A stretch of 64,000 nt of DNA from a bacterium (GTDB lineage: Bacteria; Bdellovibrionota; Bacteriovoracia; Bacteriovoracales; Bacteriovoracaceae): assembly GCA_030425045.1 (NCBI GenBank), contig JAUHVL010000003.1, forward strand, positions 62,001 through 126,000. Direction: 5' to 3'. Made by a program: the position numbers and the translations under genes. Each line of letters begins with the position of its first letter. The first letter of the stretch is position 1. Positions 1 through 64,000 of the stretch are shown piece by piece. The notes under the pieces are model-generated. The model had not been told where the DNA came from and did not search any database. It saw only the letters and a list, made by a program, of their open reading frames with translations.

Positions 1-247
1 TTACTAAGTAGAAGTGCCACCAAAGTTGTGCTTGTCTACAATAGTCACCTTTTTTTTGTGCTTTATTTAATTGCTTCATCCAATACTGATCAGAGAAGTC
101 TTTGTCGTATTTACGTTCTTTAATTGCTTCTGAATCACAATTGGGAAGATTTTTTGGTCCACCTGCTGCAGCTTCAAGAAGTTTACCAACGAAGGCTTGG
201 TTATTTAGACTTATTGTGATGATTAGTAGTGTGATTAGTTGTTTCAT
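1..247 (-). CDS. small secreted protein, partial
   Basis: This reading frame runs off the left edge of the window, so its C-terminus is missing. The visible 82 codons start with a typical signal peptide (MKQLITLLIITISLNNQAFV) and continue into a charged segment with two Cys residues. The start at 247 is preferred over an in-frame ATG at 259, because GAGACG precedes 247, much like the start of the next gene on this strand (AGGAGACG). It lies downstream of a strong terminator, so it is probably transcribed separately. I recognise no family. It is probably periplasmic or secreted. Confidence 0.5.
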   Translation of the reverse strand, partial: MKQLITLLIITISLNNQAFVGKLLEAAAGGPKNLPNCDSEAIKERKYDKDFSDQYWMKQLNKAQKKGDYCRQAQLWWHFYLV

Positions 248-279
248 TTTTCGTCTCATGTATATGTTATGTCGTTTAA

Positions 280-309
280 AAATATAAAGCGCCCCCTTGT
301 CGGGGGCGC
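280..309 (-). terminator. intrinsic terminator after the outer-membrane barrel gene
   Basis: Read on the minus strand, an 8-bp GC stem (GCGCCCCC / GGGGGCGC) with loop GACAA is followed by TTTATATTTTT. It sits 18 bases past the stop of the barrel gene. Confidence 0.85.
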
Positions 310-326
310 CTCATTAGTAAGATTTA

Positions 327-1316
327 TTAAATCTTACGAGCTGTTGCTGAAGGAGCTTTAACTTTAAGTACAACACCTAAAGAAGCATCACCTTCGTTGT
401 CTCCGGATAGAACGTATGTCCCTTGAGGACCTACAGTTACACCATTAGCGATTTCTGTTTCGTAAGAAACACTTAGTTCAGATAAAGAATCTTCAATCCA
501 AGTGTACTCAACAGCAACTACACCATGACCAGCATCGTAAGCTGCACCAGCATGGAATGCAAAGTCTGTGTCAGCTAAACTGTCATTGTCGATAAACCCT
601 ACACCTTCAACATATGCAGTCCAATCACCATTAGTATAGATCATACCTAAAGCAGCAGTTTGCTCTCTATCAGATCCACCATCCTCATTCATGTATGAAG
701 CAGTAAATTCGATGTTTTCAGTTAAGTCACCTTTTACTCTGATTGAAACATTGTTCATTTCACCAATTTCTAGGTCACCAGCTCCGTTTTCAAAAACAGA
801 AGCTTCAATAGAATTAATCATTCCAAAGAAGTTAGCTGGAAGTTGAACAGTGATACCCATAACTTCGTCTTTTCTTGTAGCTTCGGCCATTCTTTCGTTC
901 GCTCCACGATTAGTCATCGCAAGTTTTGAAAAGTTTTGTCCAAAAGCCATTTCGTGCTTACCTAAGATAAAGGCAACAGGTGAACCGTTAACCATTTTAA
1001 CTTCGATGTAAGCTTCACGAATCATTTCTTCAAGATCAACGTCTTGTAGGTCAACAAACTCGCTGTTTTCAGCAAGAAGTTGTCTTAATTCAGCAGTAAT
1101 AACGGCTCTAACAGTGTCTGAAATTTGAGCGTCAAGAGTTAAAGAAGCTCTTGCAGAAAGGCTAGCATTGTCTGACCAGTTACTATCTAAAGATGTACCT
1201 GAACGAACTTCTGCTTCAGCGCTTACGCTTAAGAAGTCAGTGTTAAAAGCAAAGCTTGTGTTACTTGAGGCCAATACAGCAGTGAAGGCCAAAGATGTTA
1301 ATAAAGTGTGTTTCAT
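327..1316 (-). CDS. outer-membrane beta-barrel (porin-like) protein
   Basis: This encodes 329 residues with a Sec signal peptide (MKHTLLTSLAFTAVLASS then NTSFA) and a mature part made of alternating polar/apolar short strands rich in Gly, Asn, Asp and aromatics. That is the pattern of an outer-membrane barrel. The start at 1316 is set by AGGAGACG at 1322-1329 and by the signal peptide; the open frame extends to 1427, but the extra residues are charged and unlikely to be translated. The composition recalls LbtU-like or generic porins, but substrate and family are not determined. A strong terminator follows, so it is probably a single-gene transcript. Confidence 0.8.
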   Translation of the reverse strand: MKHTLLTSLAFTAVLASSNTSFAFNTDFLSVSAEAEVRSGTSLDSNWSDNASLSARASLTLDAQISDTVRAVITAELRQLLAENSEFVDLQDVDLEEMIREAYIEVKMVNGSPVAFILGKHEMAFGQNFSKLAMTNRGANERMAEATRKDEVMGITVQLPANFFGMINSIEASVFENGAGDLEIGEMNNVSIRVKGDLTENIEFTASYMNEDGGSDREQTAALGMIYTNGDWTAYVEGVGFIDNDSLADTDFAFHAGAAYDAGHGVVAVEYTWIEDSLSELSVSYETEIANGVTVGPQGTYVLSGDNEGDASLGVVLKVKAPSATARKI

Positions 1317-1624
1317 GTTTTCGTCTCCTTGTTTTGTAAAACGTTGTGAGTGTGTATCTCCCGGGTAAGAATTCCACTCATCAATCGTTAGTGAGGCGAA
1401 TATGCGCCTGTAAGATTCATCTGACAATCAAGTGTAATTTTTTCAAAAAATAGGCTTAAGTAGTTGAAAACTCGAATGCGCGAAACGTCATCCTATTGTT
1501 TTTATTGGAGAGGAATTTCCTAACAAAACCTTGATAGTAGCGTTATGACTCCAGTAAGAAATTGAGATTTGAGTAACTAGCTAATTTAATTAAACAACAA
1601 AACGATAACCTCCGATGAGAGACT

Positions 1625-2308
1625 ATGGATCAGTATACAACCATAGCTGGACACCTCGCTTATTCACTTATTTTTGTTTCTTTTTTGATGAGAAGTATAT
1701 TGGCCATTAGGGTTTTTGCCATCACAGCTTCATTCGCTTCTATTTATTATAATTATCATGTCAATGTTGATCCACTTTGGGTTCCCATACAGTGGAATAT
1801 TGTTTTTACGGCGATAAATATTTTTCATATTGGATTAATAATTTGGGAGAAGAGATCTGTTCGCTTAACAGGTCATCATAAAGAAATTCATGCGAAGTTT
1901 TTTAATGACCTAAATCCAGGTGAGTACTTAAAGCTAGCTAACATGGGACACTTAAGAACAAGTGATCATGAAGAAGTATTAATACATGAAAAAACTGAAA
2001 TAGAAATGTTGATGATTCTTTACAAAGGTCGTGTTGAACTAAAATGTAAAAATAAAAGAATTAAAATCATACCCGATGGTCACTTTATAGGAGAGATGAG
2101 TTTTTTAACAGGTGCTCTAACAACTGCTCAGGTTGTAGCTATCGATCAAGTTAAATATTTTTTCTGGCCAAAAGCAAAACTAAAAGCATTTTTAATGAAA
2201 AACCCAAAGTATATGGCATCAGTTCAACGAGCCATTGGTGGTCAGCTAATTAATAATATCCTCGATGATTCTCAGAAAGAAGATCATGATCATAAAAGTG
2301 TTGCTTAA
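1625..2308 (+). CDS. Popeye-like membrane protein with cyclic-nucleotide-binding fold
   Basis: This encodes 227 residues. Roughly residues 5-80 form three hydrophobic segments. Residues ~95-205 resemble a cyclic-nucleotide-binding jelly roll: EEVLIHEKTEIEMLMILYKG, then DGHFIGEMSFLTG, matching the family's GxxxGExxxL phosphate-binding cassette region without its usual Arg. Three transmembrane helices followed by such a domain is the layout of Popeye-domain proteins, which in animals bind cAMP. A membrane-anchored sensor role is inferred. A charged, His/Asp-rich tail ends the protein. The stop overlaps the stop of the convergent FecR-domain gene. Confidence 0.7.
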   Translation: MDQYTTIAGHLAYSLIFVSFLMRSILAIRVFAITASFASIYYNYHVNVDPLWVPIQWNIVFTAINIFHIGLIIWEKRSVRLTGHHKEIHAKFFNDLNPGEYLKLANMGHLRTSDHEEVLIHEKTEIEMLMILYKGRVELKCKNKRIKIIPDGHFIGEMSFLTGALTTAQVVAIDQVKYFFWPKAKLKAFLMKNPKYMASVQRAIGGQLINNILDDSQKEDHDHKSVA

Positions 2309-2895
2309 ATATTTAGGTAACGATTGAAATGAGAAATAACATTACTTGGTAAATCAATAGGCTTAACGAGTTTATTACCAAACCGCCCACCGATTCCACC
2401 CCATTGACCTTTATTTAAAAGAGCATTGTCGTCGGTATCGTTTAAATTTGTCATCTCTACTTTGCCATCAAAGACAACAATTTCAGTTTCATTTAATAAA
2501 TGATTAACTTTGAGCCAGTAGTCAGTTCCCCTGACCCCTAGTGAAGCTAACTTTGTATAGACTTTTCCTTTGTTCTCTTTAGATTTCTTGCTTGTTACCC
2601 AACGGCAAGCTCCCTTGTATAGGCTATATTTTTTCTCTACTTCTTTTTTCGTGAGGTCTAATTGCATTTCAGCGTTAGGTCCAAGAACAATAGTGTTTCC
2701 CCAGCTTTTGATAAAAACTTTAACAAAAGATTTTTTTCCTGTTTTTAAAAGACCTTTTCTGGAAAGCTCCATTCCTTTTGTTACTTCTTGCCCTTGATAA
2801 TCTACAATCCCTCGAACTTTGACCACTTCAGCAGTTGGCAGTGCAAAGAGAGATAGTGAAGAAATTAAAAAAAGTACTGAAAAAATAGTTTTCAA
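2305..2895 (-). CDS. secreted FecR-domain protein
   Basis: This encodes 196 residues. A signal peptide (~1-19, ending LFALP) is followed by a FecR-type beta domain: EVVKVRGIVDYQG, then a GMELSRKGLLKTG segment, SFVKVFI, and near the end SLGVRGTDYWLKV and VVFDGKVEMTN. This family has no membrane helix or sigma-factor contact region here, so it is more likely a periplasmic FecR-fold protein than a classical anti-sigma regulator. It overlaps the 3' end of the Popeye-like gene tail to tail. The start is supported by AGGAGC just upstream (AGGAGCTTCATTG). Confidence 0.8.
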   Translation of the reverse strand: MKTIFSVLFLISSLSLFALPTAEVVKVRGIVDYQGQEVTKGMELSRKGLLKTGKKSFVKVFIKSWGNTIVLGPNAEMQLDLTKKEVEKKYSLYKGACRWVTSKKSKENKGKVYTKLASLGVRGTDYWLKVNHLLNETEIVVFDGKVEMTNLNDTDDNALLNKGQWGGIGGRFGNKLVKPIDLPSNVISHFNRYLNI

Positions 2896-2937
2896 TGAAG
2901 CTCCTATAAATAGTTTCTTAATATAGTATTACTGATT

Positions 2938-2977
2938 TTTAAAAAAACAAGTGACTGGAGCCAATAAAGACTCCAGT
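2938..2977 (-). terminator. intrinsic terminator after the secreted barrel gene
   Basis: On the minus strand a 7-bp stem ACTGGAG/CTCCAGT is followed by CACTTG and a run of seven T. It ends transcription of the minus-strand genes entering from position 2992. Confidence 0.8.
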
Positions 2978-2991
2978 TTAGAAAGAGTAGA

Positions 2992-3918
2992 CTAAAAGGT
3001 GCCTTCAATACCTACTTGAGTAAACCAGTCGGTATGAAGTTCTAAGTTGTCATAATTGATTTGATCTTGCCAGAGAGGTACGGCCACTAAGCCCTTGAGC
3101 TTAAGCCTCGGAACAATGGGATATTGTAGGTTCACGTAACTTGTAGCATCGAAAAAACGACGATCATGATGATAGTACTCCGTAGTTGGAATTCGGCCAA
3201 ATGTTTTATCAGCTCCACGAATAGCTTTTCTCTCCTCTGCATTTATCCAAATACCAGGGGAGATATAGGGATTCACAGCATAAGAGTACCAGGCTTTAAG
3301 ATTGTACTCATTGCCTTTACGGTATTCGTTTTCATTTTTTCCAATCCGAACCTTCGCTTTTCCCATGGCTCCTAGTTGGTGAGCACCCATAGGCTTTACA
3401 AATGTTAAAGAAGCAAAAGGATCATAGGTACCGGTACCAAGTTGCATATTGTAGGGATAATTGAATTCCTGCGCGTTCTCATTTTTTCTTGAGATATCAG
3501 CGGTGGGAAGAGAGATTCCAATTTCCGGAACAAGGATGCCTGCACGATAGAGATAACTTCGATTAAGTCTTACTTCAGTATCACCAGTCCCTTTGGTTTC
3601 GTCTTTAAACAAAAAACCATAAAAAACAGTATTCGCTATATACGTTCTTTGATTAACACTAACTGAAAGGTTAGTAAGAGGATCTATGGCGTAGGTTAAC
3701 GTGGCCATATAAATTTCTGTCGTTACTTTTTCAAAGTTATAAATATTGTTTTTTTCAGCTCGATGACCTTGAAAGTCGAAAAAGAAATGGTCGAGGTTAA
3801 CTTTAAAATTTGATTTTTTACTATAGCTCTTTGGAGCTTGAATTTTACCTTTTATTGTAGACGCCGATTTTTGGGCGTAAACATTAAAAGATAAAAGAAA
3901 GATGAGAAGTAGTTTCAT
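2992..3918 (-). CDS. predicted outer-membrane beta-barrel protein
   Basis: This encodes 308 residues with a signal peptide (MKLLLIFLLSFNVYAQ) and a mature part with many aromatic-ended short strands (for example YMATLTYAID, LKAWYSYAVN). It ends in a terminal Phe, the usual outer-membrane insertion signal (VGIEGTF). The family is not recognised; transporter-like or MetA-pathway phenol-degradation-type barrels look similar. It lies 8 bases downstream of the alpha/beta hydrolase gene, so it is probably the last gene of the operon that starts at the KAS III-like gene. Confidence 0.7.
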   Translation of the reverse strand: MKLLLIFLLSFNVYAQKSASTIKGKIQAPKSYSKKSNFKVNLDHFFFDFQGHRAEKNNIYNFEKVTTEIYMATLTYAIDPLTNLSVSVNQRTYIANTVFYGFLFKDETKGTGDTEVRLNRSYLYRAGILVPEIGISLPTADISRKNENAQEFNYPYNMQLGTGTYDPFASLTFVKPMGAHQLGAMGKAKVRIGKNENEYRKGNEYNLKAWYSYAVNPYISPGIWINAEERKAIRGADKTFGRIPTTEYYHHDRRFFDATSYVNLQYPIVPRLKLKGLVAVPLWQDQINYDNLELHTDWFTQVGIEGTF

Positions 3919-3926
3919 TTTTATTC

Positions 3927-4913
3927 CTAGTAGTTAGCATTTACTTTGTGAAGACCATCACTAAGTTCGTTGTTAAGAACTTTTTCAACCATGTCTGCAG
4001 AAATAACAGGGCTAGCTCCGACCAGTCCGTGAAATCCACCTTCAAAAAGGACGAGGCTTTTTCTTGCTGGATTGTTTTCCATCAGTTTCCATAATCTTAA
4101 TTGGTCTTCAAAAAGATTCTCTTCTTCTTTTGAGGCAAGAAAAAAGTGAGTTGGAGGGAAGCTTGCCGTGGCATAATCTTTTAAGTCAAACCATTTTGCT
4201 GATCTCACCATATGATAGACCCCGTGGAAAAAATCTTGAAAGCTAACATCATCAAAAGAGTGTTGAAGGGGAGAAACGACAGTTGAAAGAGTTTGGTAAT
4301 ATTCAACATCATAAAGGTAATCAACATCGACAAAGCTCCCAGTGCTACTCTGTTTTAGGTTGTAGTAGTACTGAAACCTTGCTTCTCCTAAAGGGTAGTA
4401 ACGGTTAGAAGGCATGATGGCAGGAGACATATAAATAAGAGAATCGATTCTGTGCTTTTGTTGAAGCGCTAATCTTGTAGCAATGATAGATCCGTAAGAT
4501 AAACTCATGAGGTTAAAGCGATTAATACCGAGTGAATCCACAACCGCCATTGTTTCATCTACGAGTGTTTGAGACTCGAGACCTACTTGGTTCCAACCGT
4601 TCTTGGTAAATTCGAGTTCTGCAAAGTAAGGTGTCTTATCAAGTAGAGCAAGTGACTCTGGCTGCGTGCTAAAAGCTGTTAAAACATAACCGATGCCTCT
4701 GTTTTCTAGTTGACCGAGGTAAGTATCCCAGTTTTCTATGGCGTAGATTAAACCGTTCATCATAACCATTGTGGGTTTACCCGCGTCAGCTTCGTGATAA
4801 CGATAATAAACTTTATGAGAGTCAGAAATTTCTAAATGACCTTCACGGTAAGCAAATAGTGGATTTGAAAATAATCCTAAAAATAATGTGAACAATACGA
4901 TCATGGTTTTCAT
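3927..4913 (-). CDS. secreted alpha/beta hydrolase
   Basis: This encodes 328 residues with an N-terminal signal peptide (MKTMIVLFTLFLGLFSNPLFA). The nucleophile elbow is MSLSYGS (Ser flanked as S-L-S-Y-G). A late GGFHGLVG supplies the likely catalytic His, and an HG-like oxyanion strand appears as VMMNGLIYAIENW. The fold predicts ester or lipid hydrolysis in the periplasm. Its start overlaps the stop of the acyl-CoA ligase gene by four bases (ATGA), so the two are translationally coupled. With the ligase, the KAS III-like enzyme and the divergent reductase/hydrolase pair it probably works on acyl chains. Confidence 0.8.
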   Translation of the reverse strand: MKTMIVLFTLFLGLFSNPLFAYREGHLEISDSHKVYYRYHEADAGKPTMVMMNGLIYAIENWDTYLGQLENRGIGYVLTAFSTQPESLALLDKTPYFAELEFTKNGWNQVGLESQTLVDETMAVVDSLGINRFNLMSLSYGSIIATRLALQQKHRIDSLIYMSPAIMPSNRYYPLGEARFQYYYNLKQSSTGSFVDVDYLYDVEYYQTLSTVVSPLQHSFDDVSFQDFFHGVYHMVRSAKWFDLKDYATASFPPTHFFLASKEEENLFEDQLRLWKLMENNPARKSLVLFEGGFHGLVGASPVISADMVEKVLNNELSDGLHKVNANY

Positions 4914-6415
4914 GAGTTTTCCTTTGTTGTTGCTAAATGTCTCTTTAATATCTTTCCTGTACTTCCTTTTGGAAGTTCACCTAAAAATTCAAAATGTTTG
5001 GGTATTTTAAAGCGAGCAAGTTTTGCTTCACAAAACTTAATAAGTTCATCTTCTGAAATATGAATATTACTTTTAAATGAAATAAAAGCTTTTCCGACTT
5101 CACCCCATTTTTCATCTTTCACGCCAATAACGGCGACTTCATCAATTTGTGGATGTGAGTTTAAAACCCTTTCTACTTCAGCGGGATAAATATTTTCTCC
5201 ACCACTAATATACATTTCTTTTTTTCTACCAACGATATAAAAGTAGTTTTGCTCATCTCTTTTAACGAGATCCCCAGTCCTAAGCCAACCTTCATAGAAG
5301 GAGCTTTTTGTAGCGTCCTCGTTTTTCCAATAATGAGTCATACACATTGGCCCTTTGAGTAGAAGTTCTCCAACTTCATTCACGCCTACATCTTGATTAT
5401 CTTCATTAATGATTCTCGTTTGTACGTAAAAATTCGGCCTGCCTACAGAACCAATTTTTTCTTCCGCATCACTCTCACTCAAAGAGAAACAGTTGGGTCC
5501 ACACTCTGTTAGTCCAAAGCCTTGCCTGATGGCAACACCTCTTCTATGCCAGGTTTCAATAAGTTTAAGAGGCATTGCTTCTCCACCTACGATAGCAAAG
5601 CGTACAGAGCCCAGTTCGACTTTTTCAAAAAGAGGATCTTTTGACAGCATGGCAAGAGTTGTGGGCACTCCAAAGAGTACGCTGACACGTTGTTGCTCAC
5701 AAACGTTTAAAATAGTTTGTGAGTCAAACTTACTTAGGAAGATTGTCTTCGCTCCATGGTGAATAAAAGGAGTTAAGAGCACATTCCATCCACCCGTATG
5801 AAAAAGTGGAAGAAAACTAACCATACAGTCTTGGCTAGAAATATTGAGGCTCAAATTAGTATTAATAGAGTTCCAAAATAAAATTTTGGGAGTAATGACG
5901 ACACCCTTGGGGAAACCTGTGGTTCCAGAAGTATAAAGAATTTTACAGGGCTGGTCGTATTCACCTTTGAATGAAAATTCGACAGTAGAGCTTTTAGCAG
6001 AGATTACTTCTTTAGCTAGTTCGTGAGAATTAATTTTTTTGATGTCGATTTGATCTGCTATTGTTTTGTAATCATCACCGTAAAAAAAGAGTTTAGCCCC
6101 AGAGTCGTTAAGTACAAATTCAGTTTCTTCTTTTGAAAAACGAAAGTTAATAGGAACTAAAACGGTTCCCATTCTTTGTAAGGCAAAAAACAAGAAAATA
6201 GTTTCAACCTTATTATTGTCCATAATCGCAACACGATCACCGACTTGAATATTTTGAGTTGTGAGAAAGGGAATTAAGCCGTTAGAGATACGATAAAAAT
6301 CTTCGTAAGAGAAAGAGCGATCATTTTCATAATCAACTATTGCTGTTGCTCTAGGAGAGTACAAGTTCCACTTCGCGAGCCAGTCAAGTTCTATCTCTTT
6401 TCCAATTGTACTCAC
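4910..6415 (-). CDS. AMP-forming acyl-CoA synthetase / ligase
   Basis: This encodes 501 residues of the ANL adenylating superfamily. The ATP-binding P-loop YTSGTTGFPKG is at 161-171. The motifs QGFGLTECGP, GWLRTGD and RKKEMYISGGENIYPAEVE follow, and the C-terminal catalytic Lys lies in LPKGSTGKILKR. All core motifs are intact, so it should activate a carboxylic acid to an acyl-adenylate and probably to a CoA thioester. It is in an operon with a KAS III-like enzyme (4-base overlap at 6412-6415) and a secreted hydrolase. The substrate is unknown; a medium or long fatty acid is the likely guess. Confidence 0.9.
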   Translation of the reverse strand: MSTIGKEIELDWLAKWNLYSPRATAIVDYENDRSFSYEDFYRISNGLIPFLTTQNIQVGDRVAIMDNNKVETIFLFFALQRMGTVLVPINFRFSKEETEFVLNDSGAKLFFYGDDYKTIADQIDIKKINSHELAKEVISAKSSTVEFSFKGEYDQPCKILYTSGTTGFPKGVVITPKILFWNSINTNLSLNISSQDCMVSFLPLFHTGGWNVLLTPFIHHGAKTIFLSKFDSQTILNVCEQQRVSVLFGVPTTLAMLSKDPLFEKVELGSVRFAIVGGEAMPLKLIETWHRRGVAIRQGFGLTECGPNCFSLSESDAEEKIGSVGRPNFYVQTRIINEDNQDVGVNEVGELLLKGPMCMTHYWKNEDATKSSFYEGWLRTGDLVKRDEQNYFYIVGRKKEMYISGGENIYPAEVERVLNSHPQIDEVAVIGVKDEKWGEVGKAFISFKSNIHISEDELIKFCEAKLARFKIPKHFEFLGELPKGSTGKILKRHLATTKENS

Positions 6416-7422
6416 GAGTTATAACTCCATCTCATGGCCAGGGCAGACATTGACATGCCCCCGCCAGATCCTAGTAGAAAGACAAGATCTCCCTTTTTTA
6501 ACTTTTTGTTCTCTACTGCATCTGAAATCGCCATTGGGATACAGGCGCTTCCGGTGTAGCCAAACTTATTCATCACATTATGTGACTTGTGATGAGGAAT
6601 ATTTAAAGAGTCTAAAAATGTATTGATTGTTCCAATATTAAGCTGAGTCAAAAAGAAGGTATCAATTTCCTCAGGCTTCTTTTTAATTCGATCTAGTAAA
6701 ACATTGGTGAGTCTTGGCCATTGTATCGCATTTGTTTCTACAGGAATTCTTTTCGCAAAACTTAGGAGATGCTCTTTGTTTTCAATAGCATCATGACTCA
6801 TCTTTTTATAGGTTCCACCAGCATATATCCCCATATAGTCATGGTATTGGCCGTCACCATAGGTCGTGGATGTAAGGATGCAATTATCAGTATCTTCAGT
6901 TCTACTAACAATGGCGGCACCAGCACCATCAGCAAACATACTTGCAATTTTATAGTCATCCCAGTCGAGAAACTTACTCATGCCATAGGCACCAACAACG
7001 AGAATATTTTCATATTGTGAATCTGCTTGAATATATTTTGAAGCTGTATCTAAAGCTGTTACAAATCCTGAACATGCAGTATTGATATCAAAGATACCGG
7101 CATTTTGGATTCCTAGTTTGTGTTGAACGACACTTGCCGTACTCGGTGAAACATAGTCGGGGGTATCCGTTGCTACAATAATAAGTTGGATATCTCTTTT
7201 ATCTATATTTGCTTGTTTTAAAGCAGCCTCAGCAGCAGGAACAATAAGGTCAGAGGTCGCTTGATCATCAGCCATAAAATATCGTTGATGAATATTTCTT
7301 TTTTCTTTTAAAAAGGTGTCGATATCTTTTTGATAAAGCTCATTGAAGTATTCATTTGTTACAAGTTTTTCTGGAACGTAATGACCAACGCCTGTAATGG
7401 TCGCCTTTCCGAGTTGTTGCAT
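6412..7422 (-). CDS. 3-oxoacyl-ACP synthase III-like condensing enzyme
   Basis: This encodes 336 residues from the start at 7422, which has AGGAGA ahead of it; the frame extends to 7473 without a ribosome site. The thiolase-fold KAS III pattern is clear: nucleophile Cys117 in DINTACSGF, FADGAGAA at ~163-170, GYTGSACIP at ~288 and the Gly-rich LGSGGGMSMSA at the end. However, where FabH has HQAN this protein has TQLN (Thr259), and where FabH has GNTS it has GYTG (Tyr289). The His and Asn of the Cys-His-Asn triad therefore appear replaced, so decarboxylative condensation may be lost in favour of acyl transfer. It is first in a minus-strand operon, divergent from an SDR gene. Confidence 0.85.
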   Translation of the reverse strand: MQQLGKATITGVGHYVPEKLVTNEYFNELYQKDIDTFLKEKRNIHQRYFMADDQATSDLIVPAAEAALKQANIDKRDIQLIIVATDTPDYVSPSTASVVQHKLGIQNAGIFDINTACSGFVTALDTASKYIQADSQYENILVVGAYGMSKFLDWDDYKIASMFADGAGAAIVSRTEDTDNCILTSTTYGDGQYHDYMGIYAGGTYKKMSHDAIENKEHLLSFAKRIPVETNAIQWPRLTNVLLDRIKKKPEEIDTFFLTQLNIGTINTFLDSLNIPHHKSHNVMNKFGYTGSACIPMAISDAVENKKLKKGDLVFLLGSGGGMSMSALAMRWSYNS

Positions 7423-7570
7423 GTGTTGTCTCCTGTCGCTTGCCTTGTGGTAATCGGGGGGATAAATTACCAAACCGAATTAGGTATTTTAAGAAGAAAT
7501 ATTAATTAAATTTTAACAATTTCTTAATTTTGAAAAACTTTAAGAAAAGAAAAAGGCAAATGGAGAAGAG

Positions 7571-8320
7571 ATGAGTTTTACTTTCGACTTTAATAACAAA
7601 TCTGTCATTGTAACTGGTGGTGCTCAAGGTATTGGTTTTCAAATGACAAAATCATTTTTAGAAATGAATGCTAACGTAAGCATTTGGGATTACAACAAAG
7701 AGACTTTGGAGTTGGCCAAAACGGAATTAAAAGATTTCGGAGATAGGGTTAAAACCTGTCATGTCGACGTGACTAGCGCAGAGAGTTGTATGAGTGCAGC
7801 AAAAGAAACAGGCCACGTGGACATCCTTGTCAATAATGCTGGCATTACTCGTGATAAAAGTTTTGGAAAGATGAGTCATGATGATTTTAATGCTGTGATT
7901 CAAACAAATTTAACAGGTCTTTTTAATGTTACCAAATCGATTTTAGATCAAAATCTTTTTAATAGTGAGTCAAAGCACAACCGAATTATAAATATGGCAA
8001 GTGTTGTTGCTCTTTATGGAAACTTTGGTCAAACAAATTATGTCGCTGCTAAAGCTGGTGTGATCGGTATGACGAAAACTTGGGCGAAAGAACTTGGTAG
8101 AAAAGGTTTTACTGTAAATGCTATTGCTCCAGGATTTATCGAAACAAAGATGACAGCTGCCATGCCGGAAGAAGTTTTAAAATCTATTACAGAAAAAGTT
8201 CCTGTTAAGAGAATGGGATCGGTTGAAGATATTGCTAATGCTTGTTTATTTTTAGCATCGGATAAAGCTTCATATATTAATGGAACAGTGATCAGTGTTG
8301 ATGGTGGTGTCACGCTATAA
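7571..8320 (+). CDS. short-chain dehydrogenase/reductase, FabG/PhaB-like
   Basis: This encodes 249 residues of the classical SDR fold. The nucleotide-binding TGGAQGIG is at 15-22, NNAG at 88-91, catalytic Ser144 in NMASVV, and Tyr157/Lys161 in TNYVAAKAG. The C-terminal segment NGTVISVDGG is typical of 3-oxoacyl-ACP or acetoacetyl-CoA reductases. The predicted reaction is NADPH-dependent reduction of a 3-oxoacyl thioester. It shares a divergent intergenic region with the KAS III-like gene and is followed 10 bases later by a hydrolase gene, so it likely belongs to the same pathway rather than to core fatty-acid synthesis. Confidence 0.88.
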   Translation: MSFTFDFNNKSVIVTGGAQGIGFQMTKSFLEMNANVSIWDYNKETLELAKTELKDFGDRVKTCHVDVTSAESCMSAAKETGHVDILVNNAGITRDKSFGKMSHDDFNAVIQTNLTGLFNVTKSILDQNLFNSESKHNRIINMASVVALYGNFGQTNYVAAKAGVIGMTKTWAKELGRKGFTVNAIAPGFIETKMTAAMPEEVLKSITEKVPVKRMGSVEDIANACLFLASDKASYINGTVISVDGGVTL

Positions 8321-8329
8321 GGAGTTCTT

Positions 8330-9142
8330 ATGACTAACTTTAATAGTAATGGTTTTAATATAAATTTTGAGAAATTCGATAATACGGGTGAGAACAATGT
8401 TCTTTTCATTCATGGGAACTTAGCGTGTAATGAATGGTGGTATCCTGCTATCGAAATCATGAAAGGGAAAAGTAATAGCGACTCTCGTGGTGTTGTTTTA
8501 ACTGCGGACTGGAGAGGCTTCGGTGAGTCTCGTGGATTAACAGATGTGCAGGAAATTAATTTTGATACTTTTGCCGATGATTATATAAACCTCCTAGAAC
8601 ATCATAATCTTGAAAACGTTCATGTGGTTGGCCACTCCACGGGTGGTCTTATTGCCATGAAAGCTGTTTTAAAAAAGCCAGAGCTTTTTAAGAGTTTAGT
8701 ACTACTTGATAGTGTTGGACCAAAAGGTATCGAGTTAGAGATTCCTCTAGAAAATGTTTTGGCCCACTTTGAGCAAATGTCTCAAAATAGAGAGTATTGT
8801 ATGAATGTTCTCGCAGCTACGATTGAAGGTGTCGATGTCAGCTCAAATTACTTTCAGACTCTTTTTGAAAAGACATGGAATTGCGACAACGTAATGTGGA
8901 AAGGAGTTATTGAAAAGCTTTGTACTGAAATCGATATTGTCGAGCAGGCTAAAGCATTAACTTTACCAACTTTAATTATTCATGGTGAAAAAGACCTCGT
9001 TCTTCCCCTTAAGGGAGCAGAGTTCAGCCATAGCGTTTTACCTAATTCAACTCTAAAAGTGATGCCTGGTCACGGACATTCCTTTAACGTTGAGAACCCT
9101 GCTGGCTTCGTTGAAGAGTGTATGGCTTTTTGGTCTAATTAA
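8330..9142 (+). CDS. cytosolic alpha/beta hydrolase
   Basis: This encodes 270 residues without a signal peptide. The HGN oxyanion strand is at 28-30, the nucleophile Ser103 in GHSTGG, the acid in LIIHGEKDLVLP and the catalytic His in GHGHSFNVENP. A complete Ser-Asp-His triad predicts hydrolysis of an ester, thioester or lactone. The gene starts after a good AAGGAGT site and forms a two-gene operon with the SDR reductase, closed by the terminator at 9211-9244. It resembles haloperoxidase, lactonase or thioesterase-type hydrolases; the substrate is not defined. Confidence 0.85.
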   Translation: MTNFNSNGFNINFEKFDNTGENNVLFIHGNLACNEWWYPAIEIMKGKSNSDSRGVVLTADWRGFGESRGLTDVQEINFDTFADDYINLLEHHNLENVHVVGHSTGGLIAMKAVLKKPELFKSLVLLDSVGPKGIELEIPLENVLAHFEQMSQNREYCMNVLAATIEGVDVSSNYFQTLFEKTWNCDNVMWKGVIEKLCTEIDIVEQAKALTLPTLIIHGEKDLVLPLKGAEFSHSVLPNSTLKVMPGHGHSFNVENPAGFVEECMAFWSN

Positions 9143-9210
9143 CTGACAATTTAGCTGACAGTGTAAAAAGAGAAGACGAAAAATAAAGCCTCTAACATAT
9201 TGAAAATAGA

Positions 9211-9244
9211 AGCCAAAGCATTGATCGCTTTGGCTTTTTTTTTG
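9211..9244 (+). terminator. intrinsic terminator of the SDR-hydrolase operon
   Basis: A 9-bp stem AGCCAAAGC (9211-9219) / GCTTTGGCT (9227-9235) is followed by a run of T. It closes the SDR-hydrolase transcript before the next small gene. Confidence 0.92.
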
Positions 9245-9267
9245 CATCATACAGCTTAGAGGTGATG

Positions 9268-9561
9268 ATGAATAAAAGAACTGAAAAATTAATTTACACT
9301 AAAAACCTAATCAACAGTGTTTTAAAGTATAGTGGTTTTCTTCTTTATCTTTATTCATGTCTTTATTGCTTTGTTCATGGTTATCTTCCAGTTATTAAGT
9401 CGACAGTAAATCCTTATATTTGGATGATTGTTATTGCTCCAACAGCTTTGACCATGTTTATTTTCTTCTTACAGTTGCTATCGAAGTCGATTTTTGGGTT
9501 AATTTTAATGGCCTTTATTTCCAAAAAGGAAATGAGATATATCCTTGTTTCAAATAGTTAG
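9268..9561 (+). CDS. small membrane protein, unknown
   Basis: This encodes 97 residues with two hydrophobic segments (~21-42 and ~54-82) and a charged C-terminal end. AGAGG at 9257-9262 fits the start at 9268; an in-frame ATG at 9265 and a GTG at 9262 are possible. I recognise no family. It stands alone between a terminator and the purine genes, so no role can be inferred. Confidence 0.5.
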   Translation: MNKRTEKLIYTKNLINSVLKYSGFLLYLYSCLYCFVHGYLPVIKSTVNPYIWMIVIAPTALTMFIFFLQLLSKSIFGLILMAFISKKEMRYILVSNS

Positions 9562-9620
9562 TACTTACTAAAAAAGAATTTTAATGATAATTAGAGGCTA
9601 TCTTTATCTAAGAGGCTGGT

Positions 9621-10730
9621 TTGAAAAGTAATCAAAAAACGATTGGTATACTCGGGGGAGGTCAACTCGCAAGAATGATGGCCTTAAAAGCTCATCAGCT
9701 CGGAATGAATTGTTCCATTATGTCCTCTTCGAAAGATGATCCCGCAGCTCAGGTTACGTCTTCTTGGTATCGTGGAGATGTAAAAGTACTCGCAGATGTT
9801 AAGAAGTTTATAAAAAGTATCGATGTGCTTACATTCGAATCAGAATTTGCAAGCCTAGATATTTTAACTTTTTTAGATGAGCAAAAAGAAGTTGAAGTAC
9901 ATCCATCTCCGAAGCTGATGATGACACTTCAAGATCGTTTAAGCCAAAAACAATTGCTAGATAAATATAAAATTCCAACCTCACCCTTTGGTCAGCTAGA
10001 AAAAATTGAAGATTTAGATAAACTTAAACTAAAGAAACATCTCGTTTTTAAAGCGAGAAAAGATGGATACGACGGAAAGGGAACTTATATTCTCAAAAAA
10101 ATTAATGATCCAAAGTTTCATGAGTTCTTTCAAAAGCAAAAAGCAGGTGTGATTTGGGAAAACTTTATACCTTTTAAAAGAGAACTCGCGATTATTTTAG
10201 TACGAAATAAAAAAGGTGATATTGTCTTTTTACCCTTAGTCGAAAGTTATCAGGAAGAGTACCGTTGTTTATGGGTAAAAGGCCCTGTGAAACATGAAAA
10301 ACTAAACTCCTTAAAAAGAAAACTAAAAAAATTAGTTGAAGGAGAAAAATATGTTGGTGTTATTGCTTTTGAATTATTTGATGATGGAAAAAAATTATTA
10401 GTTAATGAGGTTGCGCCAAGAGTTCATAATACCGGTCACTACTCTCAGGATGCTCTTACAGAAGGGCAGTTTTCGTTACATCTCAACGCTGTATTAAATA
10501 ATAAGTTATTCTCACCGAAATCGCTTCATAAAGCATTTGCGATGTATAATCTAATAGGAAGTAGTGAGGTACAAGCATCGTGGAGAAAAATTAACGATTG
10601 TCATCTTCACTGGTATGGAAAAAAGAAAAACTATGCTGGTCGTAAGATGGGGCATTTGAATGCTATTGGTTCTACACCTAATCAAGCATTAAACAAGTTA
10701 AAGAAAATGAGAAAGGATATAAAAATATGA
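9621..10730 (+). CDS. purK: N5-carboxyaminoimidazole ribonucleotide synthase PurK
   Basis: This encodes 369 residues of the ATP-grasp family. It has the typical N-terminal [20 protein letters not shown], the lysines [12 protein letters not shown] of the ATP-grasp loop, and the late [17 protein letters not shown] with metal and phosphate ligands. It makes N5-CAIR from AIR, ATP and bicarbonate in purine synthesis. The start is TTG preceded by AGAGG. Its stop overlaps the purE start by four bases, giving the usual purK-purE coupling, here in the reverse of the commoner purE-purK order. I am confident of this call. Confidence 0.95.
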
Positions 10731-11206
10731 AAGTAGCAGTCATTATGGGTTCAAAGTCAGACCTTCCAAAAATGCAAGATGCAATCGATACTCTGAATGA
10801 CTTCGGAGTCAATAGTTTTGTAAATATTGTTTCCGCCCATAGAACTCCTGAGTACATGGTTGAGTTTGCAAAAACGGCCAAAGAAAATGGAATATCAGTT
10901 ATTATTGCTGGAGCAGGAGGTGCGGCCCACCTTCCTGGAATGGTGGCCAGTCTTACAACGTTACCTGTAATTGGTGTACCAGTCTCTCTCAAAAACTTGG
11001 ATGGCATGGACTCTCTTTTGTCTATTGTTCAAATGCCAAAAGGTGTTCCCGTTGCCACTGTTGCTGTTGATAATTCTAAAAATGCGGCTCTTCTCGCTTT
11101 AAGAATGTTGTCTATCTCAAATGAAGAGCTATCAAAGAAGTTGGCTAAATTTAGTGAAGAGCAGACTAATATGGTTATGGAGTGGAATAAAGACTTTAAA
11201 TCTTAG
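10727..11206 (+). CDS. purE: N5-carboxyaminoimidazole ribonucleotide mutase PurE
   Basis: This encodes 159 residues with the class I PurE signature: [10 protein letters not shown] near the N-terminus, SAHRTPE with the catalytic His, [14 protein letters not shown], and [10 protein letters not shown]. It converts N5-CAIR to CAIR, the step after PurK, whose gene overlaps it by four bases. The length is normal for the bacterial mutase. The 3' end overlaps by about ten bases the end of the convergent ferritin-like gene. Confidence 0.96.
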
Positions 11207-11780
11207 GTTGTAGAAATATCTTATAATTATTTCGAATGTCCTCCTTGGGACCAGGCCTTAACCACACTCCAAGAAATTTAGTTATGCTATGCTCCTGTAT
11301 CTTTTTTTCAAAGAAAACTTCATGATCCCATTCAATCTCGGCGAAGAGAAGGAGTTCGTCAATTAAGTGATGAAGTTCTGCTAAATATGCTAGTCGAGCG
11401 GCTACTTCATATTCTTCTATATTGGTGCTTTCAAGTTTGCCGGCTCCATACATTGGAATATACCATCCACCAAAAAGGCATAAAAAAGCAATAACAGCAC
11501 CAATGAGATACATGAGAACTTCGCGAGTAAATCTTGGATTGGCATTGAGTTCAGACAGCATTTCTTTAATTCGGGTCCTATGGTGTAACTCGTCCCTATA
11601 AATTTTTAGAATTTCTTCTTTTTCTTCTTTTGACTTAATAAAAAAAGAATTTGCATGACCCCAGTAAGCATTTGCCGCAGCTTTCTCACCAGCATGAGCA
11701 TTTTGTAAAACTTGAATGAGCAAATTTTTGGCCGTGATTTTATCTAGAGGAAGTTGTTTGTTAAGAGAATCTAGATTCAT
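11196..11780 (-). CDS. ferritin-like di-iron membrane protein
   Basis: This encodes 194 residues. A four-helix di-iron pattern is visible: [13 protein letters not shown] (~32-44), RDELHHR (~62-68), a hydrophobic hairpin ~88-110 ([12 protein letters not shown] then LFGGWYIP), AELHHLIDE, and [11 protein letters not shown]. The repeated ExxH pairs and the embedded membrane hairpin recall Coq7-type demethoxyubiquinone hydroxylases or other ferritin-like carboxylate enzymes. A monooxygenase or iron role at the inner membrane is an inference. It is a single gene, convergent with purE. Confidence 0.65.
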
Positions 11781-11821
11781 GATGAGTTAGTACCATGATG
11801 AATCTAGATTGTCCTTTATTT

Positions 11822-12208
11822 CTAGTCGACCATCTGATCAAGTTGGTCTAGTTGGGTTCTGATATTGTTGAGAAGTAATTGTCTGTCTGAAATAACATTA
11901 ATCTCAATCCCTGGCATTCTAGGGTGTACTCCACAATGAGCTAAAATATCTTCTGCCTCAGTTATTTCGAGGGTGAAGGAATCTCCCGTTGCGAGGATAG
12001 GGCTCGATTCAAACTGTACGAGAGATTCCGATCGAGGCACGACATTATGAGGAGCACCGTCTCTATTTGTGAAAATGATAAGATCTCCCTGTGCAACGTC
12101 TAACTTAGCTGGTGAAAATGCAAAGTTTTCGATAGTAACCAAATGCTCGGCAGCATTAATTGAAAAAGTTAATAATATTAAAGTGATCGTTGTTAAAAGT
12201 GCTTTCAT
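11822..12208 (-). CDS. periplasmic cupredoxin (plastocyanin-like)
   Basis: This encodes 128 residues with a signal peptide (MKALLTTITLILLTFSINAA). The blue-copper site is visible: His in GAPHNVVP, then Cys-His in AHCGVHPRMPG, with the following Met, which gives His-Cys-His-Met as in pseudoazurin and plastocyanin. It carries single electrons in the periplasm. The start at 12208 has AAAGGAG ahead of it. It lies just downstream of a LysR regulator and near the YceI/haem gene cluster, so a shared redox role is plausible. Confidence 0.85.
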   Translation of the reverse strand: MKALLTTITLILLTFSINAAEHLVTIENFAFSPAKLDVAQGDLIIFTNRDGAPHNVVPRSESLVQFESSPILATGDSFTLEITEAEDILAHCGVHPRMPGIEINVISDRQLLLNNIRTQLDQLDQMVD

Positions 12209-12313
12209 TATTTCTCCTTTGAACATGCATTAGTGCATTGGAGATAAGCTCTCATGCTTTAGGGTATCTTTCTAGTTCGCATTAAGAATAATTACTATTC
12301 TTTGTAGGAATAC

Positions 12314-13132
12314 CTAGTAGACTTCTTTTATCGAGTCGATGATCAGGCGCGTGGACTTTGTTTTCAACATATCATGACGAAAAATTAAGCATATCTCTGT
12401 ATCAAAAAGTTTAGGTCCAACTTTTTTGAGCTTTTTAAATCTCTTTGCAACAGGGTCGGGAAGAATCATTAAGGCCTCAGAGTTTTCCGCTAGAGATGCA
12501 ATAACTTCATAGTTATCTACAGGGATGAGCTTGTAATGTTGAAACCTTTTTAAAGAGCCAATGATATTAATCATATCAGGGTTGTAATAAACGATTTTAT
12601 GTTTCGGTTTAGATGAGTTACCCCAACAAAAAACAGTTTCCTTCGCAAGTTTAATCATGACCAGGTCTGGGTGAACTTTTGCACTGGCGACGATGCCGAA
12701 ATTGAGCTTATGTTCGATAACATCTTTAATGGTGTCATGAGAATTTTGAAACTCTAGGTGAAGAGATAAGGACGGGTTTTTTTCTATGAGAAGAGGGTAG
12801 AATTTAGAAATATGACTAATGGCAATTGTGGGGTGAACTCCAATTGTATAGCGTCCAGCAATATCATCCAGAAATGAGATATCTTTTTCAAATTGCCCTT
12901 CCCATGTTTCTCTTAAGCTAGAGAGGTTAGATTTTAGAATTTCTCCGAAAGGAGTGATGATTAAACCTCTATTTGTTCGATAAAAAAGAGGATTACCAAA
13001 TTGCTCTTCCAGTGATTTTAGCGATTTAGATAGACCGGCTTGCTGGATTCCCGCCTGAATAGCAGCTTCAGAAATATTTAATGTCTCGCAAAGTAAAAGA
13101 AAGTACTCGAATTCTTTTTTAAAAGGTGTCAC
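12314..13132 (-). CDS. LysR-type transcriptional regulator
   Basis: This encodes 272 residues. The N-terminal winged helix is recognisable: FLLLCETLNISEAAIQAGI, with the recognition helix around QQAGLSKSLKSLEEQFG and then LFYRTNRGLIITPFGE. The rest fits a short LysR effector domain (GRYTIGVHPTIAISH). It is divergent from the YceI-like gene (93 bases between starts) and upstream of the cupredoxin gene on the same strand, so either may be its target. The divergent arrangement is typical for this family. Confidence 0.85.
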   Translation of the reverse strand: MTPFKKEFEYFLLLCETLNISEAAIQAGIQQAGLSKSLKSLEEQFGNPLFYRTNRGLIITPFGEILKSNLSSLRETWEGQFEKDISFLDDIAGRYTIGVHPTIAISHISKFYPLLIEKNPSLSLHLEFQNSHDTIKDVIEHKLNFGIVASAKVHPDLVMIKLAKETVFCWGNSSKPKHKIVYYNPDMINIIGSLKRFQHYKLIPVDNYEVIASLAENSEALMILPDPVAKRFKKLKKVGPKLFDTEICLIFRHDMLKTKSTRLIIDSIKEVY

Positions 13133-13225
13133 AGGTATTCCTCCTTGGAATGTTCATTATAACAGAGTTGGTCTTTGAATGAATACTAGAAAGTTATAAG
13201 GTGAAGTGAGGAAAAGGAGACGAGT

Positions 13226-13696
13226 ATGAAGTTATTGATTCTGTTTTTTATACTTTTTGGACTTGAAGCAAGAGAGCTTAGTTTTGAGTTTAAGGCCAAA
13301 ACAAATATGCCAGGTGTTTCGGTTAAGGGAAAATCGGTTAAGCATATTTCATTTAATAAGGAAAAAAAAGGAAGACTAGAAATCGATCTAAAAAATATAA
13401 CCACTGATATGGAACTAAGAGATGAGCATATGCGTGAGGAGGTATTTAATGGAAAAAATCTCAGTATTGTTTATGAAGAGATGGATGAATGTCAAAAGAA
13501 TAGTGATTGTGATGTTTCTTTAAAGATCAGCATAAATGATCAAACAATAATGAAAAAAGTGCAGTTTAAAAGAGCTGATGAAAACTTGTCTTCATCCTTT
13601 ATCTTAAATTTAGAAGAGTTTGGGATTAAGACCCCTAGTAAGTTTGGAGTTCGTGTTCTTCCAGACGTAGAAGTGAAAATCAATGTTAAAAATTAG
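13226..13696 (+). CDS. YceI-like periplasmic protein
   Basis: This encodes 156 residues with a short signal peptide (MKLLILFFILFGLEA). The mature part shows the YceI lipocalin-like pattern (LSFEFKAKTNMPGV, then TDMELRDEHMREEVF and SSFILNLEEFGIKTP). YceI proteins bind isoprenoid quinones or similar lipids in the periplasm. Its last 14 bases overlap the start of the haem-motif barrel gene, so the two are coupled. Co-transcription with two c-type haem proteins suggests a part in an envelope electron-transfer or detoxification system. Confidence 0.75.
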   Translation: MKLLILFFILFGLEARELSFEFKAKTNMPGVSVKGKSVKHISFNKEKKGRLEIDLKNITTDMELRDEHMREEVFNGKNLSIVYEEMDECQKNSDCDVSLKISINDQTIMKKVQFKRADENLSSSFILNLEEFGIKTPSKFGVRVLPDVEVKINVKN

Positions 13697-14768
13697 CTTA
13701 TTTATTTTTCTCTCAATAGCAAAACCATTTGCTTACGAGTCGATGATTAGAAAAGGTTACACCTCTTGTCTCGGTTGTCACTATAGTCCACGCGGAGGAG
13801 GCATTTTAACTGACTATGGAAAAATGGTGGCCTTTTCCGAAGCACCTTTAAAACTAAGAAGCTTAGAAGAGAGTTCTCTAAAAAAATCACTTCGATTCGG
13901 AGGAATGATGGACCATGGAGTACACCTTCGTGTTGCTAATGTAGATACTGAAGTGAGTAATGACTCCTTTCCAATGCAAGGTGATTATTTGAATGCTTTT
14001 CGTTTTAAAAATAGTGTTTTGTTAACAACACTTGCAAAAGCTCCCGTGAGAAGAAGTCAAAGCTCAGTAGAAAAGCCTGCATTCATAGATACGGTTTATT
14101 TTAGAGACTTAAAACTTGTTCATTCACTTGATAATAAACACTTTTTTACCCTTGGTAGAGAAAGACAAAACCTTGGATTAAAGCTAACGGATCATACTCT
14201 TTTTGTTAAAAATTATAACAAATCAAATGTTACAGATATTGCAACGTTTTTATCTTACGACTACGTAGGAAAAGATTATGAGCTCACCCTGTCTTCTTTT
14301 GGTCCAAATTTTCAAGAGGGGATTGATAATAAAGAGTATGGAGGAAAGGTAGAACTGCGAAGAAAAATAGCGAGGAGTGTTTTTGGAATAAGCTTTCTTA
14401 AAGGGAAGACGAACCTTGTTTCAAGAGACTTACTAGGAATTTTTGGAAAAATATCACCTACGAAATATATTAGTTTTTTTTCTGAAAATATAATGTCTTC
14501 AAGAAAAACATCTCAGAATATAGAGTTTTCACAACGAACACATATGATTGGGGTATTGCTATCTCCCATTAGTTCTATGGAAATGAGTCTTTCTGCTGAA
14601 GATATTAGAAGAGAAGATCCTTTTTATATTGATCAACAACGAGCTGGGATGAATATTCGTCAGAGAATTTTTCCCAATTTAACTTTTCAATTCGATTGGA
14701 AGAGAACATTTCTTTCAAGTCGAAATGAAAATATCTTAATTTCTCAATTATTTATTAATGGGCGGTAA
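13683..14768 (+). CDS. outer-membrane barrel-like protein with one c-type haem motif
   Basis: This encodes 361 residues. A signal peptide (~1-17) is followed at once by a single haem-attachment motif SCLGCH (Cys29, Cys32, His33) in GYTSCLGCHYSPRGGG. The remaining ~300 residues are beta-strand-like, with charged turns and alternating aromatics, as in an outer-membrane barrel. A haem domain fused to the front of a porin-like barrel suggests electron passage across the outer membrane. It is flanked by YceI-like (14-base overlap) and diheme lipoprotein genes. Family homology beyond the motif is not recognised. Confidence 0.65.
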   Translation: MLKISLFIFLSIAKPFAYESMIRKGYTSCLGCHYSPRGGGILTDYGKMVAFSEAPLKLRSLEESSLKKSLRFGGMMDHGVHLRVANVDTEVSNDSFPMQGDYLNAFRFKNSVLLTTLAKAPVRRSQSSVEKPAFIDTVYFRDLKLVHSLDNKHFFTLGRERQNLGLKLTDHTLFVKNYNKSNVTDIATFLSYDYVGKDYELTLSSFGPNFQEGIDNKEYGGKVELRRKIARSVFGISFLKGKTNLVSRDLLGIFGKISPTKYISFFSENIMSSRKTSQNIEFSQRTHMIGVLLSPISSMEMSLSAEDIRREDPFYIDQQRAGMNIRQRIFPNLTFQFDWKRTFLSSRNENILISQLFINGR

Positions 14769-14771
14769 GAA

Positions 14772-15389
14772 ATGAAATGGTTACTTTTTCTTTTTGTGTT
14801 ACTGATCTCTTCTTGTGGCCAAAATTTAGGAACAGATGAGGGGGAAGAATTTAAAGTTGTAGATCTTAACCCAGCATTTATTACTTTTGCTGATATAAAT
14901 GAATTGATTCTTGGTCCAAAATGTTTAAATTGTCACAGTTGGGTTTCTAATGAAGCAGAGTTTGATAAACGTATTATTGAAGGTGATCCTGAAAAGAGTC
15001 CTCTTTATCAACAAATAGAGTCGGGAAGAATGCCCCTGGGGGGACCTGAGTTAACTCAAAGTGAAAAACAATTGGTTTATAACTTTATCGCCAACAAGGT
15101 GAAAAAGCCTGAAGAGACCTTACCTGACGAGCAAGATGAGAATGAAGAGGATATTATCATTGAAGTTGATTTATTTGAGAGAGTTAAATCTGAGATCTTG
15201 ATTCCTCGCTGTCTAAGTTGTCACGCTTGGGCAAATGATGACGATTCAATTAAGTCTCTTTATGTGGCAGGTGAGCCGAATACTTCGAAGTTATTTCAGG
15301 TAGTTGAGAGTGACACGATGCCCTTGTTTGGACCCCCTCTCAGTGATGAAGAAAAAGGCCTTATCTGGGAAATGATTTCAGATCAATAA
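14772..15389 (+). CDS. diheme c-type cytochrome lipoprotein with duplicated domain
   Basis: This encodes 205 residues. The lipobox is LLISSC with Cys15. Two similar units follow: residues ~38-108 with KCLNCH (Cys51, Cys54, His55) and a later GRMPLGGPELT, and residues ~134-205 with RCLSCH (Cys147, Cys150, His151) and DTMPLFGPPLS. The MPL.GP methionines are candidate distal haem ligands. An acidic linker (~117-132) joins the units. It should be an outer- or inner-membrane-anchored periplasmic electron carrier, the last gene of the YceI/haem operon. Confidence 0.85.
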   Translation: MKWLLFLFVLLISSCGQNLGTDEGEEFKVVDLNPAFITFADINELILGPKCLNCHSWVSNEAEFDKRIIEGDPEKSPLYQQIESGRMPLGGPELTQSEKQLVYNFIANKVKKPEETLPDEQDENEEDIIIEVDLFERVKSEILIPRCLSCHAWANDDDSIKSLYVAGEPNTSKLFQVVESDTMPLFGPPLSDEEKGLIWEMISDQ

Positions 15390-15455
15390 GTAAAATAAAT
15401 CTTTTGATTTTTTCCTCTTTTCGAAAGATCATAGGGGGGAATGTATGGAGGTATT

Positions 15456-15725
15456 ATGAGAAAATTAGTTCTGATAACATGTTTGTTGTTACCTTTTGCG
15501 AGTAGTGCAAACACAATTTCTTTTAAAAACGCTAAAGATATCAAAATGGGACAAATTAAAAAAAGAATCACAATTTTTGATACAGCTCTTGCGTGTTATA
15601 AAAAAGCTAGCAATAAAGCTCAGTTGAGTGCATGCAATAGCAAAAGATATAGCGCTATGGAGGGACTTCTTAAGGAGAACCAAAAGTTAGATTCTAAATA
15701 TAAAAACTACAAAGTGGTAAATTAA
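15456..15725 (+). CDS. small secreted protein, tandem paralogue 1
   Basis: This encodes 89 residues with a signal peptide (MRKLVLITCLLLPFASSA). The mature helical part carries two cysteines in ACYKKASNKAQLSACNSKR, probably a disulfide. The start at 15456 is chosen because GGAGG lies at 15447-15451; an upstream in-frame ATG at 15441 overlaps that site. The next gene encodes a clear paralogue of similar length. The family is unknown; it is likely a periplasmic or secreted helical protein. Confidence 0.7.
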   Translation: MRKLVLITCLLLPFASSANTISFKNAKDIKMGQIKKRITIFDTALACYKKASNKAQLSACNSKRYSAMEGLLKENQKLDSKYKNYKVVN

Positions 15726-15739
15726 ATATTGGGAGTATT

Positions 15740-16021
15740 ATGAAAACTGTTTTTATAACAATTGGCTTATTATTTTCGTTTGTTACAGTTGCTGCCCAAA
15801 AAGCAATAACGTTTGAACAAGCTAAAAAAATTCAAATTGAACAAGTTGAAAAAAAGAAAAAAGTATTTGCTACAGCTATGAAGTGTTATCAAAAAGCTAG
15901 TAAGCAAGCTGGAATGAAAGCTTGTGATAAGAAGAGATTCGACGACGAAGGAATTGTAAATAAAGAAAACAAAGAATTAATGTCTAAGTTCAAAGGCATT
16001 AAGGTTGAAACTCAAAACTAA
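15740..16021 (+). CDS. small secreted protein, tandem paralogue 2
   Basis: This encodes 93 residues with a signal peptide (~1-18). The mature sequence aligns with the preceding protein: ITFEQAKKIQIEQVEKKKK matches ISFKNAKDIKMGQIKKR, and KCYQKASKQAGMKACDKKR matches the two-cysteine segment of paralogue 1. The two genes are 14 bases apart and surely arose by duplication. A perfect hairpin terminator follows at 16045-16084. No family is recognised. Confidence 0.7.
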   Translation: MKTVFITIGLLFSFVTVAAQKAITFEQAKKIQIEQVEKKKKVFATAMKCYQKASKQAGMKACDKKRFDDEGIVNKENKELMSKFKGIKVETQN

Positions 16022-16490
16022 TAAACTTAATTCAGGTTTTTATCAAAAAAGACTCAATCTTCCAAAAGAAGTTGAGTCTTTTTTAGTTTTAGATGATTAT
16101 AAATCTCTCGACTCTTTCTTAAGAAATTTACTCTCAGAAAATAATTTAATTTTTAACGAACTATCAGAATTTATTGAAATTAAAAATCTCGAGTTCTTGA
16201 TCGCGATTCGAGATGGATCTGATGACGAAGAGGGAATATGGCATGATGATGGGAGCCGTGAACTTGCGTTTACTTTGTCCTTAACTTTGAAAAGCGATGA
16301 CATTATTGGTGGTAATCTTCTTCTTCGGAAAAAGAGTTCTCCTGAAAGCAGCTTTGTTTCCCTGCCTACTCCTAAATATGGAACACTTACGATCATGTGT
16401 ACGGGTAAACAGGGGTTTGAGCATCGGGTACAGCGTGTGACTAAGGGGAAGAGAGTCATTTGCGCTGGTTGGATAAATTCAGACAGGTAA
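16005..16490 (+). CDS. 2-oxoglutarate/Fe(II) oxygenase-like protein
   Basis: This encodes 161 residues. The iron-binding triad is visible: His-Asp in GIWHDDGSRELAFTLSL, distal His in GFEHRVQRV, and the 2-oxoglutarate-binding Arg in KGKRVICAGW. This matches short prolyl-hydroxylase-type oxygenases. The only available start is TTG at 16005, inside the previous gene, and a strong terminator hairpin lies within codons 14-27. The 5' end and expression level are therefore uncertain. The catalytic core looks intact. Confidence 0.65.
   Translation: MKLKTNKLNSGFYQKRLNLPKEVESFLVLDDYKSLDSFLRNLLSENNLIFNELSEFIEIKNLEFLIAIRDGSDDEEGIWHDDGSRELAFTLSLTLKSDDIIGGNLLLRKKSSPESSFVSLPTPKYGTLTIMCTGKQGFEHRVQRVTKGKRVICAGWINSDR
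16045..16084 (+). terminator. perfect 13-bp inverted-repeat terminator inside a coding region
   Basis: AAAAAAGACTCAA (16045-16057) and TTGAGTCTTTTTT (16072-16084) are exact reverse complements, giving a bidirectional-type intrinsic terminator just after the paired small secreted genes. It lies inside the 5' part of the oxygenase frame. Confidence 0.85.
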
Positions 16491-16492
16491 TC

Positions 16493-17644
16493 CTATTTAA
16501 AAAATGGGATATGTCGTGACAAGATTTGATTTCTCCAACGATCAAGTTTCCCATTAACCTCTAGAAACTCATGATAACTGTCTTCTGAGTTTATCTTATT
16601 CATATAATTAATGATGGATTTTATTTGTGAATAGAGCTTGATTTTCTCATTATTAAAATTTGACTCTTTAATCCTTTCTTTGAGCCAGCGATTTATTTTC
16701 TTACTAACAATCTCTTTTTTTTCCGTTGGTAGAGAGGTTATAGAATAGTAGGGTGGTGAGTTCACAGGATAAAGAGAGATACGGCCTTCACTTGTGTTTA
16801 ATTCGTTTGTAAAACTATCGATAATCTCTGGTAGGTCAAATATATTTAAAATGGAAAGAGTTAATTGTATTTTTATTTTTAATGGAGTCTGTTTTAACTT
16901 TAGATAATTCTTTTTTACTTCTTTCCAGGAAGATTTATACCTTATGTACTCGAAAGTATCTTTTTTGTAGTGATCGATACTAACGAAAAGTTCAACACTT
17001 TTGAAACGTTCCCAAATAGGGAAGAAGGGAAGTAGCTTTTTGTAGTTAAAAGATAAACTTGTGAAATAGATGAGTGATTTCTCTTCAGGGTTTTGAATTT
17101 TTTGAAGATAGGGTAGGTGACTTTCATGTAAGAGCGGCTCTCCTCCATCAAAAATATAGGTTTCACAATGAGAAAGCTTCTGGAAGTTATCAGAGCTGTA
17201 GTTAAGAGGTGCTTCAATTCTTTTTAAGGCCACAGCTTCATTATTCCAGGTTGTACTATTTTCCGCAGTACACGTTCTACACGCCTGAGTGCAATAATTT
17301 GATTGTTTCAAGTGAATGATCTTTATTTCATCTAGTGAAATTTTTTCGTTTGAGTGAGAGAGGATCTGATTATAGCTATCAGAAAATTCTTCGTTATATG
17401 ATTGTCGGTGACTCTTTAACCCTGACTCTTCTTTTAGAAAGCAATTTTTACAAGCATCCGGCTTATGACCTTGAAGCATCTGCTTTCGAAGATCAGATAA
17501 ATGATGATGGTTTATGGTTTCACTATAGGTTGTAATCTCAACTTTTTCGAAATCTTGATTGATATGAGGGCATGGGGTGTACCAACTAAAGTGATCGGTT
17601 ATATTTACCCAAGGCATTACACAAAGACTATTTTTGTTATCCAT
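16493..17644 (-). CDS. radical SAM protein (SPASM/twitch type)
   Basis: This encodes about 383 residues. NSLCVMPW near the start and a PCPHIN/CKNCF cysteine set precede the radical SAM cluster motif NYCTQACRTC (Cys-x3-Cys-x2-Cys), followed by TYIFDGGEPLLHES, the GGEP-like SAM-binding segment. Such twitch/SPASM enzymes modify peptides or other small molecules. The frame is open to 17752; the start at 17644 is chosen because family members begin close to the C..PW motif, but no ribosome site is clear. The neighbouring oxygenase gene ends 2 bases away tail to tail. The substrate is unknown. Confidence 0.75.
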   Translation of the reverse strand: MDNKNSLCVMPWVNITDHFSWYTPCPHINQDFEKVEITTYSETINHHHLSDLRKQMLQGHKPDACKNCFLKEESGLKSHRQSYNEEFSDSYNQILSHSNEKISLDEIKIIHLKQSNYCTQACRTCTAENSTTWNNEAVALKRIEAPLNYSSDNFQKLSHCETYIFDGGEPLLHESHLPYLQKIQNPEEKSLIYFTSLSFNYKKLLPFFPIWERFKSVELFVSIDHYKKDTFEYIRYKSSWKEVKKNYLKLKQTPLKIKIQLTLSILNIFDLPEIIDSFTNELNTSEGRISLYPVNSPPYYSITSLPTEKKEIVSKKINRWLKERIKESNFNNEKIKLYSQIKSIINYMNKINSEDSYHEFLEVNGKLDRWRNQILSRHIPFFK

Positions 17645-17866
17645 GAAAAGCATTCTAGCTAAAGAAATTTGTTGAGCCAAATCCTGATGGCTGACAAAGA
17701 ATTTACATGAGATTGTTTCAACTGTGACAATAATGAGACTGGTTAAAGTCATAATATTGATAGATATTGTCCTGCTCTGAATAGAGCAAATATATTTGTG
17801 CTTATCCTGCAGAGCGCGAGCTTTTTGATACTTGTTTACTTTCCTGAGATTACTTAAAATCTCATT

Positions 17867-18637
17867 ATGTTTAAATTGCTCTTTCTTACATTTTTTCTAC
17901 CTACTGTCTTAAGTGCTGATGAATATAGATGTAAGCTGACTAGTAATAAAAATGATAAAAGTTTTAAGTTTCTTCCTTATTCTGAAACATCAAAGTTAAT
18001 TGAACTTGGAACAACAAAGTTAATCATGTGGAAAACCGATAAATCATTGAATATTAAACTTACGGGGGGAAGTTTTAAAGAGCCACTTTCTACTTATTAC
18101 TCACTTGAGCAATTAGAGCTTCGCTTAAAATATGGCAACTTTACAGAGTTACAATGTATAAAATTACTGAGTAAGAAGAATAAAGAAACTGTAGAAATTT
18201 CAAATGATGAGTTGTTGGGGGATAATGTAAAATTTAAGATTCTCGTTGATTTAGTATTTCCTTATGCTCAAAAAGAGGCCATCGATACAATGAGAGTACT
18301 GCACTTTCAAAATAAAAATATTTTTAAAAGTTCTCAACAGCTGCAACCAAAGACTTCATGGTGCTCTTTGCAAATACAAATTACGAGAGACGAAAATACC
18401 ACTATGAGAAAAAGGACTGAGTTAATTCCAGTTAGCTTTGATAAGTATAGCAATAATAGTCAGTTTAATAGTTTCAGCTACTCTTTTGTCGATTTCTCTG
18501 AAGGAAAGGTTAAGGGGGCCAAAACAAGGTTTAGGCCTTTCATGTTGACGTGTAACCTTCCTAAGGGAGAGGAGTTTAGTAAAAAGAGCTTTTATAAAAT
18601 TGTTGGAGATTTTATAGAAATCTTAAAACTTAAATAA
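17867..18637 (+). CDS. secreted protein, unknown
   Basis: This encodes 256 residues with a signal peptide (MFKLLFLTFFLPTVLSA) and a mature part with paired Cys residues near both ends (EYRCKLTS, LQCIKL, SWCSLQI, LTCNLP). That suggests a disulfide-bonded periplasmic or secreted protein. No Shine-Dalgarno sequence is visible; instead a small hairpin GAGATT/AATCTC lies at 17846-17863, three bases before the ATG. No family is recognised. Confidence 0.65.
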   Translation: MFKLLFLTFFLPTVLSADEYRCKLTSNKNDKSFKFLPYSETSKLIELGTTKLIMWKTDKSLNIKLTGGSFKEPLSTYYSLEQLELRLKYGNFTELQCIKLLSKKNKETVEISNDELLGDNVKFKILVDLVFPYAQKEAIDTMRVLHFQNKNIFKSSQQLQPKTSWCSLQIQITRDENTTMRKRTELIPVSFDKYSNNSQFNSFSYSFVDFSEGKVKGAKTRFRPFMLTCNLPKGEEFSKKSFYKIVGDFIEILKLK

Positions 18638-18712
18638 TACTTGAAAATTTAGGTGTTTAGAGTGTTGAGTTAGTATTTTTATTCGGTTCAAAAGAATGTA
18701 TAAATACTACCT

Positions 18713-19147
18713 ATGAAACTCGAAAAGGTATGGACCTCTCCTTCTTTTTTTGTATTGCTTTTGGCCATTGTGGGCCTACTTTCTCTAATTGGAAATCCTG
18801 TTGAATTTCATGATGAAAACTATTGGGATCATCACGGATTCTTTTTTCTCATAACTGTTACTTTTTTTCCTCGCCTAACTCTTCTCTTTTCTTCAGTCCC
18901 TTTTGGAGGACTTTTCTGGTGGATAGGTTTTTTCTTTGCCCCTCGTGTTTTAGTTGCCGTTTTAGCGACGATACATTTCTGGCATCAAAATCCACTTCTT
19001 GTTTTTATCTCCTGGGTTGTGGCCTTAAGTGGTGAGACCAGTGAGAAGAAAGTTATCACAACTCAATACACCACAAGGACTCGAACAGATAGAGTTGTAA
19101 TTGAGGATGATGGCGTTATCGAAGCCGATTATGAAGTTAAAAATTAA
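18713..19147 (+). CDS. small multi-pass membrane protein, unknown
   Basis: This encodes 144 residues with about four hydrophobic stretches (~13-31, ~44-62, ~63-83, ~84-105) rich in Phe and Trp. A charged cytosolic tail follows, with an RTRTDRVVIEDDGVIEADYE segment. No family is recognised. It is convergent with the GMC oxidoreductase gene. Confidence 0.55.
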   Translation: MKLEKVWTSPSFFVLLLAIVGLLSLIGNPVEFHDENYWDHHGFFFLITVTFFPRLTLLFSSVPFGGLFWWIGFFFAPRVLVAVLATIHFWHQNPLLVFISWVVALSGETSEKKVITTQYTTRTRTDRVVIEDDGVIEADYEVKN

Positions 19148-19157
19148 GTTAAATTTG

Positions 19158-20753
19158 TTACCTTTCGTTTTCTTGATTATTGTTAAGGTCAAACTCTGAA
19201 CCAATTCGATGAGCATTGGCCATAATGGTATATGTAATTGTCGATGAAGGGATATTGGGGAAAACTGAGGAGTCGATCGCATGTATTCTTTTTGATCCAT
19301 TTGGCCGCCCCCAAATATCACTTGAGAAAGCAGTACCTTGCTCATTTGTTGGAAATGTACCACCGATGTGTCGACCTTCTCCGGGGAGAGAAAGTTTTAG
19401 CATCGGCATAATAGGGATGAGTTTGGTATACTTCCAATGTTTTAATAATTGAAAAGTTAATTTTTTAAGCTTCTTAGTTACGACTTGTTTCTGAGATTTC
19501 TTTGCCTTTATTGATAGGCTGTCATCTTCAACAATACCGGTCATCTCCTGTGATTCGTTAGAGTGAATATACCCTTGAGCAATAACCAAATGTCGAAATA
19601 GAAAGCGAATAAATGGTGAGAAGAGAAAGAAAAGCTTCCCAAGCGTATTTTTGAGCGCTCTTAGGTAGAGATCATTATAGGTATATATTTGTAAATGGAC
19701 ATTCTCTTTAAAAACACGACCACTATTTAGCTCCATGAATACTTGGGATAGGGTGTGACTTCTTTCATTAAGGATGTTTTTACTACCATTAATTTGAAAA
19801 AAAGGTAGTAGAAAATGTTGGCTTTCAATGACAGAAAAAGACTTCTTTTGAAGGTTCAGAGAGTCAACCAGTATTTTAGTGGTATGAATGGCTCCGGCAC
19901 CAATGAAAACTCTTTGCCCTGTAAAGATATGATCTTCACCATTAACAAGAGTGTGAATTTCAACATTGTCTTCCGATTCAAAAACTTTCTTTACAAGAAC
20001 GTTTTTTATGTAAGTAAAGTTTTCGTCCTTTATGAGGTCATCTAAGACAAACGAAGAGTTAAAGATGAGTTCATAAGGGCAGCCATAAAGACAGAGGTTA
20101 CAATATTGGCATTCTGAATTTTCTTTATTCGTGTTGAGCGCAAGTCTTGCTTGTCCAAAGTAAACATGATGTTCTCGGAGAGCGTCTTCATTTTTTTTAA
20201 GAGTGCCTAGAAGTTTCTCTGCCTGTGAAGAGAGTCTTAAGGCGCCAGGGCTTTTTTGGTAAGTTTTAAATAATTCTGATAGCGAATCGTTCTCATTTCC
20301 CCCTGAAAGAGGAAGCCATTCCAAAATGAGTTTATAGTGTTTTTCAAGAGAGTCGTAGAAACTATGCCAGCTAGAGTCTAGCTCTGATTTTCTATAGGGA
20401 AGAAGTGTCGCTCCCCAGACATTACTTAACCCACCTTTGGCCAGCGAGGTTGTGATATTAACTTGTTCTAGCTTTTTTTGGGAAAATGAATGTGTATCGC
20501 GATAAGGAAAGTCAGAACCGTAAATAAGCTTTTTAGGGACTCCAGTGGTTTTTGCTTCCATTTGGCCAGTAATGGAGTCAATTTCTTCTTCTGACCAGTC
20601 TTCATATTTTTTTTTCTGTAAGGACTTTATGATATCGGTTTTATCTTGCTCAAGCTGCAAACCCATATCCAGTAGAGTTACCTTTTGCTTTCGTGCAAGT
20701 AACGCTTTTGCGCAGGCAATGCCAGCCGGACCTGACCCTACAATATAAATCAT
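19158..20753 (-). CDS. GMC-type FAD oxidoreductase with ferredoxin-like Cys cluster
   Basis: This encodes 531 residues. The FAD-binding Rossmann motif VGSGPAGIACAKAL is at 5-18. GAGAIHTTKI lies mid-protein, and the C-terminal GMC_oxred_C region holds a GGTFPTN segment, then DSSVFPNIPS and ANAHRIG. Unusually, residues 215-226 read CQYCNLCLYGCP, a Cys-x2-Cys-x2-Cys-x3-Cys-Pro pattern as in 4Fe-4S ferredoxins. Similar cysteine-rich GMC proteins occur near surface-glycan genes. It probably oxidises a sugar or alcohol group of a lipid-linked glycan; the substrate is unknown. It is at the edge of the glycan cluster and divergent from asnB. Confidence 0.75.
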   Translation of the reverse strand: MIYIVGSGPAGIACAKALLARKQKVTLLDMGLQLEQDKTDIIKSLQKKKYEDWSEEEIDSITGQMEAKTTGVPKKLIYGSDFPYRDTHSFSQKKLEQVNITTSLAKGGLSNVWGATLLPYRKSELDSSWHSFYDSLEKHYKLILEWLPLSGGNENDSLSELFKTYQKSPGALRLSSQAEKLLGTLKKNEDALREHHVYFGQARLALNTNKENSECQYCNLCLYGCPYELIFNSSFVLDDLIKDENFTYIKNVLVKKVFESEDNVEIHTLVNGEDHIFTGQRVFIGAGAIHTTKILVDSLNLQKKSFSVIESQHFLLPFFQINGSKNILNERSHTLSQVFMELNSGRVFKENVHLQIYTYNDLYLRALKNTLGKLFFLFSPFIRFLFRHLVIAQGYIHSNESQEMTGIVEDDSLSIKAKKSQKQVVTKKLKKLTFQLLKHWKYTKLIPIMPMLKLSLPGEGRHIGGTFPTNEQGTAFSSDIWGRPNGSKRIHAIDSSVFPNIPSSTITYTIMANAHRIGSEFDLNNNQENER

Positions 20754-20787
20754 TTCTTGAAAGTCCTTTTAAATTATCAAAGGTTAT

Positions 20788-20815
20788 CTGACATGCTACG
20801 GTTACATGATATAAA
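20788..20815 (+). promoter_or_regulatory. candidate sigma70-like promoter for asnB
   Basis: CTGACA (20788-20793), a 16-base spacer and TATAAA (20810-20815) lie about 40 bases ahead of the asparagine synthetase start, in the divergent gap. Assigned by pattern only. Confidence 0.4.
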
Positions 20816-20855
20816 AGAAAATTAATTTTTAGAATAATTAAATTGAGGAAATCCT

Positions 20856-22628
20856 ATGTGTGGTATTGCTGGAATTGCCTCCAGGACGGTGAGTTTAGAC
20901 AGAGCAGTGGTTGACTCAATGTGTGATTCATTGGATCACCGTGGTCCCGACTTTAAGCGCGTAGTCGATCTTTCTTCTGTGGTTCTGGGTCATACAAGAT
21001 TATCCATTATTGACCTTTCGGAAAAAGGAAGCCAGCCAATGGCCTCTCCCTGCGGGAACTACCACCTTACTTATAACGGAGAAATTTATAATTTTAGAGA
21101 AATAAAACAGGAGCTTTTAGACAAGGGTTATAGTTTTTCATCTGAGACAGACACAGAGGTTGTTCTCACTTCATTTATGGAGTGGGGTAAGGAATGCTTC
21201 AAAAGATTTAACGGGATGTTTGCTTTAGCAATCTATTCGAAAAGTGATTCAAAAATATTCTTTGCGAGAGATAGGCTTGGACAAAAGCCTCTTTATTATT
21301 ATTTGAACGATGGTTATATATCTTTTTCTTCTGAAATTCCCTCTCTACTTCAAGATCCTTTAGTAAACAGAGAGAAAAGTATTGCTGGGGTTAGTTGCTT
21401 CTTGGCGCTTGGTTATATCCTTGCTCCCTTAACTCAATATGAAGGTATCAAAAAGCTTGAGCCGGCAACAATCATGGAGCTTGATCTAAATGATTTTGAA
21501 ATAAAAAAAACACGCTATTGGAACTATTTAGATCACTTTAAAAAGAAAGATGACAGCTCTTTTGAAAAAATCAAAGGAAAAATTTTTGATAAACTAAGTG
21601 AAGCAGTAAGACTGCGACTTATCGCAGATGTTCCCGTGGGAGCATTTTTAAGTGGTGGGATCGACTCTTCATCTATTGTCGCTCTCATTAAAGAAAATAA
21701 AGTCACAGATTTACATACATTTTCTGCAGGCTTTAAATATGATTCTTATAATGAATTAAGCGAAGCTAAAGAGGCTTCGACTATTTTCGATACAATTCAT
21801 CATGAATGTATTGTAGATATTAAAAATGAAAAAGAGTTATTTGATTACGTGAATCGTTACGGAGAGCTCTTTGCTGATACATCTCTTGTTCCGATGGTTG
21901 AAGTATCCGCCTTGGCCTCAAAACATGTTAAGGTCGCTCTTTCTGGTGATGGTGCAGATGAGTTATTTGCCGGCTATATAACTTATAAAGCGAATATCTA
22001 TTATAAGATCGCTCAGCTGATTCCCCGTTTTATTCGACGTCTGCTGATTAAAATTCTTGGGTGGCTACCTGAACTTAGTTCTAAGAAGATTGGAACCATC
22101 TTCAAACTTTCACAGTTTCTGAAAGGGTCTTTACATAGTAGGGAGAGGGCCCATTATTCTTGGAGGCTTATTTTTGATCTCGAGGATAGAGTTAGAATTT
22201 TAGGTGAAGAAAATAGAGATATTATTGAGAAAACTGATCCTTTTTTTACGTTCAAGAAATATTTTGAACAAGCAAGTGATTTAGATTTTTTAGATCAATG
22301 TCTTTACGTTGACTCCATGACTTGGTTGCCTGATGATATTTTACAAAAATTAGATATTGCAACGATGGCCTCAAGTATTGAAGGCCGATCACCATATCTA
22401 GACGTTAATTTTGTTGAGTATGTGGCCTCAATTCCTTCCCGTTATAAGCTTAAAGGTCTTAAAACAAAGTTTATACTCAAAGATTGTCTTCGAAGAATTC
22501 TACCGGACTCAATTTTGTTTAGGAAAAAGTCGGGATTTAATGCTCCTGTTGGCAAGTGGATGAACAAAGGAGAGGGAAGTGAATTTGCACGATTTATTGA
22601 ACTTATCTACCGAAAAAAAGAAATCTAA
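20856..22628 (+). CDS. asnB: asparagine synthetase, glutamine-hydrolysing
   Basis: This encodes 590 residues. The N-terminal nucleophile Cys2 in MCGIAGIASR marks a class II glutamine amidotransferase, with YNGEIYNFREI and DTEVVL. The synthetase domain has the pyrophosphatase P-loop FLSGGIDSSSIVAL, ALSGDGADELFAGY, and IEGRSPYLD. It makes asparagine, or an amide on a sugar or peptide substrate, from aspartate, ATP and glutamine. AsnB/WbpS-like enzymes in glycan clusters amidate sugars, so a surface-polysaccharide role is as likely as amino-acid synthesis. Confidence 0.9.
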   Translation: MCGIAGIASRTVSLDRAVVDSMCDSLDHRGPDFKRVVDLSSVVLGHTRLSIIDLSEKGSQPMASPCGNYHLTYNGEIYNFREIKQELLDKGYSFSSETDTEVVLTSFMEWGKECFKRFNGMFALAIYSKSDSKIFFARDRLGQKPLYYYLNDGYISFSSEIPSLLQDPLVNREKSIAGVSCFLALGYILAPLTQYEGIKKLEPATIMELDLNDFEIKKTRYWNYLDHFKKKDDSSFEKIKGKIFDKLSEAVRLRLIADVPVGAFLSGGIDSSSIVALIKENKVTDLHTFSAGFKYDSYNELSEAKEASTIFDTIHHECIVDIKNEKELFDYVNRYGELFADTSLVPMVEVSALASKHVKVALSGDGADELFAGYITYKANIYYKIAQLIPRFIRRLLIKILGWLPELSSKKIGTIFKLSQFLKGSLHSRERAHYSWRLIFDLEDRVRILGEENRDIIEKTDPFFTFKKYFEQASDLDFLDQCLYVDSMTWLPDDILQKLDIATMASSIEGRSPYLDVNFVEYVASIPSRYKLKGLKTKFILKDCLRRILPDSILFRKKSGFNAPVGKWMNKGEGSEFARFIELIYRKKEI

Positions 22629-22644
22629 CTTTCGGTTGTCGCTC

Positions 22645-24210
22645 TTACATCATTTTATTTTCTAGAGATTTATCACCTATTTTATTTTGTGCCGTTCTGT
22701 AGGATGGAACATTAATTCTTGTATTTTCCCAGTCAAATTTTGGCCAGCGCTCTGAGGCGTAGTACTTAGCACCACTTTCTTGGTTGCTTACTGAGGGGGA
22801 AAAGAAAAATTTAATAAAGTAATAGAAGTCCCAAAAAAATTCTAACGTTCTGATACCGCGTATGAGTCTTCGAATAATAAAGCCGGGGTTTTGTAGAATA
22901 GCTTTTTTATAGGCTATGTTCATATGTTTTTGAACGACATCAAAGCTAAGGTTTGGGTGGGCAAAGAGCGGTTTTGAAGAATAGATAAAGTAGTCATCCC
23001 AGTTATAGGAGCGAATTAAATTTTTTCTCCTATTTTCGTTGAACATTTTAGTTCCAGGAAATCCGATCGCGAGACCGAACTTAAGCATGTCGAGAGGGAG
23101 TTTGCGAGCATAATTAATAGTGTCCATCATGCTCTCTTCTGTGTCAGGGGAGAGTCCGAGCATGAAAAAGCCATTGGCATCAATACCAGCTTTTCGTGCC
23201 ATCTTAACTGCTTCTATTCCTTGCTCAAGAGTTGCTTTACCACCCTTTCCAAACTCTTTAAGAACTCTTTCGTTACCAGTCTCAAAGCCGAAGGAGACTC
23301 TGTAGCATCCCGCTTTTCTCATGGTTTGAAAGAGAGTATCATCGGCAGATTCAACTCTAATTCCGTTGGTACAAGTCCATAGCATATCGACTTTGGTATC
23401 AATGATTGCGTTGGAAACATTAATTGCCCATTTATTGTCTGAAGTAAAAATATCATCTGCGAGAGCGAATTCTTTATAACCATATTTCTCTAGGAGCTTA
23501 ACTTCCTCGGCACATCTTTCGGGAGATTTCTTGCGGTAACCAAATGCCATAGTCATCTTGCTGGCACAAAAGTCACATTTATAAATACACCCTCTTGAAA
23601 ATTCGAGCATGGCCAAAGGTCTTCTCTTTGCAAGTAGGCGGCTAATTTTGTCTTTATAATATTCACTATCGTATAAGTGAAAAGCAGGCATGGGTAAATC
23701 ATCAAGGTTTTGGATGAATGGTCTAAAGCCAGTTTTTAAAATTTCACCTGTTTCTGTTCGGTAATAAATTCCTAAGATATCAGCAGGGTCTTTGTCGTTA
23801 AGAATATCAACAAAGGTAAATTCACCTTCTCCTACTACTACCATATCTAGCATTGATTCAACCATGCTTTCATAGGGCATAGATGTTACATGCGCTCCAC
23901 CTGCAATCACTTTGATATTAGGATATTGTTCTTTAATAAGAACACTCATATCTCGGATTTGATTCATAAGGGGAGTGGTGCCTGTTATACCAACCACGTC
24001 TGGTTTGAATTCTTCAACCCTATCAATAACATTTTGATAATTATATTGCTCGACGGACATATCTAGAATTTGGATTTCATGTCCTTCCTTTTCGGCCATA
24101 GCGGCAATTGAGAGTAAACCAACTGTAGGAAAAATAGGGTCTACAATTGCAGCTTTAGCTGAGCCATAGCTGTCTTGATAAGAAGGATTTATGAGAAGTG
24201 CTTTAGCCAT
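22645..24210 (-). CDS. B12-binding radical SAM protein
   Basis: This encodes 521 residues. Residues ~1-140 form a cobalamin-binding Rossmann-like domain (PTVGLLSIAAMAEKEGHEI, then DVVGITGTTP and VIAGGAHVT). The radical SAM cluster follows as RGCIYKCDFC (Cys208, Cys212, Cys215). GFETGNERVLKEFGKGG and GFFMLGLSPDTEESM are typical of B12-radical SAM methyltransferases or related enzymes. It overlaps the GT2 gene by 8 bases, so the two are co-translated. It probably methylates or rearranges a lipid or glycan substrate; the exact reaction is unknown. Confidence 0.88.
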   Translation of the reverse strand: MAKALLINPSYQDSYGSAKAAIVDPIFPTVGLLSIAAMAEKEGHEIQILDMSVEQYNYQNVIDRVEEFKPDVVGITGTTPLMNQIRDMSVLIKEQYPNIKVIAGGAHVTSMPYESMVESMLDMVVVGEGEFTFVDILNDKDPADILGIYYRTETGEILKTGFRPFIQNLDDLPMPAFHLYDSEYYKDKISRLLAKRRPLAMLEFSRGCIYKCDFCASKMTMAFGYRKKSPERCAEEVKLLEKYGYKEFALADDIFTSDNKWAINVSNAIIDTKVDMLWTCTNGIRVESADDTLFQTMRKAGCYRVSFGFETGNERVLKEFGKGGKATLEQGIEAVKMARKAGIDANGFFMLGLSPDTEESMMDTINYARKLPLDMLKFGLAIGFPGTKMFNENRRKNLIRSYNWDDYFIYSSKPLFAHPNLSFDVVQKHMNIAYKKAILQNPGFIIRRLIRGIRTLEFFWDFYYFIKFFFSPSVSNQESGAKYYASERWPKFDWENTRINVPSYRTAQNKIGDKSLENKMM

Positions 24211-25099
24211 TTCTTTGATTTACCTTTTTCGTTTGTTTGTAGATTTGTTTTAGCAGGTCAGTTGTTAAGCCGAGGCAGAAAATGGGAACAACCGTGCTGA
24301 TTAAAGCCGCACTTAAAAAGTATAAAGGCGAGCTATTGAATAAGATAAAATTTATAAGAGCAATAAGGATTGCAAAAAGTAATTGGAAGCCAGCAATGAG
24401 AAGAAAGAGTTTAGTCGGGTTGTAGTAGAGAATAGACTGGACAATGATTTGAGCAGCTCTAAGGGTATCCCTAAAATGATTAACCTTAGATTTCCCCTCT
24501 CTCGTCAAATAATTGATGGGAATATATTTCACATAATACATATTCAAAAAGAAGAAGAGAGTGATTGTCGTTGTAAAAGAAAAGCCCGTGCAAAAAGCAT
24601 CGCTAAATTGCATCACGACATCTTTTTTAAATATTCTTAGTCCAGAATTTACATCGGGAACTTTTCGACCAGTTGCGTACTCCACCAGAAAGTTAAACAT
24701 AGTCCTTGCTGGTTTTTTAAAAATTCCCCTTTTGTATTCCTTTCCTGTTCTTGCTCCGACAACCATGTCGTAGTCAGGGTAGTATTTGTAAAGCTCTTTA
24801 ATCATGTCTATGGGATAAGAGCCATCACTATCGGTAATAGCAATACAGTTAAACTTCGCTTTTACAATACCATCATGCAGAGATTGACCGTATCCCATAT
24901 TTTCAACGTGGTTGATTACGGTAAGCTTTTCGATTTCACTTTCTAGAGATTTAATGACATCGTAGCTAGAATCTGCCGAGCCATCATTAACTGCGATAAT
25001 TTCATAGTCTTCAAACGTAGAGAGTTCATTTTTAAGAGCGAGCAGTGTTTCCTTAATTGCATTTTCTTCATTGTAAATAGGAACAATCACGCTAATCAT
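24203..25099 (-). CDS. GT2 glycosyltransferase, polyprenyl-phosphate type
   Basis: This encodes 298 residues. The GT-A domain begins VIVPIYNEENAIKETL. The metal-binding ITDSDGSYP aspartates follow, and two transmembrane helices lie near the C-terminus (~225-250 and ~258-280), ending in a basic tail. This is the layout of dolichol-phosphate-mannose-synthase-like enzymes that load a sugar onto a lipid carrier at the cytosolic face of the membrane. Such products feed GT-C enzymes, and a GT-C-like protein is encoded at 26148-28505. Confidence 0.88.
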   Translation of the reverse strand: MISVIVPIYNEENAIKETLLALKNELSTFEDYEIIAVNDGSADSSYDVIKSLESEIEKLTVINHVENMGYGQSLHDGIVKAKFNCIAITDSDGSYPIDMIKELYKYYPDYDMVVGARTGKEYKRGIFKKPARTMFNFLVEYATGRKVPDVNSGLRIFKKDVVMQFSDAFCTGFSFTTTITLFFFLNMYYVKYIPINYLTREGKSKVNHFRDTLRAAQIIVQSILYYNPTKLFLLIAGFQLLFAILIALINFILFNSSPLYFLSAALISTVVPIFCLGLTTDLLKQIYKQTKKVNQRNG

Positions 25100-25287
25100 T
25101 AAAAATCTCTATGTTAAGGTTTGGGCCTTAATTTACAACATGGGGCTTTAGTTTGGCTAGCTTTCTAGTATTAAATGCTGTTTCGCGTCTCAGGCGTAAA
25201 GTGGCTTGGATTTTGGCTTTTCAACGTCCTTAACTAAATGGATAATGGGCCAGTCGTAATTGGCTAACCTATTAATATTGGAGAAAT

Positions 25288-26136
25288 ATGATTGCTATAA
25301 CTGGAGCAAATGGTTATGTCGGAAGTCTATTTGTTAATGGCTTGAGGTCTCGTGGATTCGAGGTTGTTACCCTCGGTCGAAGCTCGGTAGCTGACGTTGA
25401 AAATAGAGAGTTTAGTTTAGGGGGAGAAGTAAGCGATGATCTTTTTGAGAGCGTTGATTTGCTTATCCATTGTGCCTATGATTTCTCGCTTGCATCCTAT
25501 GATGAAATTAAAAAAATAAATATTGAAGGATCAAACTTTCTTATCGATAAGGCTATCAGTGCTGGCGTAAAAAAAATCATTTTTATTTCCTCAATGAGTG
25601 CATTTGATGGGTGTCGATCCCTCTATGGGCAGGCTAAGCTAGAAACAGAAAAACATATCAAGCAATATAATCCTGTCATTTTAAGACCTGGTCTTGTTTA
25701 TACCCCTAAAGCAAAAGGTATGGTTGGCTCTCTCACCAAGTTGGTGCAGATTAGTCCAATTCTTCCGTTGATCGGCTGGGGGGATCAACCACTCTTTCTC
25801 GCATCTGGGAACTCTCTTTCGATGCTTGTTTGTGATATTGCAAAAGACTACGATCGCTACAAGGGGCGAACTATTCTTGCCGCTAATCCAAAAGCTTATA
25901 GCTTTAAGAGAATTTTAGAGTTTTTAGCTTCTCTCCAAAACAAAAAGCTTTTTTTATTTCCTATGCCATCGATTCTACCATGGCTTGGTCTAAAACTATT
26001 GGAGCTGGTTGGGTTAAGAATTCGAATGAAGAGTGATGGAATAACCAGTCTTATTAATTTAGAAAAGTCTCCCGACTTTTCTCTACATCAAGAACTAGGA
26101 ATAAGCTTTGAAGACTTTAGCGAGTTTCAAGGTTAA
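25288..26136 (+). CDS. NAD-dependent epimerase/dehydratase
   Basis: This encodes 282 residues of the extended SDR family. ITGANGYVGSLFVNGL forms the nucleotide-binding turn, and IFISSMSAFDG with SLYGQAKLETEK gives the Ser/Tyr-x3-Lys catalytic set (YGQAK). The C-terminal half has a hydrophobic segment (FLFPMPSILPWLGLKLLEL) that may contact the membrane. It probably converts a nucleotide sugar or a lipid-linked sugar. It starts a plus-strand run of four genes and is 11 bases from the GT-C-like gene. Confidence 0.8.
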   Translation: MIAITGANGYVGSLFVNGLRSRGFEVVTLGRSSVADVENREFSLGGEVSDDLFESVDLLIHCAYDFSLASYDEIKKINIEGSNFLIDKAISAGVKKIIFISSMSAFDGCRSLYGQAKLETEKHIKQYNPVILRPGLVYTPKAKGMVGSLTKLVQISPILPLIGWGDQPLFLASGNSLSMLVCDIAKDYDRYKGRTILAANPKAYSFKRILEFLASLQNKKLFLFPMPSILPWLGLKLLELVGLRIRMKSDGITSLINLEKSPDFSLHQELGISFEDFSEFQG

Positions 26137-26147
26137 ATGAGGGGTTA

Positions 26148-28505
26148 GTGAAAAATAAACTTTGTGCGATCGTGATACTAGGTGTTTTCCTACTTAGTGC
26201 AATAAATATTTTATACTCGCCGCTTAAAGTGAGAGACATGCGTACCTATAGCGATGCGGATGGGTACTTAAGTTACGCAAAGCTTTTCATCGATAAAGAT
26301 GTAAAAATTCGAGATACATTGATTTATCCCGAGAAACATCCTGGTCCAGTTGAATATTATTATGGAAAAAGATTCCTTCTCGAGGCCGTTGGAAATGATA
26401 GGCTCGTAACGGCTTCTCCTGATGGAAAGATTCATTCAATTGATACTGGTAAAAATGAGCCGGCCAAGGAACGTTTAAGCCTGGACCACGGTATAGCCGA
26501 GATGGTTTTCTCTGATAATCAAAACTCTCTCTATGTCGCAACTATAAGTGGGGATTTTTTAGTTATTGATACTTCTAGTTGGTCCATTAAAAAAAGAGTA
26601 AAGCTTCACTCCTTTGCAACGTCAATTGTTGATTTGCCTGAAAAAAATGAAATTTTATTGGGTCATTGGAATGGTGATGTTTCTTTTCGAAACAATGAAC
26701 TCAAACGTGAAGCGAGAATTCTCCCCATCTTTAAAATGGGATGTGTTAAGCTGAAGTTATTCGATGAGAGAGGAGGAATTCTTTCTACTTCTGCCGATGG
26801 AAGGATCTTACGACTGAGCTTAACCGGTAAAGTCGAATATGAATTCGATAAGAAAAAAGAGAAAGGAAACTTTCACCTTATTGAAACATTTGAAGACCAA
26901 CCGATCGCTTTGATTGGTGGATGGGGAAATTTCGATAAGCTAAATCAGAAGACGCTAAAGCGAATTATGCCTTTTAAGCACGCTCAAGGGCGAGTGACGG
27001 CATTGGATATTTCACCTCAAAAAGATTCCTTTGCTGTCGCATATGCCGGAATGCCGGGACCACGACTTTTTATAAGAGATATGAATAATTTTAATATTCT
27101 CAAGGGAAATTTTGTAGGCCACAAAGGACATTATATAACTGATGTTAAATTTTCTCAGCAAAGTGAGAATATTCTTTTCTCGATTGGGGACGATGGGCAT
27201 GTTCGTAAATGGGACATAAATAATTTGAAAGAATTACAAAACTATAAAGTTTCTGATGTCAAAGCTAGTGAGTTAGATTTTGATGACGTTCTTTCTACTC
27301 ATGTTAGGCAACCCGGATACCCTTTTCTGATGTCACTGTTTATGAGAATTACAGGTTTGAAAGATTCAAGCTCTGCCACTTTGGTTCAAAGTTTTTTACT
27401 TACTTTCATGGTGGGAGCTTTTTCTTTTTTTCTCTTGAAAAAAGTTGGCTTCTTCGCATCGCTAATATTTCTACTTATATTTTTAGATCCGACGAATGAT
27501 ATAAAATTGATTTCTTATCTTGAAATGACAGATTTCGTGCTGATGATATTTTCTATGGTGATAACCTTTTTGTTGATAAAGGTGTACACAGAAGAATCTG
27601 GGAGATTTAAAAATACGGCAATACTTATTTTAACGTTGTTTATTTCTATGTTTATCAAAGTAAATATGGCTTCACTCTATTTACTCATTTCTGGAAGTTT
27701 GTTCGTTTCTTTTTTTATAAGAGCTCTTTATTTTAAAAAGTTCCATTTGATTAAACAATATTCGGCTTTAACAATATTTTTAATGGTCACAGGGGTTTCA
27801 TTAATTTTCTTTAATCAAAAGCTAAGTCCGGGAGCTTTCAAATTTAATAATGAAGCTGTTTCTGTGAAGCTATATAGAAAGTCAGTTTTAGATATTCCTG
27901 ACTTTCCCAATAAAAGAATATTGCAACTTGAGCGCGCTTTGAAACAATTTAAATCGCAAGCAGAGTATAGTGGGGCGAATCGGTTAACGGCAACAAACAG
28001 CTGGCCGGAAATGTACCGCTTTTTGCCCGTCATTGGTAAATATCCAATTCCCATGAGGGATCCTGTCGGGGGAGACTTGATAGAAGTTTCTCGAGATGAC
28101 TTCTATGAGGGAGTGAAGTTTTTAAGTTCAAGGTTAGATGTAATGGAATTTTTTAAAGTCGGTTGGCAACGGCTTTTTAAGGATTATCCAAACGCACTTT
28201 TCTTTAGTCATGTTGTGAGAGCACGACTTCCTTTGTTATTCCTTAACTTGCTTGTTCTTGTTATTGGTGTGGTTTTGTTATTGAGAAGAAGTCCCTGGTT
28301 AGTTGGAGCGTTGATTTTTTCATATGGGTTTTATTCTTTTTATTTAAGCGTGGCGACCGTTCTCTCATCTCGATTGATGCTTGTTTTTGTTCCGATTAAC
28401 TATATTTTCTTAATCACTGGAATCCTCTATTTCTTAAAGAAAATATTACAGCTTTTTAAAATCGAGTTGAATGATAATAAGTGGTATAGCATTCTTCCTC
28501 TATAA
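26148..28505 (+). CDS. GT-C-like membrane protein with inserted beta-propeller
   Basis: This encodes 785 residues from a GTG start with GAGGGG ahead of it. One transmembrane helix (~5-24) is followed by SDADGYLSYAKLF (~35-47), which looks like the start of the first periplasmic loop of GT-C glycosyltransferases with its catalytic acid. From ~75 to ~380 there are about seven WD40/PQQ-like blades (for example ASPDGKIHSIDT, STSADGRILRLSL, IGDDGHVRKWDI). RQPGYPFLM at 387-395 then resumes the GT-C pattern, and about eight helices follow. It probably transfers a sugar from a polyprenyl carrier; the propeller may bind the acceptor. A non-catalytic role cannot be excluded. Confidence 0.65.
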   Translation: MKNKLCAIVILGVFLLSAINILYSPLKVRDMRTYSDADGYLSYAKLFIDKDVKIRDTLIYPEKHPGPVEYYYGKRFLLEAVGNDRLVTASPDGKIHSIDTGKNEPAKERLSLDHGIAEMVFSDNQNSLYVATISGDFLVIDTSSWSIKKRVKLHSFATSIVDLPEKNEILLGHWNGDVSFRNNELKREARILPIFKMGCVKLKLFDERGGILSTSADGRILRLSLTGKVEYEFDKKKEKGNFHLIETFEDQPIALIGGWGNFDKLNQKTLKRIMPFKHAQGRVTALDISPQKDSFAVAYAGMPGPRLFIRDMNNFNILKGNFVGHKGHYITDVKFSQQSENILFSIGDDGHVRKWDINNLKELQNYKVSDVKASELDFDDVLSTHVRQPGYPFLMSLFMRITGLKDSSSATLVQSFLLTFMVGAFSFFLLKKVGFFASLIFLLIFLDPTNDIKLISYLEMTDFVLMIFSMVITFLLIKVYTEESGRFKNTAILILTLFISMFIKVNMASLYLLISGSLFVSFFIRALYFKKFHLIKQYSALTIFLMVTGVSLIFFNQKLSPGAFKFNNEAVSVKLYRKSVLDIPDFPNKRILQLERALKQFKSQAEYSGANRLTATNSWPEMYRFLPVIGKYPIPMRDPVGGDLIEVSRDDFYEGVKFLSSRLDVMEFFKVGWQRLFKDYPNALFFSHVVRARLPLLFLNLLVLVIGVVLLLRRSPWLVGALIFSYGFYSFYLSVATVLSSRLMLVFVPINYIFLITGILYFLKKILQLFKIELNDNKWYSILPL

Positions 28506-28583
28506 GGTATCATTGCTGCGCCGAGTAGCTGTTGTCAAATCACTTAAATTTGTTTGTAAGTCTATCTCATGATAAGTATCAGT

Positions 28584-29555
28584 ATGAAAAATATTTTAGT
28601 TACAGGTGCTGCAGGTTTTATAGGCTCTGCAACCGTTGTCGAATTAATTGAGCAGGGCTACTTCGTCGTCGGTATCGATAATATGAATGATTACTATGAC
28701 GTGCAAATGAAGAAGCATCGTCTAGAGTCTCTTGAGCAAAACGATAACTTCAAGTTTTACTACGGTGACATTGAAAATATAAACATAATTAAGACAATTT
28801 TTAATGAATATAAAATCGATGCCGTTATTAATCTTGCTGCTCGTGCAGGTGTTCGGTACTCCATGGAAAACCCGGACGTTTATCTTTCGACAAATATCAA
28901 TGGAACGCTCAATTTATTAAATGTGATGAAGGATAACGACTGCTCTAAAATTGTGCTTGCTTCAACGTCTTCTCTATATGCTGGACAAGAAATGCCATTT
29001 CTAGAGGAGCTTCCCGTAAACAACCCCATTTCTCCCTATGCAGCTTCTAAAAAAGCATCAGAGGTTTTAGCTTATACTTATCATCACCTTTACGATATTG
29101 ACGTTACGATTGTACGATATTTTACTGTTTATGGCCCTGCGGGGCGACCCGACATGGCCGTTTTTAGGTTTATCAAATGGATCGATGAGGGCAAGCCAAT
29201 TGAAGTTTTTGGTGATGGTTCTCAGTCAAGAGACTTTACCTATCTTACAGATGTTGCCAAGGGAACAATTAAGGCCTTAAAAGATGTCGGCTATGAAATT
29301 ATTAATATTGGTGGTGGTAATAATCCTCACTCATTAAAGTATATGATTGAGAAAATTGAGCAACACCTTGGAAAGAAAGCGGAAGTCATTAATAAGCCAT
29401 TTCACAAAGCAGATATGATGAAAACATGGGCAAATATAGATAAAGCGAAAGAGCTTTTAGGTTGGGAGCCACAAATAAAGTTTGATGATGGTCTCGAGCG
29501 TTGTGTAAAGTGGTATCAAGATAATAAGGATCTTTGTAGTGGAATAACACTATAA
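28584..29555 (+). CDS. nucleotide-sugar epimerase (UDP-glucuronate 4-epimerase-like)
   Basis: This encodes 323 residues of the extended SDR fold. NILVTGAAGFIGSATV is at the N-terminus, IDNMNDYYD and the conserved ARAGVRYSMENP follow, and the catalytic set is ASTSSLYAG with SPYAASKKA. The ARAGVRYS block and YYD are typical of UDP-glucuronate 4-epimerases. The start at 28584 is chosen by homology; an in-frame ATG at 28569 is also possible, and neither has a clear ribosome site. It supplies a sugar nucleotide for surface glycan assembly. Confidence 0.88.
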   Translation: MKNILVTGAAGFIGSATVVELIEQGYFVVGIDNMNDYYDVQMKKHRLESLEQNDNFKFYYGDIENINIIKTIFNEYKIDAVINLAARAGVRYSMENPDVYLSTNINGTLNLLNVMKDNDCSKIVLASTSSLYAGQEMPFLEELPVNNPISPYAASKKASEVLAYTYHHLYDIDVTIVRYFTVYGPAGRPDMAVFRFIKWIDEGKPIEVFGDGSQSRDFTYLTDVAKGTIKALKDVGYEIINIGGGNNPHSLKYMIEKIEQHLGKKAEVINKPFHKADMMKTWANIDKAKELLGWEPQIKFDDGLERCVKWYQDNKDLCSGITL

Positions 29556-29578
29556 CTTTCTTGGGGATGGAGAGATAA

Positions 29579-30379
29579 ATGAGTACGTCAGGTGAATTAA
29601 TGGATCAAAATAAGCAGTCAGAATGGCATGAGCAATGGTCACTCGTGGAGTGTAATGAATTATTCCTTTTTAAAGACTGGATTTTACCAAACAAGGTCGA
29701 AGACTTTAAAGATAAAGACATCTTGGAATGTGGTTGCGGCGGTGGTCAGCACACTGGGTTTGCGGCACCATTTGCAAAAGAATACTATGCCGTTGATCTC
29801 AATACTTCTGACTTAGCAAAAAAGAGAAATTCAAATCTTAATAATGTAACTTATGTTGAAGCTGATATTGCTACCATGGATTTGAAAAGAAAGTTTGATG
29901 TCGTTTTCTCTATCGGTGTTGTTCATCATACTGATGATCCTGATAAGACAATTGAAAACCTTGTTAAGCATGTTGCTCCTGGGGGAAAGATTATCATTTG
30001 GGTATACTCTAAAGAAGGAAACTTCATGGTAGAGCATATGGTAGAGCCTATAAGAAAAGCGATTCTATGTAATATGAGTCGTAAAAGCCTCTTACAACTT
30101 TCACGTGCTATTACTGCTTTAATGTATTTGCCGATCTATAGTTTATATCTTTTACCTCTTCGCTTTCTTCCCTTTTACGAATATTTTCAAAACTTCCGTA
30201 AGATGTCTTTTGAAAGAAATGCTCTCAACGTTTTTGACAAACTCAATGCTCCCCAAGTTCAATTCATTACTAAAGAGCGTGTTGAAAAATGGTCTTCTGA
30301 GAATCAACTTGAGACAGAATCACTTACTCCATATATGGGAGTAAGCTGGCGATGGACCGGACTAAAAAAGAAAAATTAG
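29579..30379 (+). CDS. class I SAM-dependent methyltransferase
   Basis: This encodes 266 residues. The SAM-binding motif I is ILECGCGGGQHTGF, and VVFSIGVVHHTDDPDKTIEN is the post-motif typical of small-molecule methyltransferases. A hydrophobic stretch (~175-200) suggests membrane association. It is the last gene of the plus-strand glycan run and probably methylates a sugar or lipid-linked glycan. Confidence 0.85.
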   Translation: MSTSGELMDQNKQSEWHEQWSLVECNELFLFKDWILPNKVEDFKDKDILECGCGGGQHTGFAAPFAKEYYAVDLNTSDLAKKRNSNLNNVTYVEADIATMDLKRKFDVVFSIGVVHHTDDPDKTIENLVKHVAPGGKIIIWVYSKEGNFMVEHMVEPIRKAILCNMSRKSLLQLSRAITALMYLPIYSLYLLPLRFLPFYEYFQNFRKMSFERNALNVFDKLNAPQVQFITKERVEKWSSENQLETESLTPYMGVSWRWTGLKKKN

Positions 30380-30424
30380 ACTTCAGTTCTGAAGAAATAT
30401 TTTTGCTTCTTTGTGAGACTTTAA

Positions 30425-30913
30425 TTGCAATTGAGTATTATTAGGGAAGATAGGGAAAAATGGGGTGGTACTCGACCTTATCCAAGTAGGAGTTACTGCC
30501 AGTTCACACTTGCGTTAAGTTTTGAATATAACAGGTTTCCAGCATGGAAAGAGAAGGAAATTCTTCATCAGAAATATGTGATCGAGGGGCTATCTTGCAA
30601 GGAAATCGCGGATCAGTTCGGTACCGCCAGGTCCACGATCCTAAAATATCTTAAACTTAATTCAATTGAAATTCGAGGTACTGGGACCAATCAGAAAAGG
30701 AAAAGAGGAGTTGCCTTTGGTAAGAAAGTTGTTTCTGGGAAGGTCGTTAATAATGAAAACGAGGCACTGATCATTGAGAAAGTTAAAAGGCTCAGAGATC
30801 AAGAGCTCTCTTATCGTAAAATCGCAGAAGTATTAAATATAATGGAATACAGTACCAAAACGAGAAAGGGTGTTTGGAGTGGAAAGTCTGTATGGCAAAT
30901 TCTTAATCCTTGA
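30425..30913 (+). CDS. HTH protein resembling the serine-recombinase C-terminal region
   Basis: This encodes 162 residues from a TTG start. A helix-turn-helix (LSCKEIADQFGTARSTILKY) is followed by a segment that matches the Recombinase domain of large serine recombinases: GVAFGKKV, then VKRLRDQELSYRKIAEVLN and KGVWSGKSVWQILN. No resolvase catalytic domain (Y-x-R-x-S) precedes it. A homologous frame lies at 39457-39954 in the same orientation, so the two bracket the accessory segment. It may be a DNA-binding remnant of a recombinase or a stand-alone regulator. The 3' end overlaps the convergent membrane gene. Confidence 0.6.
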   Translation: MQLSIIREDREKWGGTRPYPSRSYCQFTLALSFEYNRFPAWKEKEILHQKYVIEGLSCKEIADQFGTARSTILKYLKLNSIEIRGTGTNQKRKRGVAFGKKVVSGKVVNNENEALIIEKVKRLRDQELSYRKIAEVLNIMEYSTKTRKGVWSGKSVWQILNP

Positions 30914-31130
30914 AATATTGCTTACTCCTTCCATGTACTACTTTTGATGAGAAAATCTTCTTGAGGAGAGGCATTATTAAGTAGGACATTATTACCACTA
31001 TTACAGCAACAGATAAACTAACATTGAGGAATCTTGGTGCTTTAATCAATTCATTCAAAGATGGTGGAATATAATAAACAAGGGGAACAAGAAATAAATA
31101 GGTAAAAATGGGTTGAATGTTTTTATTCAT
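30903..31130 (-). CDS. small two-helix membrane protein
   Basis: This encodes 75 residues with two hydrophobic stretches (~7-20 and ~37-56) and a basic tail. The LNVSLSVAVIVVIMSYLIMP pattern resembles the membrane tail found at the C-terminus of some antibiotic-biosynthesis-monooxygenase-domain proteins, here without the enzymatic part. It is downstream of pirin and DoxX genes on the same strand and may be transcribed with them. Confidence 0.55.
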   Translation of the reverse strand: MNKNIQPIFTYLFLVPLVYYIPPSLNELIKAPRFLNVSLSVAVIVVIMSYLIMPLLKKIFSSKVVHGRSKQYFKD

Positions 31131-31153
31131 TCCTTGTCCCTTATTAAAGCTTA

Positions 31154-31540
31154 TTAAATACTCTTCGCAGAGATTAGTTGTTGATAGTTTTGCTTATTCC
31201 TGTAAACGAGGGTGGAGAACATTCCTATAATTAGTAAAGTAAGTGGAATCCCGTTTGGATCAAGTATGAAGTTATGCAATGTTATTACCGTCAAGATCGG
31301 AGTAATAGTAACTAATGCAAGAGAAACAAAGCGATTTGCTAATAGTGATAATCCAACAAGAATCTCGATACTTTTTATCACTGGAAATATAAAACCTGTT
31401 TTAAAAAGTGCTCCCAGAAACTCAGCCGCTTCGGGTGTTGGGGTAGGCATTGGGATAAAGTTTAAGAAACCATTCGTTCCAAAAATAATGAATAATAGTC
31501 CCAAAGATAATCTTGTGATTGTGAATAGTTTTGATTTCAT
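31154..31540 (-). CDS. DoxX-family membrane protein
   Basis: This encodes 128 residues with four transmembrane helices. RLSLGLLFIIFGTNGFLNFIP and the mid-protein SIEILVGLSLLANRF are the DoxX/DoxD-like hallmarks. These proteins sit in the inner membrane and are often linked to oxidative or thiol stress; the exact reaction is unknown. It is 11 bases after the pirin gene, so they form one operon, and the LysR gene at 32329 is divergent from it. Confidence 0.85.
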   Translation of the reverse strand: MKSKLFTITRLSLGLLFIIFGTNGFLNFIPMPTPTPEAAEFLGALFKTGFIFPVIKSIEILVGLSLLANRFVSLALVTITPILTVITLHNFILDPNGIPLTLLIIGMFSTLVYRNKQNYQQLISAKSI

Positions 31541-31551
31541 GTTTGCTCCTT

Positions 31552-32223
31552 TTATTTTTTAATGATGATCATTTTAAGATCTGACTTAGCAGTTAATGTT
31601 GTATTTTTAAGAATGTTTAAGTCGCCCTCAGCAAGGTTTTCCATATCCTGGGTGCTCGCCATACCTTCTGCCAAATAAGTCATAGCTTCTTCCTTAATTA
31701 AGAACGACTCATTTGCACTAAGGTTGAGTATTTCGATAGATGTAGAGCTTGAAAAGGTTTCAGTTTGATTTTCAGATCCCCCATATAATTTTGTAAGTCC
31801 TTTGCCTGGTTTGTATGATTTGTATCCGGAAGGGAGCCCCATCTTTTCTGGAATTGCCCATACTTGTAGTATTCTATTTTTTTCTTGATCGGGATTTTTT
31901 TCATTATGGCTAAATCCCTCACCTCCAGCTCTTTGAACCTGAACTTCTCCTTCTTCAAGATTCTTTCCATGCTCAAGCGATCCTTCATGGGCGACGCGGC
32001 CTTTGAGGATTACAGTGATAATGTCTACCTCTTCATGCGGGTGCATACCGGATTCTCCAAATGGCTCATAGTTAGCATCTGCTAAGTAGATAAATTGTCC
32101 GTATCCTTCAGATGCCTCTGGTTTTTTTCTTGAACCGAATAATCTAGTATCAGTTACAATTCTATTTTCTCTGATTCCAGCAAACCCAGTTCTTTCAGTT
32201 TCACTTCGGTTTAGTATTTTCAT
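31552..32223 (-). CDS. pirin-family cupin protein
   Basis: This encodes 223 residues with the pirin bicupin pattern. GESGMHPHEEVDIITVIL (metal-binding His, His, Glu), then GEVQVQRAGGEGFSHNEKNP and LQVWAIPEKMGLPSGYKSY, are conserved. Related enzymes such as YhaK and quercetinase-like pirins respond to oxidants. The start at 32223 has AAAGGAGC ahead of it; an upstream ATG at 32247 lacks one. A divergent LysR gene and a downstream DoxX gene recall the yhaJ-yhaK-type arrangement, so LysR regulation is likely. Confidence 0.9.
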   Translation of the reverse strand: MKILNRSETERTGFAGIRENRIVTDTRLFGSRKKPEASEGYGQFIYLADANYEPFGESGMHPHEEVDIITVILKGRVAHEGSLEHGKNLEEGEVQVQRAGGEGFSHNEKNPDQEKNRILQVWAIPEKMGLPSGYKSYKPGKGLTKLYGGSENQTETFSSSTSIEILNLSANESFLIKEEAMTYLAEGMASTQDMENLAEGDLNILKNTTLTAKSDLKMIIIKK

Positions 32224-32328
32224 TTTTAGCTCCTTTGCTTGCTTCAAGTATCGCCTACTTAATTAATTGAAAAAATACCTACAATGTGATTTCATTGTTT
32301 CAGTATCAACAACAATTAAGGGGAGCAG

Positions 32329-33249
32329 TTGATCAGTAATATCAGTGACTTAAATGATTTAATGATTTTTCTCGAGGTTCTAGAGTCAGGTAGTTTTACT
32401 AATGCCGCTGACAAGCTGAATATCCCTAAGGCCAATATAAGTAGGAAAGTAAGCCGATTAGAGAAAGACCTTGGGGTTACGCTTTTGGAAAGAACAACAA
32501 GGTCACAAAAACTAACCGAGCAAGGCAAAATATTTATTGAACATTGTCGCAAAATTAAAGCTGAAGTTGATTTAGCTCAATCAAATGTAGCAGAGTCTCT
32601 TAAAGAAATTTCAGGACCATTAAAAGTAGGGACTTCTGTTGGCGTTGCTCATGAGATATTAAAAGATAAAGTTTTTAAATTCTTAAGAGATCACTCTGAT
32701 CTTTCATTAGATCTTGTTCTTACAAATAAGAGAGTAGATTTAGTTGCAGATGGTTATGATATTCTAGTTCGAGTGGGTAAGTTGAATGATTCTTCCTTGG
32801 TGGCCAGAAAGCTTGGTACAATCCAACGCCATATGTACTGCCATCCAAGAATTGAAAAAGAATTTGGGGTAAATAGATCTATTGAGCAATTAAAAAGTAT
32901 GCGTTTTTTACTTATGGGATCCATTCAAAAAGACAATCTAGTTAAGATCTATAAAAATGGTAAAAAGGCTAATGAGATTGAATTCAAGGCTTATAAATCA
33001 TTATTTATTGATGATTTTTCGCTATTAAAACAAGCTGCAGTTGATGGACTTGGAGTAGTTATTCTTCCCTCCTATATGTGTAGAGAGGAAGTTAAGAAAA
33101 AGAAACTCGTCAAAATCTTACCCGAGTGGGGAATGCTTCCTGTTGACGTGTATGCAATGTATCCAAAATATAGATCGAAAATAAAAAAGGTGAATGTCTT
33201 TTTAGAATTTTTGAATGAAACCTTTTTGGAGAAGCTAAAAAATGAATAG
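32329..33249 (+). CDS. LysR-type transcriptional regulator
   Basis: This encodes 306 residues from a TTG start with GGGGAG ahead. The winged helix is clear (EVLESGSFTNAADKLNIPKA then ISRKVSRLEKDLGVTLLERT). The effector domain follows (LKVGTSVGVAHEIL, DGYDILVRVG). It is divergent from the pirin-DoxX operon and probably regulates it, as in E. coli yhaJ. Its stop overlaps the next membrane gene by 8 bases. Confidence 0.9.
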   Translation: MISNISDLNDLMIFLEVLESGSFTNAADKLNIPKANISRKVSRLEKDLGVTLLERTTRSQKLTEQGKIFIEHCRKIKAEVDLAQSNVAESLKEISGPLKVGTSVGVAHEILKDKVFKFLRDHSDLSLDLVLTNKRVDLVADGYDILVRVGKLNDSSLVARKLGTIQRHMYCHPRIEKEFGVNRSIEQLKSMRFLLMGSIQKDNLVKIYKNGKKANEIEFKAYKSLFIDDFSLLKQAAVDGLGVVILPSYMCREEVKKKKLVKILPEWGMLPVDVYAMYPKYRSKIKKVNVFLEFLNETFLEKLKNE

Positions 33250-33628
33250 CCAGCATTTAGCTCATTTACATAGTTTATGTATTTTCATCTTAATCGCATT
33301 TCATATTTGTCTCATTCTAGGTAAGCCTTGGGGGCATTTAACAATGGCAGGTAAGTTTCGCGGAGAGCTTCCAGCAAAAATGAAAATGTTTTCAGGGCTT
33401 TCTATTTTAATTCTTTTTTCTGTTTCACTGATGGTTGAAATTGGTAGTGGTAACATCGTTTTTGGATCTCAAAATTTAAGACAGAAGCTTTTAATTTCTG
33501 CGATTGGCTTTAATATTATTCAAACGATTCTTCATATAATAACACCGAGCAAATGGGAAAGAATCCTATGGCTTCCCATTATTTCGATAATGCTGATTTG
33601 TAGTTTAATGATTTTTTTTAGTTTATAG
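33242..33628 (+). CDS. four-helix membrane protein, unknown
   Basis: This encodes 128 residues with four hydrophobic segments (~9-27, ~48-64, ~78-98, ~105-126) and a conserved-looking GKPWGHLTMAGKFRGELP loop after helix one. Similar PWG.(Y/L)..GG.. loops occur in small bacterial membrane proteins of unknown function. It overlaps the LysR gene by 8 bases and is therefore co-transcribed with it. Confidence 0.65.
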   Translation: MNSQHLAHLHSLCIFILIAFHICLILGKPWGHLTMAGKFRGELPAKMKMFSGLSILILFSVSLMVEIGSGNIVFGSQNLRQKLLISAIGFNIIQTILHIITPSKWERILWLPIISIMLICSLMIFFSL

Positions 33629-33643
33629 CTATTTGTGCAGCAC

Positions 33644-34531
33644 TCATAAAGAAAAATATTCAACTAACTGGTCAAAAACAAACCTGATTCTTCGATTTGT
33701 TCTAAGTTCCCGGTGAGAAACAATCCAAGTTGAAAAACCGATTCCCTTGAATGATTTTAGAACTCTTTGTACTGATTTATCCTTGTCACCAATATAATCA
33801 GGCATGATTCCGATACCTAGACCATCTTTAACGAGATTCCAGTGAACGAAATGACTCTCAGTTGTAATGGGAAAGTTCTCTTTAGAGAGATTGAGTCCAT
33901 AGGCCTTAAGGCCTTCTATGTATCCCGATAAGTCCCCCACACTGATAAAGTCTGCTTTTGATAAATCTTTTATGGATTTAAAGGGACCATGTTTTTTTAT
34001 AAAGTTACTTGTAGCGTAGAAATAACCAAGAGAGTCACCAACTTGTTTCATAATAAGGTCAGGCTGTTTTGGTTGAAAGTTTCGAACAGCAATATCTGCT
34101 TCTCTTTTTCTCAAATCGGCCGAATCGTTTTTGGCCACAATTTCTATATTTATACCAGGGGCAAGATTACGGATTTTTTTAATAAATTTAGGAAGTACGA
34201 ATGCAGAGTTTGCTTCACTGGCAGTGATAGTGACTGTTCCTTCTAGGATTTCAGATTGTCCCATTGCTGTCAGTGATAATTTGCTAGCTCCTTCTGCCAT
34301 CGACATTACATGTTCGATCAGATCGAGCCCGATAGGAGTTATTTGAATACCTTTTCCAACTCGCTCAAATAGCACGACACCCAATTCATCTTCTAAGGCC
34401 TGAAACTGTCTTCCGAGAGTTGACTGAGTAAGATTGAGCGCCTTCGCTGCAGCGGAATAGCTACCTTTATCAGCAGTGACGAGAAAAGCCTTTGCTCTAT
34501 TCCAATCAAAATTTAGTGTTTTATAGTCCAT
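33644..34531 (-). CDS. LysR-type transcriptional regulator
   Basis: This encodes 295 residues. The winged helix is typical: KAFLVTADKGSYSAAAKALN, then LTQSTLGRQFQALEDELGVV and LFERVGKGIQITPIG. The substrate domain begins GTVTITASEANSAFVLP. It is divergent from a methyltransferase gene with about 95 bases between the starts, so autoregulation plus control of the methyltransferase/VOC genes is the likely role. Confidence 0.9.
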   Translation of the reverse strand: MDYKTLNFDWNRAKAFLVTADKGSYSAAAKALNLTQSTLGRQFQALEDELGVVLFERVGKGIQITPIGLDLIEHVMSMAEGASKLSLTAMGQSEILEGTVTITASEANSAFVLPKFIKKIRNLAPGINIEIVAKNDSADLRKREADIAVRNFQPKQPDLIMKQVGDSLGYFYATSNFIKKHGPFKSIKDLSKADFISVGDLSGYIEGLKAYGLNLSKENFPITTESHFVHWNLVKDGLGIGIMPDYIGDKDKSVQRVLKSFKGIGFSTWIVSHRELRTNRRIRFVFDQLVEYFSL

Positions 34532-34626
34532 AACGATACTTGCAAATATGCATAGATATTATGAATATTTTGGCATTTATCTATGTTAAATGCAATCGTA
34601 TAGTAATAGGTAACAAGGAGTTATTC

Positions 34627-35241
34627 ATGACAACAACAGCAGAGTTTTGGGACAAAATATCAATAAAGTATGCCAAGAAAGATGTGCCTTCGCAGGATAT
34701 TTATGAAGAAAAGCTAGCTAGAACGCAGAAGCTTTTCACTAAAGACTCAATAGTGATGGAATTTGGCTGTGGTACAGGAACGACATCCCTGATTCACAGT
34801 CCCTATGTCGGGGAGATTATCGCCTATGATTATTCTCCGGGAATGATTGATATCGCTAATCAAAAAAAGAATGAGAAGCAGATTGATAATGTGACCTTCG
34901 AAGTGAAATCTGTAGAGGATATACCATTTCAAACTGAGAGTTTTGACGTGATAATGGCCCATAGTATTTTGCATCTCACTCAGGATAATGAACAAATCCT
35001 GAAGAAGGCATACAATGCATTAAGGCCAGGAGGATACTTTGTTTCTAGTTCAGGTTGTATAAAAGAGATGAATCTTTTTATTCGTGGAATTATTCCAGTG
35101 ATGACATCTATTGGGAAAGCACCGGAGATAACAAAATTTACTTCTAATGAGCTGATTGAATTGCATAAGAAAACTGGCTTTAAGATATATGATGCTTGGA
35201 CTTATAAGAAAGGCGAGCTATTTTTAATTGTACAAAAATAA
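34627..35241 (+). CDS. class I SAM-dependent methyltransferase
   Basis: This encodes 204 residues from the start at 34627, which follows CAAGGAG; the frame opens at 34540 but the extra residues are not methyltransferase-like. Motif I is VMEFGCGTGTTS, followed by YDYSPGMIDIA, EDIPFQTESFDVIMAHSILH and ALRPGGYFVS, a UbiE/arsenite-type core. The substrate is unknown. It forms a run with VOC, membrane and kinase-like genes at 35254-36696. Confidence 0.88.
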   Translation: MTTTAEFWDKISIKYAKKDVPSQDIYEEKLARTQKLFTKDSIVMEFGCGTGTTSLIHSPYVGEIIAYDYSPGMIDIANQKKNEKQIDNVTFEVKSVEDIPFQTESFDVIMAHSILHLTQDNEQILKKAYNALRPGGYFVSSSGCIKEMNLFIRGIIPVMTSIGKAPEITKFTSNELIELHKKTGFKIYDAWTYKKGELFLIVQK

Positions 35242-35253
35242 CATAGGAAGATT

Positions 35254-35610
35254 ATGAAAATGAGTTATACCGTTCTTGGAACAAATAATATGGATGCCGC
35301 AATCAATTTTTATGACTCTTTATTTGAAGATATGGGGACAATTCAATCTTTTAAGACTGATAGAATGAATTTTTGGCAATTCGAGCATTCTGTTTTTGCC
35401 GTTGCGATACCTTATGACAAAGAGCCTGCTACTAATGGCAACGGAACAATGATTGGATTTGATGTTGAATCTGAAGATGAAGTTAAAAGACTTTATGCGA
35501 AAGCCATAGAGCTAGGAGGATCTTGCGAGGGTGAGCCTTGTGAAAAAGGTCAAAAGTTTTCAGGATATGTGAGAGACTTAGATAATAATAAATTGTGTTT
35601 CTTTAAATAA
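35254..35610 (+). CDS. VOC-family (glyoxalase-like) protein
   Basis: This encodes 118 residues of the vicinal-oxygen-chelate fold: GTNNMDAAINFYDSLFE at the start, NFWQFEHSVFAVAIP, then GNGTMIGFDVESEDEVKRL, and KKGQKFSGYVRDLDNNKL-like ending (FSGYVRDLDNNKLCFFK). Metal-binding glyoxalases and dioxygenases share the pattern. It lies 12 bases after the methyltransferase gene with GGAAG ahead of it. Confidence 0.85.
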   Translation: MKMSYTVLGTNNMDAAINFYDSLFEDMGTIQSFKTDRMNFWQFEHSVFAVAIPYDKEPATNGNGTMIGFDVESEDEVKRLYAKAIELGGSCEGEPCEKGQKFSGYVRDLDNNKLCFFK

Positions 35611-35641
35611 TTTATTTAGCTAATTTAAAAGTGTGTTTTTT

Positions 35642-36190
35642 ATGAAAAAAATTATCAACGGAAAAATTCTAATCGCTCTATTTGTATTTACTAATGCCAT
35701 TTATTTGACAATGATCTTATGGAGTTTACCGACATTAATGGAATATGCAGGTGGGTTGAAAGCATTTGACATGAGGCCTGCGGGATATAACTTTTCGGAC
35801 GCAACCACATTACTGAGAAATTTAGGCAATGACGGGCTAAACTTTTATAAGAATACACAACTATTGCTAGATACATTTTATCCATTTGGTTTTATTTTGA
35901 CCTATGCTATAGGCTGCTTATGGGTTTTTGAAAAACTAGATAGCTTGAAATTCTTAGGAAAATCTGGTGCTCTGGCATCGGTAATTGCAGGGATTGCAGA
36001 CTATATTGAAAACTTTTTTATTTTCCAGCTTATAGAGGTCAATCCTCAAATCACTGAAGATTTAGTTTCCAAGGCAAATATTTCTACATTGGTAAAATCC
36101 ATATCTACTACAATTGCAATGTCTATCTTTATTTTGAGCTTTTTAGTGCTAGGTTTTTCTACGCTAATAAAAAATTTAAAGAGAGAGTAG
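35642..36190 (+). CDS. four-helix membrane protein, unknown
   Basis: This encodes about 182 residues with four likely transmembrane helices (~7-28, ~80-100, ~113-135, ~152-175). No family is recognised. The start is uncertain (GTG at 35633 or ATG at 35642), and no Shine-Dalgarno sequence is visible. It stands between the VOC and kinase-like genes in a compact plus-strand run. Confidence 0.6.
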   Translation: MKKIINGKILIALFVFTNAIYLTMILWSLPTLMEYAGGLKAFDMRPAGYNFSDATTLLRNLGNDGLNFYKNTQLLLDTFYPFGFILTYAIGCLWVFEKLDSLKFLGKSGALASVIAGIADYIENFFIFQLIEVNPQITEDLVSKANISTLVKSISTTIAMSIFILSFLVLGFSTLIKNLKRE

Positions 36191-36195
36191 TTTTC

Positions 36196-36696
36196 TTGAA
36201 AAAAATAATTATTTTTGGCAATTCAGGTTCAGGTAAATCAACTCTTGCAAAAAGTCTTTCTGACAAATACAAGCTAGAGCATCTCGATTTAGATACTCTG
36301 GCTTGGCAAAATACAAATCCACCACAAAGGTTACCCTTGAATGAATCTCAAAGCCAAATCAATGAGTTTTTATCATCTCATGAGAGTTGGGTAGTGGAAG
36401 GATGCTATGGCGACTTGATTGAGTTTGTGACCCCTCAAGCAACTAAAGTTATCTTTATGGATTTATCGATTGATGATTGTGTCGAAAATGCAAAAAACAG
36501 AGAATGGGAGCCACATAAGTATTCATCTAAGGAAGAGCAAGACAAAAATCTTTCTATGCTTATTGATTGGATAAGAAACTACAATGTGAGAGCTGATACC
36601 TTTTCCCGAGATTCTCATTCTTCTATTTTTGAATCATATGAAGGGAGTAAGGTCAAAATCAGCAGCAATAAAGAATCTCAAGCTATAGTTGTTTAG
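36196..36696 (+). CDS. P-loop kinase-like protein (FlaR/adenylate-kinase-like)
   Basis: This encodes 166 residues from a TTG start. The Walker A motif is FGNSGSGKSTLAKSL near the N-terminus. HLDLDTLAW and VEGCYGDLI follow, as in the family annotated DNA topology modulation protein FlaR, which are small nucleoside- or shikimate-kinase-like ATPases. The specific substrate is unknown. The 3' end overlaps the convergent DUF1772 gene by 4 bases. Confidence 0.8.
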   Translation: MKKIIIFGNSGSGKSTLAKSLSDKYKLEHLDLDTLAWQNTNPPQRLPLNESQSQINEFLSSHESWVVEGCYGDLIEFVTPQATKVIFMDLSIDDCVENAKNREWEPHKYSSKEEQDKNLSMLIDWIRNYNVRADTFSRDSHSSIFESYEGSKVKISSNKESQAIVV

Positions 36697-37124
36697 AGAG
36701 CAACAAGGATAAAGCTAATCATTGAAATCACGGTCCTTGCGTAATGCCAAAAGTTCCACTTGCTCTCATAGTTCTCACGAAACTCTTTCTCCTCAGCTGC
36801 TGACATCTGAGTTAGGTCTTTTGCTTCAAGAGTATCATTCAATGGAACATTTTTTGCAATGGTAATACCAAGAGGCCCAATCAAATATGCGACAGCTGTA
36901 GCAACTTTAAATGGGTCAAGATCAATCGCTGAATAGATTAGAAGTGGGGCAGGACCAAAGAACATCACGAAGAAAACGGGATTTATAATCTTTTTATTCA
37001 CATTCTGCATAGTTTCTAAGTATGTTTTATCGGAGACAGCTTTTGTTCCTGGAAGGACTGTGACTGACCATGCGAAAAAGAAACCAGCGTTTAAACCTAT
37101 TAAGACTAATGTGATTAGTTCCAT
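36693..37124 (-). CDS. DUF1772 membrane protein
   Basis: This encodes 143 residues with about four transmembrane helices. NAGFFFAWSVTVLPG near the start and the later NVPLNDTLE...W..WHYARTVIS pattern are the DUF1772 (anthrone-oxygenase-like) hallmarks. It overlaps the upstream DUF4345 gene by 10 bases, so the two are translationally coupled and belong to the NmrA operon, opposite an AraC regulator. Confidence 0.85.
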   Translation of the reverse strand: MELITLVLIGLNAGFFFAWSVTVLPGTKAVSDKTYLETMQNVNKKIINPVFFVMFFGPAPLLIYSAIDLDPFKVATAVAYLIGPLGITIAKNVPLNDTLEAKDLTQMSAAEEKEFRENYESKWNFWHYARTVISMISFILVAL

Positions 37125-37510
37125 GACTTTACCCCCTTATTAAGAAGGTAAAGTCCAATGATCGTAAATACAAGTTCAATTCCAGCTGCAATGATGATTC
37201 CCTGGTTAGGCATGCCATCAACAAGTAAACTCACCGCACGGCCAAGAAAATATGAACCAAAAACAATAGTGGAAGCAGCTAGGGCAATCAATCGAAGTTT
37301 GGGAATAAACAAACTTACTGTTGCCATTAAACCAATCCCTAGAAGTCCAGTCCCAAATGCTCTTAGCTCACTAAAGAAGCTTACGGGAAGATTTAATTCA
37401 GAGCTAAACTGTAATAAATAAGCCGTTGGATTGGCAGCAATAAATCCACCAATTAGTAAAAGCATAAGTCCAGTAAGGGTTAAATAGGTATTTTGTTTTG
37501 TGATTGTCAT
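37115..37510 (-). CDS. DUF4345 membrane protein
   Basis: This encodes 131 residues with four hydrophobic helices. TLTGLMLLLIGGFIAANP, SELRAFGTGLLGIGL and FLGRAVSLLVDGMPN match the DUF4345 pattern. The function is unknown. It is in an operon with NmrA-like (27 bases upstream) and DUF1772 (overlapping downstream) genes. This trio next to an AraC regulator is a recurrent arrangement in proteobacteria. Confidence 0.85.
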   Translation of the reverse strand: MTITKQNTYLTLTGLMLLLIGGFIAANPTAYLLQFSSELNLPVSFFSELRAFGTGLLGIGLMATVSLFIPKLRLIALAASTIVFGSYFLGRAVSLLVDGMPNQGIIIAAGIELVFTIIGLYLLNKGVKSWN

Positions 37511-37537
37511 GTCAGTCTCCTTTTAGAGAGTATGAGC

Positions 37538-38347
37538 TTATGCCCATACTCCTGTTGATTTTGTTTTGTTAATGAATTCTGTGAAAGATGTAGCTGGACG
37601 ACCTAGGGCCTCTTCAACTCCTGTACTGATGTATGCGTTTCGACCATCAAGAACTTCGGCGAAAAGATATTCAAGTAAATCGACGACATCATTTGGAACA
37701 TTGGCTTGAGTTAGACCTTGTTTAAATTCATCCATAGAAACATGATCAATTTTAACTTTTCGACCAAGACCTTCGCTGAACTTTTGTGCAATATCGTCAA
37801 ATGAAAGTAACTCAGGTCCTGACACCTCATAAATTTTACCTTCATGCCCATCTTCAGTTAGGGAAGCAAAGGCAACTTCAGCAATATCATCAATATCGAT
37901 GAAAGCTTCTTTTGTGTGATTTTCTGGAATTGTGATTTTTCCTTTGAGAACCTCAGGTTGCCAGAAGTACTCGCTGAAATTTTGTGCAAACCAGCTGGCA
38001 CGAACAACTGTTGAAGGTATGCCGCAGTTAAGTACAATCTGTTCACATTTTTGCGCCTCTTCTTCTCCGCGACCTGAAAGTAGCACGAGCTTCTCAACAG
38101 CTTTTTTCTTAGCAAGCTCTGTAAAAGCTGTAATGATCTCAATTGAACCAGGAACTGCAAGGTCTGGAAGGAAAACAAGGTATGCGGCCTTGATACCTTC
38201 GAGTGCTTTGTCCCAAGTTCTTGGATCATACCAATCAAAAGGGATATCAGAGCTACGTGAAACACCTCGGTAAGTGATGCCTTTCTCATCCATCATTCTT
38301 GCTACTCTTGAGCTTGTTTTTCCTTTTACTGCTGTTACTAAATACAT
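37538..38347 (-). CDS. NmrA-like NAD(P)-binding protein
   Basis: This encodes 269 residues of the atypical SDR (NmrA/QOR2) family. The N-terminus MYLVTAVKGKTSSRVARMM lacks the classical Gly-rich loop (V-x-G-x-T-G is V-K-G-K-T-S). LVLLSGRGEEEAQKCEQ, STVVRASWFAQNFSEYF and IDIDDIAEVAFASL are typical of NAD(P)H-quinone-reductase-like or redox-sensor proteins. The first gene of the operon with DUF4345 and DUF1772, it is divergent from the AraC regulator at 38418. Confidence 0.85.
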   Translation of the reverse strand: MYLVTAVKGKTSSRVARMMDEKGITYRGVSRSSDIPFDWYDPRTWDKALEGIKAAYLVFLPDLAVPGSIEIITAFTELAKKKAVEKLVLLSGRGEEEAQKCEQIVLNCGIPSTVVRASWFAQNFSEYFWQPEVLKGKITIPENHTKEAFIDIDDIAEVAFASLTEDGHEGKIYEVSGPELLSFDDIAQKFSEGLGRKVKIDHVSMDEFKQGLTQANVPNDVVDLLEYLFAEVLDGRNAYISTGVEEALGRPATSFTEFINKTKSTGVWA

Positions 38348-38417
38348 AATGTTCTCCTGTTGTTTTGTTTGTTGTGTTTATTATTCGTCGAAATTAGTGT
38401 ATTATGAATGCTGATTA

Positions 38418-39410
38418 ATGCACAAAAACGTGCAGATCGTTCAGGATGGCGGTGGTTTAGTGAATTCAGCAAGTTACAACGAAATACTTCATTATCTTAA
38501 GCTTGATAGTGTCTTTTATAGTCGCTCAACCTTAGGTGGCGATAAATGGGGAATTGATCTCCCTGCATTTGAGAACACCAGCATGTTCCATATTGTGACT
38601 AGTGGCAGTTGCGTAGTTGATATTGGTGGGAATGCTTATCATTTGCGTACTGGAGATCTGGTCTTTATAAGCCGTGCTCATGGACATGCAGTAAAGGGAA
38701 GCGAAAAAGCTAAGGCCACTGACTTATTTGCTCACCCGATCAAAAGAGTGAGTCCCTGCTATGAAACTTTAGAGTTACATCCGGAAGAAAAAGATCAGAC
38801 AACTATTCTTTGTGGGGTTGTTAAAATAACCCATCCCGCAGGTGAAATGCTTATCAATGAAATGCCTGACATCATAGTCATGAGACAAGATCAACATATG
38901 TTTGGAAGTATGATGAGTGAAATCGTTCGCTTGATTGCGAGAGAAGCAGCTGGAGATATGATTGGTGGTGAAACTGTCATTACTCGACTTTCTGACGTGC
39001 TAGCAATTCAGGCCATTCGAAATTGGATCGAAAGTAGTGATAGTTTTCAGTCAAAATGGATTCAAGCGATCAAGGATGAGCAGATAGGAAAAGCATTAAA
39101 TTGTATGCATAATAATCCAAGCGAGTCCTGGACCATTGAAAGTCTAGGTAAGGAAGTTGGAATGTCGCGTACAGCTTTTTCAAACAAGTTTACAGAAGTA
39201 GTTGGAGAATCCGTTTTACATTACTTAACAAAATGGAGAATGAATTTAGCTGCCATGAAAGTCCGAGAAGGTGCTTCTGTTGATTTAGAGTTCGTTGAAA
39301 ATCTCGGTTATAAATCTGAGTCAGCTTTCCGTAGAACATTTAAGAAAGTAATAGGCATGAATATTTCAGAGTACAAAAACCTAAAGGAAGAGTCTTTGCC
39401 TGGTTTATAA
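38418..39410 (+). CDS. AraC-family regulator with cupin domain
   Basis: This encodes 330 residues. The N-terminal ~190 residues are a cupin_6 sensor domain (STLGGDKWGIDLPAFE, FHIVTSGSCVVDIGG, LRTGDLVFISRAHGH). The C-terminal AraC DNA-binding domain has SLGKEVGMSRTAFSNKFTEV and LGYKSESAFRRTFKKVIG. It is divergent from the NmrA/DUF4345/DUF1772 operon (70 bases between the starts) and is very probably its activator. Confidence 0.93.
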   Translation: MHKNVQIVQDGGGLVNSASYNEILHYLKLDSVFYSRSTLGGDKWGIDLPAFENTSMFHIVTSGSCVVDIGGNAYHLRTGDLVFISRAHGHAVKGSEKAKATDLFAHPIKRVSPCYETLELHPEEKDQTTILCGVVKITHPAGEMLINEMPDIIVMRQDQHMFGSMMSEIVRLIAREAAGDMIGGETVITRLSDVLAIQAIRNWIESSDSFQSKWIQAIKDEQIGKALNCMHNNPSESWTIESLGKEVGMSRTAFSNKFTEVVGESVLHYLTKWRMNLAAMKVREGASVDLEFVENLGYKSESAFRRTFKKVIGMNISEYKNLKEESLPGL

Positions 39411-39456
39411 TATCGACATTATAAAAAGTAATAGGTGTTCTTGGCGGTAGCGTGGT

Positions 39457-39954
39457 TCGTGAAAAAGTAAATGGGGTGGATCTCACCATTTTTCAAGTGA
39501 AAACTACCGCCAGCCGTATCTGGTTAATATTATTGAATATACTATCACTCCGAAGTATCTAGATAAAGAGTTTTTACACCAAAAATACATCGTTGAAAGG
39601 CTTTCTTGCGAGGAGATTTCTAAGCAAATTCCTACCGCCAGAAGGACGACAGTCTTAAAGTATCTCAAGCTTCATGGGATACCAGTAAGGAAACCTGGCA
39701 CTAATACAAATCGAAAGCGAGGACTTTCTTATGGTGCAAGGTGTATAAAAAGAGAGGAGGTTCAGCATAAGCGTGAGTTAGAGAACATCAAGAGGATGAG
39801 AGAGCTTCGGGACAAGGGTTTTTCTTACTGGAAAATTGCTGATGTCTTAAATTCGATGAAGATTCCAACGAAGACTGGTCGTGGAAAGTGGCATGCTAAG
39901 ACTATTCAGCAGATTTTAAATTTAAAATTAAGCAATATGTGTCATAATGAATAA
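39457..39954 (+). pseudogene. start-less second copy of the recombinase C-terminal-like HTH gene
   Basis: A reading frame of about 165 codons between a TGA at 39454 and a TAA at 39952-39954 aligns along its whole length with the protein at 30425-30913: KWGG near the start, then HQKYIVERLSCEEISKQ, TARRTTVLKYLKLHGIPVR, NRKRGLSYG, MRELRDKGFSYWKIADVLN and GKWHAKTIQQILN. It has no ATG, GTG or TTG in frame until Met codons far downstream, so it looks decayed or 5'-truncated. One residue is inserted in the HTH. With the intact copy it brackets the 31-39 kb segment. Confidence 0.65.
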
Positions 39955-39971
39955 AAAAGAGAAGTTTTGTT

Positions 39972-40280
39972 ATGAACAAGCCATGGATTATAGATTCAAT
40001 GCCCAGTATTTTGTGGAAACAAGGTGCGTTATTATTTTTAGATTCTCTAGATGATGACAGTAGAGACAAGGTTTTTAGTGAACTAAAAAACCTAAATGAC
40101 CTTGGGTTAAAAGATTTTCCTCACCACAAGTTAAGAAAGTTAAAAACTCGTCAGAGACACTATGTTTTGAAAGTGAATTTTATTCGCGTCCTTTTTGAGC
40201 TGTGTGAATCTAATGAAATATTAATCCACGATATTATCAAGAAGAAATCAGCTCGTCCTCCAAAAGGATGGGGTCAATGA
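39972..40280 (+). CDS. HigB/Gp49-like small protein (RelE fold)
   Basis: This encodes 102 residues. HHKLRKLKTRQRHYVLKVNF, IRVLFELCESNEILIHDIIK and KKSARPP resemble the core of phage Gp49/HigB toxins (LR-x-K-x-x-x..YR-x-x-F, then ..HGF-x-KK). No antitoxin of the usual HTH type follows; instead the Shedu-like gene starts within its stop codon (ATGA at 40277-40280). It may be a toxin-like nuclease partner or a regulator of the Shedu-like protein; this is inference. Confidence 0.65.
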   Translation: MNKPWIIDSMPSILWKQGALLFLDSLDDDSRDKVFSELKNLNDLGLKDFPHHKLRKLKTRQRHYVLKVNFIRVLFELCESNEILIHDIIKKKSARPPKGWGQ

Positions 40281-40924
40281 TTAATCCAAACTATATATTC
40301 GACAGAGATGAGCTAAAGAAAGAGCTTGATGAGTTTGGAACCCTTCTTAAGGACAACACAAGCCTTAAAGAGAGAGATGATATATTAAAGTTTTTCTCTG
40401 AAAGGAATCATCTCTCAGCCTTTATTGGTAGATGTAATGGGAAGATAGATAGAATAGATTATGTAAAGAGAGAGTTCTCTTTGTTTCGTAAGTATATACC
40501 AGACCTAGTTGTCGGACAGATAGATAAAGCGCAATACACTTTTGTTGAGTTTGAAGATGCATCTGAAAATAGCATTTTTACGTCACCAACTAATTCTGGC
40601 AAAACAAGCTGGGCTCCAAGGTTTGGTGCGGGGATAGGTCAGCTTTCTGATTGGATGATGGAGATTGACTCGCAGAAAAATCAAAAATCTTTCCATACTG
40701 AGTTTGGTGCACACGAGATAGACATTGAGTTAATGCTAGTAATAGGGCGGGAGCAGTTCTTCATTGATGATCAACTGGATAGAATAAAATGCTTCAGTAG
40801 GAGTGTTAAGATTTATGGAAAAAACCTCAGCGTATATACTTTTGACTCTTTGTTTGAGGCATTGAGTACAAAGTTTGAAACAAACTGGGGCGAATTAGCA
40901 GATGAGATCAATGAAGATGAATAG
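40277..40924 (+). CDS. Shedu-like DUF4263 nuclease-type protein
   Basis: This encodes 215 residues from the ATG at 40277, placed by the ATGA overlap and an AAAGGA site. The C-terminal half looks like DUF4263/SduA: LSAFIGR, REFSLFRKYIPDLVVG (Asp76), YTFVEFEDAS (Glu91, Glu93) and APRFGAGIGQLSDW. This is the layout of a PD-(D/E)xK nuclease, but the usual Glu-x-Lys reads Glu-x-Glu. Shedu proteins cleave DNA in anti-phage defence; here activity may be altered. The paired HigB-like gene is unusual. Confidence 0.7.
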   Translation: MINPNYIFDRDELKKELDEFGTLLKDNTSLKERDDILKFFSERNHLSAFIGRCNGKIDRIDYVKREFSLFRKYIPDLVVGQIDKAQYTFVEFEDASENSIFTSPTNSGKTSWAPRFGAGIGQLSDWMMEIDSQKNQKSFHTEFGAHEIDIELMLVIGREQFFIDDQLDRIKCFSRSVKIYGKNLSVYTFDSLFEALSTKFETNWGELADEINEDE

Positions 40925-40928
40925 TACT

Positions 40929-43136
40929 TTAGTACATCATCATGTCATAGTGTGCCTTATGGTTTGTTCGATAAAAGATTTCCTTAAAAACATTCATGTA
41001 TTGGTCAATGACTTCAGGTCCTTCTGTGATGTATAAATCATCATGAGCAAAGTGTGAACCATCATTGACCCATGACAATAGCGACTTACACATAAATTGT
41101 TCTTTACCGGTAAATGAGAGATGAAGATCTTCAAGCTTCATGTTACCCATTATCTTGAAATAATTTTCAAGGATCCTTCTTAAGATGTTCTGAATCGTTA
41201 GAGGGCACTTGTCTTCTGACTTTGCTTGTTGCCATAAAAGTTCGTACGATGTTTTGATGGGGTTATGATTATAACCCTCTACTTTAGTCTCATCATTCAG
41301 CTTTCTTATAATCCAAAAAGTCTCCTCGTTCATAGAGCTACCACTTCTCTTTTGGCTAAAGGTAACTTCTTTGTGAAAATATATATTGTGTGTAAGGATA
41401 AAGACCTGTTTTGTTACTCCAATGTTGTTGCGAACCTCGTCAATCGTCTGTCTTATCAAGCTGCTTACAATAAAAAGTATGTTGCTATCAAGACTTGAGA
41501 TAGGATCGTCGTAAACAACAACGCGATCAGATGAGATTTGCCCCTCTTCTTCACTGTTGCTGCCTTTGAGTAAGTGATGGAAATATAGAAAAGTAATAAA
41601 AGTCTTTTCACCCTCACTTAGTGTGTGGCCAACGTCACTTCCATCTTGGCGTACAATCTTGTAGTGAAGAGGTTCACTAGACTCTTCAAGTTTGAAGCCA
41701 TTAAAACCATAAGATGTTAATATTGAATTGATTTCAGTGATAGTAGGCTTAATACTTGTAACATCTTTCTCAAGTTCCTTGATTTTTGAGCTGATAACTC
41801 TTTGCTTGTCCTTGGACTCAGTTATTTTTTCTTGTAGATTCTTAATTGCTGTCTCGAGAGCAGCTTTTTTATTATTAAAGTTTTCGAGTTCTAACTTTAA
41901 TTCATCAAACACTATATATTTCCACACTTCTTTTTTTAGATTCTGGTTTTCAGTACTGAAGTTGTTTACAGTTGAATTGTGCTCATCAATTTTTTTGTTG
42001 GTAGAGTCGATTAGGTCGTAAACATCATCAAGTAAGGATTTTGTCGAATCAAGCTCAATAACTCTACTTGGCTCTGATAGCTTTTCTTTAAGTCTGGCGA
42101 GGTTTGTTGATGACTTGGCTTTGAAAAGCTCTAGTTTACCTGAGAGCTCACTGGTATTTAGTAAAGGGGTTGCGTTTGCGATGATTTGCTCGATACTAGA
42201 TGAAATTGCAGTAGCCTTTAATTCATAACTTGATTCAGTTTGCTTCAGTTGAGTAATTTCGGACTCATAAGCTTCATCGAAAAATGAATTTAATTGTTCA
42301 GTTAAGTTTTGTTCTACACTCTGCTGGCAAAATGGACAGGTTGTGCCACTGTTTGACTCCAAGTGAACTTTTCCCTCTTTTACCCAGTCACTTATTCCTA
42401 GATGCTTAATCATTTTAGCAATGTCTACGTCGGAATTTCCGATGATTTTCTTTTTAAGTATTTGCGACAGTTCAAGATTTGATATTTCAGAGTCTCTTAA
42501 CAGTCTAATTTTTTCATATAAAACAGGTCTTTCTCCAAATAGGGTTTCTGCACTCTTAAGAAGGTCTTCAAGAGACCTGAGAGTTGTAGTATTTGATTGT
42601 TCTGCTAAAACCTTCGCAAAGAATGATTCTTTTCTGTTTCTAACACCTTGGAAAGCATCCTGAAATGCATCATCGTGTTTGGTTTTAACTTCCCAGCATT
42701 TTAGAGTGAATTCATTTACTAAGTTTGTAAGCTCCTGTTGCTTCCCTGTTTCATCGCTATCATTATCTCCATGCAAGGTTTTTGAAAATTTGCCTTCTTT
42801 TTCCTTTTCGCGTTCCTCCTCAATTTTAAGAAGTTCAATTTTTTCTAGGATTTCGGCATTCTTTTCTCCAAGAGTGAATATTCCTTTTATTTCTTCTGAC
42901 TGAGAAAAGTTTTTTTCAACGAAGTCAGAATTGTATACAAATGTCTGTAGTGGCTGATTATTCTTCCAGGAAATTGAGAAGTTTTCACCTGAATTGTTTT
43001 CAGAAATAACTCTAGAGATCGTTGTTTTTCCACTTCCATTTGCACCATAAAAGTAATTAAACTGAGAAAGTGGACCTAGAGACTGCTCCTCATCAGGGTA
43101 AGTGGCAATAGTTTTTACTGTTAGTTTATCTATCAT
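40929..43136 (-). CDS. AAA_13-type ATPase with coiled coil and CxxC hook
   Basis: This encodes 735 residues. FYGANGSGKTTIS (31-40) is Walker A. A long helical region (~95-500) carries CPFC at 267-270, a zinc-hook-like CxxC as in RloC/Rad50. The ABC-type signature LSEGEKTF follows at ~505, with Walker B VVVYDDPISSLDSN at ~540 and THNIYF at ~580. The C-terminal ~130 residues contain ILRRILENYF and WVNDGSHF, common in this family. It is the last gene of a three-gene operon, starting 2 bases after the DUF2779 stop. RloC-type anticodon-nuclease activity is possible, but its motif is not certain here. Confidence 0.85.
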   Translation of the reverse strand: MIDKLTVKTIATYPDEEQSLGPLSQFNYFYGANGSGKTTISRVISENNSGENFSISWKNNQPLQTFVYNSDFVEKNFSQSEEIKGIFTLGEKNAEILEKIELLKIEEEREKEKEGKFSKTLHGDNDSDETGKQQELTNLVNEFTLKCWEVKTKHDDAFQDAFQGVRNRKESFFAKVLAEQSNTTTLRSLEDLLKSAETLFGERPVLYEKIRLLRDSEISNLELSQILKKKIIGNSDVDIAKMIKHLGISDWVKEGKVHLESNSGTTCPFCQQSVEQNLTEQLNSFFDEAYESEITQLKQTESSYELKATAISSSIEQIIANATPLLNTSELSGKLELFKAKSSTNLARLKEKLSEPSRVIELDSTKSLLDDVYDLIDSTNKKIDEHNSTVNNFSTENQNLKKEVWKYIVFDELKLELENFNNKKAALETAIKNLQEKITESKDKQRVISSKIKELEKDVTSIKPTITEINSILTSYGFNGFKLEESSEPLHYKIVRQDGSDVGHTLSEGEKTFITFLYFHHLLKGSNSEEEGQISSDRVVVYDDPISSLDSNILFIVSSLIRQTIDEVRNNIGVTKQVFILTHNIYFHKEVTFSQKRSGSSMNEETFWIIRKLNDETKVEGYNHNPIKTSYELLWQQAKSEDKCPLTIQNILRRILENYFKIMGNMKLEDLHLSFTGKEQFMCKSLLSWVNDGSHFAHDDLYITEGPEVIDQYMNVFKEIFYRTNHKAHYDMMMY

Positions 43137-43138
43137 AG

Positions 43139-45139
43139 TTAAGCAGCTTCTTTCTCCATTTGAGTTCTAATTAGGTTGTTCCAGTGTTCCCAAATCATTA
43201 CCATTGCAAAGGTGTCTAGTTCACAATATCTAAGGAGGGCTGATTTTACTTTCTCTCGCTCTCGGTCTGACATGTGAGTGAATTGCATCATTGCGTAAGC
43301 TGTAAGAGCAGCACCTCCATTCGCGATATCATCATCACTCATAACCAATTCAAGTTGCTCGAAATCCCATTTGTCGAATACCGGTGGAAGTGTTTCATAT
43401 GGGTTGATGACAGTTCCGTCGCTGTTAAGAGATATCCATTTGTGAGAATCAAAGTTTTTCGATTTAATTTCACAGTTTTTGCCATAGATTTCTTTAGAGT
43501 ATTTATCTTGAATGAATTTTGATTCGTTTAAAATTGCAGGAAGTACATACTTTATTGAATTTGAACCTTTAGTATACGGAGAATAGTAAAACCTCTTGAC
43601 CATTTCACAAAGGTCAATCATGTTTCTTTCACCCTTCCAGAGAATATTTTTACCGTTCTTTTTATTTGTTACGGTCTCAATAAAATTGACCAGCTCATCT
43701 TTATCTTCGATGTCAGATTCAAGGATTTGTTCTCTAATCTGACAAAGTACAGTGTTTTCATGGTTGGAGTATCTAAAAATTGAACCTTTTGTACCGAGTG
43801 CTTTTTTTAGTTCTCTAACAAACTCAAAATTAGGGTGAAACCCCTGAGTGGCATTGATGTACTCGTTTGCATGCTCTATCGACCCATCTTCATGAATCAT
43901 ATGATGACTAAATTGAAATGCAATTTGTTCATAGGGGCGCTGTCCTTTGTTGAATGGAATGGCCACCATACATGTCTCGAAATCAATCATGTGAAGAGGA
44001 AATTCCCAAGTAGACATTTCTTGCTGTAATCCGAACAGGTCTAAAAAAGGAGAGTTATCATCATCTTTAACTTTCTCTACTTGTAATACTTGTCTTTCAC
44101 CATTTGATAGCCCATCACTGTTTTTTCTAGGAGTTGCTTTAAAATCTTCAATATCTAGATCTTCAAGAAGAAGCTTTCCATTATCAAGTGCTTTTTGAGA
44201 ACCTCTAAAGTTCCAAACATCAAATACAAATGGCTTGCTCAGTTCTTCTTCAGAGAGACCATGTTCTAATTTCCAACATTCATTGAATCCGCAAATCTTA
44301 CCTTCTTCTATTGTTCTAAACTCACAAGACTTACATTTTGAGCTTACTGGAGCAACTAGTTTAGTGTCTGAGTTTAAGGCATCTGCAAAGTGCCAGATTG
44401 CTTCCTCAAATGTTTTTCCGTCAAACCTTTCACTCATCTCTTCATAGTTGTGAATAATATCTACGACATCATCAACAGGTAATTTACATAGAATTTGCTC
44501 ACCAAGAGCTTCTGCTGATACATTACCTTCTATAATAGCTCCACCTCTTCCATTGTCATCAACTAGAACAAACTTTTGATTGAGACCGTCGACAGTGGCA
44601 GTAACAGATTTATCAGCACACATTAAAAAATTGTTTACCTCATAGCCAGGAAAAGCTTTTTGAAGAACGAATGATTGAAAAGCAACATCGTATAAGTAAG
44701 GTTTCCATGTAGCCTTTAGACTATGAACACCTCTTTTTAATTCTCTTGAATTCCAAAGTTCATCTTCAAATTCATCCGGGTGTGCAGATTTAGACTTAAC
44801 TTCAATTAGATTAAATGTATTGCCAATCTTTTCAAGAACATCAATTCTAATAAAAAGATTCCTATATTTAATAGCTGCTTCAAATATAACGACATTCTCT
44901 TGTTCAAGGAGCTTCATCGTTTTCTCATGAGAGGTATCATAATCAAGCTCAGTAATATCATGACCACCTGGGTAATAGCATTTTGCTAATTCTCCGACTT
45001 GAAAGCCACCTTTAGCTAATGCCTCTAGGAATGGGTCATCTAGTTTAGCATTGGCATACTCTTTTTTACGTTCTGAGTAGTAGAGTTTAGTTGGGCACTC
45101 TAAAGCAGTTTTGAATTTTGATTTAGTTAAATATTTCAT
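43139..45139 (-). CDS. DUF2779 protein: Cas4-like nuclease fused to DEDD-type exonuclease
   Basis: This encodes 666 residues from 45139, with AGAGG ahead. Residues 1-290 look Cas4/RecB-like: ALECPTKLYY (Cys15), FIRIDVLEK with NLIEVKSKS (Asp100, Glu113, Lys115), and a Cys set CKSC/C/C at 269, 272, 283 and 288 able to bind a 4Fe-4S cluster with Cys15. Residues ~380-650 carry an RNase H-like DEDD pattern: MIDFETC (Asp386, Glu388) and YCELDT (Asp642) near the end. A dual-nuclease fusion is inferred. It lies 7 bases after the Z1 gene and 2 bases before the AAA_13 ATPase gene. The protein ends in Glu-Ala-Ala. Confidence 0.8.
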   Translation of the reverse strand: MKYLTKSKFKTALECPTKLYYSERKKEYANAKLDDPFLEALAKGGFQVGELAKCYYPGGHDITELDYDTSHEKTMKLLEQENVVIFEAAIKYRNLFIRIDVLEKIGNTFNLIEVKSKSAHPDEFEDELWNSRELKRGVHSLKATWKPYLYDVAFQSFVLQKAFPGYEVNNFLMCADKSVTATVDGLNQKFVLVDDNGRGGAIIEGNVSAEALGEQILCKLPVDDVVDIIHNYEEMSERFDGKTFEEAIWHFADALNSDTKLVAPVSSKCKSCEFRTIEEGKICGFNECWKLEHGLSEEELSKPFVFDVWNFRGSQKALDNGKLLLEDLDIEDFKATPRKNSDGLSNGERQVLQVEKVKDDDNSPFLDLFGLQQEMSTWEFPLHMIDFETCMVAIPFNKGQRPYEQIAFQFSHHMIHEDGSIEHANEYINATQGFHPNFEFVRELKKALGTKGSIFRYSNHENTVLCQIREQILESDIEDKDELVNFIETVTNKKNGKNILWKGERNMIDLCEMVKRFYYSPYTKGSNSIKYVLPAILNESKFIQDKYSKEIYGKNCEIKSKNFDSHKWISLNSDGTVINPYETLPPVFDKWDFEQLELVMSDDDIANGGAALTAYAMMQFTHMSDREREKVKSALLRYCELDTFAMVMIWEHWNNLIRTQMEKEAA

Positions 45140-45146
45140 AAAGCCT

Positions 45147-47738
45147 CTATATCGTTGCGTTAACAACGTATTTCTCATTTCCAAATTCTTTGTTGTCAGG
45201 GAAAACAATCATGATTCCAAACTGAACATTCTTACACTTAATTGGTTTTAAGTGATAAACCCCACCAGTTCTTTCTTTAGATTTACTGTTGTTTGTTAAT
45301 GGGTAAATAGCGAGTAGTGCTCTATCTTTTGGTCTTTGATTCATTCTTATCTTTGCAGTTCCAATTCTTCTGCCATCTGCATCTTTCAGAACATCAGTAA
45401 TGTTGTCTGATTCAAATAAGTCTCTTAAATCAACCATCTCATCTTTTGGGAGGTATAGACCCCTTAGATAAGATGCATCTTCATCTGCTGGCTTGTGAAC
45501 ATCTGGAACGAATGAACGATCTAGAAGCAGAACCTTGTCACCATTCTTGAACTGATACTCATCACCATCTTTGATTAGTGAAAAGATAGAGACAGACCAA
45601 TCAGTTAAATTTTGATTATTTGTTATGTACTCAACGAGATCCTTCTTATTAGCAAGTGTGTTTGCATCACTGATAAAATATTCATCAAGAAATTGTAGGA
45701 TGATCTCTTTTTCAATTCCTCTATAAGTATGAGAAGTCCTGAACATTGAGAAGCTTTGCTCTTGTCTTTTTACACCATCTTCTTTGATTTTAAGAAGAAG
45801 GTTCTCTACAGCATTGATATTTTGCTTAGCTGTTCCTGAATCATTAAGTCTAATGAAATCGGGTAGTGCTCTTCTCCCTGAGAAAGAATTGGCTTCGGTG
45901 CTAGCTGCTCGCATTTTGTTAGCAGCAGTTAATTTCATTCCAGGATGCTGTCGAACTCTAATCCTAAAATCCATCGGAGTATCACCATTCTCAGCCATGA
46001 CGGAAAGTTCCTCTCGAACTGCTATTTCTGATGTAGCCATTTCATAGAAGTGATCTCTTAATTGATCAGTAATGTAGATTCTTTTTAGGTCTAAATAACC
46101 AGGTCTGTATCCAAACCAACGGCCCATTTGCATTAGTGAGTCATACATTTTGCTATTTCTAATGAAATAACTCATTGTTAAACCTTCAATTGTTAGTCCT
46201 CTGGATAAAGTGTTTCCCCCAACTACGATACCTTTGAAGTTTTCTTCAAATGTTAGCCTTTCATCAGAAGCAGAGTTATCTAGAATAATTTGAAATTGCT
46301 CTAATAGAAGCTTTATATTCCTAAAAAGGTCATGTTCACTGATATGATTGATTTCTCCAGTTATGTCTTTTGTTGTTGGGTCAAATTCTTCTTCTTTTAT
46401 TTTTATGAGTCTATCTTTAGCTTCTGTAATCTCTCTTCGAAGGTCAGACTTTAAAAGCCCAACATGATCTTCGATAAGTTCATGAACCTTTGCTTGATCT
46501 TTAGTTAAATAAGAGCCGTGAACTAGCATTGAAATATGTTTATCGTGATGTCCTCTAGATATCCTTATTGCTCCTGCCACTATAAAGCAATCAATGGCAT
46601 GTTCGAGAGAAGGAGGTAATGAGTCGTACTCCTTTTCTTGACCTCGTTTTGAAGCTGAAATTTGAGCTGCGTCCATTGCGTCAATGGTTCTTACTAGTGG
46701 ATAACCTGTACTTATATTTCCTTCAGTGTCTTGTGCTCCAAATAGCTCTTCAGCTCCGATATATGAAATTGGTTTAGATAGAGAAACAATAAAATCCTTA
46801 GGGAATAAGTCTTCTTCGATACTTGAGTCAATTAAGATGTTCGCAAAAGGGGTAGCTGTATATCCAGCATAAGAACAAGATGGAAAGTGAGAAATGATAT
46901 TTCTAATCTGCTTGTTTATTGCTGTTTGCTTTTCTTCTGGCTTTTTGGAAGTATTTATACTTGCTTGATCTGATTCATCATCAATGATCAGAACTGATGT
47001 ATCATTGAGAATTTCTGGTTTAGCCTTTGATAGCCATGTATTGAACTTTCTAAGAACAGTGGCATTTTTTTTCAATACAGCAATACCAAAACCCTCCTTG
47101 CTGCCGAGAACTCTGTTGGCTGACTGGGTTAGCTTCTCGCTAAAATCACCTTTCTCATCCATTCTTGTTATTGGGTCAGCTTTTAATTCACTTGGTTTTA
47201 CTATTTCATCTCTTAGTCTGACTTCTGTTTGATAACGTAAATTGTTATGAATACCAGCAAGGACAATTACAAATTTATAACCAGCATCTAGGGCTTTTGA
47301 GATTACAGCAGAATAGTTAGCCGTCTTTCCACTTTGTACATAACCAAGAACTAGTCCCTTAATTTGGTTTTTTTCGTCTTTATTAAATTTAATCTGAGGG
47401 TTTGCTAATTTGGAAACCACATTGTTTGAGCTATGGTTTAAGCTTTCAACCATTTCTGGTGACCAGGCCTTCTTGGCTAGAAGTATGGACTTTAGTTTGC
47501 TCCAGTGTGAGTTTTCTGACTCATTTGGTCCACCATACCATTCTTCAAGTTTTCTGTTTTTTCCAACTAGAGAATCTTCTTTATTTTCCTGATTAAATTC
47601 ATCGAGATATTTTTGAAGGACATTGTCGATTACTGTATCTGAAACCTCGTTATTTCGAAGCTCAGCCCTAATTTCTGCTATATTTTTTCCAGCGTTGAAG
47701 CCGTTTTTTATTACTAAATAAACAAGTTTGTCTGACAT
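45147..47738 (-). CDS. Z1-domain P-loop ATPase/helicase-like protein
   Basis: This encodes 863 residues. Walker A GYVQSGKT is at 132-139, the DExx-like box IIDDESDQAS at 251-260, motif III-like AGYTATPFAN at ~291-300, motif V GGNTLSRGLTIEGL at 507-520, and motif VI QMGRWFGYR at 537-545. This is the Z1 family, known from restriction-modification and conflict loci beside methylases. It should couple ATP hydrolysis to DNA handling. It is first of the Z1-DUF2779-AAA_13 operon and divergent from the cold-shock-like gene at 47921. Full catalytic motifs suggest an active enzyme. Confidence 0.9.
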   Translation of the reverse strand: MSDKLVYLVIKNGFNAGKNIAEIRAELRNNEVSDTVIDNVLQKYLDEFNQENKEDSLVGKNRKLEEWYGGPNESENSHWSKLKSILLAKKAWSPEMVESLNHSSNNVVSKLANPQIKFNKDEKNQIKGLVLGYVQSGKTANYSAVISKALDAGYKFVIVLAGIHNNLRYQTEVRLRDEIVKPSELKADPITRMDEKGDFSEKLTQSANRVLGSKEGFGIAVLKKNATVLRKFNTWLSKAKPEILNDTSVLIIDDESDQASINTSKKPEEKQTAINKQIRNIISHFPSCSYAGYTATPFANILIDSSIEEDLFPKDFIVSLSKPISYIGAEELFGAQDTEGNISTGYPLVRTIDAMDAAQISASKRGQEKEYDSLPPSLEHAIDCFIVAGAIRISRGHHDKHISMLVHGSYLTKDQAKVHELIEDHVGLLKSDLRREITEAKDRLIKIKEEEFDPTTKDITGEINHISEHDLFRNIKLLLEQFQIILDNSASDERLTFEENFKGIVVGGNTLSRGLTIEGLTMSYFIRNSKMYDSLMQMGRWFGYRPGYLDLKRIYITDQLRDHFYEMATSEIAVREELSVMAENGDTPMDFRIRVRQHPGMKLTAANKMRAASTEANSFSGRRALPDFIRLNDSGTAKQNINAVENLLLKIKEDGVKRQEQSFSMFRTSHTYRGIEKEIILQFLDEYFISDANTLANKKDLVEYITNNQNLTDWSVSIFSLIKDGDEYQFKNGDKVLLLDRSFVPDVHKPADEDASYLRGLYLPKDEMVDLRDLFESDNITDVLKDADGRRIGTAKIRMNQRPKDRALLAIYPLTNNSKSKERTGGVYHLKPIKCKNVQFGIMIVFPDNKEFGNEKYVVNATI

Positions 47739-47920
47739 GGTTAACCTAAGTGCAAGTTTTTAGTATTGTTCAGCTAACTCATCGGAATTTAATGGCTTTT
47801 CTGTAATAAAGAATTCTTAATTGAGGGGCTTAGAAACATTTTGCTCACTCAAAAAATCTGACTAAAAGTAATAAAATTAAATGTGAAGTAGTGTCCCTAG
47901 TTTTGAGTTAAGGAGAACGT

Positions 47921-48175
47921 ATGTCTGGTTACAGAAAGGGTATCGTACATTGGTTTGATGTAAATGCAGGAGAAGGTGCGATTATTGATAAAGAAGATGG
48001 AATGTCATACTACGTTCATTATTCTGCAATTGATACAAGAGACAAGTTTAAAGTACTTGATAAAGGACAAGAGGTTGAATACTTGCTTTATGAAAATTTG
48101 TATATGAAGCAAGTAGACGTAGTTAAGCCAATAAAGAAAAGAAGAAGAAAAAGTAAAGCTGAAGTTAGAGCTTAG
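47921..48175 (+). CDS. cold-shock-domain-like small protein
   Basis: This encodes 84 residues with a cold-shock-like OB-fold: KGIVHWFDVNAGEGAIIDK resembles the KG.VKWFN..KGFGFI segment, and YYVHYSAID the FVH.S.I segment. A very basic KKRRRKSKAE tail follows. It should bind single-stranded RNA or DNA. It has TTAAGGAG ahead and is 31 bases before the type IIG gene, and divergent from the Z1 gene. It may act as a regulator or accessory factor for the restriction operon. Confidence 0.75.
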   Translation: MSGYRKGIVHWFDVNAGEGAIIDKEDGMSYYVHYSAIDTRDKFKVLDKGQEVEYLLYENLYMKQVDVVKPIKKRRRKSKAEVRA

Positions 48176-48206
48176 AATATAAAAATTTATCGAGAGGAGG
48201 GACAGG

Positions 48207-51200
48207 ATGTCCCGAAGTACAAAGAAAAAAGCCAGTGAGCAGGAAGCGCAGCCACAACTAATATTTGATGCTAAAAGTGATATAAATCCTTATTGGAGGT
48301 CCTCTCTTTTTAGTGATGTTTACTTAAGAAACGATGTTCCCAGAGAGTATCGACATCTGTGGGATAACGATGAAATTGGTGACTTCTACAATTTTTATCA
48401 GGGCTTTCTTGATCTATGCAACGATACAGAACATGAGTGCTTCGACAAATGGAGAGAGGCCGATACGGTTAAAAACTGGATTGTTCCAGTAATGGAATTA
48501 CTTGGCTGGGAAAATAACTCAGAGAGAAGGCAAAATTCCTACATGGACAATGAGTCTTTTACAGTTGATGAAAATGGAAAAAAACAAACCTACAGACCTG
48601 ATTTGATTTATTTTGATAAGCCCAAGCATAAGTCATATACACAGAAAGAAAAAGATATTCACAAAAAATTAGCAGAAGCTCGTAATGTTAGAACGGGTGC
48701 CAAGGTTATCGTTGAAGCAAAGTATTGGAACAGATTAGCTTCTTCAGACAAAGTTAGGGTTGAAAAAAGCAATGCTGACTCTGCGAGCTCTCTTGGTCCT
48801 GAATTGCAAACCTTGAAATACATTGAATTATTTCAGCATGACTTCGGAATTTTAACTGATGGAAAAACGTGGAGACTTTTTCATAGAGAGCTCTCCCAGG
48901 GAATGGAGCGTAGAAGCTTTGACTTCGATATCGGTAAGCTTAAGGATCTAGCATTAAGTATTGATAGGCATGGGAATGAAGAGACTTTCTTGCATTATGC
49001 GAAGTACTTTTATTACATTTTTAGTAAAAAATCGCTAGTAGAAAGTGAAGATTCAAAAACAGCACCTTTTGTGTATGAGATTTTTGAATATAGCAAAAAG
49101 TATGCTCATTCAATTGAAGATGATCTGAAGAAGAGGTTCATAATATCTATGGGAGTTATTTGTAATTCTTTAAGAAAGTCTTGTGAAGAGCAGGGGGAAG
49201 AATTCGATTCAGAGTTGGTGAGAAATGTAGCCGAAAGTCATTTGTTTAACATTCTATTTGTAAAGTCTTGTGAAGTTAGGCGAGTGTTACCAATTAGTTC
49301 AACTCAATATTTGAGAAAATCCTTACATGAAGTCGTGGAAACAATGGATGCAATGGGGTTTGATCCTGATAAAGAGTGGGATGAATTCTTAAGAGATTTC
49401 AGATTCACCTTGGGCAAAAAGTTCGATTGGGATGGTTATGAAATATTTAATAGATTTATAAATCTGTACGAGATCGTCCATGATGGAACGGCAAAGTCGA
49501 AAGATTTTGGGTTTGAGATTTCAGGGTTTAAAGAATCCGTTTTTAGTAAGAATGAATGGAGGTTCGCAAAGAATCATAAGATTAGCAACAGAGATATGAT
49601 TGAAGTTCTTTTTGACTTGAACTTTATTGAGTCCGCTTTTAAGGGACGAAAATATCAGCAAATACCATATAGCTACTTCTCTCCAAGGCAGTTGGGTTCT
49701 ATTTACGAAAGTTTTCTTGAGTACAGATTAGAGACGGCAGATCATGACATGGTTTTCCATAAAGGCCGCTGGAGTAAGGCAAATTTAAAGTCCGGAAAAG
49801 TCAAGTCTCTTAAGTTAGTTGATTGCCATATTGTAAAAAGAGGAGAGGTGTTTTTCTCGCCAGATAATAAGGACAGAAAAATGACCGGGAGCTATTATAC
49901 TCCTGATTATATTGTTCAGTATATTGTAGATAAAACGCTTGGAGTTGTCGCAAAAGATATGACAAGTGAGGAGCTATTTGATCTGAAGATTTGTGATCCT
50001 GCAATGGGGTCTGGGCATTTTTTAGCAGGGGCATTGAGCTATTTGCAATCTATATACTTAGAGAAGTGGTCTGCTGAAAACTATGATGACTATGAAGGCG
50101 ATATTGTAGAAATCACAAATAAATTTATTGAAAAAAATCTGTATGGAATTGATTTAAATCCAAGAGCTGTGAAGTTAGCAAAGATGAGTATTTGGTTAAG
50201 TAGTGCTCACAAAGGTCGGAAACTTTGCGACTTATCCCAAAAGTTTGTTGCAGCTAATACATTAAAACAAAAAACATTCTCCAATACTAAGTTTGATGTT
50301 GTTATTGGTAACCCTCCATATCTGGATTATCGCGACATTGATACTGAAACTGCGAATGTCTCAAAATCGTTTGATTCATTTGTGCCAGGTTTAAGGCCAA
50401 ATCTTTATGTTCCATTCGTTGAATATGGTATTAAGATCTTAAAGGATGATGGGTATATAGGTTACATCTTTCCTATTCACTGGTGTGTTTCCGATAGCTC
50501 AAGAATGTTAAGGGAATATGTTCTCAACAGTTCTGAAATTAAAGCAATCGATGACATAAGCAGTGTGAATGTTTTCAAAGATGCTGGAACTTATCCTTCG
50601 ATACTGATAGCGGAACGAGTCGCCGAGCCGAGGGGCAATTACAGCTATAGTACAAAAAATATTTTAGATGAAAATCTGAACATCGAAGAGCATTCTGTTG
50701 AAGTAGAAAGTGTTCTAAAGGACGAGGGGCGGAAATTTCTTGTCGGTGACAATGTGTCATATTTACCAGTAATGAATAAGCTTGATAAATGTGAGGACTC
50801 CATTGAGTCATACGCTCAAACTTTTAAATGGGGTACCAGTAAGACAGGCTACGGGAAAATGAAAATCAAAAAAGCTGACTATGCGGCTTTAGGTGTTAGA
50901 AAGAAAAAAGAATACCGAAAAATTATCCAAACATCAGACATAAAAAGAATGGATCTACAATGGAATGGTGAATACATCCCTGTCGAGATTTATAGTAAGT
51001 CTGTAATGCAAGACTTTGAAGAACCTAAGTTGACGATTGCTAGGGTAACGAAAGGTGTGCAAGCAGTTGTAGATAGTGATGCTCACTTCATGGGGAAGGC
51101 GTCTTATATTTTAAATGAAGATGTTAAAACATTAAAGGCATTGTGTGTGGTGTTGAATTCTAGCATCGTTGATTTTTGGTTTCGACAGAAGTTTCAAAGT

Positions 51201-51440
51201 TTGCACATGGCAGGAGGATATATTAGGTACGATATACCATACTTGAAACAAATCCCTTTGCCTTGTGGTTTTAAAAATATGATAGGGAAGCTTTCTAAGG
51301 CATATGATTCGAATTATGGCTCAAAGTTTAAACAAGAAAAGATAGATGATCTAGTTTCGGACCTTTATGGCTTGAATAAGACTGACGTAAGAATGATACA
51401 GGATTATCTGAACCCAGAAAAAGATAAGAAAGTGGCTTGA
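48207..51440 (+). CDS. type IIG restriction-modification enzyme (Eco57I-like)
   Basis: This encodes 1077 residues. The N-terminal nuclease shows RPDLIYF (Asp132) and KVIVEAKYW (Glu170, Lys172), followed by the LQTLKYIELFQ segment of the fold. The N6-adenine methylase core has motif I DPAMGSGHF (597-605) and motif IV GNPPYLDYRD (NPPY 702-705). The C-terminal ~350 residues resemble a target-recognition domain (LTIARVTKGVQ, HMAGGYIRYDIPYLKQIPLP). It should both cut and methylate DNA. Its stop is one base from the McrB-like gene, so it is in one operon with the McrBC-like pair. The start follows GAGGAGGG. Confidence 0.9.
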   Translation: MSRSTKKKASEQEAQPQLIFDAKSDINPYWRSSLFSDVYLRNDVPREYRHLWDNDEIGDFYNFYQGFLDLCNDTEHECFDKWREADTVKNWIVPVMELLGWENNSERRQNSYMDNESFTVDENGKKQTYRPDLIYFDKPKHKSYTQKEKDIHKKLAEARNVRTGAKVIVEAKYWNRLASSDKVRVEKSNADSASSLGPELQTLKYIELFQHDFGILTDGKTWRLFHRELSQGMERRSFDFDIGKLKDLALSIDRHGNEETFLHYAKYFYYIFSKKSLVESEDSKTAPFVYEIFEYSKKYAHSIEDDLKKRFIISMGVICNSLRKSCEEQGEEFDSELVRNVAESHLFNILFVKSCEVRRVLPISSTQYLRKSLHEVVETMDAMGFDPDKEWDEFLRDFRFTLGKKFDWDGYEIFNRFINLYEIVHDGTAKSKDFGFEISGFKESVFSKNEWRFAKNHKISNRDMIEVLFDLNFIESAFKGRKYQQIPYSYFSPRQLGSIYESFLEYRLETADHDMVFHKGRWSKANLKSGKVKSLKLVDCHIVKRGEVFFSPDNKDRKMTGSYYTPDYIVQYIVDKTLGVVAKDMTSEELFDLKICDPAMGSGHFLAGALSYLQSIYLEKWSAENYDDYEGDIVEITNKFIEKNLYGIDLNPRAVKLAKMSIWLSSAHKGRKLCDLSQKFVAANTLKQKTFSNTKFDVVIGNPPYLDYRDIDTETANVSKSFDSFVPGLRPNLYVPFVEYGIKILKDDGYIGYIFPIHWCVSDSSRMLREYVLNSSEIKAIDDISSVNVFKDAGTYPSILIAERVAEPRGNYSYSTKNILDENLNIEEHSVEVESVLKDEGRKFLVGDNVSYLPVMNKLDKCEDSIESYAQTFKWGTSKTGYGKMKIKKADYAALGVRKKKEYRKIIQTSDIKRMDLQWNGEYIPVEIYSKSVMQDFEEPKLTIARVTKGVQAVVDSDAHFMGKASYILNEDVKTLKALCVVLNSSIVDFWFRQKFQSLHMAGGYIRYDIPYLKQIPLPCGFKNMIGKLSKAYDSNYGSKFKQEKIDDLVSDLYGLNKTDVRMIQDYLNPEKDKKVA

Positions 51441-51441
51441 T

Positions 51442-53190
51442 ATGAAAAAAGAAGAGATTGAAAAATTAACAGCCTTAGTTGATGACTTGTATGACAATGG
51501 AGAACTTGGATATGGTTCCAATTCTTATTCGGACTACTTCCCACAATCAGATGAGGTGGTAGGTAAGTTTTTTAATTACTATCTTCAGTTCTTATTTGAC
51601 ACGACATCACAGAAAGACAGGAAGAGATGGAATCCGATCAAAAAACATATTTTTTCAGAGGGGAAACTGTTTTATATTGATCCTTCAAAAGTCGTAGCTG
51701 ATCCCAGTAATATTAAAAACGCTATATCCTTTAAAAAGTTTAAAGATGAGTTTGTTAGATTAGGCTCTTGTCTTGTAAAGAAATACAACTTAGAGGGTGT
51801 TGACTTTAGTTCTGGTGATGCAAAGAAGGAGCTATTAAAGGTAATAAAGAAAAATAAAAAACTTGATGGTAACGATCGAGCAGATGATTTCTACTGTACA
51901 AAAGTTTTAACGTTGCTGAATTCTGAATTGCTAGATCTTGATGTTGACTTTAATGTCGAACAAATCATGAAGAATGGTCATGATATGAAGTTATGCGTTT
52001 ATTATGGACCTCCTGGCACAGGAAAAACAACAGTTGCTAAAGAAGAGCACTTGAAAAAAGTTGGTAAAGAAAATAGCCAGATTGTCCAAATCCATCCTTC
52101 TTACTCATATGAAGATTTCGTAGAGGGAATTCGTCCTATAACTTTCTTTGATGGTGAAATTAAGTATGAAGTAGTGGATGGTCCAGTTAAGATTCTTGCA
52201 AAAAAAGCAAGTTTTTCGAACGAAAGTCGAAGCATGCATCGTCCCTTACATTTATTGTGTTGTATAGATGAAGAGGGAACATTACATTTTCCTCTGGGAA
52301 CTAGAGAAAGATATGGATTAGCTCAAATATTTGTATCTAGTAATTACTCTGATATGGAAGAAAGTCTAGAACCGCTTGAGCTTAATTCAGATTTTATTCT
52401 TGAGTATGCTGATAAGTCAGAGAAAAAACGATTTCTCAAAATGTATGTGTGGGATAAATCCTGGTTGGAAAAAAAAGATTATGTTCTGATTATAGATGAG
52501 CTAAATCGAGGCAATGTTGCATCAATTCTTGGCGAATTAGTTTTTTCTTTAAGTGAGGTTCATGCTGAAGAAAAAAAACCTGTTAGATTACAGTATAGTG
52601 GGGAAGAGTTTTATTGGCCGACAAATTTAAGCTTTATTGGAACAATGAATACTGCTGATACCAGTACAGATAAAATAGATCAAGCGATTAAGAGACGGTT
52701 TGAATTTATTTCGGTTGACCCTCTAGAATCTGAAGCAGAGTGGTCGAATCTGGCACTTAACATTCTTGAAGGAGGTACTATAGTGGATTTCTTCAAGGGC
52801 AGTGATGTTCGCGACCAGTATTACCCTTGGAATATTCTTTCATTGTTAAACAATAAGTTGCGAGAAAAAGGTGCAAGATATGGCGCAATTGCTGTTCGAG
52901 AGAAACTTATTGGGCATTCTTTTTTCATAAAGTATACCAGACAGCTAGCATCTTTATTAAAAGATAACACTAGTGCCAATATAAATGAAGCTTGTGCTCG
53001 CCTTCTTAAAGAATTGTTTGAATCAGAAGTTGAACCCAGTTTACTCAATATATTTAATAATAATTTTGATATGTTAGAGAAATTTAAATCAGAAGAGCTT
53101 TCCAGAAAGGAATTCCCATTTTTTTATGATGTAGATTCAATAGATGACACTCCCCTTGTCGATCATAAAAGTACTGGAACAGATGGCTGA
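51442..53190 (+). CDS. mcrB: McrB-like AAA+ motor
   Basis: This encodes 582 residues. Residues 1-185 are a variable N-terminal domain, probably the DNA-reading part. The AAA+ module has Walker A GPPGTGKT (189-196), Walker B LIIDELNRG (349-357), sensor MNTADTS (402-408) and arginines at 418-419. These are McrB hallmarks; McrB uses GTP. About 80 residues between ~260 and ~340 appear inserted relative to the short family core. It starts one base after the IIG gene and is followed 2 bases later by the McrC-like gene. Together they form a restriction motor-nuclease. Confidence 0.9.
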   Translation: MKKEEIEKLTALVDDLYDNGELGYGSNSYSDYFPQSDEVVGKFFNYYLQFLFDTTSQKDRKRWNPIKKHIFSEGKLFYIDPSKVVADPSNIKNAISFKKFKDEFVRLGSCLVKKYNLEGVDFSSGDAKKELLKVIKKNKKLDGNDRADDFYCTKVLTLLNSELLDLDVDFNVEQIMKNGHDMKLCVYYGPPGTGKTTVAKEEHLKKVGKENSQIVQIHPSYSYEDFVEGIRPITFFDGEIKYEVVDGPVKILAKKASFSNESRSMHRPLHLLCCIDEEGTLHFPLGTRERYGLAQIFVSSNYSDMEESLEPLELNSDFILEYADKSEKKRFLKMYVWDKSWLEKKDYVLIIDELNRGNVASILGELVFSLSEVHAEEKKPVRLQYSGEEFYWPTNLSFIGTMNTADTSTDKIDQAIKRRFEFISVDPLESEAEWSNLALNILEGGTIVDFFKGSDVRDQYYPWNILSLLNNKLREKGARYGAIAVREKLIGHSFFIKYTRQLASLLKDNTSANINEACARLLKELFESEVEPSLLNIFNNNFDMLEKFKSEELSRKEFPFFYDVDSIDDTPLVDHKSTGTDG

Positions 53191-53192
53191 AG

Positions 53193-54890
53193 ATGAAAAG
53201 TCTGAACTCTATCAAAAAGCTAGTACCTAACTCTACTGAATGGTTTGGATATTATCACTGCAAAGAAGATAATAGAGTTAAAACGCTTAAATCAAAAAGT
53301 TTCGAAAAGTTATTATGTGATGAACGTGATTTGAGATGTGTGTATTTGGGGCTTTTCGAAATAATGAGTGGTGATGGGAATTATGATTATTTTAAAAATA
53401 ATGTTGTTAAAATAAGTGGCGAAGTTCCTCTCGTCAAAGTACAGGATAATGTCTTAGATACATATGTCTTTATTGTTCTTAAGACATTGTATGAAAAAAT
53501 CATAAGTGAGAGGCCATTTTTTTACACGAAAGAGATAAATTACACTTCCAAGATAAAAGGTAGTATTAATTTTGGTCGAACTATTTCTAAAAACTTTGGT
53601 CTAAAGCATAAAGTTGTTACGGAGAGCTTTGAGCTTAAGTATAACGATCCATTTCTTTCATTGTTGAGATTTTATTATCGTTTTTTTGATTCCGTTTTAA
53701 AAAAATCTATGACTTTATCAATTAGTTTAAAAGATGAGCTTAGCATGATGACCTCTCATGTTGATAGCTATTTTTCAGAATGTGAAGAGCTGGGAGATTA
53801 TTCAAAGTCATCTATGGGGGTTATTTCTGGAGTATTAGGCAATTCTAATTTTAAGTTAAGGGCTCTTGTTCCTGAAATGAAAGTTTTAGCGAATCTTTAT
53901 CTTGTTAACAATCTCTTTTTTAACAAAGATCTTGAGTCTTCAGAGCTATACACTGATGGGCTAGTGTTTAACCTAAACCGTCCATTTGAGCTTCTTTTAA
54001 GAAGGGCATGTTCAACTTTCTTAGAAGAGAATGGAAATAAATTCGTTCATAAAAATCAAAAGGAATTCTCTGCCCTAGTTGATGAACAAAATGCAGTAAA
54101 ACTTCAGATGAAGCCCGATTGTTGGTTTTATGTGAATAGTGTTGAAGTAATACTGGATGCCAAACATAAAGTGTTTGAGGAACAGTTAATTAGCAATGAG
54201 GGAATTGATTATGAACAAAAAAAAATTGATCGAAATGACCTATATCAAATAATGTCATACTGTTCTACAAGTCCAGAAGATAGCAAAATTCAAGATAAGA
54301 TTGTCGGGTTAGTAGGGTTAAGTGAAGAGTCACAAGAAGATGGTGCTGATTATGTTCAAAGCTCAATGAAGTGGACAGTTTCAGGTCACAAAGATTTCCC
54401 TCCGGTTAATATAGTTTCGATGAACTTTGGTCGTTTTATGCTAGACCTGGGAAGACAAATTGATCGCACGGATTTAGATGTAGTTAGTAATCCAACATAT
54501 GAAAGTATATTTTATTCCTTGGGCAAAAGCATTAATGAGCATTTAAAGATCGTAGAAAATAATGAATTAATCAAATTATATGATAGCTTCTTTGACTATG
54601 TTGTTAATGACTGTGTGGACGATGAAGTGAGAGAGATATATCAGTTAGATATAGAATCAGATGGATTTTTTAGATTTTTAAAGTTTTACAATAAGCTTGT
54701 GCTTAAGAAAACTAATAGAGCGATTAACTTGTCACCTGGTATGTTCAAAGATGAAGAAAAGTCTCAGTTTGTTGCTCTATTAAAGAAAGATCTAAATGAC
54801 TTCTTAAATGATGATGAGGATTATGAGGATTTTTCTAGTACGCAGTACTTGAGTTCATTAAGTCTCATCGCACATACCGGTGCTGCTTAA
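53193..54890 (+). CDS. mcrC: McrC-like nuclease subunit
   Basis: This encodes 565 residues. PFFYTKEINYTSKIKGSINF is the family's N-terminal region. The PD-(D/E)xK site is FELLLR (Glu266), then KPDCWFY (Asp309) and VILDAKHK (Asp322, Lys324), as in McrC. It should be the cleaving subunit driven by the McrB-like motor encoded just upstream. The C-terminal ~150 residues are longer than in the E. coli protein. It ends in Gly-Ala-Ala, one of several Ala-Ala tails in the island. The 3' end overlaps the convergent ASCH gene by 4 bases. Confidence 0.88.
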   Translation: MKSLNSIKKLVPNSTEWFGYYHCKEDNRVKTLKSKSFEKLLCDERDLRCVYLGLFEIMSGDGNYDYFKNNVVKISGEVPLVKVQDNVLDTYVFIVLKTLYEKIISERPFFYTKEINYTSKIKGSINFGRTISKNFGLKHKVVTESFELKYNDPFLSLLRFYYRFFDSVLKKSMTLSISLKDELSMMTSHVDSYFSECEELGDYSKSSMGVISGVLGNSNFKLRALVPEMKVLANLYLVNNLFFNKDLESSELYTDGLVFNLNRPFELLLRRACSTFLEENGNKFVHKNQKEFSALVDEQNAVKLQMKPDCWFYVNSVEVILDAKHKVFEEQLISNEGIDYEQKKIDRNDLYQIMSYCSTSPEDSKIQDKIVGLVGLSEESQEDGADYVQSSMKWTVSGHKDFPPVNIVSMNFGRFMLDLGRQIDRTDLDVVSNPTYESIFYSLGKSINEHLKIVENNELIKLYDSFFDYVVNDCVDDEVREIYQLDIESDGFFRFLKFYNKLVLKKTNRAINLSPGMFKDEEKSQFVALLKKDLNDFLNDDEDYEDFSSTQYLSSLSLIAHTGAA

Positions 54891-55270
54891 ATTTGAATAT
54901 CCTTTGTAAAGACAATGCCTTTCCTTGATGGAGCAGGTATGCTATTTTTAAAGACTTTCTTCACTTTTACATGCCAGCCCCATTTAGACTTTTCAGTCCA
55001 TGCCCAATCTGAATTCTTGTCAACAAGGTGTTTGTCTTTATCTTTGTAGAATGCAGTTTTATTCTTATATGGAACGGATTTTGTAAAAATGATAACCGCT
55101 GTGATTCTTGCCTTGAATTTCCCCTTTTTGCCTGGAGTTTCAATCAGAAGCATCTCTTGATTTAAATATTTTTCTGGAAGATCGTATGTTCGAGTTTCAA
55201 TAGTTTTTTTTCCAGATGTTATTTCTGCAGAAATAGGCCATTGAATGTTAATTCCAGTATATTTTTTCAT
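54887..55270 (-). CDS. ASCH-domain protein
   Basis: This encodes 127 residues of the PUA-like ASCH fold: INIQWPISAEITSGKKTIET near the start, then RTYDLPEKY and GKFKARITAVIIF. ASCH domains bind RNA or modified nucleosides; some are amidohydrolases. Its start overlaps the radical SAM gene stop by 4 bases (ATGA), so it is translationally coupled with it. A nucleic-acid-base-related role with the radical SAM enzyme is inferred. The gene is convergent with the McrC-like gene. Confidence 0.8.
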   Translation of the reverse strand: MKKYTGINIQWPISAEITSGKKTIETRTYDLPEKYLNQEMLLIETPGKKGKFKARITAVIIFTKSVPYKNKTAFYKDKDKHLVDKNSDWAWTEKSKWGWHVKVKKVFKNSIPAPSRKGIVFTKDIQI

Positions 55271-56679
55271 AATGTTGAGTCAGTTGTATCGACTCTAAAT
55301 GTTCCATTTTCAAACTTTATTGGTTTTGAAACCTCTAGATCTCTGTGAAGTGATTCTTTATCATTTGGAACTAAACATTTGTGAGAAGTATGTTTCATCC
55401 TTGTCTCCCATGGGATTGATCTCGAATCATCTTGGAATGCTTGGACTCTACCTTTTACATTGCAACAGTCAGTTTTATTGCTCCATAAGTCTTGATCTGA
55501 CCAAAACTGTTTCTCTCCATTGCCAATATAGCAGGTTGTGAATTGTATTCCATTTTGTAAACACTTAGCGTGTATTCTTTCATAGTAAGCTCTTATTTCT
55601 TTATCGCTATAGTGAAAATCTCTAGACTTTTTTTCTGTAAAGTGAGCGTTCTTTTTATTTTTGTAATTATAAAATATTTTTAGATCTCTACCGACAGCTT
55701 TTTCTATTTGATTTAGTGAATAACTAGATAGTCTAACAACGCCTGCTAGAATAGATTGGACACCATAGCTCGCAATCTCATCTATCATTTCGAAAGAAGA
55801 GTAATCAAATGGTTCTGGCATATTTTCTCTGTCAAATTCAGGATCTGTGTAGTAGCCATCTGGATACATTGGAAAAAAAGGATTAATTCGGACAGTTGTC
55901 CAAAATCCATTTCTAGCGAGCTTTTGTAATGCTTTTAGTCGTCTTTTAGCATTTGGAGCACCAGGTTCAATAAGTTTATTCATCTTATCATTGGTTGATG
56001 GAATACTCATTTGTACAGAGCAAAGATCTGGATTTAAAAGGCTTAGATAATCATCGTGTGCTACTAAATCAGACCTTGTGAAAATTATATAAGGATAGTC
56101 ATAGTGGTCTAATATTTTAAGTAGCTCTTGCGTTACTTTATATTTTTTGTCCATCAGCATAAAAGAATCTGACATTGAACCAATTCGAAACGGGATTCTT
56201 TTTTCCATTACATCTCGCCACTTTGACCTCCTGTCTGTCTCGAAGACGGTATAAAAGATTTTCCAAATTTGTGTTATATCTACCGGCATCGGAAAGGGCC
56301 TATTCCATGATCCATGAACTGTAAGTTGTGCTTTGGCATAACAGTAAACACAGTCATGAACGCAACCTCTGCCATATGTATCTATTTCGAAGGCATATAG
56401 GCACTGCTGGCAAGTAGTGTGACTGTTTACTAGTCTTACAGGAGATTTAAAAACGATGCCTCCTCGCGGTTGCTCCAGTCCAAATCTTAATTCAAGGTCT
56501 CTATATACACTGAAATCGAATTTACACTTATACTTCGATAGCTTTGCTAACTTATCTGCTTCTTTAAAAATCTTGTCCGACTGAGGAGTTGGAATGTTCT
56601 CAATATTTTTGCTCGTATCCGCATTTGGAAACGAAATAATATTCTCTTGTAGTTGGCTAAATACTTCTGTTTTTTCCAT
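55267..56679 (-). CDS. radical SAM protein, spore-photoproduct-lyase-like (SPL family)
   Basis: This encodes 470 residues. A Cys pair (TTCQQC, Cys90 and Cys93) precedes the radical SAM cluster GRGCVHDCVYCYAKAQ (Cys106, Cys110, Cys113). The RIGSMSDSFM, IFTRSDLVAHDDYL and VQMSIPSTN segments match the SPL-type family, related to spore photoproduct lyase, which repairs thymine dimers. A later Cys-rich region (TCYIGNGEKQF, DCCNVKG) is present. It could modify or repair DNA or a nucleotide. It is flanked by RHH and ASCH genes with base-overlap junctions, forming one operon. Confidence 0.85.
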   Translation of the reverse strand: MEKTEVFSQLQENIISFPNADTSKNIENIPTPQSDKIFKEADKLAKLSKYKCKFDFSVYRDLELRFGLEQPRGGIVFKSPVRLVNSHTTCQQCLYAFEIDTYGRGCVHDCVYCYAKAQLTVHGSWNRPFPMPVDITQIWKIFYTVFETDRRSKWRDVMEKRIPFRIGSMSDSFMLMDKKYKVTQELLKILDHYDYPYIIFTRSDLVAHDDYLSLLNPDLCSVQMSIPSTNDKMNKLIEPGAPNAKRRLKALQKLARNGFWTTVRINPFFPMYPDGYYTDPEFDRENMPEPFDYSSFEMIDEIASYGVQSILAGVVRLSSYSLNQIEKAVGRDLKIFYNYKNKKNAHFTEKKSRDFHYSDKEIRAYYERIHAKCLQNGIQFTTCYIGNGEKQFWSDQDLWSNKTDCCNVKGRVQAFQDDSRSIPWETRMKHTSHKCLVPNDKESLHRDLEVSKPIKFENGTFRVDTTDSTL

Positions 56680-56870
56680 TACTGAACCCTTTCTTTGGAG
56701 TCTTTAGTGTTTTCTTTTTCATTGGCAACGATGTCTATTTTTGGATCTTCAATGAATTGAAGAATTGCCATACGGGCAATCGTTGAAAAATCAAAATAAG
56801 GATTGTTTTTAATAAACTTTTTAATTGCTTCATCTTCGCTGTCAGAAAAGCGGACTGCTCGCGTTGGCAT
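56679..56870 (-). CDS. ribbon-helix-helix DNA-binding protein
   Basis: This encodes 63 residues from the start at 56870, after AAGGGAGA; the frame opens at 56924. RAVRFSDSEDEAIKKFI and FDFSTIARMAILQFIEDP look like a ribbon followed by two helices, as in CopG/Arc-type repressors. Its stop overlaps the radical SAM start by one base (TAATG). It is the likely regulator of the three-gene operon, acting near 56871-56990. Confidence 0.7.
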   Translation of the reverse strand: MPTRAVRFSDSEDEAIKKFIKNNPYFDFSTIARMAILQFIEDPKIDIVANEKENTKDSKERVQ

Positions 56871-56990
56871 GTTTATTCTCCCTTGTGCTGGATGTCTTTT
56901 ACGATCATGGTTATACAACGTCAAACATTGTTTAAAATAGTTTTATGTGCGCCGAGTCTAGTGCTTGATAAGATGTGGAAAAGGTGGCGC

Positions 56991-58034
56991 TTAGGCCACC
57001 TCCCTTATTGGAATTTGTTTAACTCCTGAAAGAATTGATTTCCCGAGTGCTTCACCTAAGTCTACAGGTACTGCGTTACCAATCTGTTTGAAAATTGATG
57101 TTTTGCTTCCAGTAAACTCAAAAGAGTCTGGGAATGACTGCAGTTTTGCAGCTTCTCTAGGTGTTAAGTATCTATCCTCCGTGGGATGATAGTAGGTCAA
57201 CCTTGAAGTCATTAAAGTAAACGCAGGAGCATCTCTTGAAAGTCGCTGAAGCCTAAGCTGTCTTAATCTATTCTCTTTGAGGTTCGCCCAATCAACATCT
57301 AGTTTAAGGTGATCTGGAAGAAGTCTGTCTTCATCCTCCTTTTTTCTTATGCCACCACCTTCAGGAACATGGCTAATTTGAGCAAGGGTTCTCTCGTTGG
57401 TAATTCTGGCATCAGTGAGATCGTTGTTTGGCGCAAGTGGGCTAATTTCGCTAAAAGCTTGCCCTAATGTTTTCACCGGTAGAAGAGAATCACCATGGGT
57501 TTCTGTCGGAAACTCAAATTCAAGCCCAGGAAGTGTACCAACAAGAACCGCGCGCCTTCGTTTTTGAGGGACTCCATACTTTTCTGCGTGTAAGACTTTT
57601 GCTTGTAATTTGTATCCCATGAATTTGAACATTGCCTTGATTTGATTTACTAACTTTTCATTTTTTGGTGATAGCATTGCAGGAACATTCTCCAAAATAA
57701 AGTAGTTAGGTTTAAAGAGTCTGACGACTCTTGCATATTCAAGGAGAAGGAAATTTCTCGGGTCATCAGTCAATCCTTTTCCTGCTGTCGAGAAGCCTTG
57801 GCAGGGCGGTCCTCCTACAATGAGATCGACTTTTGTTCCTTTTGCTGCTGAAAGAAAATTTTCGTCAGTGATTCTTCTAATGTCGCCAGTAATCGTTTTT
57901 GCATTTGGGTGGTTTAGCTTGAATGTCTTAATAGCATCTTTGTTTTCATCGACTGCAAGAATACATTTCAGTCCAGCTCGTTCTAGTCCGTGAGATGCTC
58001 CTCCGCACCCACTAAATAAATCTATAAAATTCAT
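56991..58034 (-). CDS. C5-cytosine DNA methyltransferase
   Basis: This encodes 347 residues with all main C5-MTase motifs: FIDLFSGCGGASHGLERAG, GGPPCQGFSTAGKG (catalytic Cys78), ENVPAMLSP, then KYGVPQKRRRAVLVG and KQIGNAVPVDLGEAL. The target-recognition region lies between ~190 and ~290. It is a solitary gene with no cognate nuclease next to it. It may protect the element from restriction or be the methylase of the nearby McrBC-like machinery; neither is shown. It ends in Val-Ala. Confidence 0.92.
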   Translation of the reverse strand: MNFIDLFSGCGGASHGLERAGLKCILAVDENKDAIKTFKLNHPNAKTITGDIRRITDENFLSAAKGTKVDLIVGGPPCQGFSTAGKGLTDDPRNFLLLEYARVVRLFKPNYFILENVPAMLSPKNEKLVNQIKAMFKFMGYKLQAKVLHAEKYGVPQKRRRAVLVGTLPGLEFEFPTETHGDSLLPVKTLGQAFSEISPLAPNNDLTDARITNERTLAQISHVPEGGGIRKKEDEDRLLPDHLKLDVDWANLKENRLRQLRLQRLSRDAPAFTLMTSRLTYYHPTEDRYLTPREAAKLQSFPDSFEFTGSKTSIFKQIGNAVPVDLGEALGKSILSGVKQIPIREVA

Positions 58035-58085
58035 AATTATCCTTTTGTTTAGAAAGCCCTCGCTTGCGCGAGGACCAGCTTGTAG

Positions 58086-58646
58086 TTAAGCAGCTACCTT
58101 GTTTGCTACTTGGTAAAGTTCATCCCTTGATGGTTTTTTAAAGACTTCGAGATATTCAATTTCTGAATACTCTTCTAGGTAATTAGAGGCATCTTCAACA
58201 TAGAAGAATCTGTTTCCTGACTTTCCCGCATATTGAGTATCTTCTCGCTTGGCTTCAATTTTTAAACCTTTTAAGCGTCCATGCTTTTCTTTGATCTTTT
58301 TTAGTTCAAGAGCAGCTTTTTGTTTGAACTTGAACAGGGCAAAGCTTTCATGGTGAGTTTCACCGGTACGATCTGTCCAAGGCTTTAGGTCAACAACCGT
58401 GAGGTAGTAAACCGCAGCTGATGAGTGCCCTGATTGACATAAAGGACAGTTATCTCCAATGCACTGGTAAGACTTATACGCTCCATCAATGAATAGGCTA
58501 TGTTCTCTTGTGCAAAAAGGGGTGTCGTCAATGAAAACAATTTCTCTCGACTCAGATTTTTTAAGTGCAAACTCAAATGGCTTCTTTCTTCCAAAGCCAT
58601 AGGTGTTTTTCTCTGTAGATAAAGAATCAAAACTTTTAAAGTTCAT
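58086..58646 (-). CDS. gp32-like zinc single-stranded-DNA-binding protein (candidate)
   Basis: This encodes 186 residues. His49, Cys62, Cys67 and Cys70 (REHSL, YQCIGDNCPLC) make a H-x12-C-x4-C-x2-C set; T4 gp32 uses His64-Cys77-Cys87-Cys90, the same first spacing. The charged and aromatic profile also fits ssDNA-binding. A few phage-type proteins of this shape are known to me only by analogy. It is coupled to the upstream unknown gene by a one-base overlap and ends in Val-Ala-Ala. It probably serves the element's replication. Confidence 0.5.
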   Translation of the reverse strand: MNFKSFDSLSTEKNTYGFGRKKPFEFALKKSESREIVFIDDTPFCTREHSLFIDGAYKSYQCIGDNCPLCQSGHSSAAVYYLTVVDLKPWTDRTGETHHESFALFKFKQKAALELKKIKEKHGRLKGLKIEAKREDTQYAGKSGNRFFYVEDASNYLEEYSEIEYLEVFKKPSRDELYQVANKVAA

Positions 58647-59524
58647 TAGGCAGCTCCTTTAAGTTTTTTTAAGCTATCTTTTGTCCGAAGCATTGTTTTG
58701 GGAGCTTCCGAACAAATAGAAAGTACTATTTTTTCTTTTTGGCTTTTATCCATAGAAGATAGACGCGGTGACTTTACTAGTTTCGATAAACAAAAATTCA
58801 CAAGAGGAATGTAAAATTCAAAATCACTGGAGCTAATCGCATTCATGCACATGAATAGGTCCTCTACCTCTTTAAGGCGAACATGCTTGTAAGTGGACTC
58901 CATGGGCTTGAAAAGAGATAAAGGAAAGGTAATTTTATTATATCTAATATAATTAATGTAAGATGAGTATAATAGATCTCTCAATACTTGATTGCTGAAG
59001 ACTGAAAGAGTTTCTCCAAGGTTTTCCAAAGTTCCATCAAGGAGATTCTTGTCCGTTTTTAGATCTTGAATTAAAGTTTTCCTTGAAAGAGAGTTTAATT
59101 TTTCTCTTATGTGATCAACAGGGAACTTTTTAGCAATTACTTCATGCAGGGTGTCCGAGTAAAGGTCTTGGTCTAAGGAAGATAGCTTGTTCATGAATTC
59201 TTCATTTTCAATTATTTCTTTTTCAAATTCTTTTGCAAGTAACTTGGTTAATGCGTGAAAAGAGGAAATATCCATAAGGGGAATTTTTTGTTGTTGAATT
59301 AAACCCCTTAGATGTGTTCCCGATACAGCATTCAGTGGATTAAATACAGTTGGGAAAAAGTCTCGCCTATTACCAGATACGCCTTCTTCAATAAGCTCAA
59401 TTAGAGGCATTTTTACAAGAGAAAGATAACCATAGTTTAGGCATGTGCAGTAGAGATTGATTAGCTCTGAGTCAGTATAAACCTCTTCAAGGTTTTCAAT
59501 CGTTAAGTCTTTTTTTGTTTTCAT
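58646..59524 (-). CDS. unknown element gene
   Basis: This encodes 292 residues with no recognised domain. It is mainly helical by composition, has one early Cys cluster (LYCTCLNYGY) and a leucine-rich middle. It starts the minus-strand pair with the gp32-like gene and shares the long divergent gap 59525-59889 with the 433-residue gene. A replication or recombination role is only contextual. It ends in Gly-Ala-Ala. Confidence 0.65.
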   Translation of the reverse strand: MKTKKDLTIENLEEVYTDSELINLYCTCLNYGYLSLVKMPLIELIEEGVSGNRRDFFPTVFNPLNAVSGTHLRGLIQQQKIPLMDISSFHALTKLLAKEFEKEIIENEEFMNKLSSLDQDLYSDTLHEVIAKKFPVDHIREKLNSLSRKTLIQDLKTDKNLLDGTLENLGETLSVFSNQVLRDLLYSSYINYIRYNKITFPLSLFKPMESTYKHVRLKEVEDLFMCMNAISSSDFEFYIPLVNFCLSKLVKSPRLSSMDKSQKEKIVLSICSEAPKTMLRTKDSLKKLKGAA

Positions 59525-59889
59525 AAAATCTCCTTTTTGAAACAGGGAAAGACAAGTTCCCTTTTAAATTGACTTGATCGTTATTGATTAAGTCTGCTTT
59601 ATGATAGTCACTCGAAACGGCCATATCAGCTAAACCCCTTGGATTATAAAAAAATAAATAGCGAGGGGTTCCTTATAAGGGCTTGAAAATTAGGGGAAAA
59701 ATATTTCAGAAATTTGATTTAGTTAAAACCACAAGTTTTCTGAAAGCTGGTACCGGGGTCGGAATAATATAGAAATTTGTTTTTGTGCACCTAGATAGAG
59801 TGGAGTTTGGAAATTGATAAGTGATTTGCAAAAACCATTCGGGCCAGTGGGGTCTATTTCAATAGTAATTGAGTTTCTAGGAGGTAGTC
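59525..59889. promoter_or_regulatory. divergent intergenic region with inverted repeats
   Basis: This 365-base gene-free stretch lies between divergent genes, so it must hold both promoters. It contains an AACCCCT (59633-59639) / AGGGGTT (59664-59670) inverted repeat with a 24-base AT-rich loop, followed directly by the palindrome CCTTATAAGG (59671-59680). These could be operator or origin elements. I do not assign exact promoters. Confidence 0.45.
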
Positions 59890-61191
59890 ATGAGAACTCA
59901 CAAAAGTATTTTTAACATTGAAGTCCTAAACCAAGCAAAGGAGCAAGAGATGAAAGATTACAAATTGGAAGAACTTGAAAATGATTATGGAGATCTAATG
60001 GAAGAAATTCTGCTTGAGGTATTTGATGTCCAGGAAGATGCTGAAGAAGTTGATGATAGGAGCATCTATGATTTAAGTTCAGATGAAGAAATTGAAAGAA
60101 GACTTAAGAGAGAATCTGATCTGTTAAATGAAGGATGTGCTGATCTGGATAACTTGGAACTACTGGAGAAGCAGGCAAGAACCTATTTTGAAAATCCTAA
60201 TTATGTTTACACTCCTGAGGATGAAGCCGCCCATGACTGGGTAACAGGTTTTATTCAGATAAATGCAGGAATGAAGTTTGATTCTAATGGTAAACCAGTA
60301 GAGACGTGGAAGAGTTTTGGGGACAAGGTTATTTGTGATGTTGAGTTGCTGTCTGGGCCTGTAAGTATAATTAAGCAAGTCGAAGCCACTGGGATAGAGT
60401 GGAGTAGTATGGTTCGCATTGTGTTCTATGGGAAAAGCTTAGAGAGATTTGTTGGTTCTAAGATATATAGGAAAGGGGAAAAGAAGGAACTCGCCCCGCT
60501 TTGTGATGAATATAAAGGAATTCAGCTTGCTATCCCTAGTTACGAAGAATGTGAATCGGATGATTCTATTTTTTCAAGGATAGACAGTCTTGTTAAGGAA
60601 AGTATCCAGTATGGAAGTGAGCTTAATATAGACCGTGTAGCGATGGGACATTATGAAATGACTTTAGCACGCTTAGAGGAATTGAAGTATGAAGAGTCAG
60701 AAGCTCTTAATAATGAGAGAATTCTTAGGATTCAAAAGAAGAACGTAGAAAGAAGAAATGATTTTGATGCTCAATTTAAAGAAGCAAGGGAAACAATTAG
60801 GGCTCTTAATATTGGCGAGGTGAAAGTCAGCCAGCTTTTTGATAAAGATGCTAGATTTTTAGGACAAGTAATGTACCTCTGTCAGAAAAAAGGGGAAAGG
60901 ATTGAAAACCCCGCTCTGTTTTTTCAACTCAAGGCTTTAGCAAATAAAAGAAAGTGTGAAGAGATTTATAGCTCTAAAGAATCAGAAGGTGCTATTACAA
61001 CTATAAACAAAATTAACTCTGGTGAATTAGTAGAAATTCATCTTCTAAGTCTTGATGAATTGGAATCAATCTTTGATGTTTTATGGAGTGGTACCGGTAT
61101 TAGAATTAGCAAAGACTATAAGTCCGTTTATTTTGATTTAAAGAAAAGATTTACTCATCTAAAGAGAGTTAAAGGAAAAGTAGCTGCTTAA
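59890..61191 (+). CDS. unknown element protein with coiled-coil middle
   Basis: This encodes 433 residues. An acidic N-terminus (~20-70, LEELENDYGDLMEEILLEV) is followed by a globular part and a charged helical stretch (~245-310, IQKKNVERRNDFDAQFKEA) that may form a coiled coil. No known domain is recognised. It has TAGGAGGT ahead of the start. It sits between the divergent regulatory gap and the SSB gene, so it is likely tied to element maintenance. It ends in Lys-Val-Ala-Ala, like the gp32-like protein. Confidence 0.7.
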   Translation: MRTHKSIFNIEVLNQAKEQEMKDYKLEELENDYGDLMEEILLEVFDVQEDAEEVDDRSIYDLSSDEEIERRLKRESDLLNEGCADLDNLELLEKQARTYFENPNYVYTPEDEAAHDWVTGFIQINAGMKFDSNGKPVETWKSFGDKVICDVELLSGPVSIIKQVEATGIEWSSMVRIVFYGKSLERFVGSKIYRKGEKKELAPLCDEYKGIQLAIPSYEECESDDSIFSRIDSLVKESIQYGSELNIDRVAMGHYEMTLARLEELKYEESEALNNERILRIQKKNVERRNDFDAQFKEARETIRALNIGEVKVSQLFDKDARFLGQVMYLCQKKGERIENPALFFQLKALANKRKCEEIYSSKESEGAITTINKINSGELVEIHLLSLDELESIFDVLWSGTGIRISKDYKSVYFDLKKRFTHLKRVKGKVAA

Positions 61192-61219
61192 TAAGCTCCG
61201 CTCCGCTAACGCTCGCTAC

Positions 61220-61292
61220 GCCACTAACGTGGCATTGAAACATCCTCGCTATTGCTCGTCTTTAGGGAGCAAGGCTCCATCGCCATAGGCGA
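61220..61292 (+). repeat. cluster of three short hairpins upstream of ssb
   Basis: Three tight inverted repeats lie in a row: GCCAC/GTGGC (61220-61233), GGAGC/GCTCC (61266-61278) and TCGCC/GGCGA (61280-61292). They stand in a GC-richer island within the AT-rich gap 61192-61366. Possible roles are an RNA structure, a replication signal or a transfer site. Confidence 0.5.
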
Positions 61293-61366
61293 ATCAATAA
61301 AAAGTTTTCAATGAAATTTAAAAGCTTACGCTACCAGTAAGTAATTTAATTATCTTGGAGGTAATT

Positions 61367-61717
61367 ATGTTTAGCACAACTTTGTTAATCGGAAGGTTGG
61401 GAGCAGATCCTGAACTCAAAACAATCAAGTCTGGTGATAATGTCTGCACACTCTCAGTAGCAACGACTGGTAAATGGATAAATCAGTCAGGTGAATCAAA
61501 AGAAAAAGTAACTTGGCATAAAGTTACCTGTTGGAACAAATTAGCCGATTTATGTAATCAGTACCTGTCAAAAGGAAGACTTGTACTAGTCGAAGGTGAA
61601 ATTTCTCATCATCAATGGACTGATGAAAAAGGCGAAAAACATTATTCGTCGGAAGTGAAGGCAAAGAGAGTCTTGTTTTTAGATTCTTCCAGTGAAAAAA
61701 ATCTAGAAATTAGTTAA
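61367..61717 (+). CDS. ssb: single-stranded DNA-binding protein
   Basis: This encodes 116 residues, an OB-fold SSB. NTLLIGRLG-type start here is TTLLIGRLGADPELK; VCTLSVATTGKW, VTWHKVTCWNKLADL and LVEGEISHHQWTDEKG are the conserved core. It lacks the long acidic tail of housekeeping SSBs (ending EKNLEIS), as is common for SSBs on plasmids and mobile elements. The start at 61367 has TTGGAGGT ahead. Its presence supports an ICE- or plasmid-like backbone. Confidence 0.93.
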   Translation: MFSTTLLIGRLGADPELKTIKSGDNVCTLSVATTGKWINQSGESKEKVTWHKVTCWNKLADLCNQYLSKGRLVLVEGEISHHQWTDEKGEKHYSSEVKAKRVLFLDSSSEKNLEIS

Positions 61718-61779
61718 AAAAGCTGGGGGTAACTATAAATTGCTTTGTTCTTAGCATTGCTAACCTAGGAGGGCAGTTT

Positions 61780-61800
61780 ATGGAGAAAAATAGATGTTAG
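61780..61800 (+). other. six-codon leader ORF overlapping the next start
   Basis: After a strong AGGAGGG site (61767-61773) an ATG begins MEKNRC and stops at TAG. That stop lies just inside the 72-residue gene, whose ATG is at 61794. The GGAG of the leader's second codon can serve as the ribosome site of that gene, so translational coupling is plausible. Confidence 0.4.
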
Positions 61801-62012
61801 ATTCACCTTATGGTGAAAGTTTTTATGATGCAGACCTTACCTTAGAGAAAGCACTGTATACAGTTGCTCCTCTATTTGTGAACAGTCTCGTCAAAAAACA
61901 TCCGAGTCTCATGTTGGCATTAGTTCTAGCTGATGTTGCAGTTGAATTAAGAAGAAATACAAAGTCCAAACGAAAATTGGGCAAACTTATTCTTCTTAAG
62001 GATTTCCAGTAG
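61794..62012 (+). CDS. small unknown protein
   Basis: This encodes 72 residues with a hydrophobic middle (~24-50, VAPLFVNSLV, LMLALVLADVAV) and a basic C-terminal half. No domain is recognised. It starts after a GGAG within an overlapping leader ORF and is followed by a terminator at 62035-62068. It is part of the element's run of small genes. Confidence 0.55.
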   Translation: MLDSPYGESFYDADLTLEKALYTVAPLFVNSLVKKHPSLMLALVLADVAVELRRNTKSKRKLGKLILLKDFQ

Positions 62013-62034
62013 CTAATTAAACATTTCCAGCTTT

Positions 62035-62068
62035 CCCTTTGGGGGCAAGTGCCCTCATTGGGTTTTTT
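62035..62068 (+). terminator. nested-stem intrinsic terminator
   Basis: CCC, then GGGGGC-AAGT-GCCCTC, then GGG and six T form a nested stem plus U-tract. It ends the small-gene transcript before the next membrane-protein gene. Confidence 0.75.
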
Positions 62069-62094
62069 ATTAACTTTCCATAAAGGAGGATTTT

Positions 62095-62385
62095 ATGGTT
62101 GAGCAAGCAATTGATCAAAAACATTCACATGACCAGCAGGTAGAGTCAACAACTGAAGGTGGTTTCATTACAATTTCTGGAACTATTTTTTCAACACTAG
62201 GCAAAGTCTTTCTTGCTATCGGTACAACTGGATTACTTATGTATCTATTTGTTGCAGCAGAAGCCGTTGTTGGATTAGGTGCACTCTACACTGGTGCAAC
62301 TGCTATCGCCGGAGGTCTAGCAACGATGATGCTTGGAAATCGTCTAGCAAATGGTTTTTGGATTGATGGATTACTTTCAGCTTAG
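62095..62385 (+). CDS. small membrane protein, unknown
   Basis: This encodes 96 residues. A polar His/Asp-rich start is followed by two hydrophobic, Gly-rich segments (~31-55 and ~60-82). It starts after AAAGGAGGA, so it should be well translated. No family is recognised. It lies between two hairpins in the element backbone. It ends in Ser-Ala. Confidence 0.6.
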   Translation: MVEQAIDQKHSHDQQVESTTEGGFITISGTIFSTLGKVFLAIGTTGLLMYLFVAAEAVVGLGALYTGATAIAGGLATMMLGNRLANGFWIDGLLSA

Positions 62386-62389
62386 TTGA

Positions 62390-62418
62390 AAGGGAGGGGA
62401 ATCCCTCCCTTCATTTTG
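62390..62418 (+). terminator. hairpin after the small membrane gene
   Basis: AAGGGAGGG (62390-62398) pairs with CCCTCCCTT (62403-62411), loop GAAT, followed by CATTTTG. The stem is strong but the T-run is weak, so it may be a partial terminator or a message-stabilising hairpin. Confidence 0.5.
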
Positions 62419-62426
62419 GAGGACTT

Positions 62427-62846
62427 ATGATTAGAGTAATAAGAAATACTAAAACTAATAGAGTTGTAGCTCTTCAGGTTAATGGAAAGAAGTTTTCAGT
62501 AAGTAGAGATTTAGGTCATGCACTATCTTTGGAAGAAGATGCAAATCTAGAACAATCTCAAGAGCTTGTGAAAAAAGCACAGAAGACTCAAAAGGCAATT
62601 AATGACAAAAGTTATGTTGGGGAATCTTCTCAAATGAAACTGAAGGTCAATTTTGATGAAATGAATCGAATTGATAGCAAGAAGACTGTAGTTGAATTTA
62701 AAAAAGAGCTTGATTCAAATTCAAAAGAAATATTTTTTGGTTTGATTGAAGACTTCATACTTTCAGTAAATAGAGCTCAATACAAAAGACATCTCGATTA
62801 CTGCTCTTCTGTTAAAGACCTAACGAATGAAAAGCAATCAGCCTAG
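62427..62846 (+). CDS. unknown element protein
   Basis: This encodes 139 residues. The first half is basic (VIRNTKTNRVVALQVNGKKF, then SVSRDLGHALSLEEDANL), and the rest is a charged helical stretch. No domain is recognised. It is followed 8 bases later by the DUF2958 gene, so the two are co-transcribed. It has GGAGGA ahead. Confidence 0.6.
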   Translation: MIRVIRNTKTNRVVALQVNGKKFSVSRDLGHALSLEEDANLEQSQELVKKAQKTQKAINDKSYVGESSQMKLKVNFDEMNRIDSKKTVVEFKKELDSNSKEIFFGLIEDFILSVNRAQYKRHLDYCSSVKDLTNEKQSA

Positions 62847-62854
62847 GAGGAGTA

Positions 62855-63160
62855 ATGAAGTTAATACCGAAAAGTGTAAGAGTTCCCGCGATTGGAGAAA
62901 CGGAAAATCAAGAAGATCCGCTAGCATTGATAAAGCTATTTCATCCTTTTAGCTCATGGAGATGGTTTGTCGTTGAGTATTGCGAGAAAGACGAGCTTTG
63001 CTTTGGCTTGATTGAGGGACATGAGGTTGAGCTAGGCTACTTTTCTTTAGCTGAATTGAAAGGATTAAGATTAAGGGGATTACCAGTAGAAAGAGACCTG
63101 CACTTTGAACCAATAAAGCTTTCTGAATTAAAGAAGAAGCTTAAAAATTATTCCATTTAG
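62855..63160 (+). CDS. DUF2958 protein
   Basis: This encodes 101 residues that follow the DUF2958 pattern: DPLALIKLFHPFSSWRWFVVE, CFGLIEGHEVELGYFSLAEL and GLPVERDLHFEPIKLSEL. The family is widespread on plasmids and integrative elements beside replication and antirestriction-like genes; its function is unknown. AGGAGG precedes the start. Strong support that this region is a mobile element. Confidence 0.88.
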   Translation: MKLIPKSVRVPAIGETENQEDPLALIKLFHPFSSWRWFVVEYCEKDELCFGLIEGHEVELGYFSLAELKGLRLRGLPVERDLHFEPIKLSELKKKLKNYSI

Positions 63161-63164
63161 TTCC

Positions 63165-63208
63165 CCCCGCGAAGCGGGGACCCCTCCTTGAGGAGGTTGG
63201 GAGGTGAT
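63165..63208 (+). promoter_or_regulatory. leader hairpins that may mask the recombinase ribosome site
   Basis: CCCCGC-GAA-GCGGGG (63165-63179) forms one hairpin. Then CCCTCC (63182-63187) can pair either with GGAGG at 63192-63196 or perfectly with the Shine-Dalgarno GGGAGG (63199-63204). A switch in pairing would open or close the recombinase start. Role inferred from base pairing only. Confidence 0.4.
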
Positions 63209-63808
63209 ATGACAACAGTTGCCATTTACTGTAGAACATCAACGAACATGCAACAAAGTGGCCTTGAATCACAAAAAAGAGCTCTTGTTGAATATTGCAA
63301 AAGTAAGCAAATTCAAAATTATGAACTTTATGAAGATTTTGGAGTCTCTGGAACTAAATCTAGTCGACCTGAGCTAGATCGACTTATGAAAGAAGTTCGT
63401 AAAGGTAAGGTCGGAACTGTTATCGTTTATTCATTTTCAAGGTTTGCTAGGAGTACTAAGTTTCTATTGGACTCATTAGAGGAGTTTAATGACCTAGACG
63501 TAAACTTTGTCAGTCTTAGTGAGAATGTTGATTTAAGCACAGCCATTGGAAAAGCAATGTTTACTATCATATCGGCCATTGCAGCTCTTGAAAGAGATCT
63601 TATTTCAGAGAGAGTCAAGAATGGAATGAAGAATGCCAGAGCCAAAGGGAAACAGATTGGCAGAGAAAAAACGAGACCAACTGAGGCTATACTGGCTCTA
63701 AGAAGCAAGGGGTATACATATAAACAGATTGCAAGAATGTTAGATGTCTCTGAAGGTACAGTAGGAAATGCTATTAGAGATGGATTGCACAAGAATAATA
63801 AAGATTAA
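63209..63808 (+). CDS. serine recombinase (resolvase/invertase family)
   Basis: This encodes 199 residues from 63209 after GGAGGTGAT. The catalytic region shows IYCRTSTNMQQSG (Ser11 expected nucleophile), YSFSRFARS, ALERDLISERVKNGM, and a C-terminal helix-turn-helix (KGYTYKQIARMLDVSEGTVG). It is a small resolvase/invertase size, able to resolve cointegrates or invert DNA. Unlike the two orphan DNA-binding copies at 30425 and 39457, it keeps its catalytic domain. Its target site is not identified; element maintenance is the likely role. Confidence 0.92.
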   Translation: MTTVAIYCRTSTNMQQSGLESQKRALVEYCKSKQIQNYELYEDFGVSGTKSSRPELDRLMKEVRKGKVGTVIVYSFSRFARSTKFLLDSLEEFNDLDVNFVSLSENVDLSTAIGKAMFTIISAIAALERDLISERVKNGMKNARAKGKQIGREKTRPTEAILALRSKGYTYKQIARMLDVSEGTVGNAIRDGLHKNNKD

Positions 63809-63850
63809 CCTTTAATGTGTACGGAGCCGGACCCATAAAGGAAATGTTTA

Positions 63851-63991
63851 ATGGGTGATTATAAAACCCTAATATTTCATAATTTAAGATGTTGTATACT
63901 AGGACGATTTATCAAAATAAATCTTTCCCATGAGTACTTGGTTTTAACTAATGCTTGGAAATTATTGAATGAAGGATACTTTACCATTTAA
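63851..63991 (+). CDS. possible small protein
   Basis: This is a 46-codon frame with AAAGGA 8 bases upstream of its ATG and a stop at 63989-63991. The protein begins MGDYKTLIFHNLRCC. No family is recognised and it may be chance; noted because nothing else occupies the 192 bases after the recombinase gene. Confidence 0.3.
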   Translation: MGDYKTLIFHNLRCCILGRFIKINLSHEYLVLTNAWKLLNEGYFTI

Positions 63992-64000
63992 TTGTGCAGA

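Follow-up and report, generated by a model that had tools for sequence, protein, structure and literature searches.

Recurrent pairing of Z1 ATPase and DUF2779 nuclease genes at probable restriction-type defence loci of Bdellovibrionota

Genes for a Z1-domain ATPase and a DUF2779 nuclease form a real, recurrent pair in Bdellovibrionota. In the window (the whole 64,000-nucleotide stretch of DNA analysed here, whose host is a member of the Bacteriovoracales) the pair is followed on the minus strand by an AAA_13 gene. On balance, we favour the reading that these three genes are one arm of a larger, part-swapping restriction-type defence locus carried on a ∼36-kb island at tRNA-His, with Z1 and DUF2779 acting alongside a type IIG/McrBC core and the AAA_13 protein, which resembles RloC, as an add-on. 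Defence loci often contain Z1 ATPases, which are known mainly in the company of cytosine methylases, MutL-like ATPases and AIPR.

Three adjoining genes on the minus strand

Open reading frame coordinates place the genes for Z1, DUF2779 and AAA_13 at 40929-47738, all on the minus strand and separated by gaps of 7 and 2 bases, as the sequence-only reading had described. Their Pfam assignments are not chance matches, given E values of 4e-67 (Z1), 2e-25 (DUF2779) and 3e-174 (AAA_13). The first gene of the operon (45147-47738, minus strand) encodes an 863-residue SF2-type ATPase in which all of the helicase-like motifs claimed earlier are present and intact (GYVQSGKT at 132, DDE at 253, YTATP at 293 and GGNTLSRG at 507). 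Its nearest relative is the Z1 protein of genome G033 (53% identity), its close relatives including those of BWSM_117 in the Bacteriovoracales (L071, same contig as G033) and UBA4573 in the Bacteriovoracaceae (L072, that is, G218). A scan of viral contigs with Z1 alone, which was too narrow a scan, returned one match at 33%, and among 141 genomes searched in the order of G301 only G301 itself held a Z1 of the window's clade.

The second gene (43139-45139, minus strand, counted from an ATG, since a TTG start would overlap Z1) encodes 666 residues that join a Cas4/RecB-like PD-(D/E)XK domain with four conserved cysteines to a DEDD exonuclease domain, an architecture that was proposed beforehand and is borne out by the conservation of its residues. 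Across 19 homologues, Asp100, Glu113 and Lys115 are invariant together with Cys15, Cys269, Cys272 and Cys288, which is the D...ExK and four-cysteine pattern of Cas4/RecB-like nucleases; IDFE at 385-388 is likewise invariant in 19 homologues, and the C-terminal YxxxD (638-642) is at least 90% conserved. The structure model is of low confidence (pLDDT 65) and its fold matches, to MGME1/Cas4 and to ERI2/3'hExo, are weak. The order of a Cas4-like and then a DEDD domain is that of the DUF2779/COG2251 DUF83-RNase H nucleases (PMC3985635), from which the window protein differs in that its partner ATPase is a separate gene, Z1. No match was found when viral contigs were scanned with DUF2779 alone, again too narrow a scan. 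Elsewhere, genome G067 carries two DUF2779 genes one after the other (L049:1172-6324), and in UBA4573 a GIY-YIG and RAMA domain protein lies immediately behind DUF2779 (L072:863-1558, minus strand).

Z1 recurs with DUF2779, and AAA_13 joins them only in the window

Within the class (129 genomes), DUF2779 was found in 24 genomes, Z1 in 4 and AAA_13 in 4; only the window copy among the 24 genomes with DUF2779 lies near Z1, and the trio occurs together in the window only. Among the best 80 Z1 loci genome-wide, AAA_13 was present at none and DUF2779 only at L072, nearly all the others having a C5 methylase, which is what Mza-like systems would lead one to expect. A search of the phylum (291 genomes) found Z1 beside DUF2779 in G301, G136 and G218, overturning an early view, formed on class data only, of DUF2779 as merely unrelated cargo; AAA_13 was absent from these other Z1-DUF2779 loci. 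With AAA_13 at 0/80 Z1 loci and the trio seen only in the window, the three-gene unit of the sequence-only reading is therefore refuted, and its boundaries were also wrong, the constant partners lying outside 40929-47738. What stands of that reading is the defence-type nature of the locus and the association of Z1 with DUF2779, seen at 3/8 other Z1 loci. The one strand and the tight gaps speak for a dedicated system in which AAA_13 would be an integral signalling or cutting subunit; however, the combination was seen once, AAA_13 occurs at no other Z1 locus examined, neither Z1 nor DUF2779 was found within 8 kb of 78 AAA_13 homologues on viral contigs (0/78), and by analogy with the RloC family AAA_13 may be self-sufficient. 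Co-occurrence having largely refuted it already, we regard such a system as highly improbable.

Uniform placement in the 291 phylum genomes would put 0.015 of the eight other Z1 loci within 10 kb of DUF2779, against the three observed. On the same uniform placement, a radical SAM gene discussed below lies within 10 kb of DUF2779 in 9/26 cases (0.05 expected) and Z1 within 10 kb of the radical SAM gene in 3/8 (0.005 expected), although all of these figures overstate functional linkage because defence genes cluster in islands regardless.

Constant partners in a divergent operon and a radical SAM pair

Two further sets of genes, both overlooked in the sequence-only reading, are linked to the trio: a divergent operon at 47921-54890 and a pair of genes at 54887-56679. 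The operon opens with a small cold-shock-domain protein (47921-48175, plus strand; Pfam CSD 5e-10) directly upstream of a type IIG gene, a place that the cold-shock gene keeps in L044, L072/L282, L280, L283, L183, L184, L186 and L331. The type IIG gene (48207-51440, plus strand; Eco57I 7e-29, TaqI_C 3e-9) looks like a restriction-methylase fusion, since its predicted product carries an N-terminal PD...EAK nuclease motif, the NPPY of an Eco57I-type N6 methylase and a TaqI_C domain. At the sequence level it thus combines the nuclease, N6 methylase and target-recognition domain of type IIG enzymes in one chain, and D...EAK and NPP(Y/W) are conserved in 8/8 homologues compared. Two genes on the same strand follow, encoding a McrB-like AAA_5 ATPase (51442-53190; Pfam AAA_5 3e-13; NCBIfam McrB 8e-27, below cut-off) and a McrC-like protein (53193-54890; Pfam McrBC PF10117 4e-13); Pfam thereby recognizes the McrBC order of an AAA_5 McrB and then a McrC-family nuclease, the NCBIfam equivalog cut-offs not being reached.

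The pair consists of a small ASCH-like protein (54887-55270, minus strand), a predicted reader of modified bases or nucleic acids, and a radical SAM protein resembling PA0069 and spore photoproduct lyase (55267-56679, minus strand; Pfam Radical_SAM 1e-8, CxxxCxxC at 106). The ASCH label is weak (E=0.011 in the window; Pfam ASCH matched by 7/10 family members, 0.0016 at best; 10% probability in profile comparison). The two genes are adjacent in 30/30 loci compared across Bdellovibrionota. Loci with the pair include, besides the window, L188, L325, L330, L334, L336, L338 and L340, and neighbours of the pair are type IIG-like, McrBC, Druantia DruE-like and type III-like genes. The defence libraries searched hold no name for the pair; a search of plasmids for the radical SAM subfamily gave no match, and viral contigs yielded distant relatives only, at 20-29%.

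Five Z1 loci of the window's clade, from four families of one phylum, were compared: the window and G033 (both f1), G218 (L072/L282; f20), G301 (f6) and G136 (f9). In this small sample (n=5) the cold-shock and type IIG genes are present at 5/5 loci and the ASCH-like and radical SAM genes at 4/4 of those with an uncut contig; DUF2779 is found at 4/5, once as a divergent short form (G136), McrBC at 2/4 and AAA_13 at 1/5, in the window only. By conservation, then, the core is Z1, cold-shock, type IIG, ASCH-like and radical SAM, with DUF2779 usually and McrBC sometimes. Gene order varies among the loci. G301 has Z1, DUF2779, McrB and McrC in one operon with the radical SAM, ASCH-like, type IIG and cold-shock genes adjoining; G136 has short DUF2779, Z1, cold-shock and type IIG before the contig ends; and G218 has the whole set except McrBC and AAA_13. 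G033, which is without DUF2779, repeats the divergent cold-shock and type IIG genes and the convergent ASCH-like/radical SAM genes of the window. Downstream of its Z1, the place of DUF2779 and AAA_13 is taken by a 440-residue protein (L044:7112-8434, minus strand; NCBIfam MsyB-like 1e-6). Identities of Z1, of the methylase and of the radical SAM protein all give the same pairing, the window with G033 and G218 with G301, which is consistent with the three having been inherited jointly.

These data bear on a rival explanation, in which Z1/type IIG, DUF2779, McrBC and the RloC-like, Shedu-like and cytosine methylase genes are independent defence cargo stacked by accretion at a hotspot, and not one machine. 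DUF2779 indeed sits beside HsdM, a Mod-type methylase, OLD ATPase, HerA, AAA_11/12 helicases and a reverse transcriptase at other loci, and occurs on plasmids away from Z1. The closest relative of the window copy (76% identity), in G035, adjoins AbiE-like genes and has no Z1 nearby, for which reason the window DUF2779 may have been recruited separately from Z1. Homologues of AAA_13 occur alone, and the island also bears SduA and a C5 methylase. Against this, the five core genes named above recur jointly across families with matching divergence, and the same Z1-DUF2779 order appears again in G301. We consider independent cargo a real but less probable account than the part-swapping locus.

A further alternative makes McrBC the partner of DUF2779, with a DUF2779-McrB-McrC nuclease module and a chance adjacency to Z1 in the window. 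The window does include McrBC genes, and DUF2779, McrB and McrC stand in line at L055 and L280, and at L199 and L200 with one gene between. However, the window McrBC is on the opposite strand, behind the methylase, and G218 has DUF2779 and Z1 but no McrBC, so that we think this module a distinctly improbable explanation of the locus. The succession of DUF2779, McrB and McrC at loci lacking Z1 (L055:3478-10059; L199:7989-14350; L200) is in its own right a second recurring setting of DUF2779. McrBC also adjoins the methylase in G089 (L189) and lies beside the ASCH-like/radical SAM pair in G014 (L187).

AAA_13 as a predicted RloC-type add-on

The third minus-strand gene (40929-43136; 735 residues) is best read, at the level of motifs, as an RloC-type predicted anticodon nuclease that is accessory to the locus. 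The CxxC hook expected of it is CPFC at 267-270, flanked by helices on either side and with both cysteines kept in 71/71 sequences. Its ABC/Rad50-like ATPase motifs (Walker A Lys37, LSEGE at 506-510, Asp543/Asp544 and His583) are invariant or nearly so. At the C-terminus lies a catalytic triad of RloC/PrrC type that had been overlooked, R653-X3-E657-X37-S694-H695, which is invariant in 9 homologues and in the wider set retains Arg in 68/71, Glu in 63/71 and His in 50/71 sequences. The published RloC motif is Arg-X3-Glu-X36-52-His with a CX2C hook (PMC2610378). The predicted structure (pLDDT 84.8) has an all-helical C-terminus and Rad50 heads as its best Foldseek matches; these matches cover the Rad50-like part without singling out the predicted HEPN domain, and among solved structures no sequence relative was found. 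The best match in the defence libraries is the PADLOC candidate PDC-S06 (900 bits). Elsewhere the homologues are stand-alone cargo, most of them near restriction-modification systems; 5/7 of those on plasmids adjoin type I, ISP or Eco57I-type systems. It is the fit of triad and hook, the restriction-modification neighbours and the distance of homologues from Z1 and DUF2779 that point to an add-on, so that the earlier suggestion that this protein 'signals or cuts' can be sharpened to predicted tRNA cleavage, its place as an integral subunit being given up.

Comparison with known systems

The window locus resembles known Z1 systems in combining a Z1 SF2-type ATPase, a nuclease and a DNA methylase. 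One of these is the MzaABCDE system, which Gao and colleagues reportedly described in 2020; unlike it, the window Z1 has, by Pfam, no MutL/MORC ATPase, DUF4420-type nuclease or AIPR gene among its neighbours. Membership of Mza was rejected, the partner genes being missing and Z1 scoring 427 bits against an NCBIfam MzaC cut-off of 1500. The other is the grouping of Z1 with a PD-(D/E)XK nuclease and a cytosine methylase (Iyer 2008, PMC2292703; PMC9523054), from which the window differs in having an N6 type IIG enzyme as the recurrent methylase partner of Z1 and DUF2779 as the nuclease; the window also has a C5 methylase, 9 kb from Z1. The idea of Z1, nuclease and methylase is thus a known one, the different methylase and nuclease being the new part.

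The type IIG protein shares its single chain of PD-ExK, N6 methylase and TaqI_C with Eco57I-like type IIG enzymes and with PglX of BREX. Unlike BREX, the locus is without PglZ, BrxC and BrxL and pairs its methylase with cold-shock, ASCH-like and radical SAM genes. BREX was rejected as a candidate, with PglX at 116 bits against a cut-off of 500 and no other BREX gene match nearby. As in McrBC systems, AAA_5 and McrC-family genes are adjacent, but their context ties them to the type IIG operon or to DUF2779. AAA_13 shares with RloC and PrrC (PMC2610378, PMC3874168, PMC3710099) the Rad50-like ATPase, a coiled-coil CX2C hook, the C-terminal R-X3-E-Xn-SH and linkage to restriction-modification, and differs from them in lying in an operon behind Z1-DUF2779, with tRNA cleavage predicted only. 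Neither PADLOC nor NCBIfam names the combination of genes at the Z1 loci, and the earlier statement was that no named system is known to have the set of Z1, DUF2779 and AAA_13.

A proposed mechanism

For the part-swapping locus, we propose that the type IIG enzyme would mark self DNA and cut or flag foreign DNA. Z1 may translocate or remodel the flagged DNA and pass its ends to DUF2779, where both strands could be degraded by the Cas4/RecB-like domain and the DEDD exonuclease domain. McrBC would deal with modified phage DNA, and the ASCH-like and radical SAM proteins might read or alter modified bases, the roles given to these two being guesses. Given that linear DNA or DNA breaks switch RloC on (PMC3874168), the AAA_13 protein could be a break-triggered backup that senses DNA ends and cuts tRNA, stopping translation if restriction fails.

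A bolder proposal, which we rate as improbable, is a new class of restriction-type immunity in Bdellovibrionota in which the radical SAM and ASCH-like proteins would install, edit or read an unusual base mark that licenses type IIG, with Z1-DUF2779, McrBC or a Druantia-like DruE as the exchangeable effector against DNA lacking the right mark. As a companion of restriction systems in predatory-type bacteria, the pair calls for an explanation. A Z1 clade accompanied by an N6 type IIG enzyme, a dual nuclease and this pair presents Z1 as a reusable module and offers a compact set for probing Z1 function, and the RloC-like reading of AAA_13 replaces a vague guess with a direct prediction of tRNA cleavage.

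The mobile island and its other cargo

The whole gene set is held on an island of ∼35.8 kb at tRNA-His, running from 39464 to 64000 in the window and on to L192:11293, which the sequence-only reading had missed. A 16-bp direct repeat (AAAGTAAATGGGGTGG) at 39464-39479 marks its probable left end; the right copy (L192:11278-11293) overlaps tRNA-His (11286-11361) and has beside it a large serine recombinase of 514 residues (L192:9753-11297). A second recombinase, of the Resolvase family, is encoded at 63188-63808. Just inside the left end, a remnant reading frame (39530-39955, plus strand) resembles by eye the C-terminal part of a serine recombinase.

Right behind AAA_13 lies a Shedu-like SduA gene, also missed earlier (40268-40924, plus strand; PADLOC 3e-52), overlapped by a 102-residue open reading frame (39972-40280, plus strand) that by eye is similar to RelE/HigB-type toxins. 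The island also encodes a C5 cytosine methylase (56991-58034, minus strand), which may be either an orphan or an additional partner; it is 9 kb from the window Z1, and none is found near the Z1 genes of L044, L072 and L280. Also on the island, an open reading frame at L192:6408-8240 (minus strand) has a C-terminal part that by eye resembles phage Gp37/Gp68 (DUF5131).
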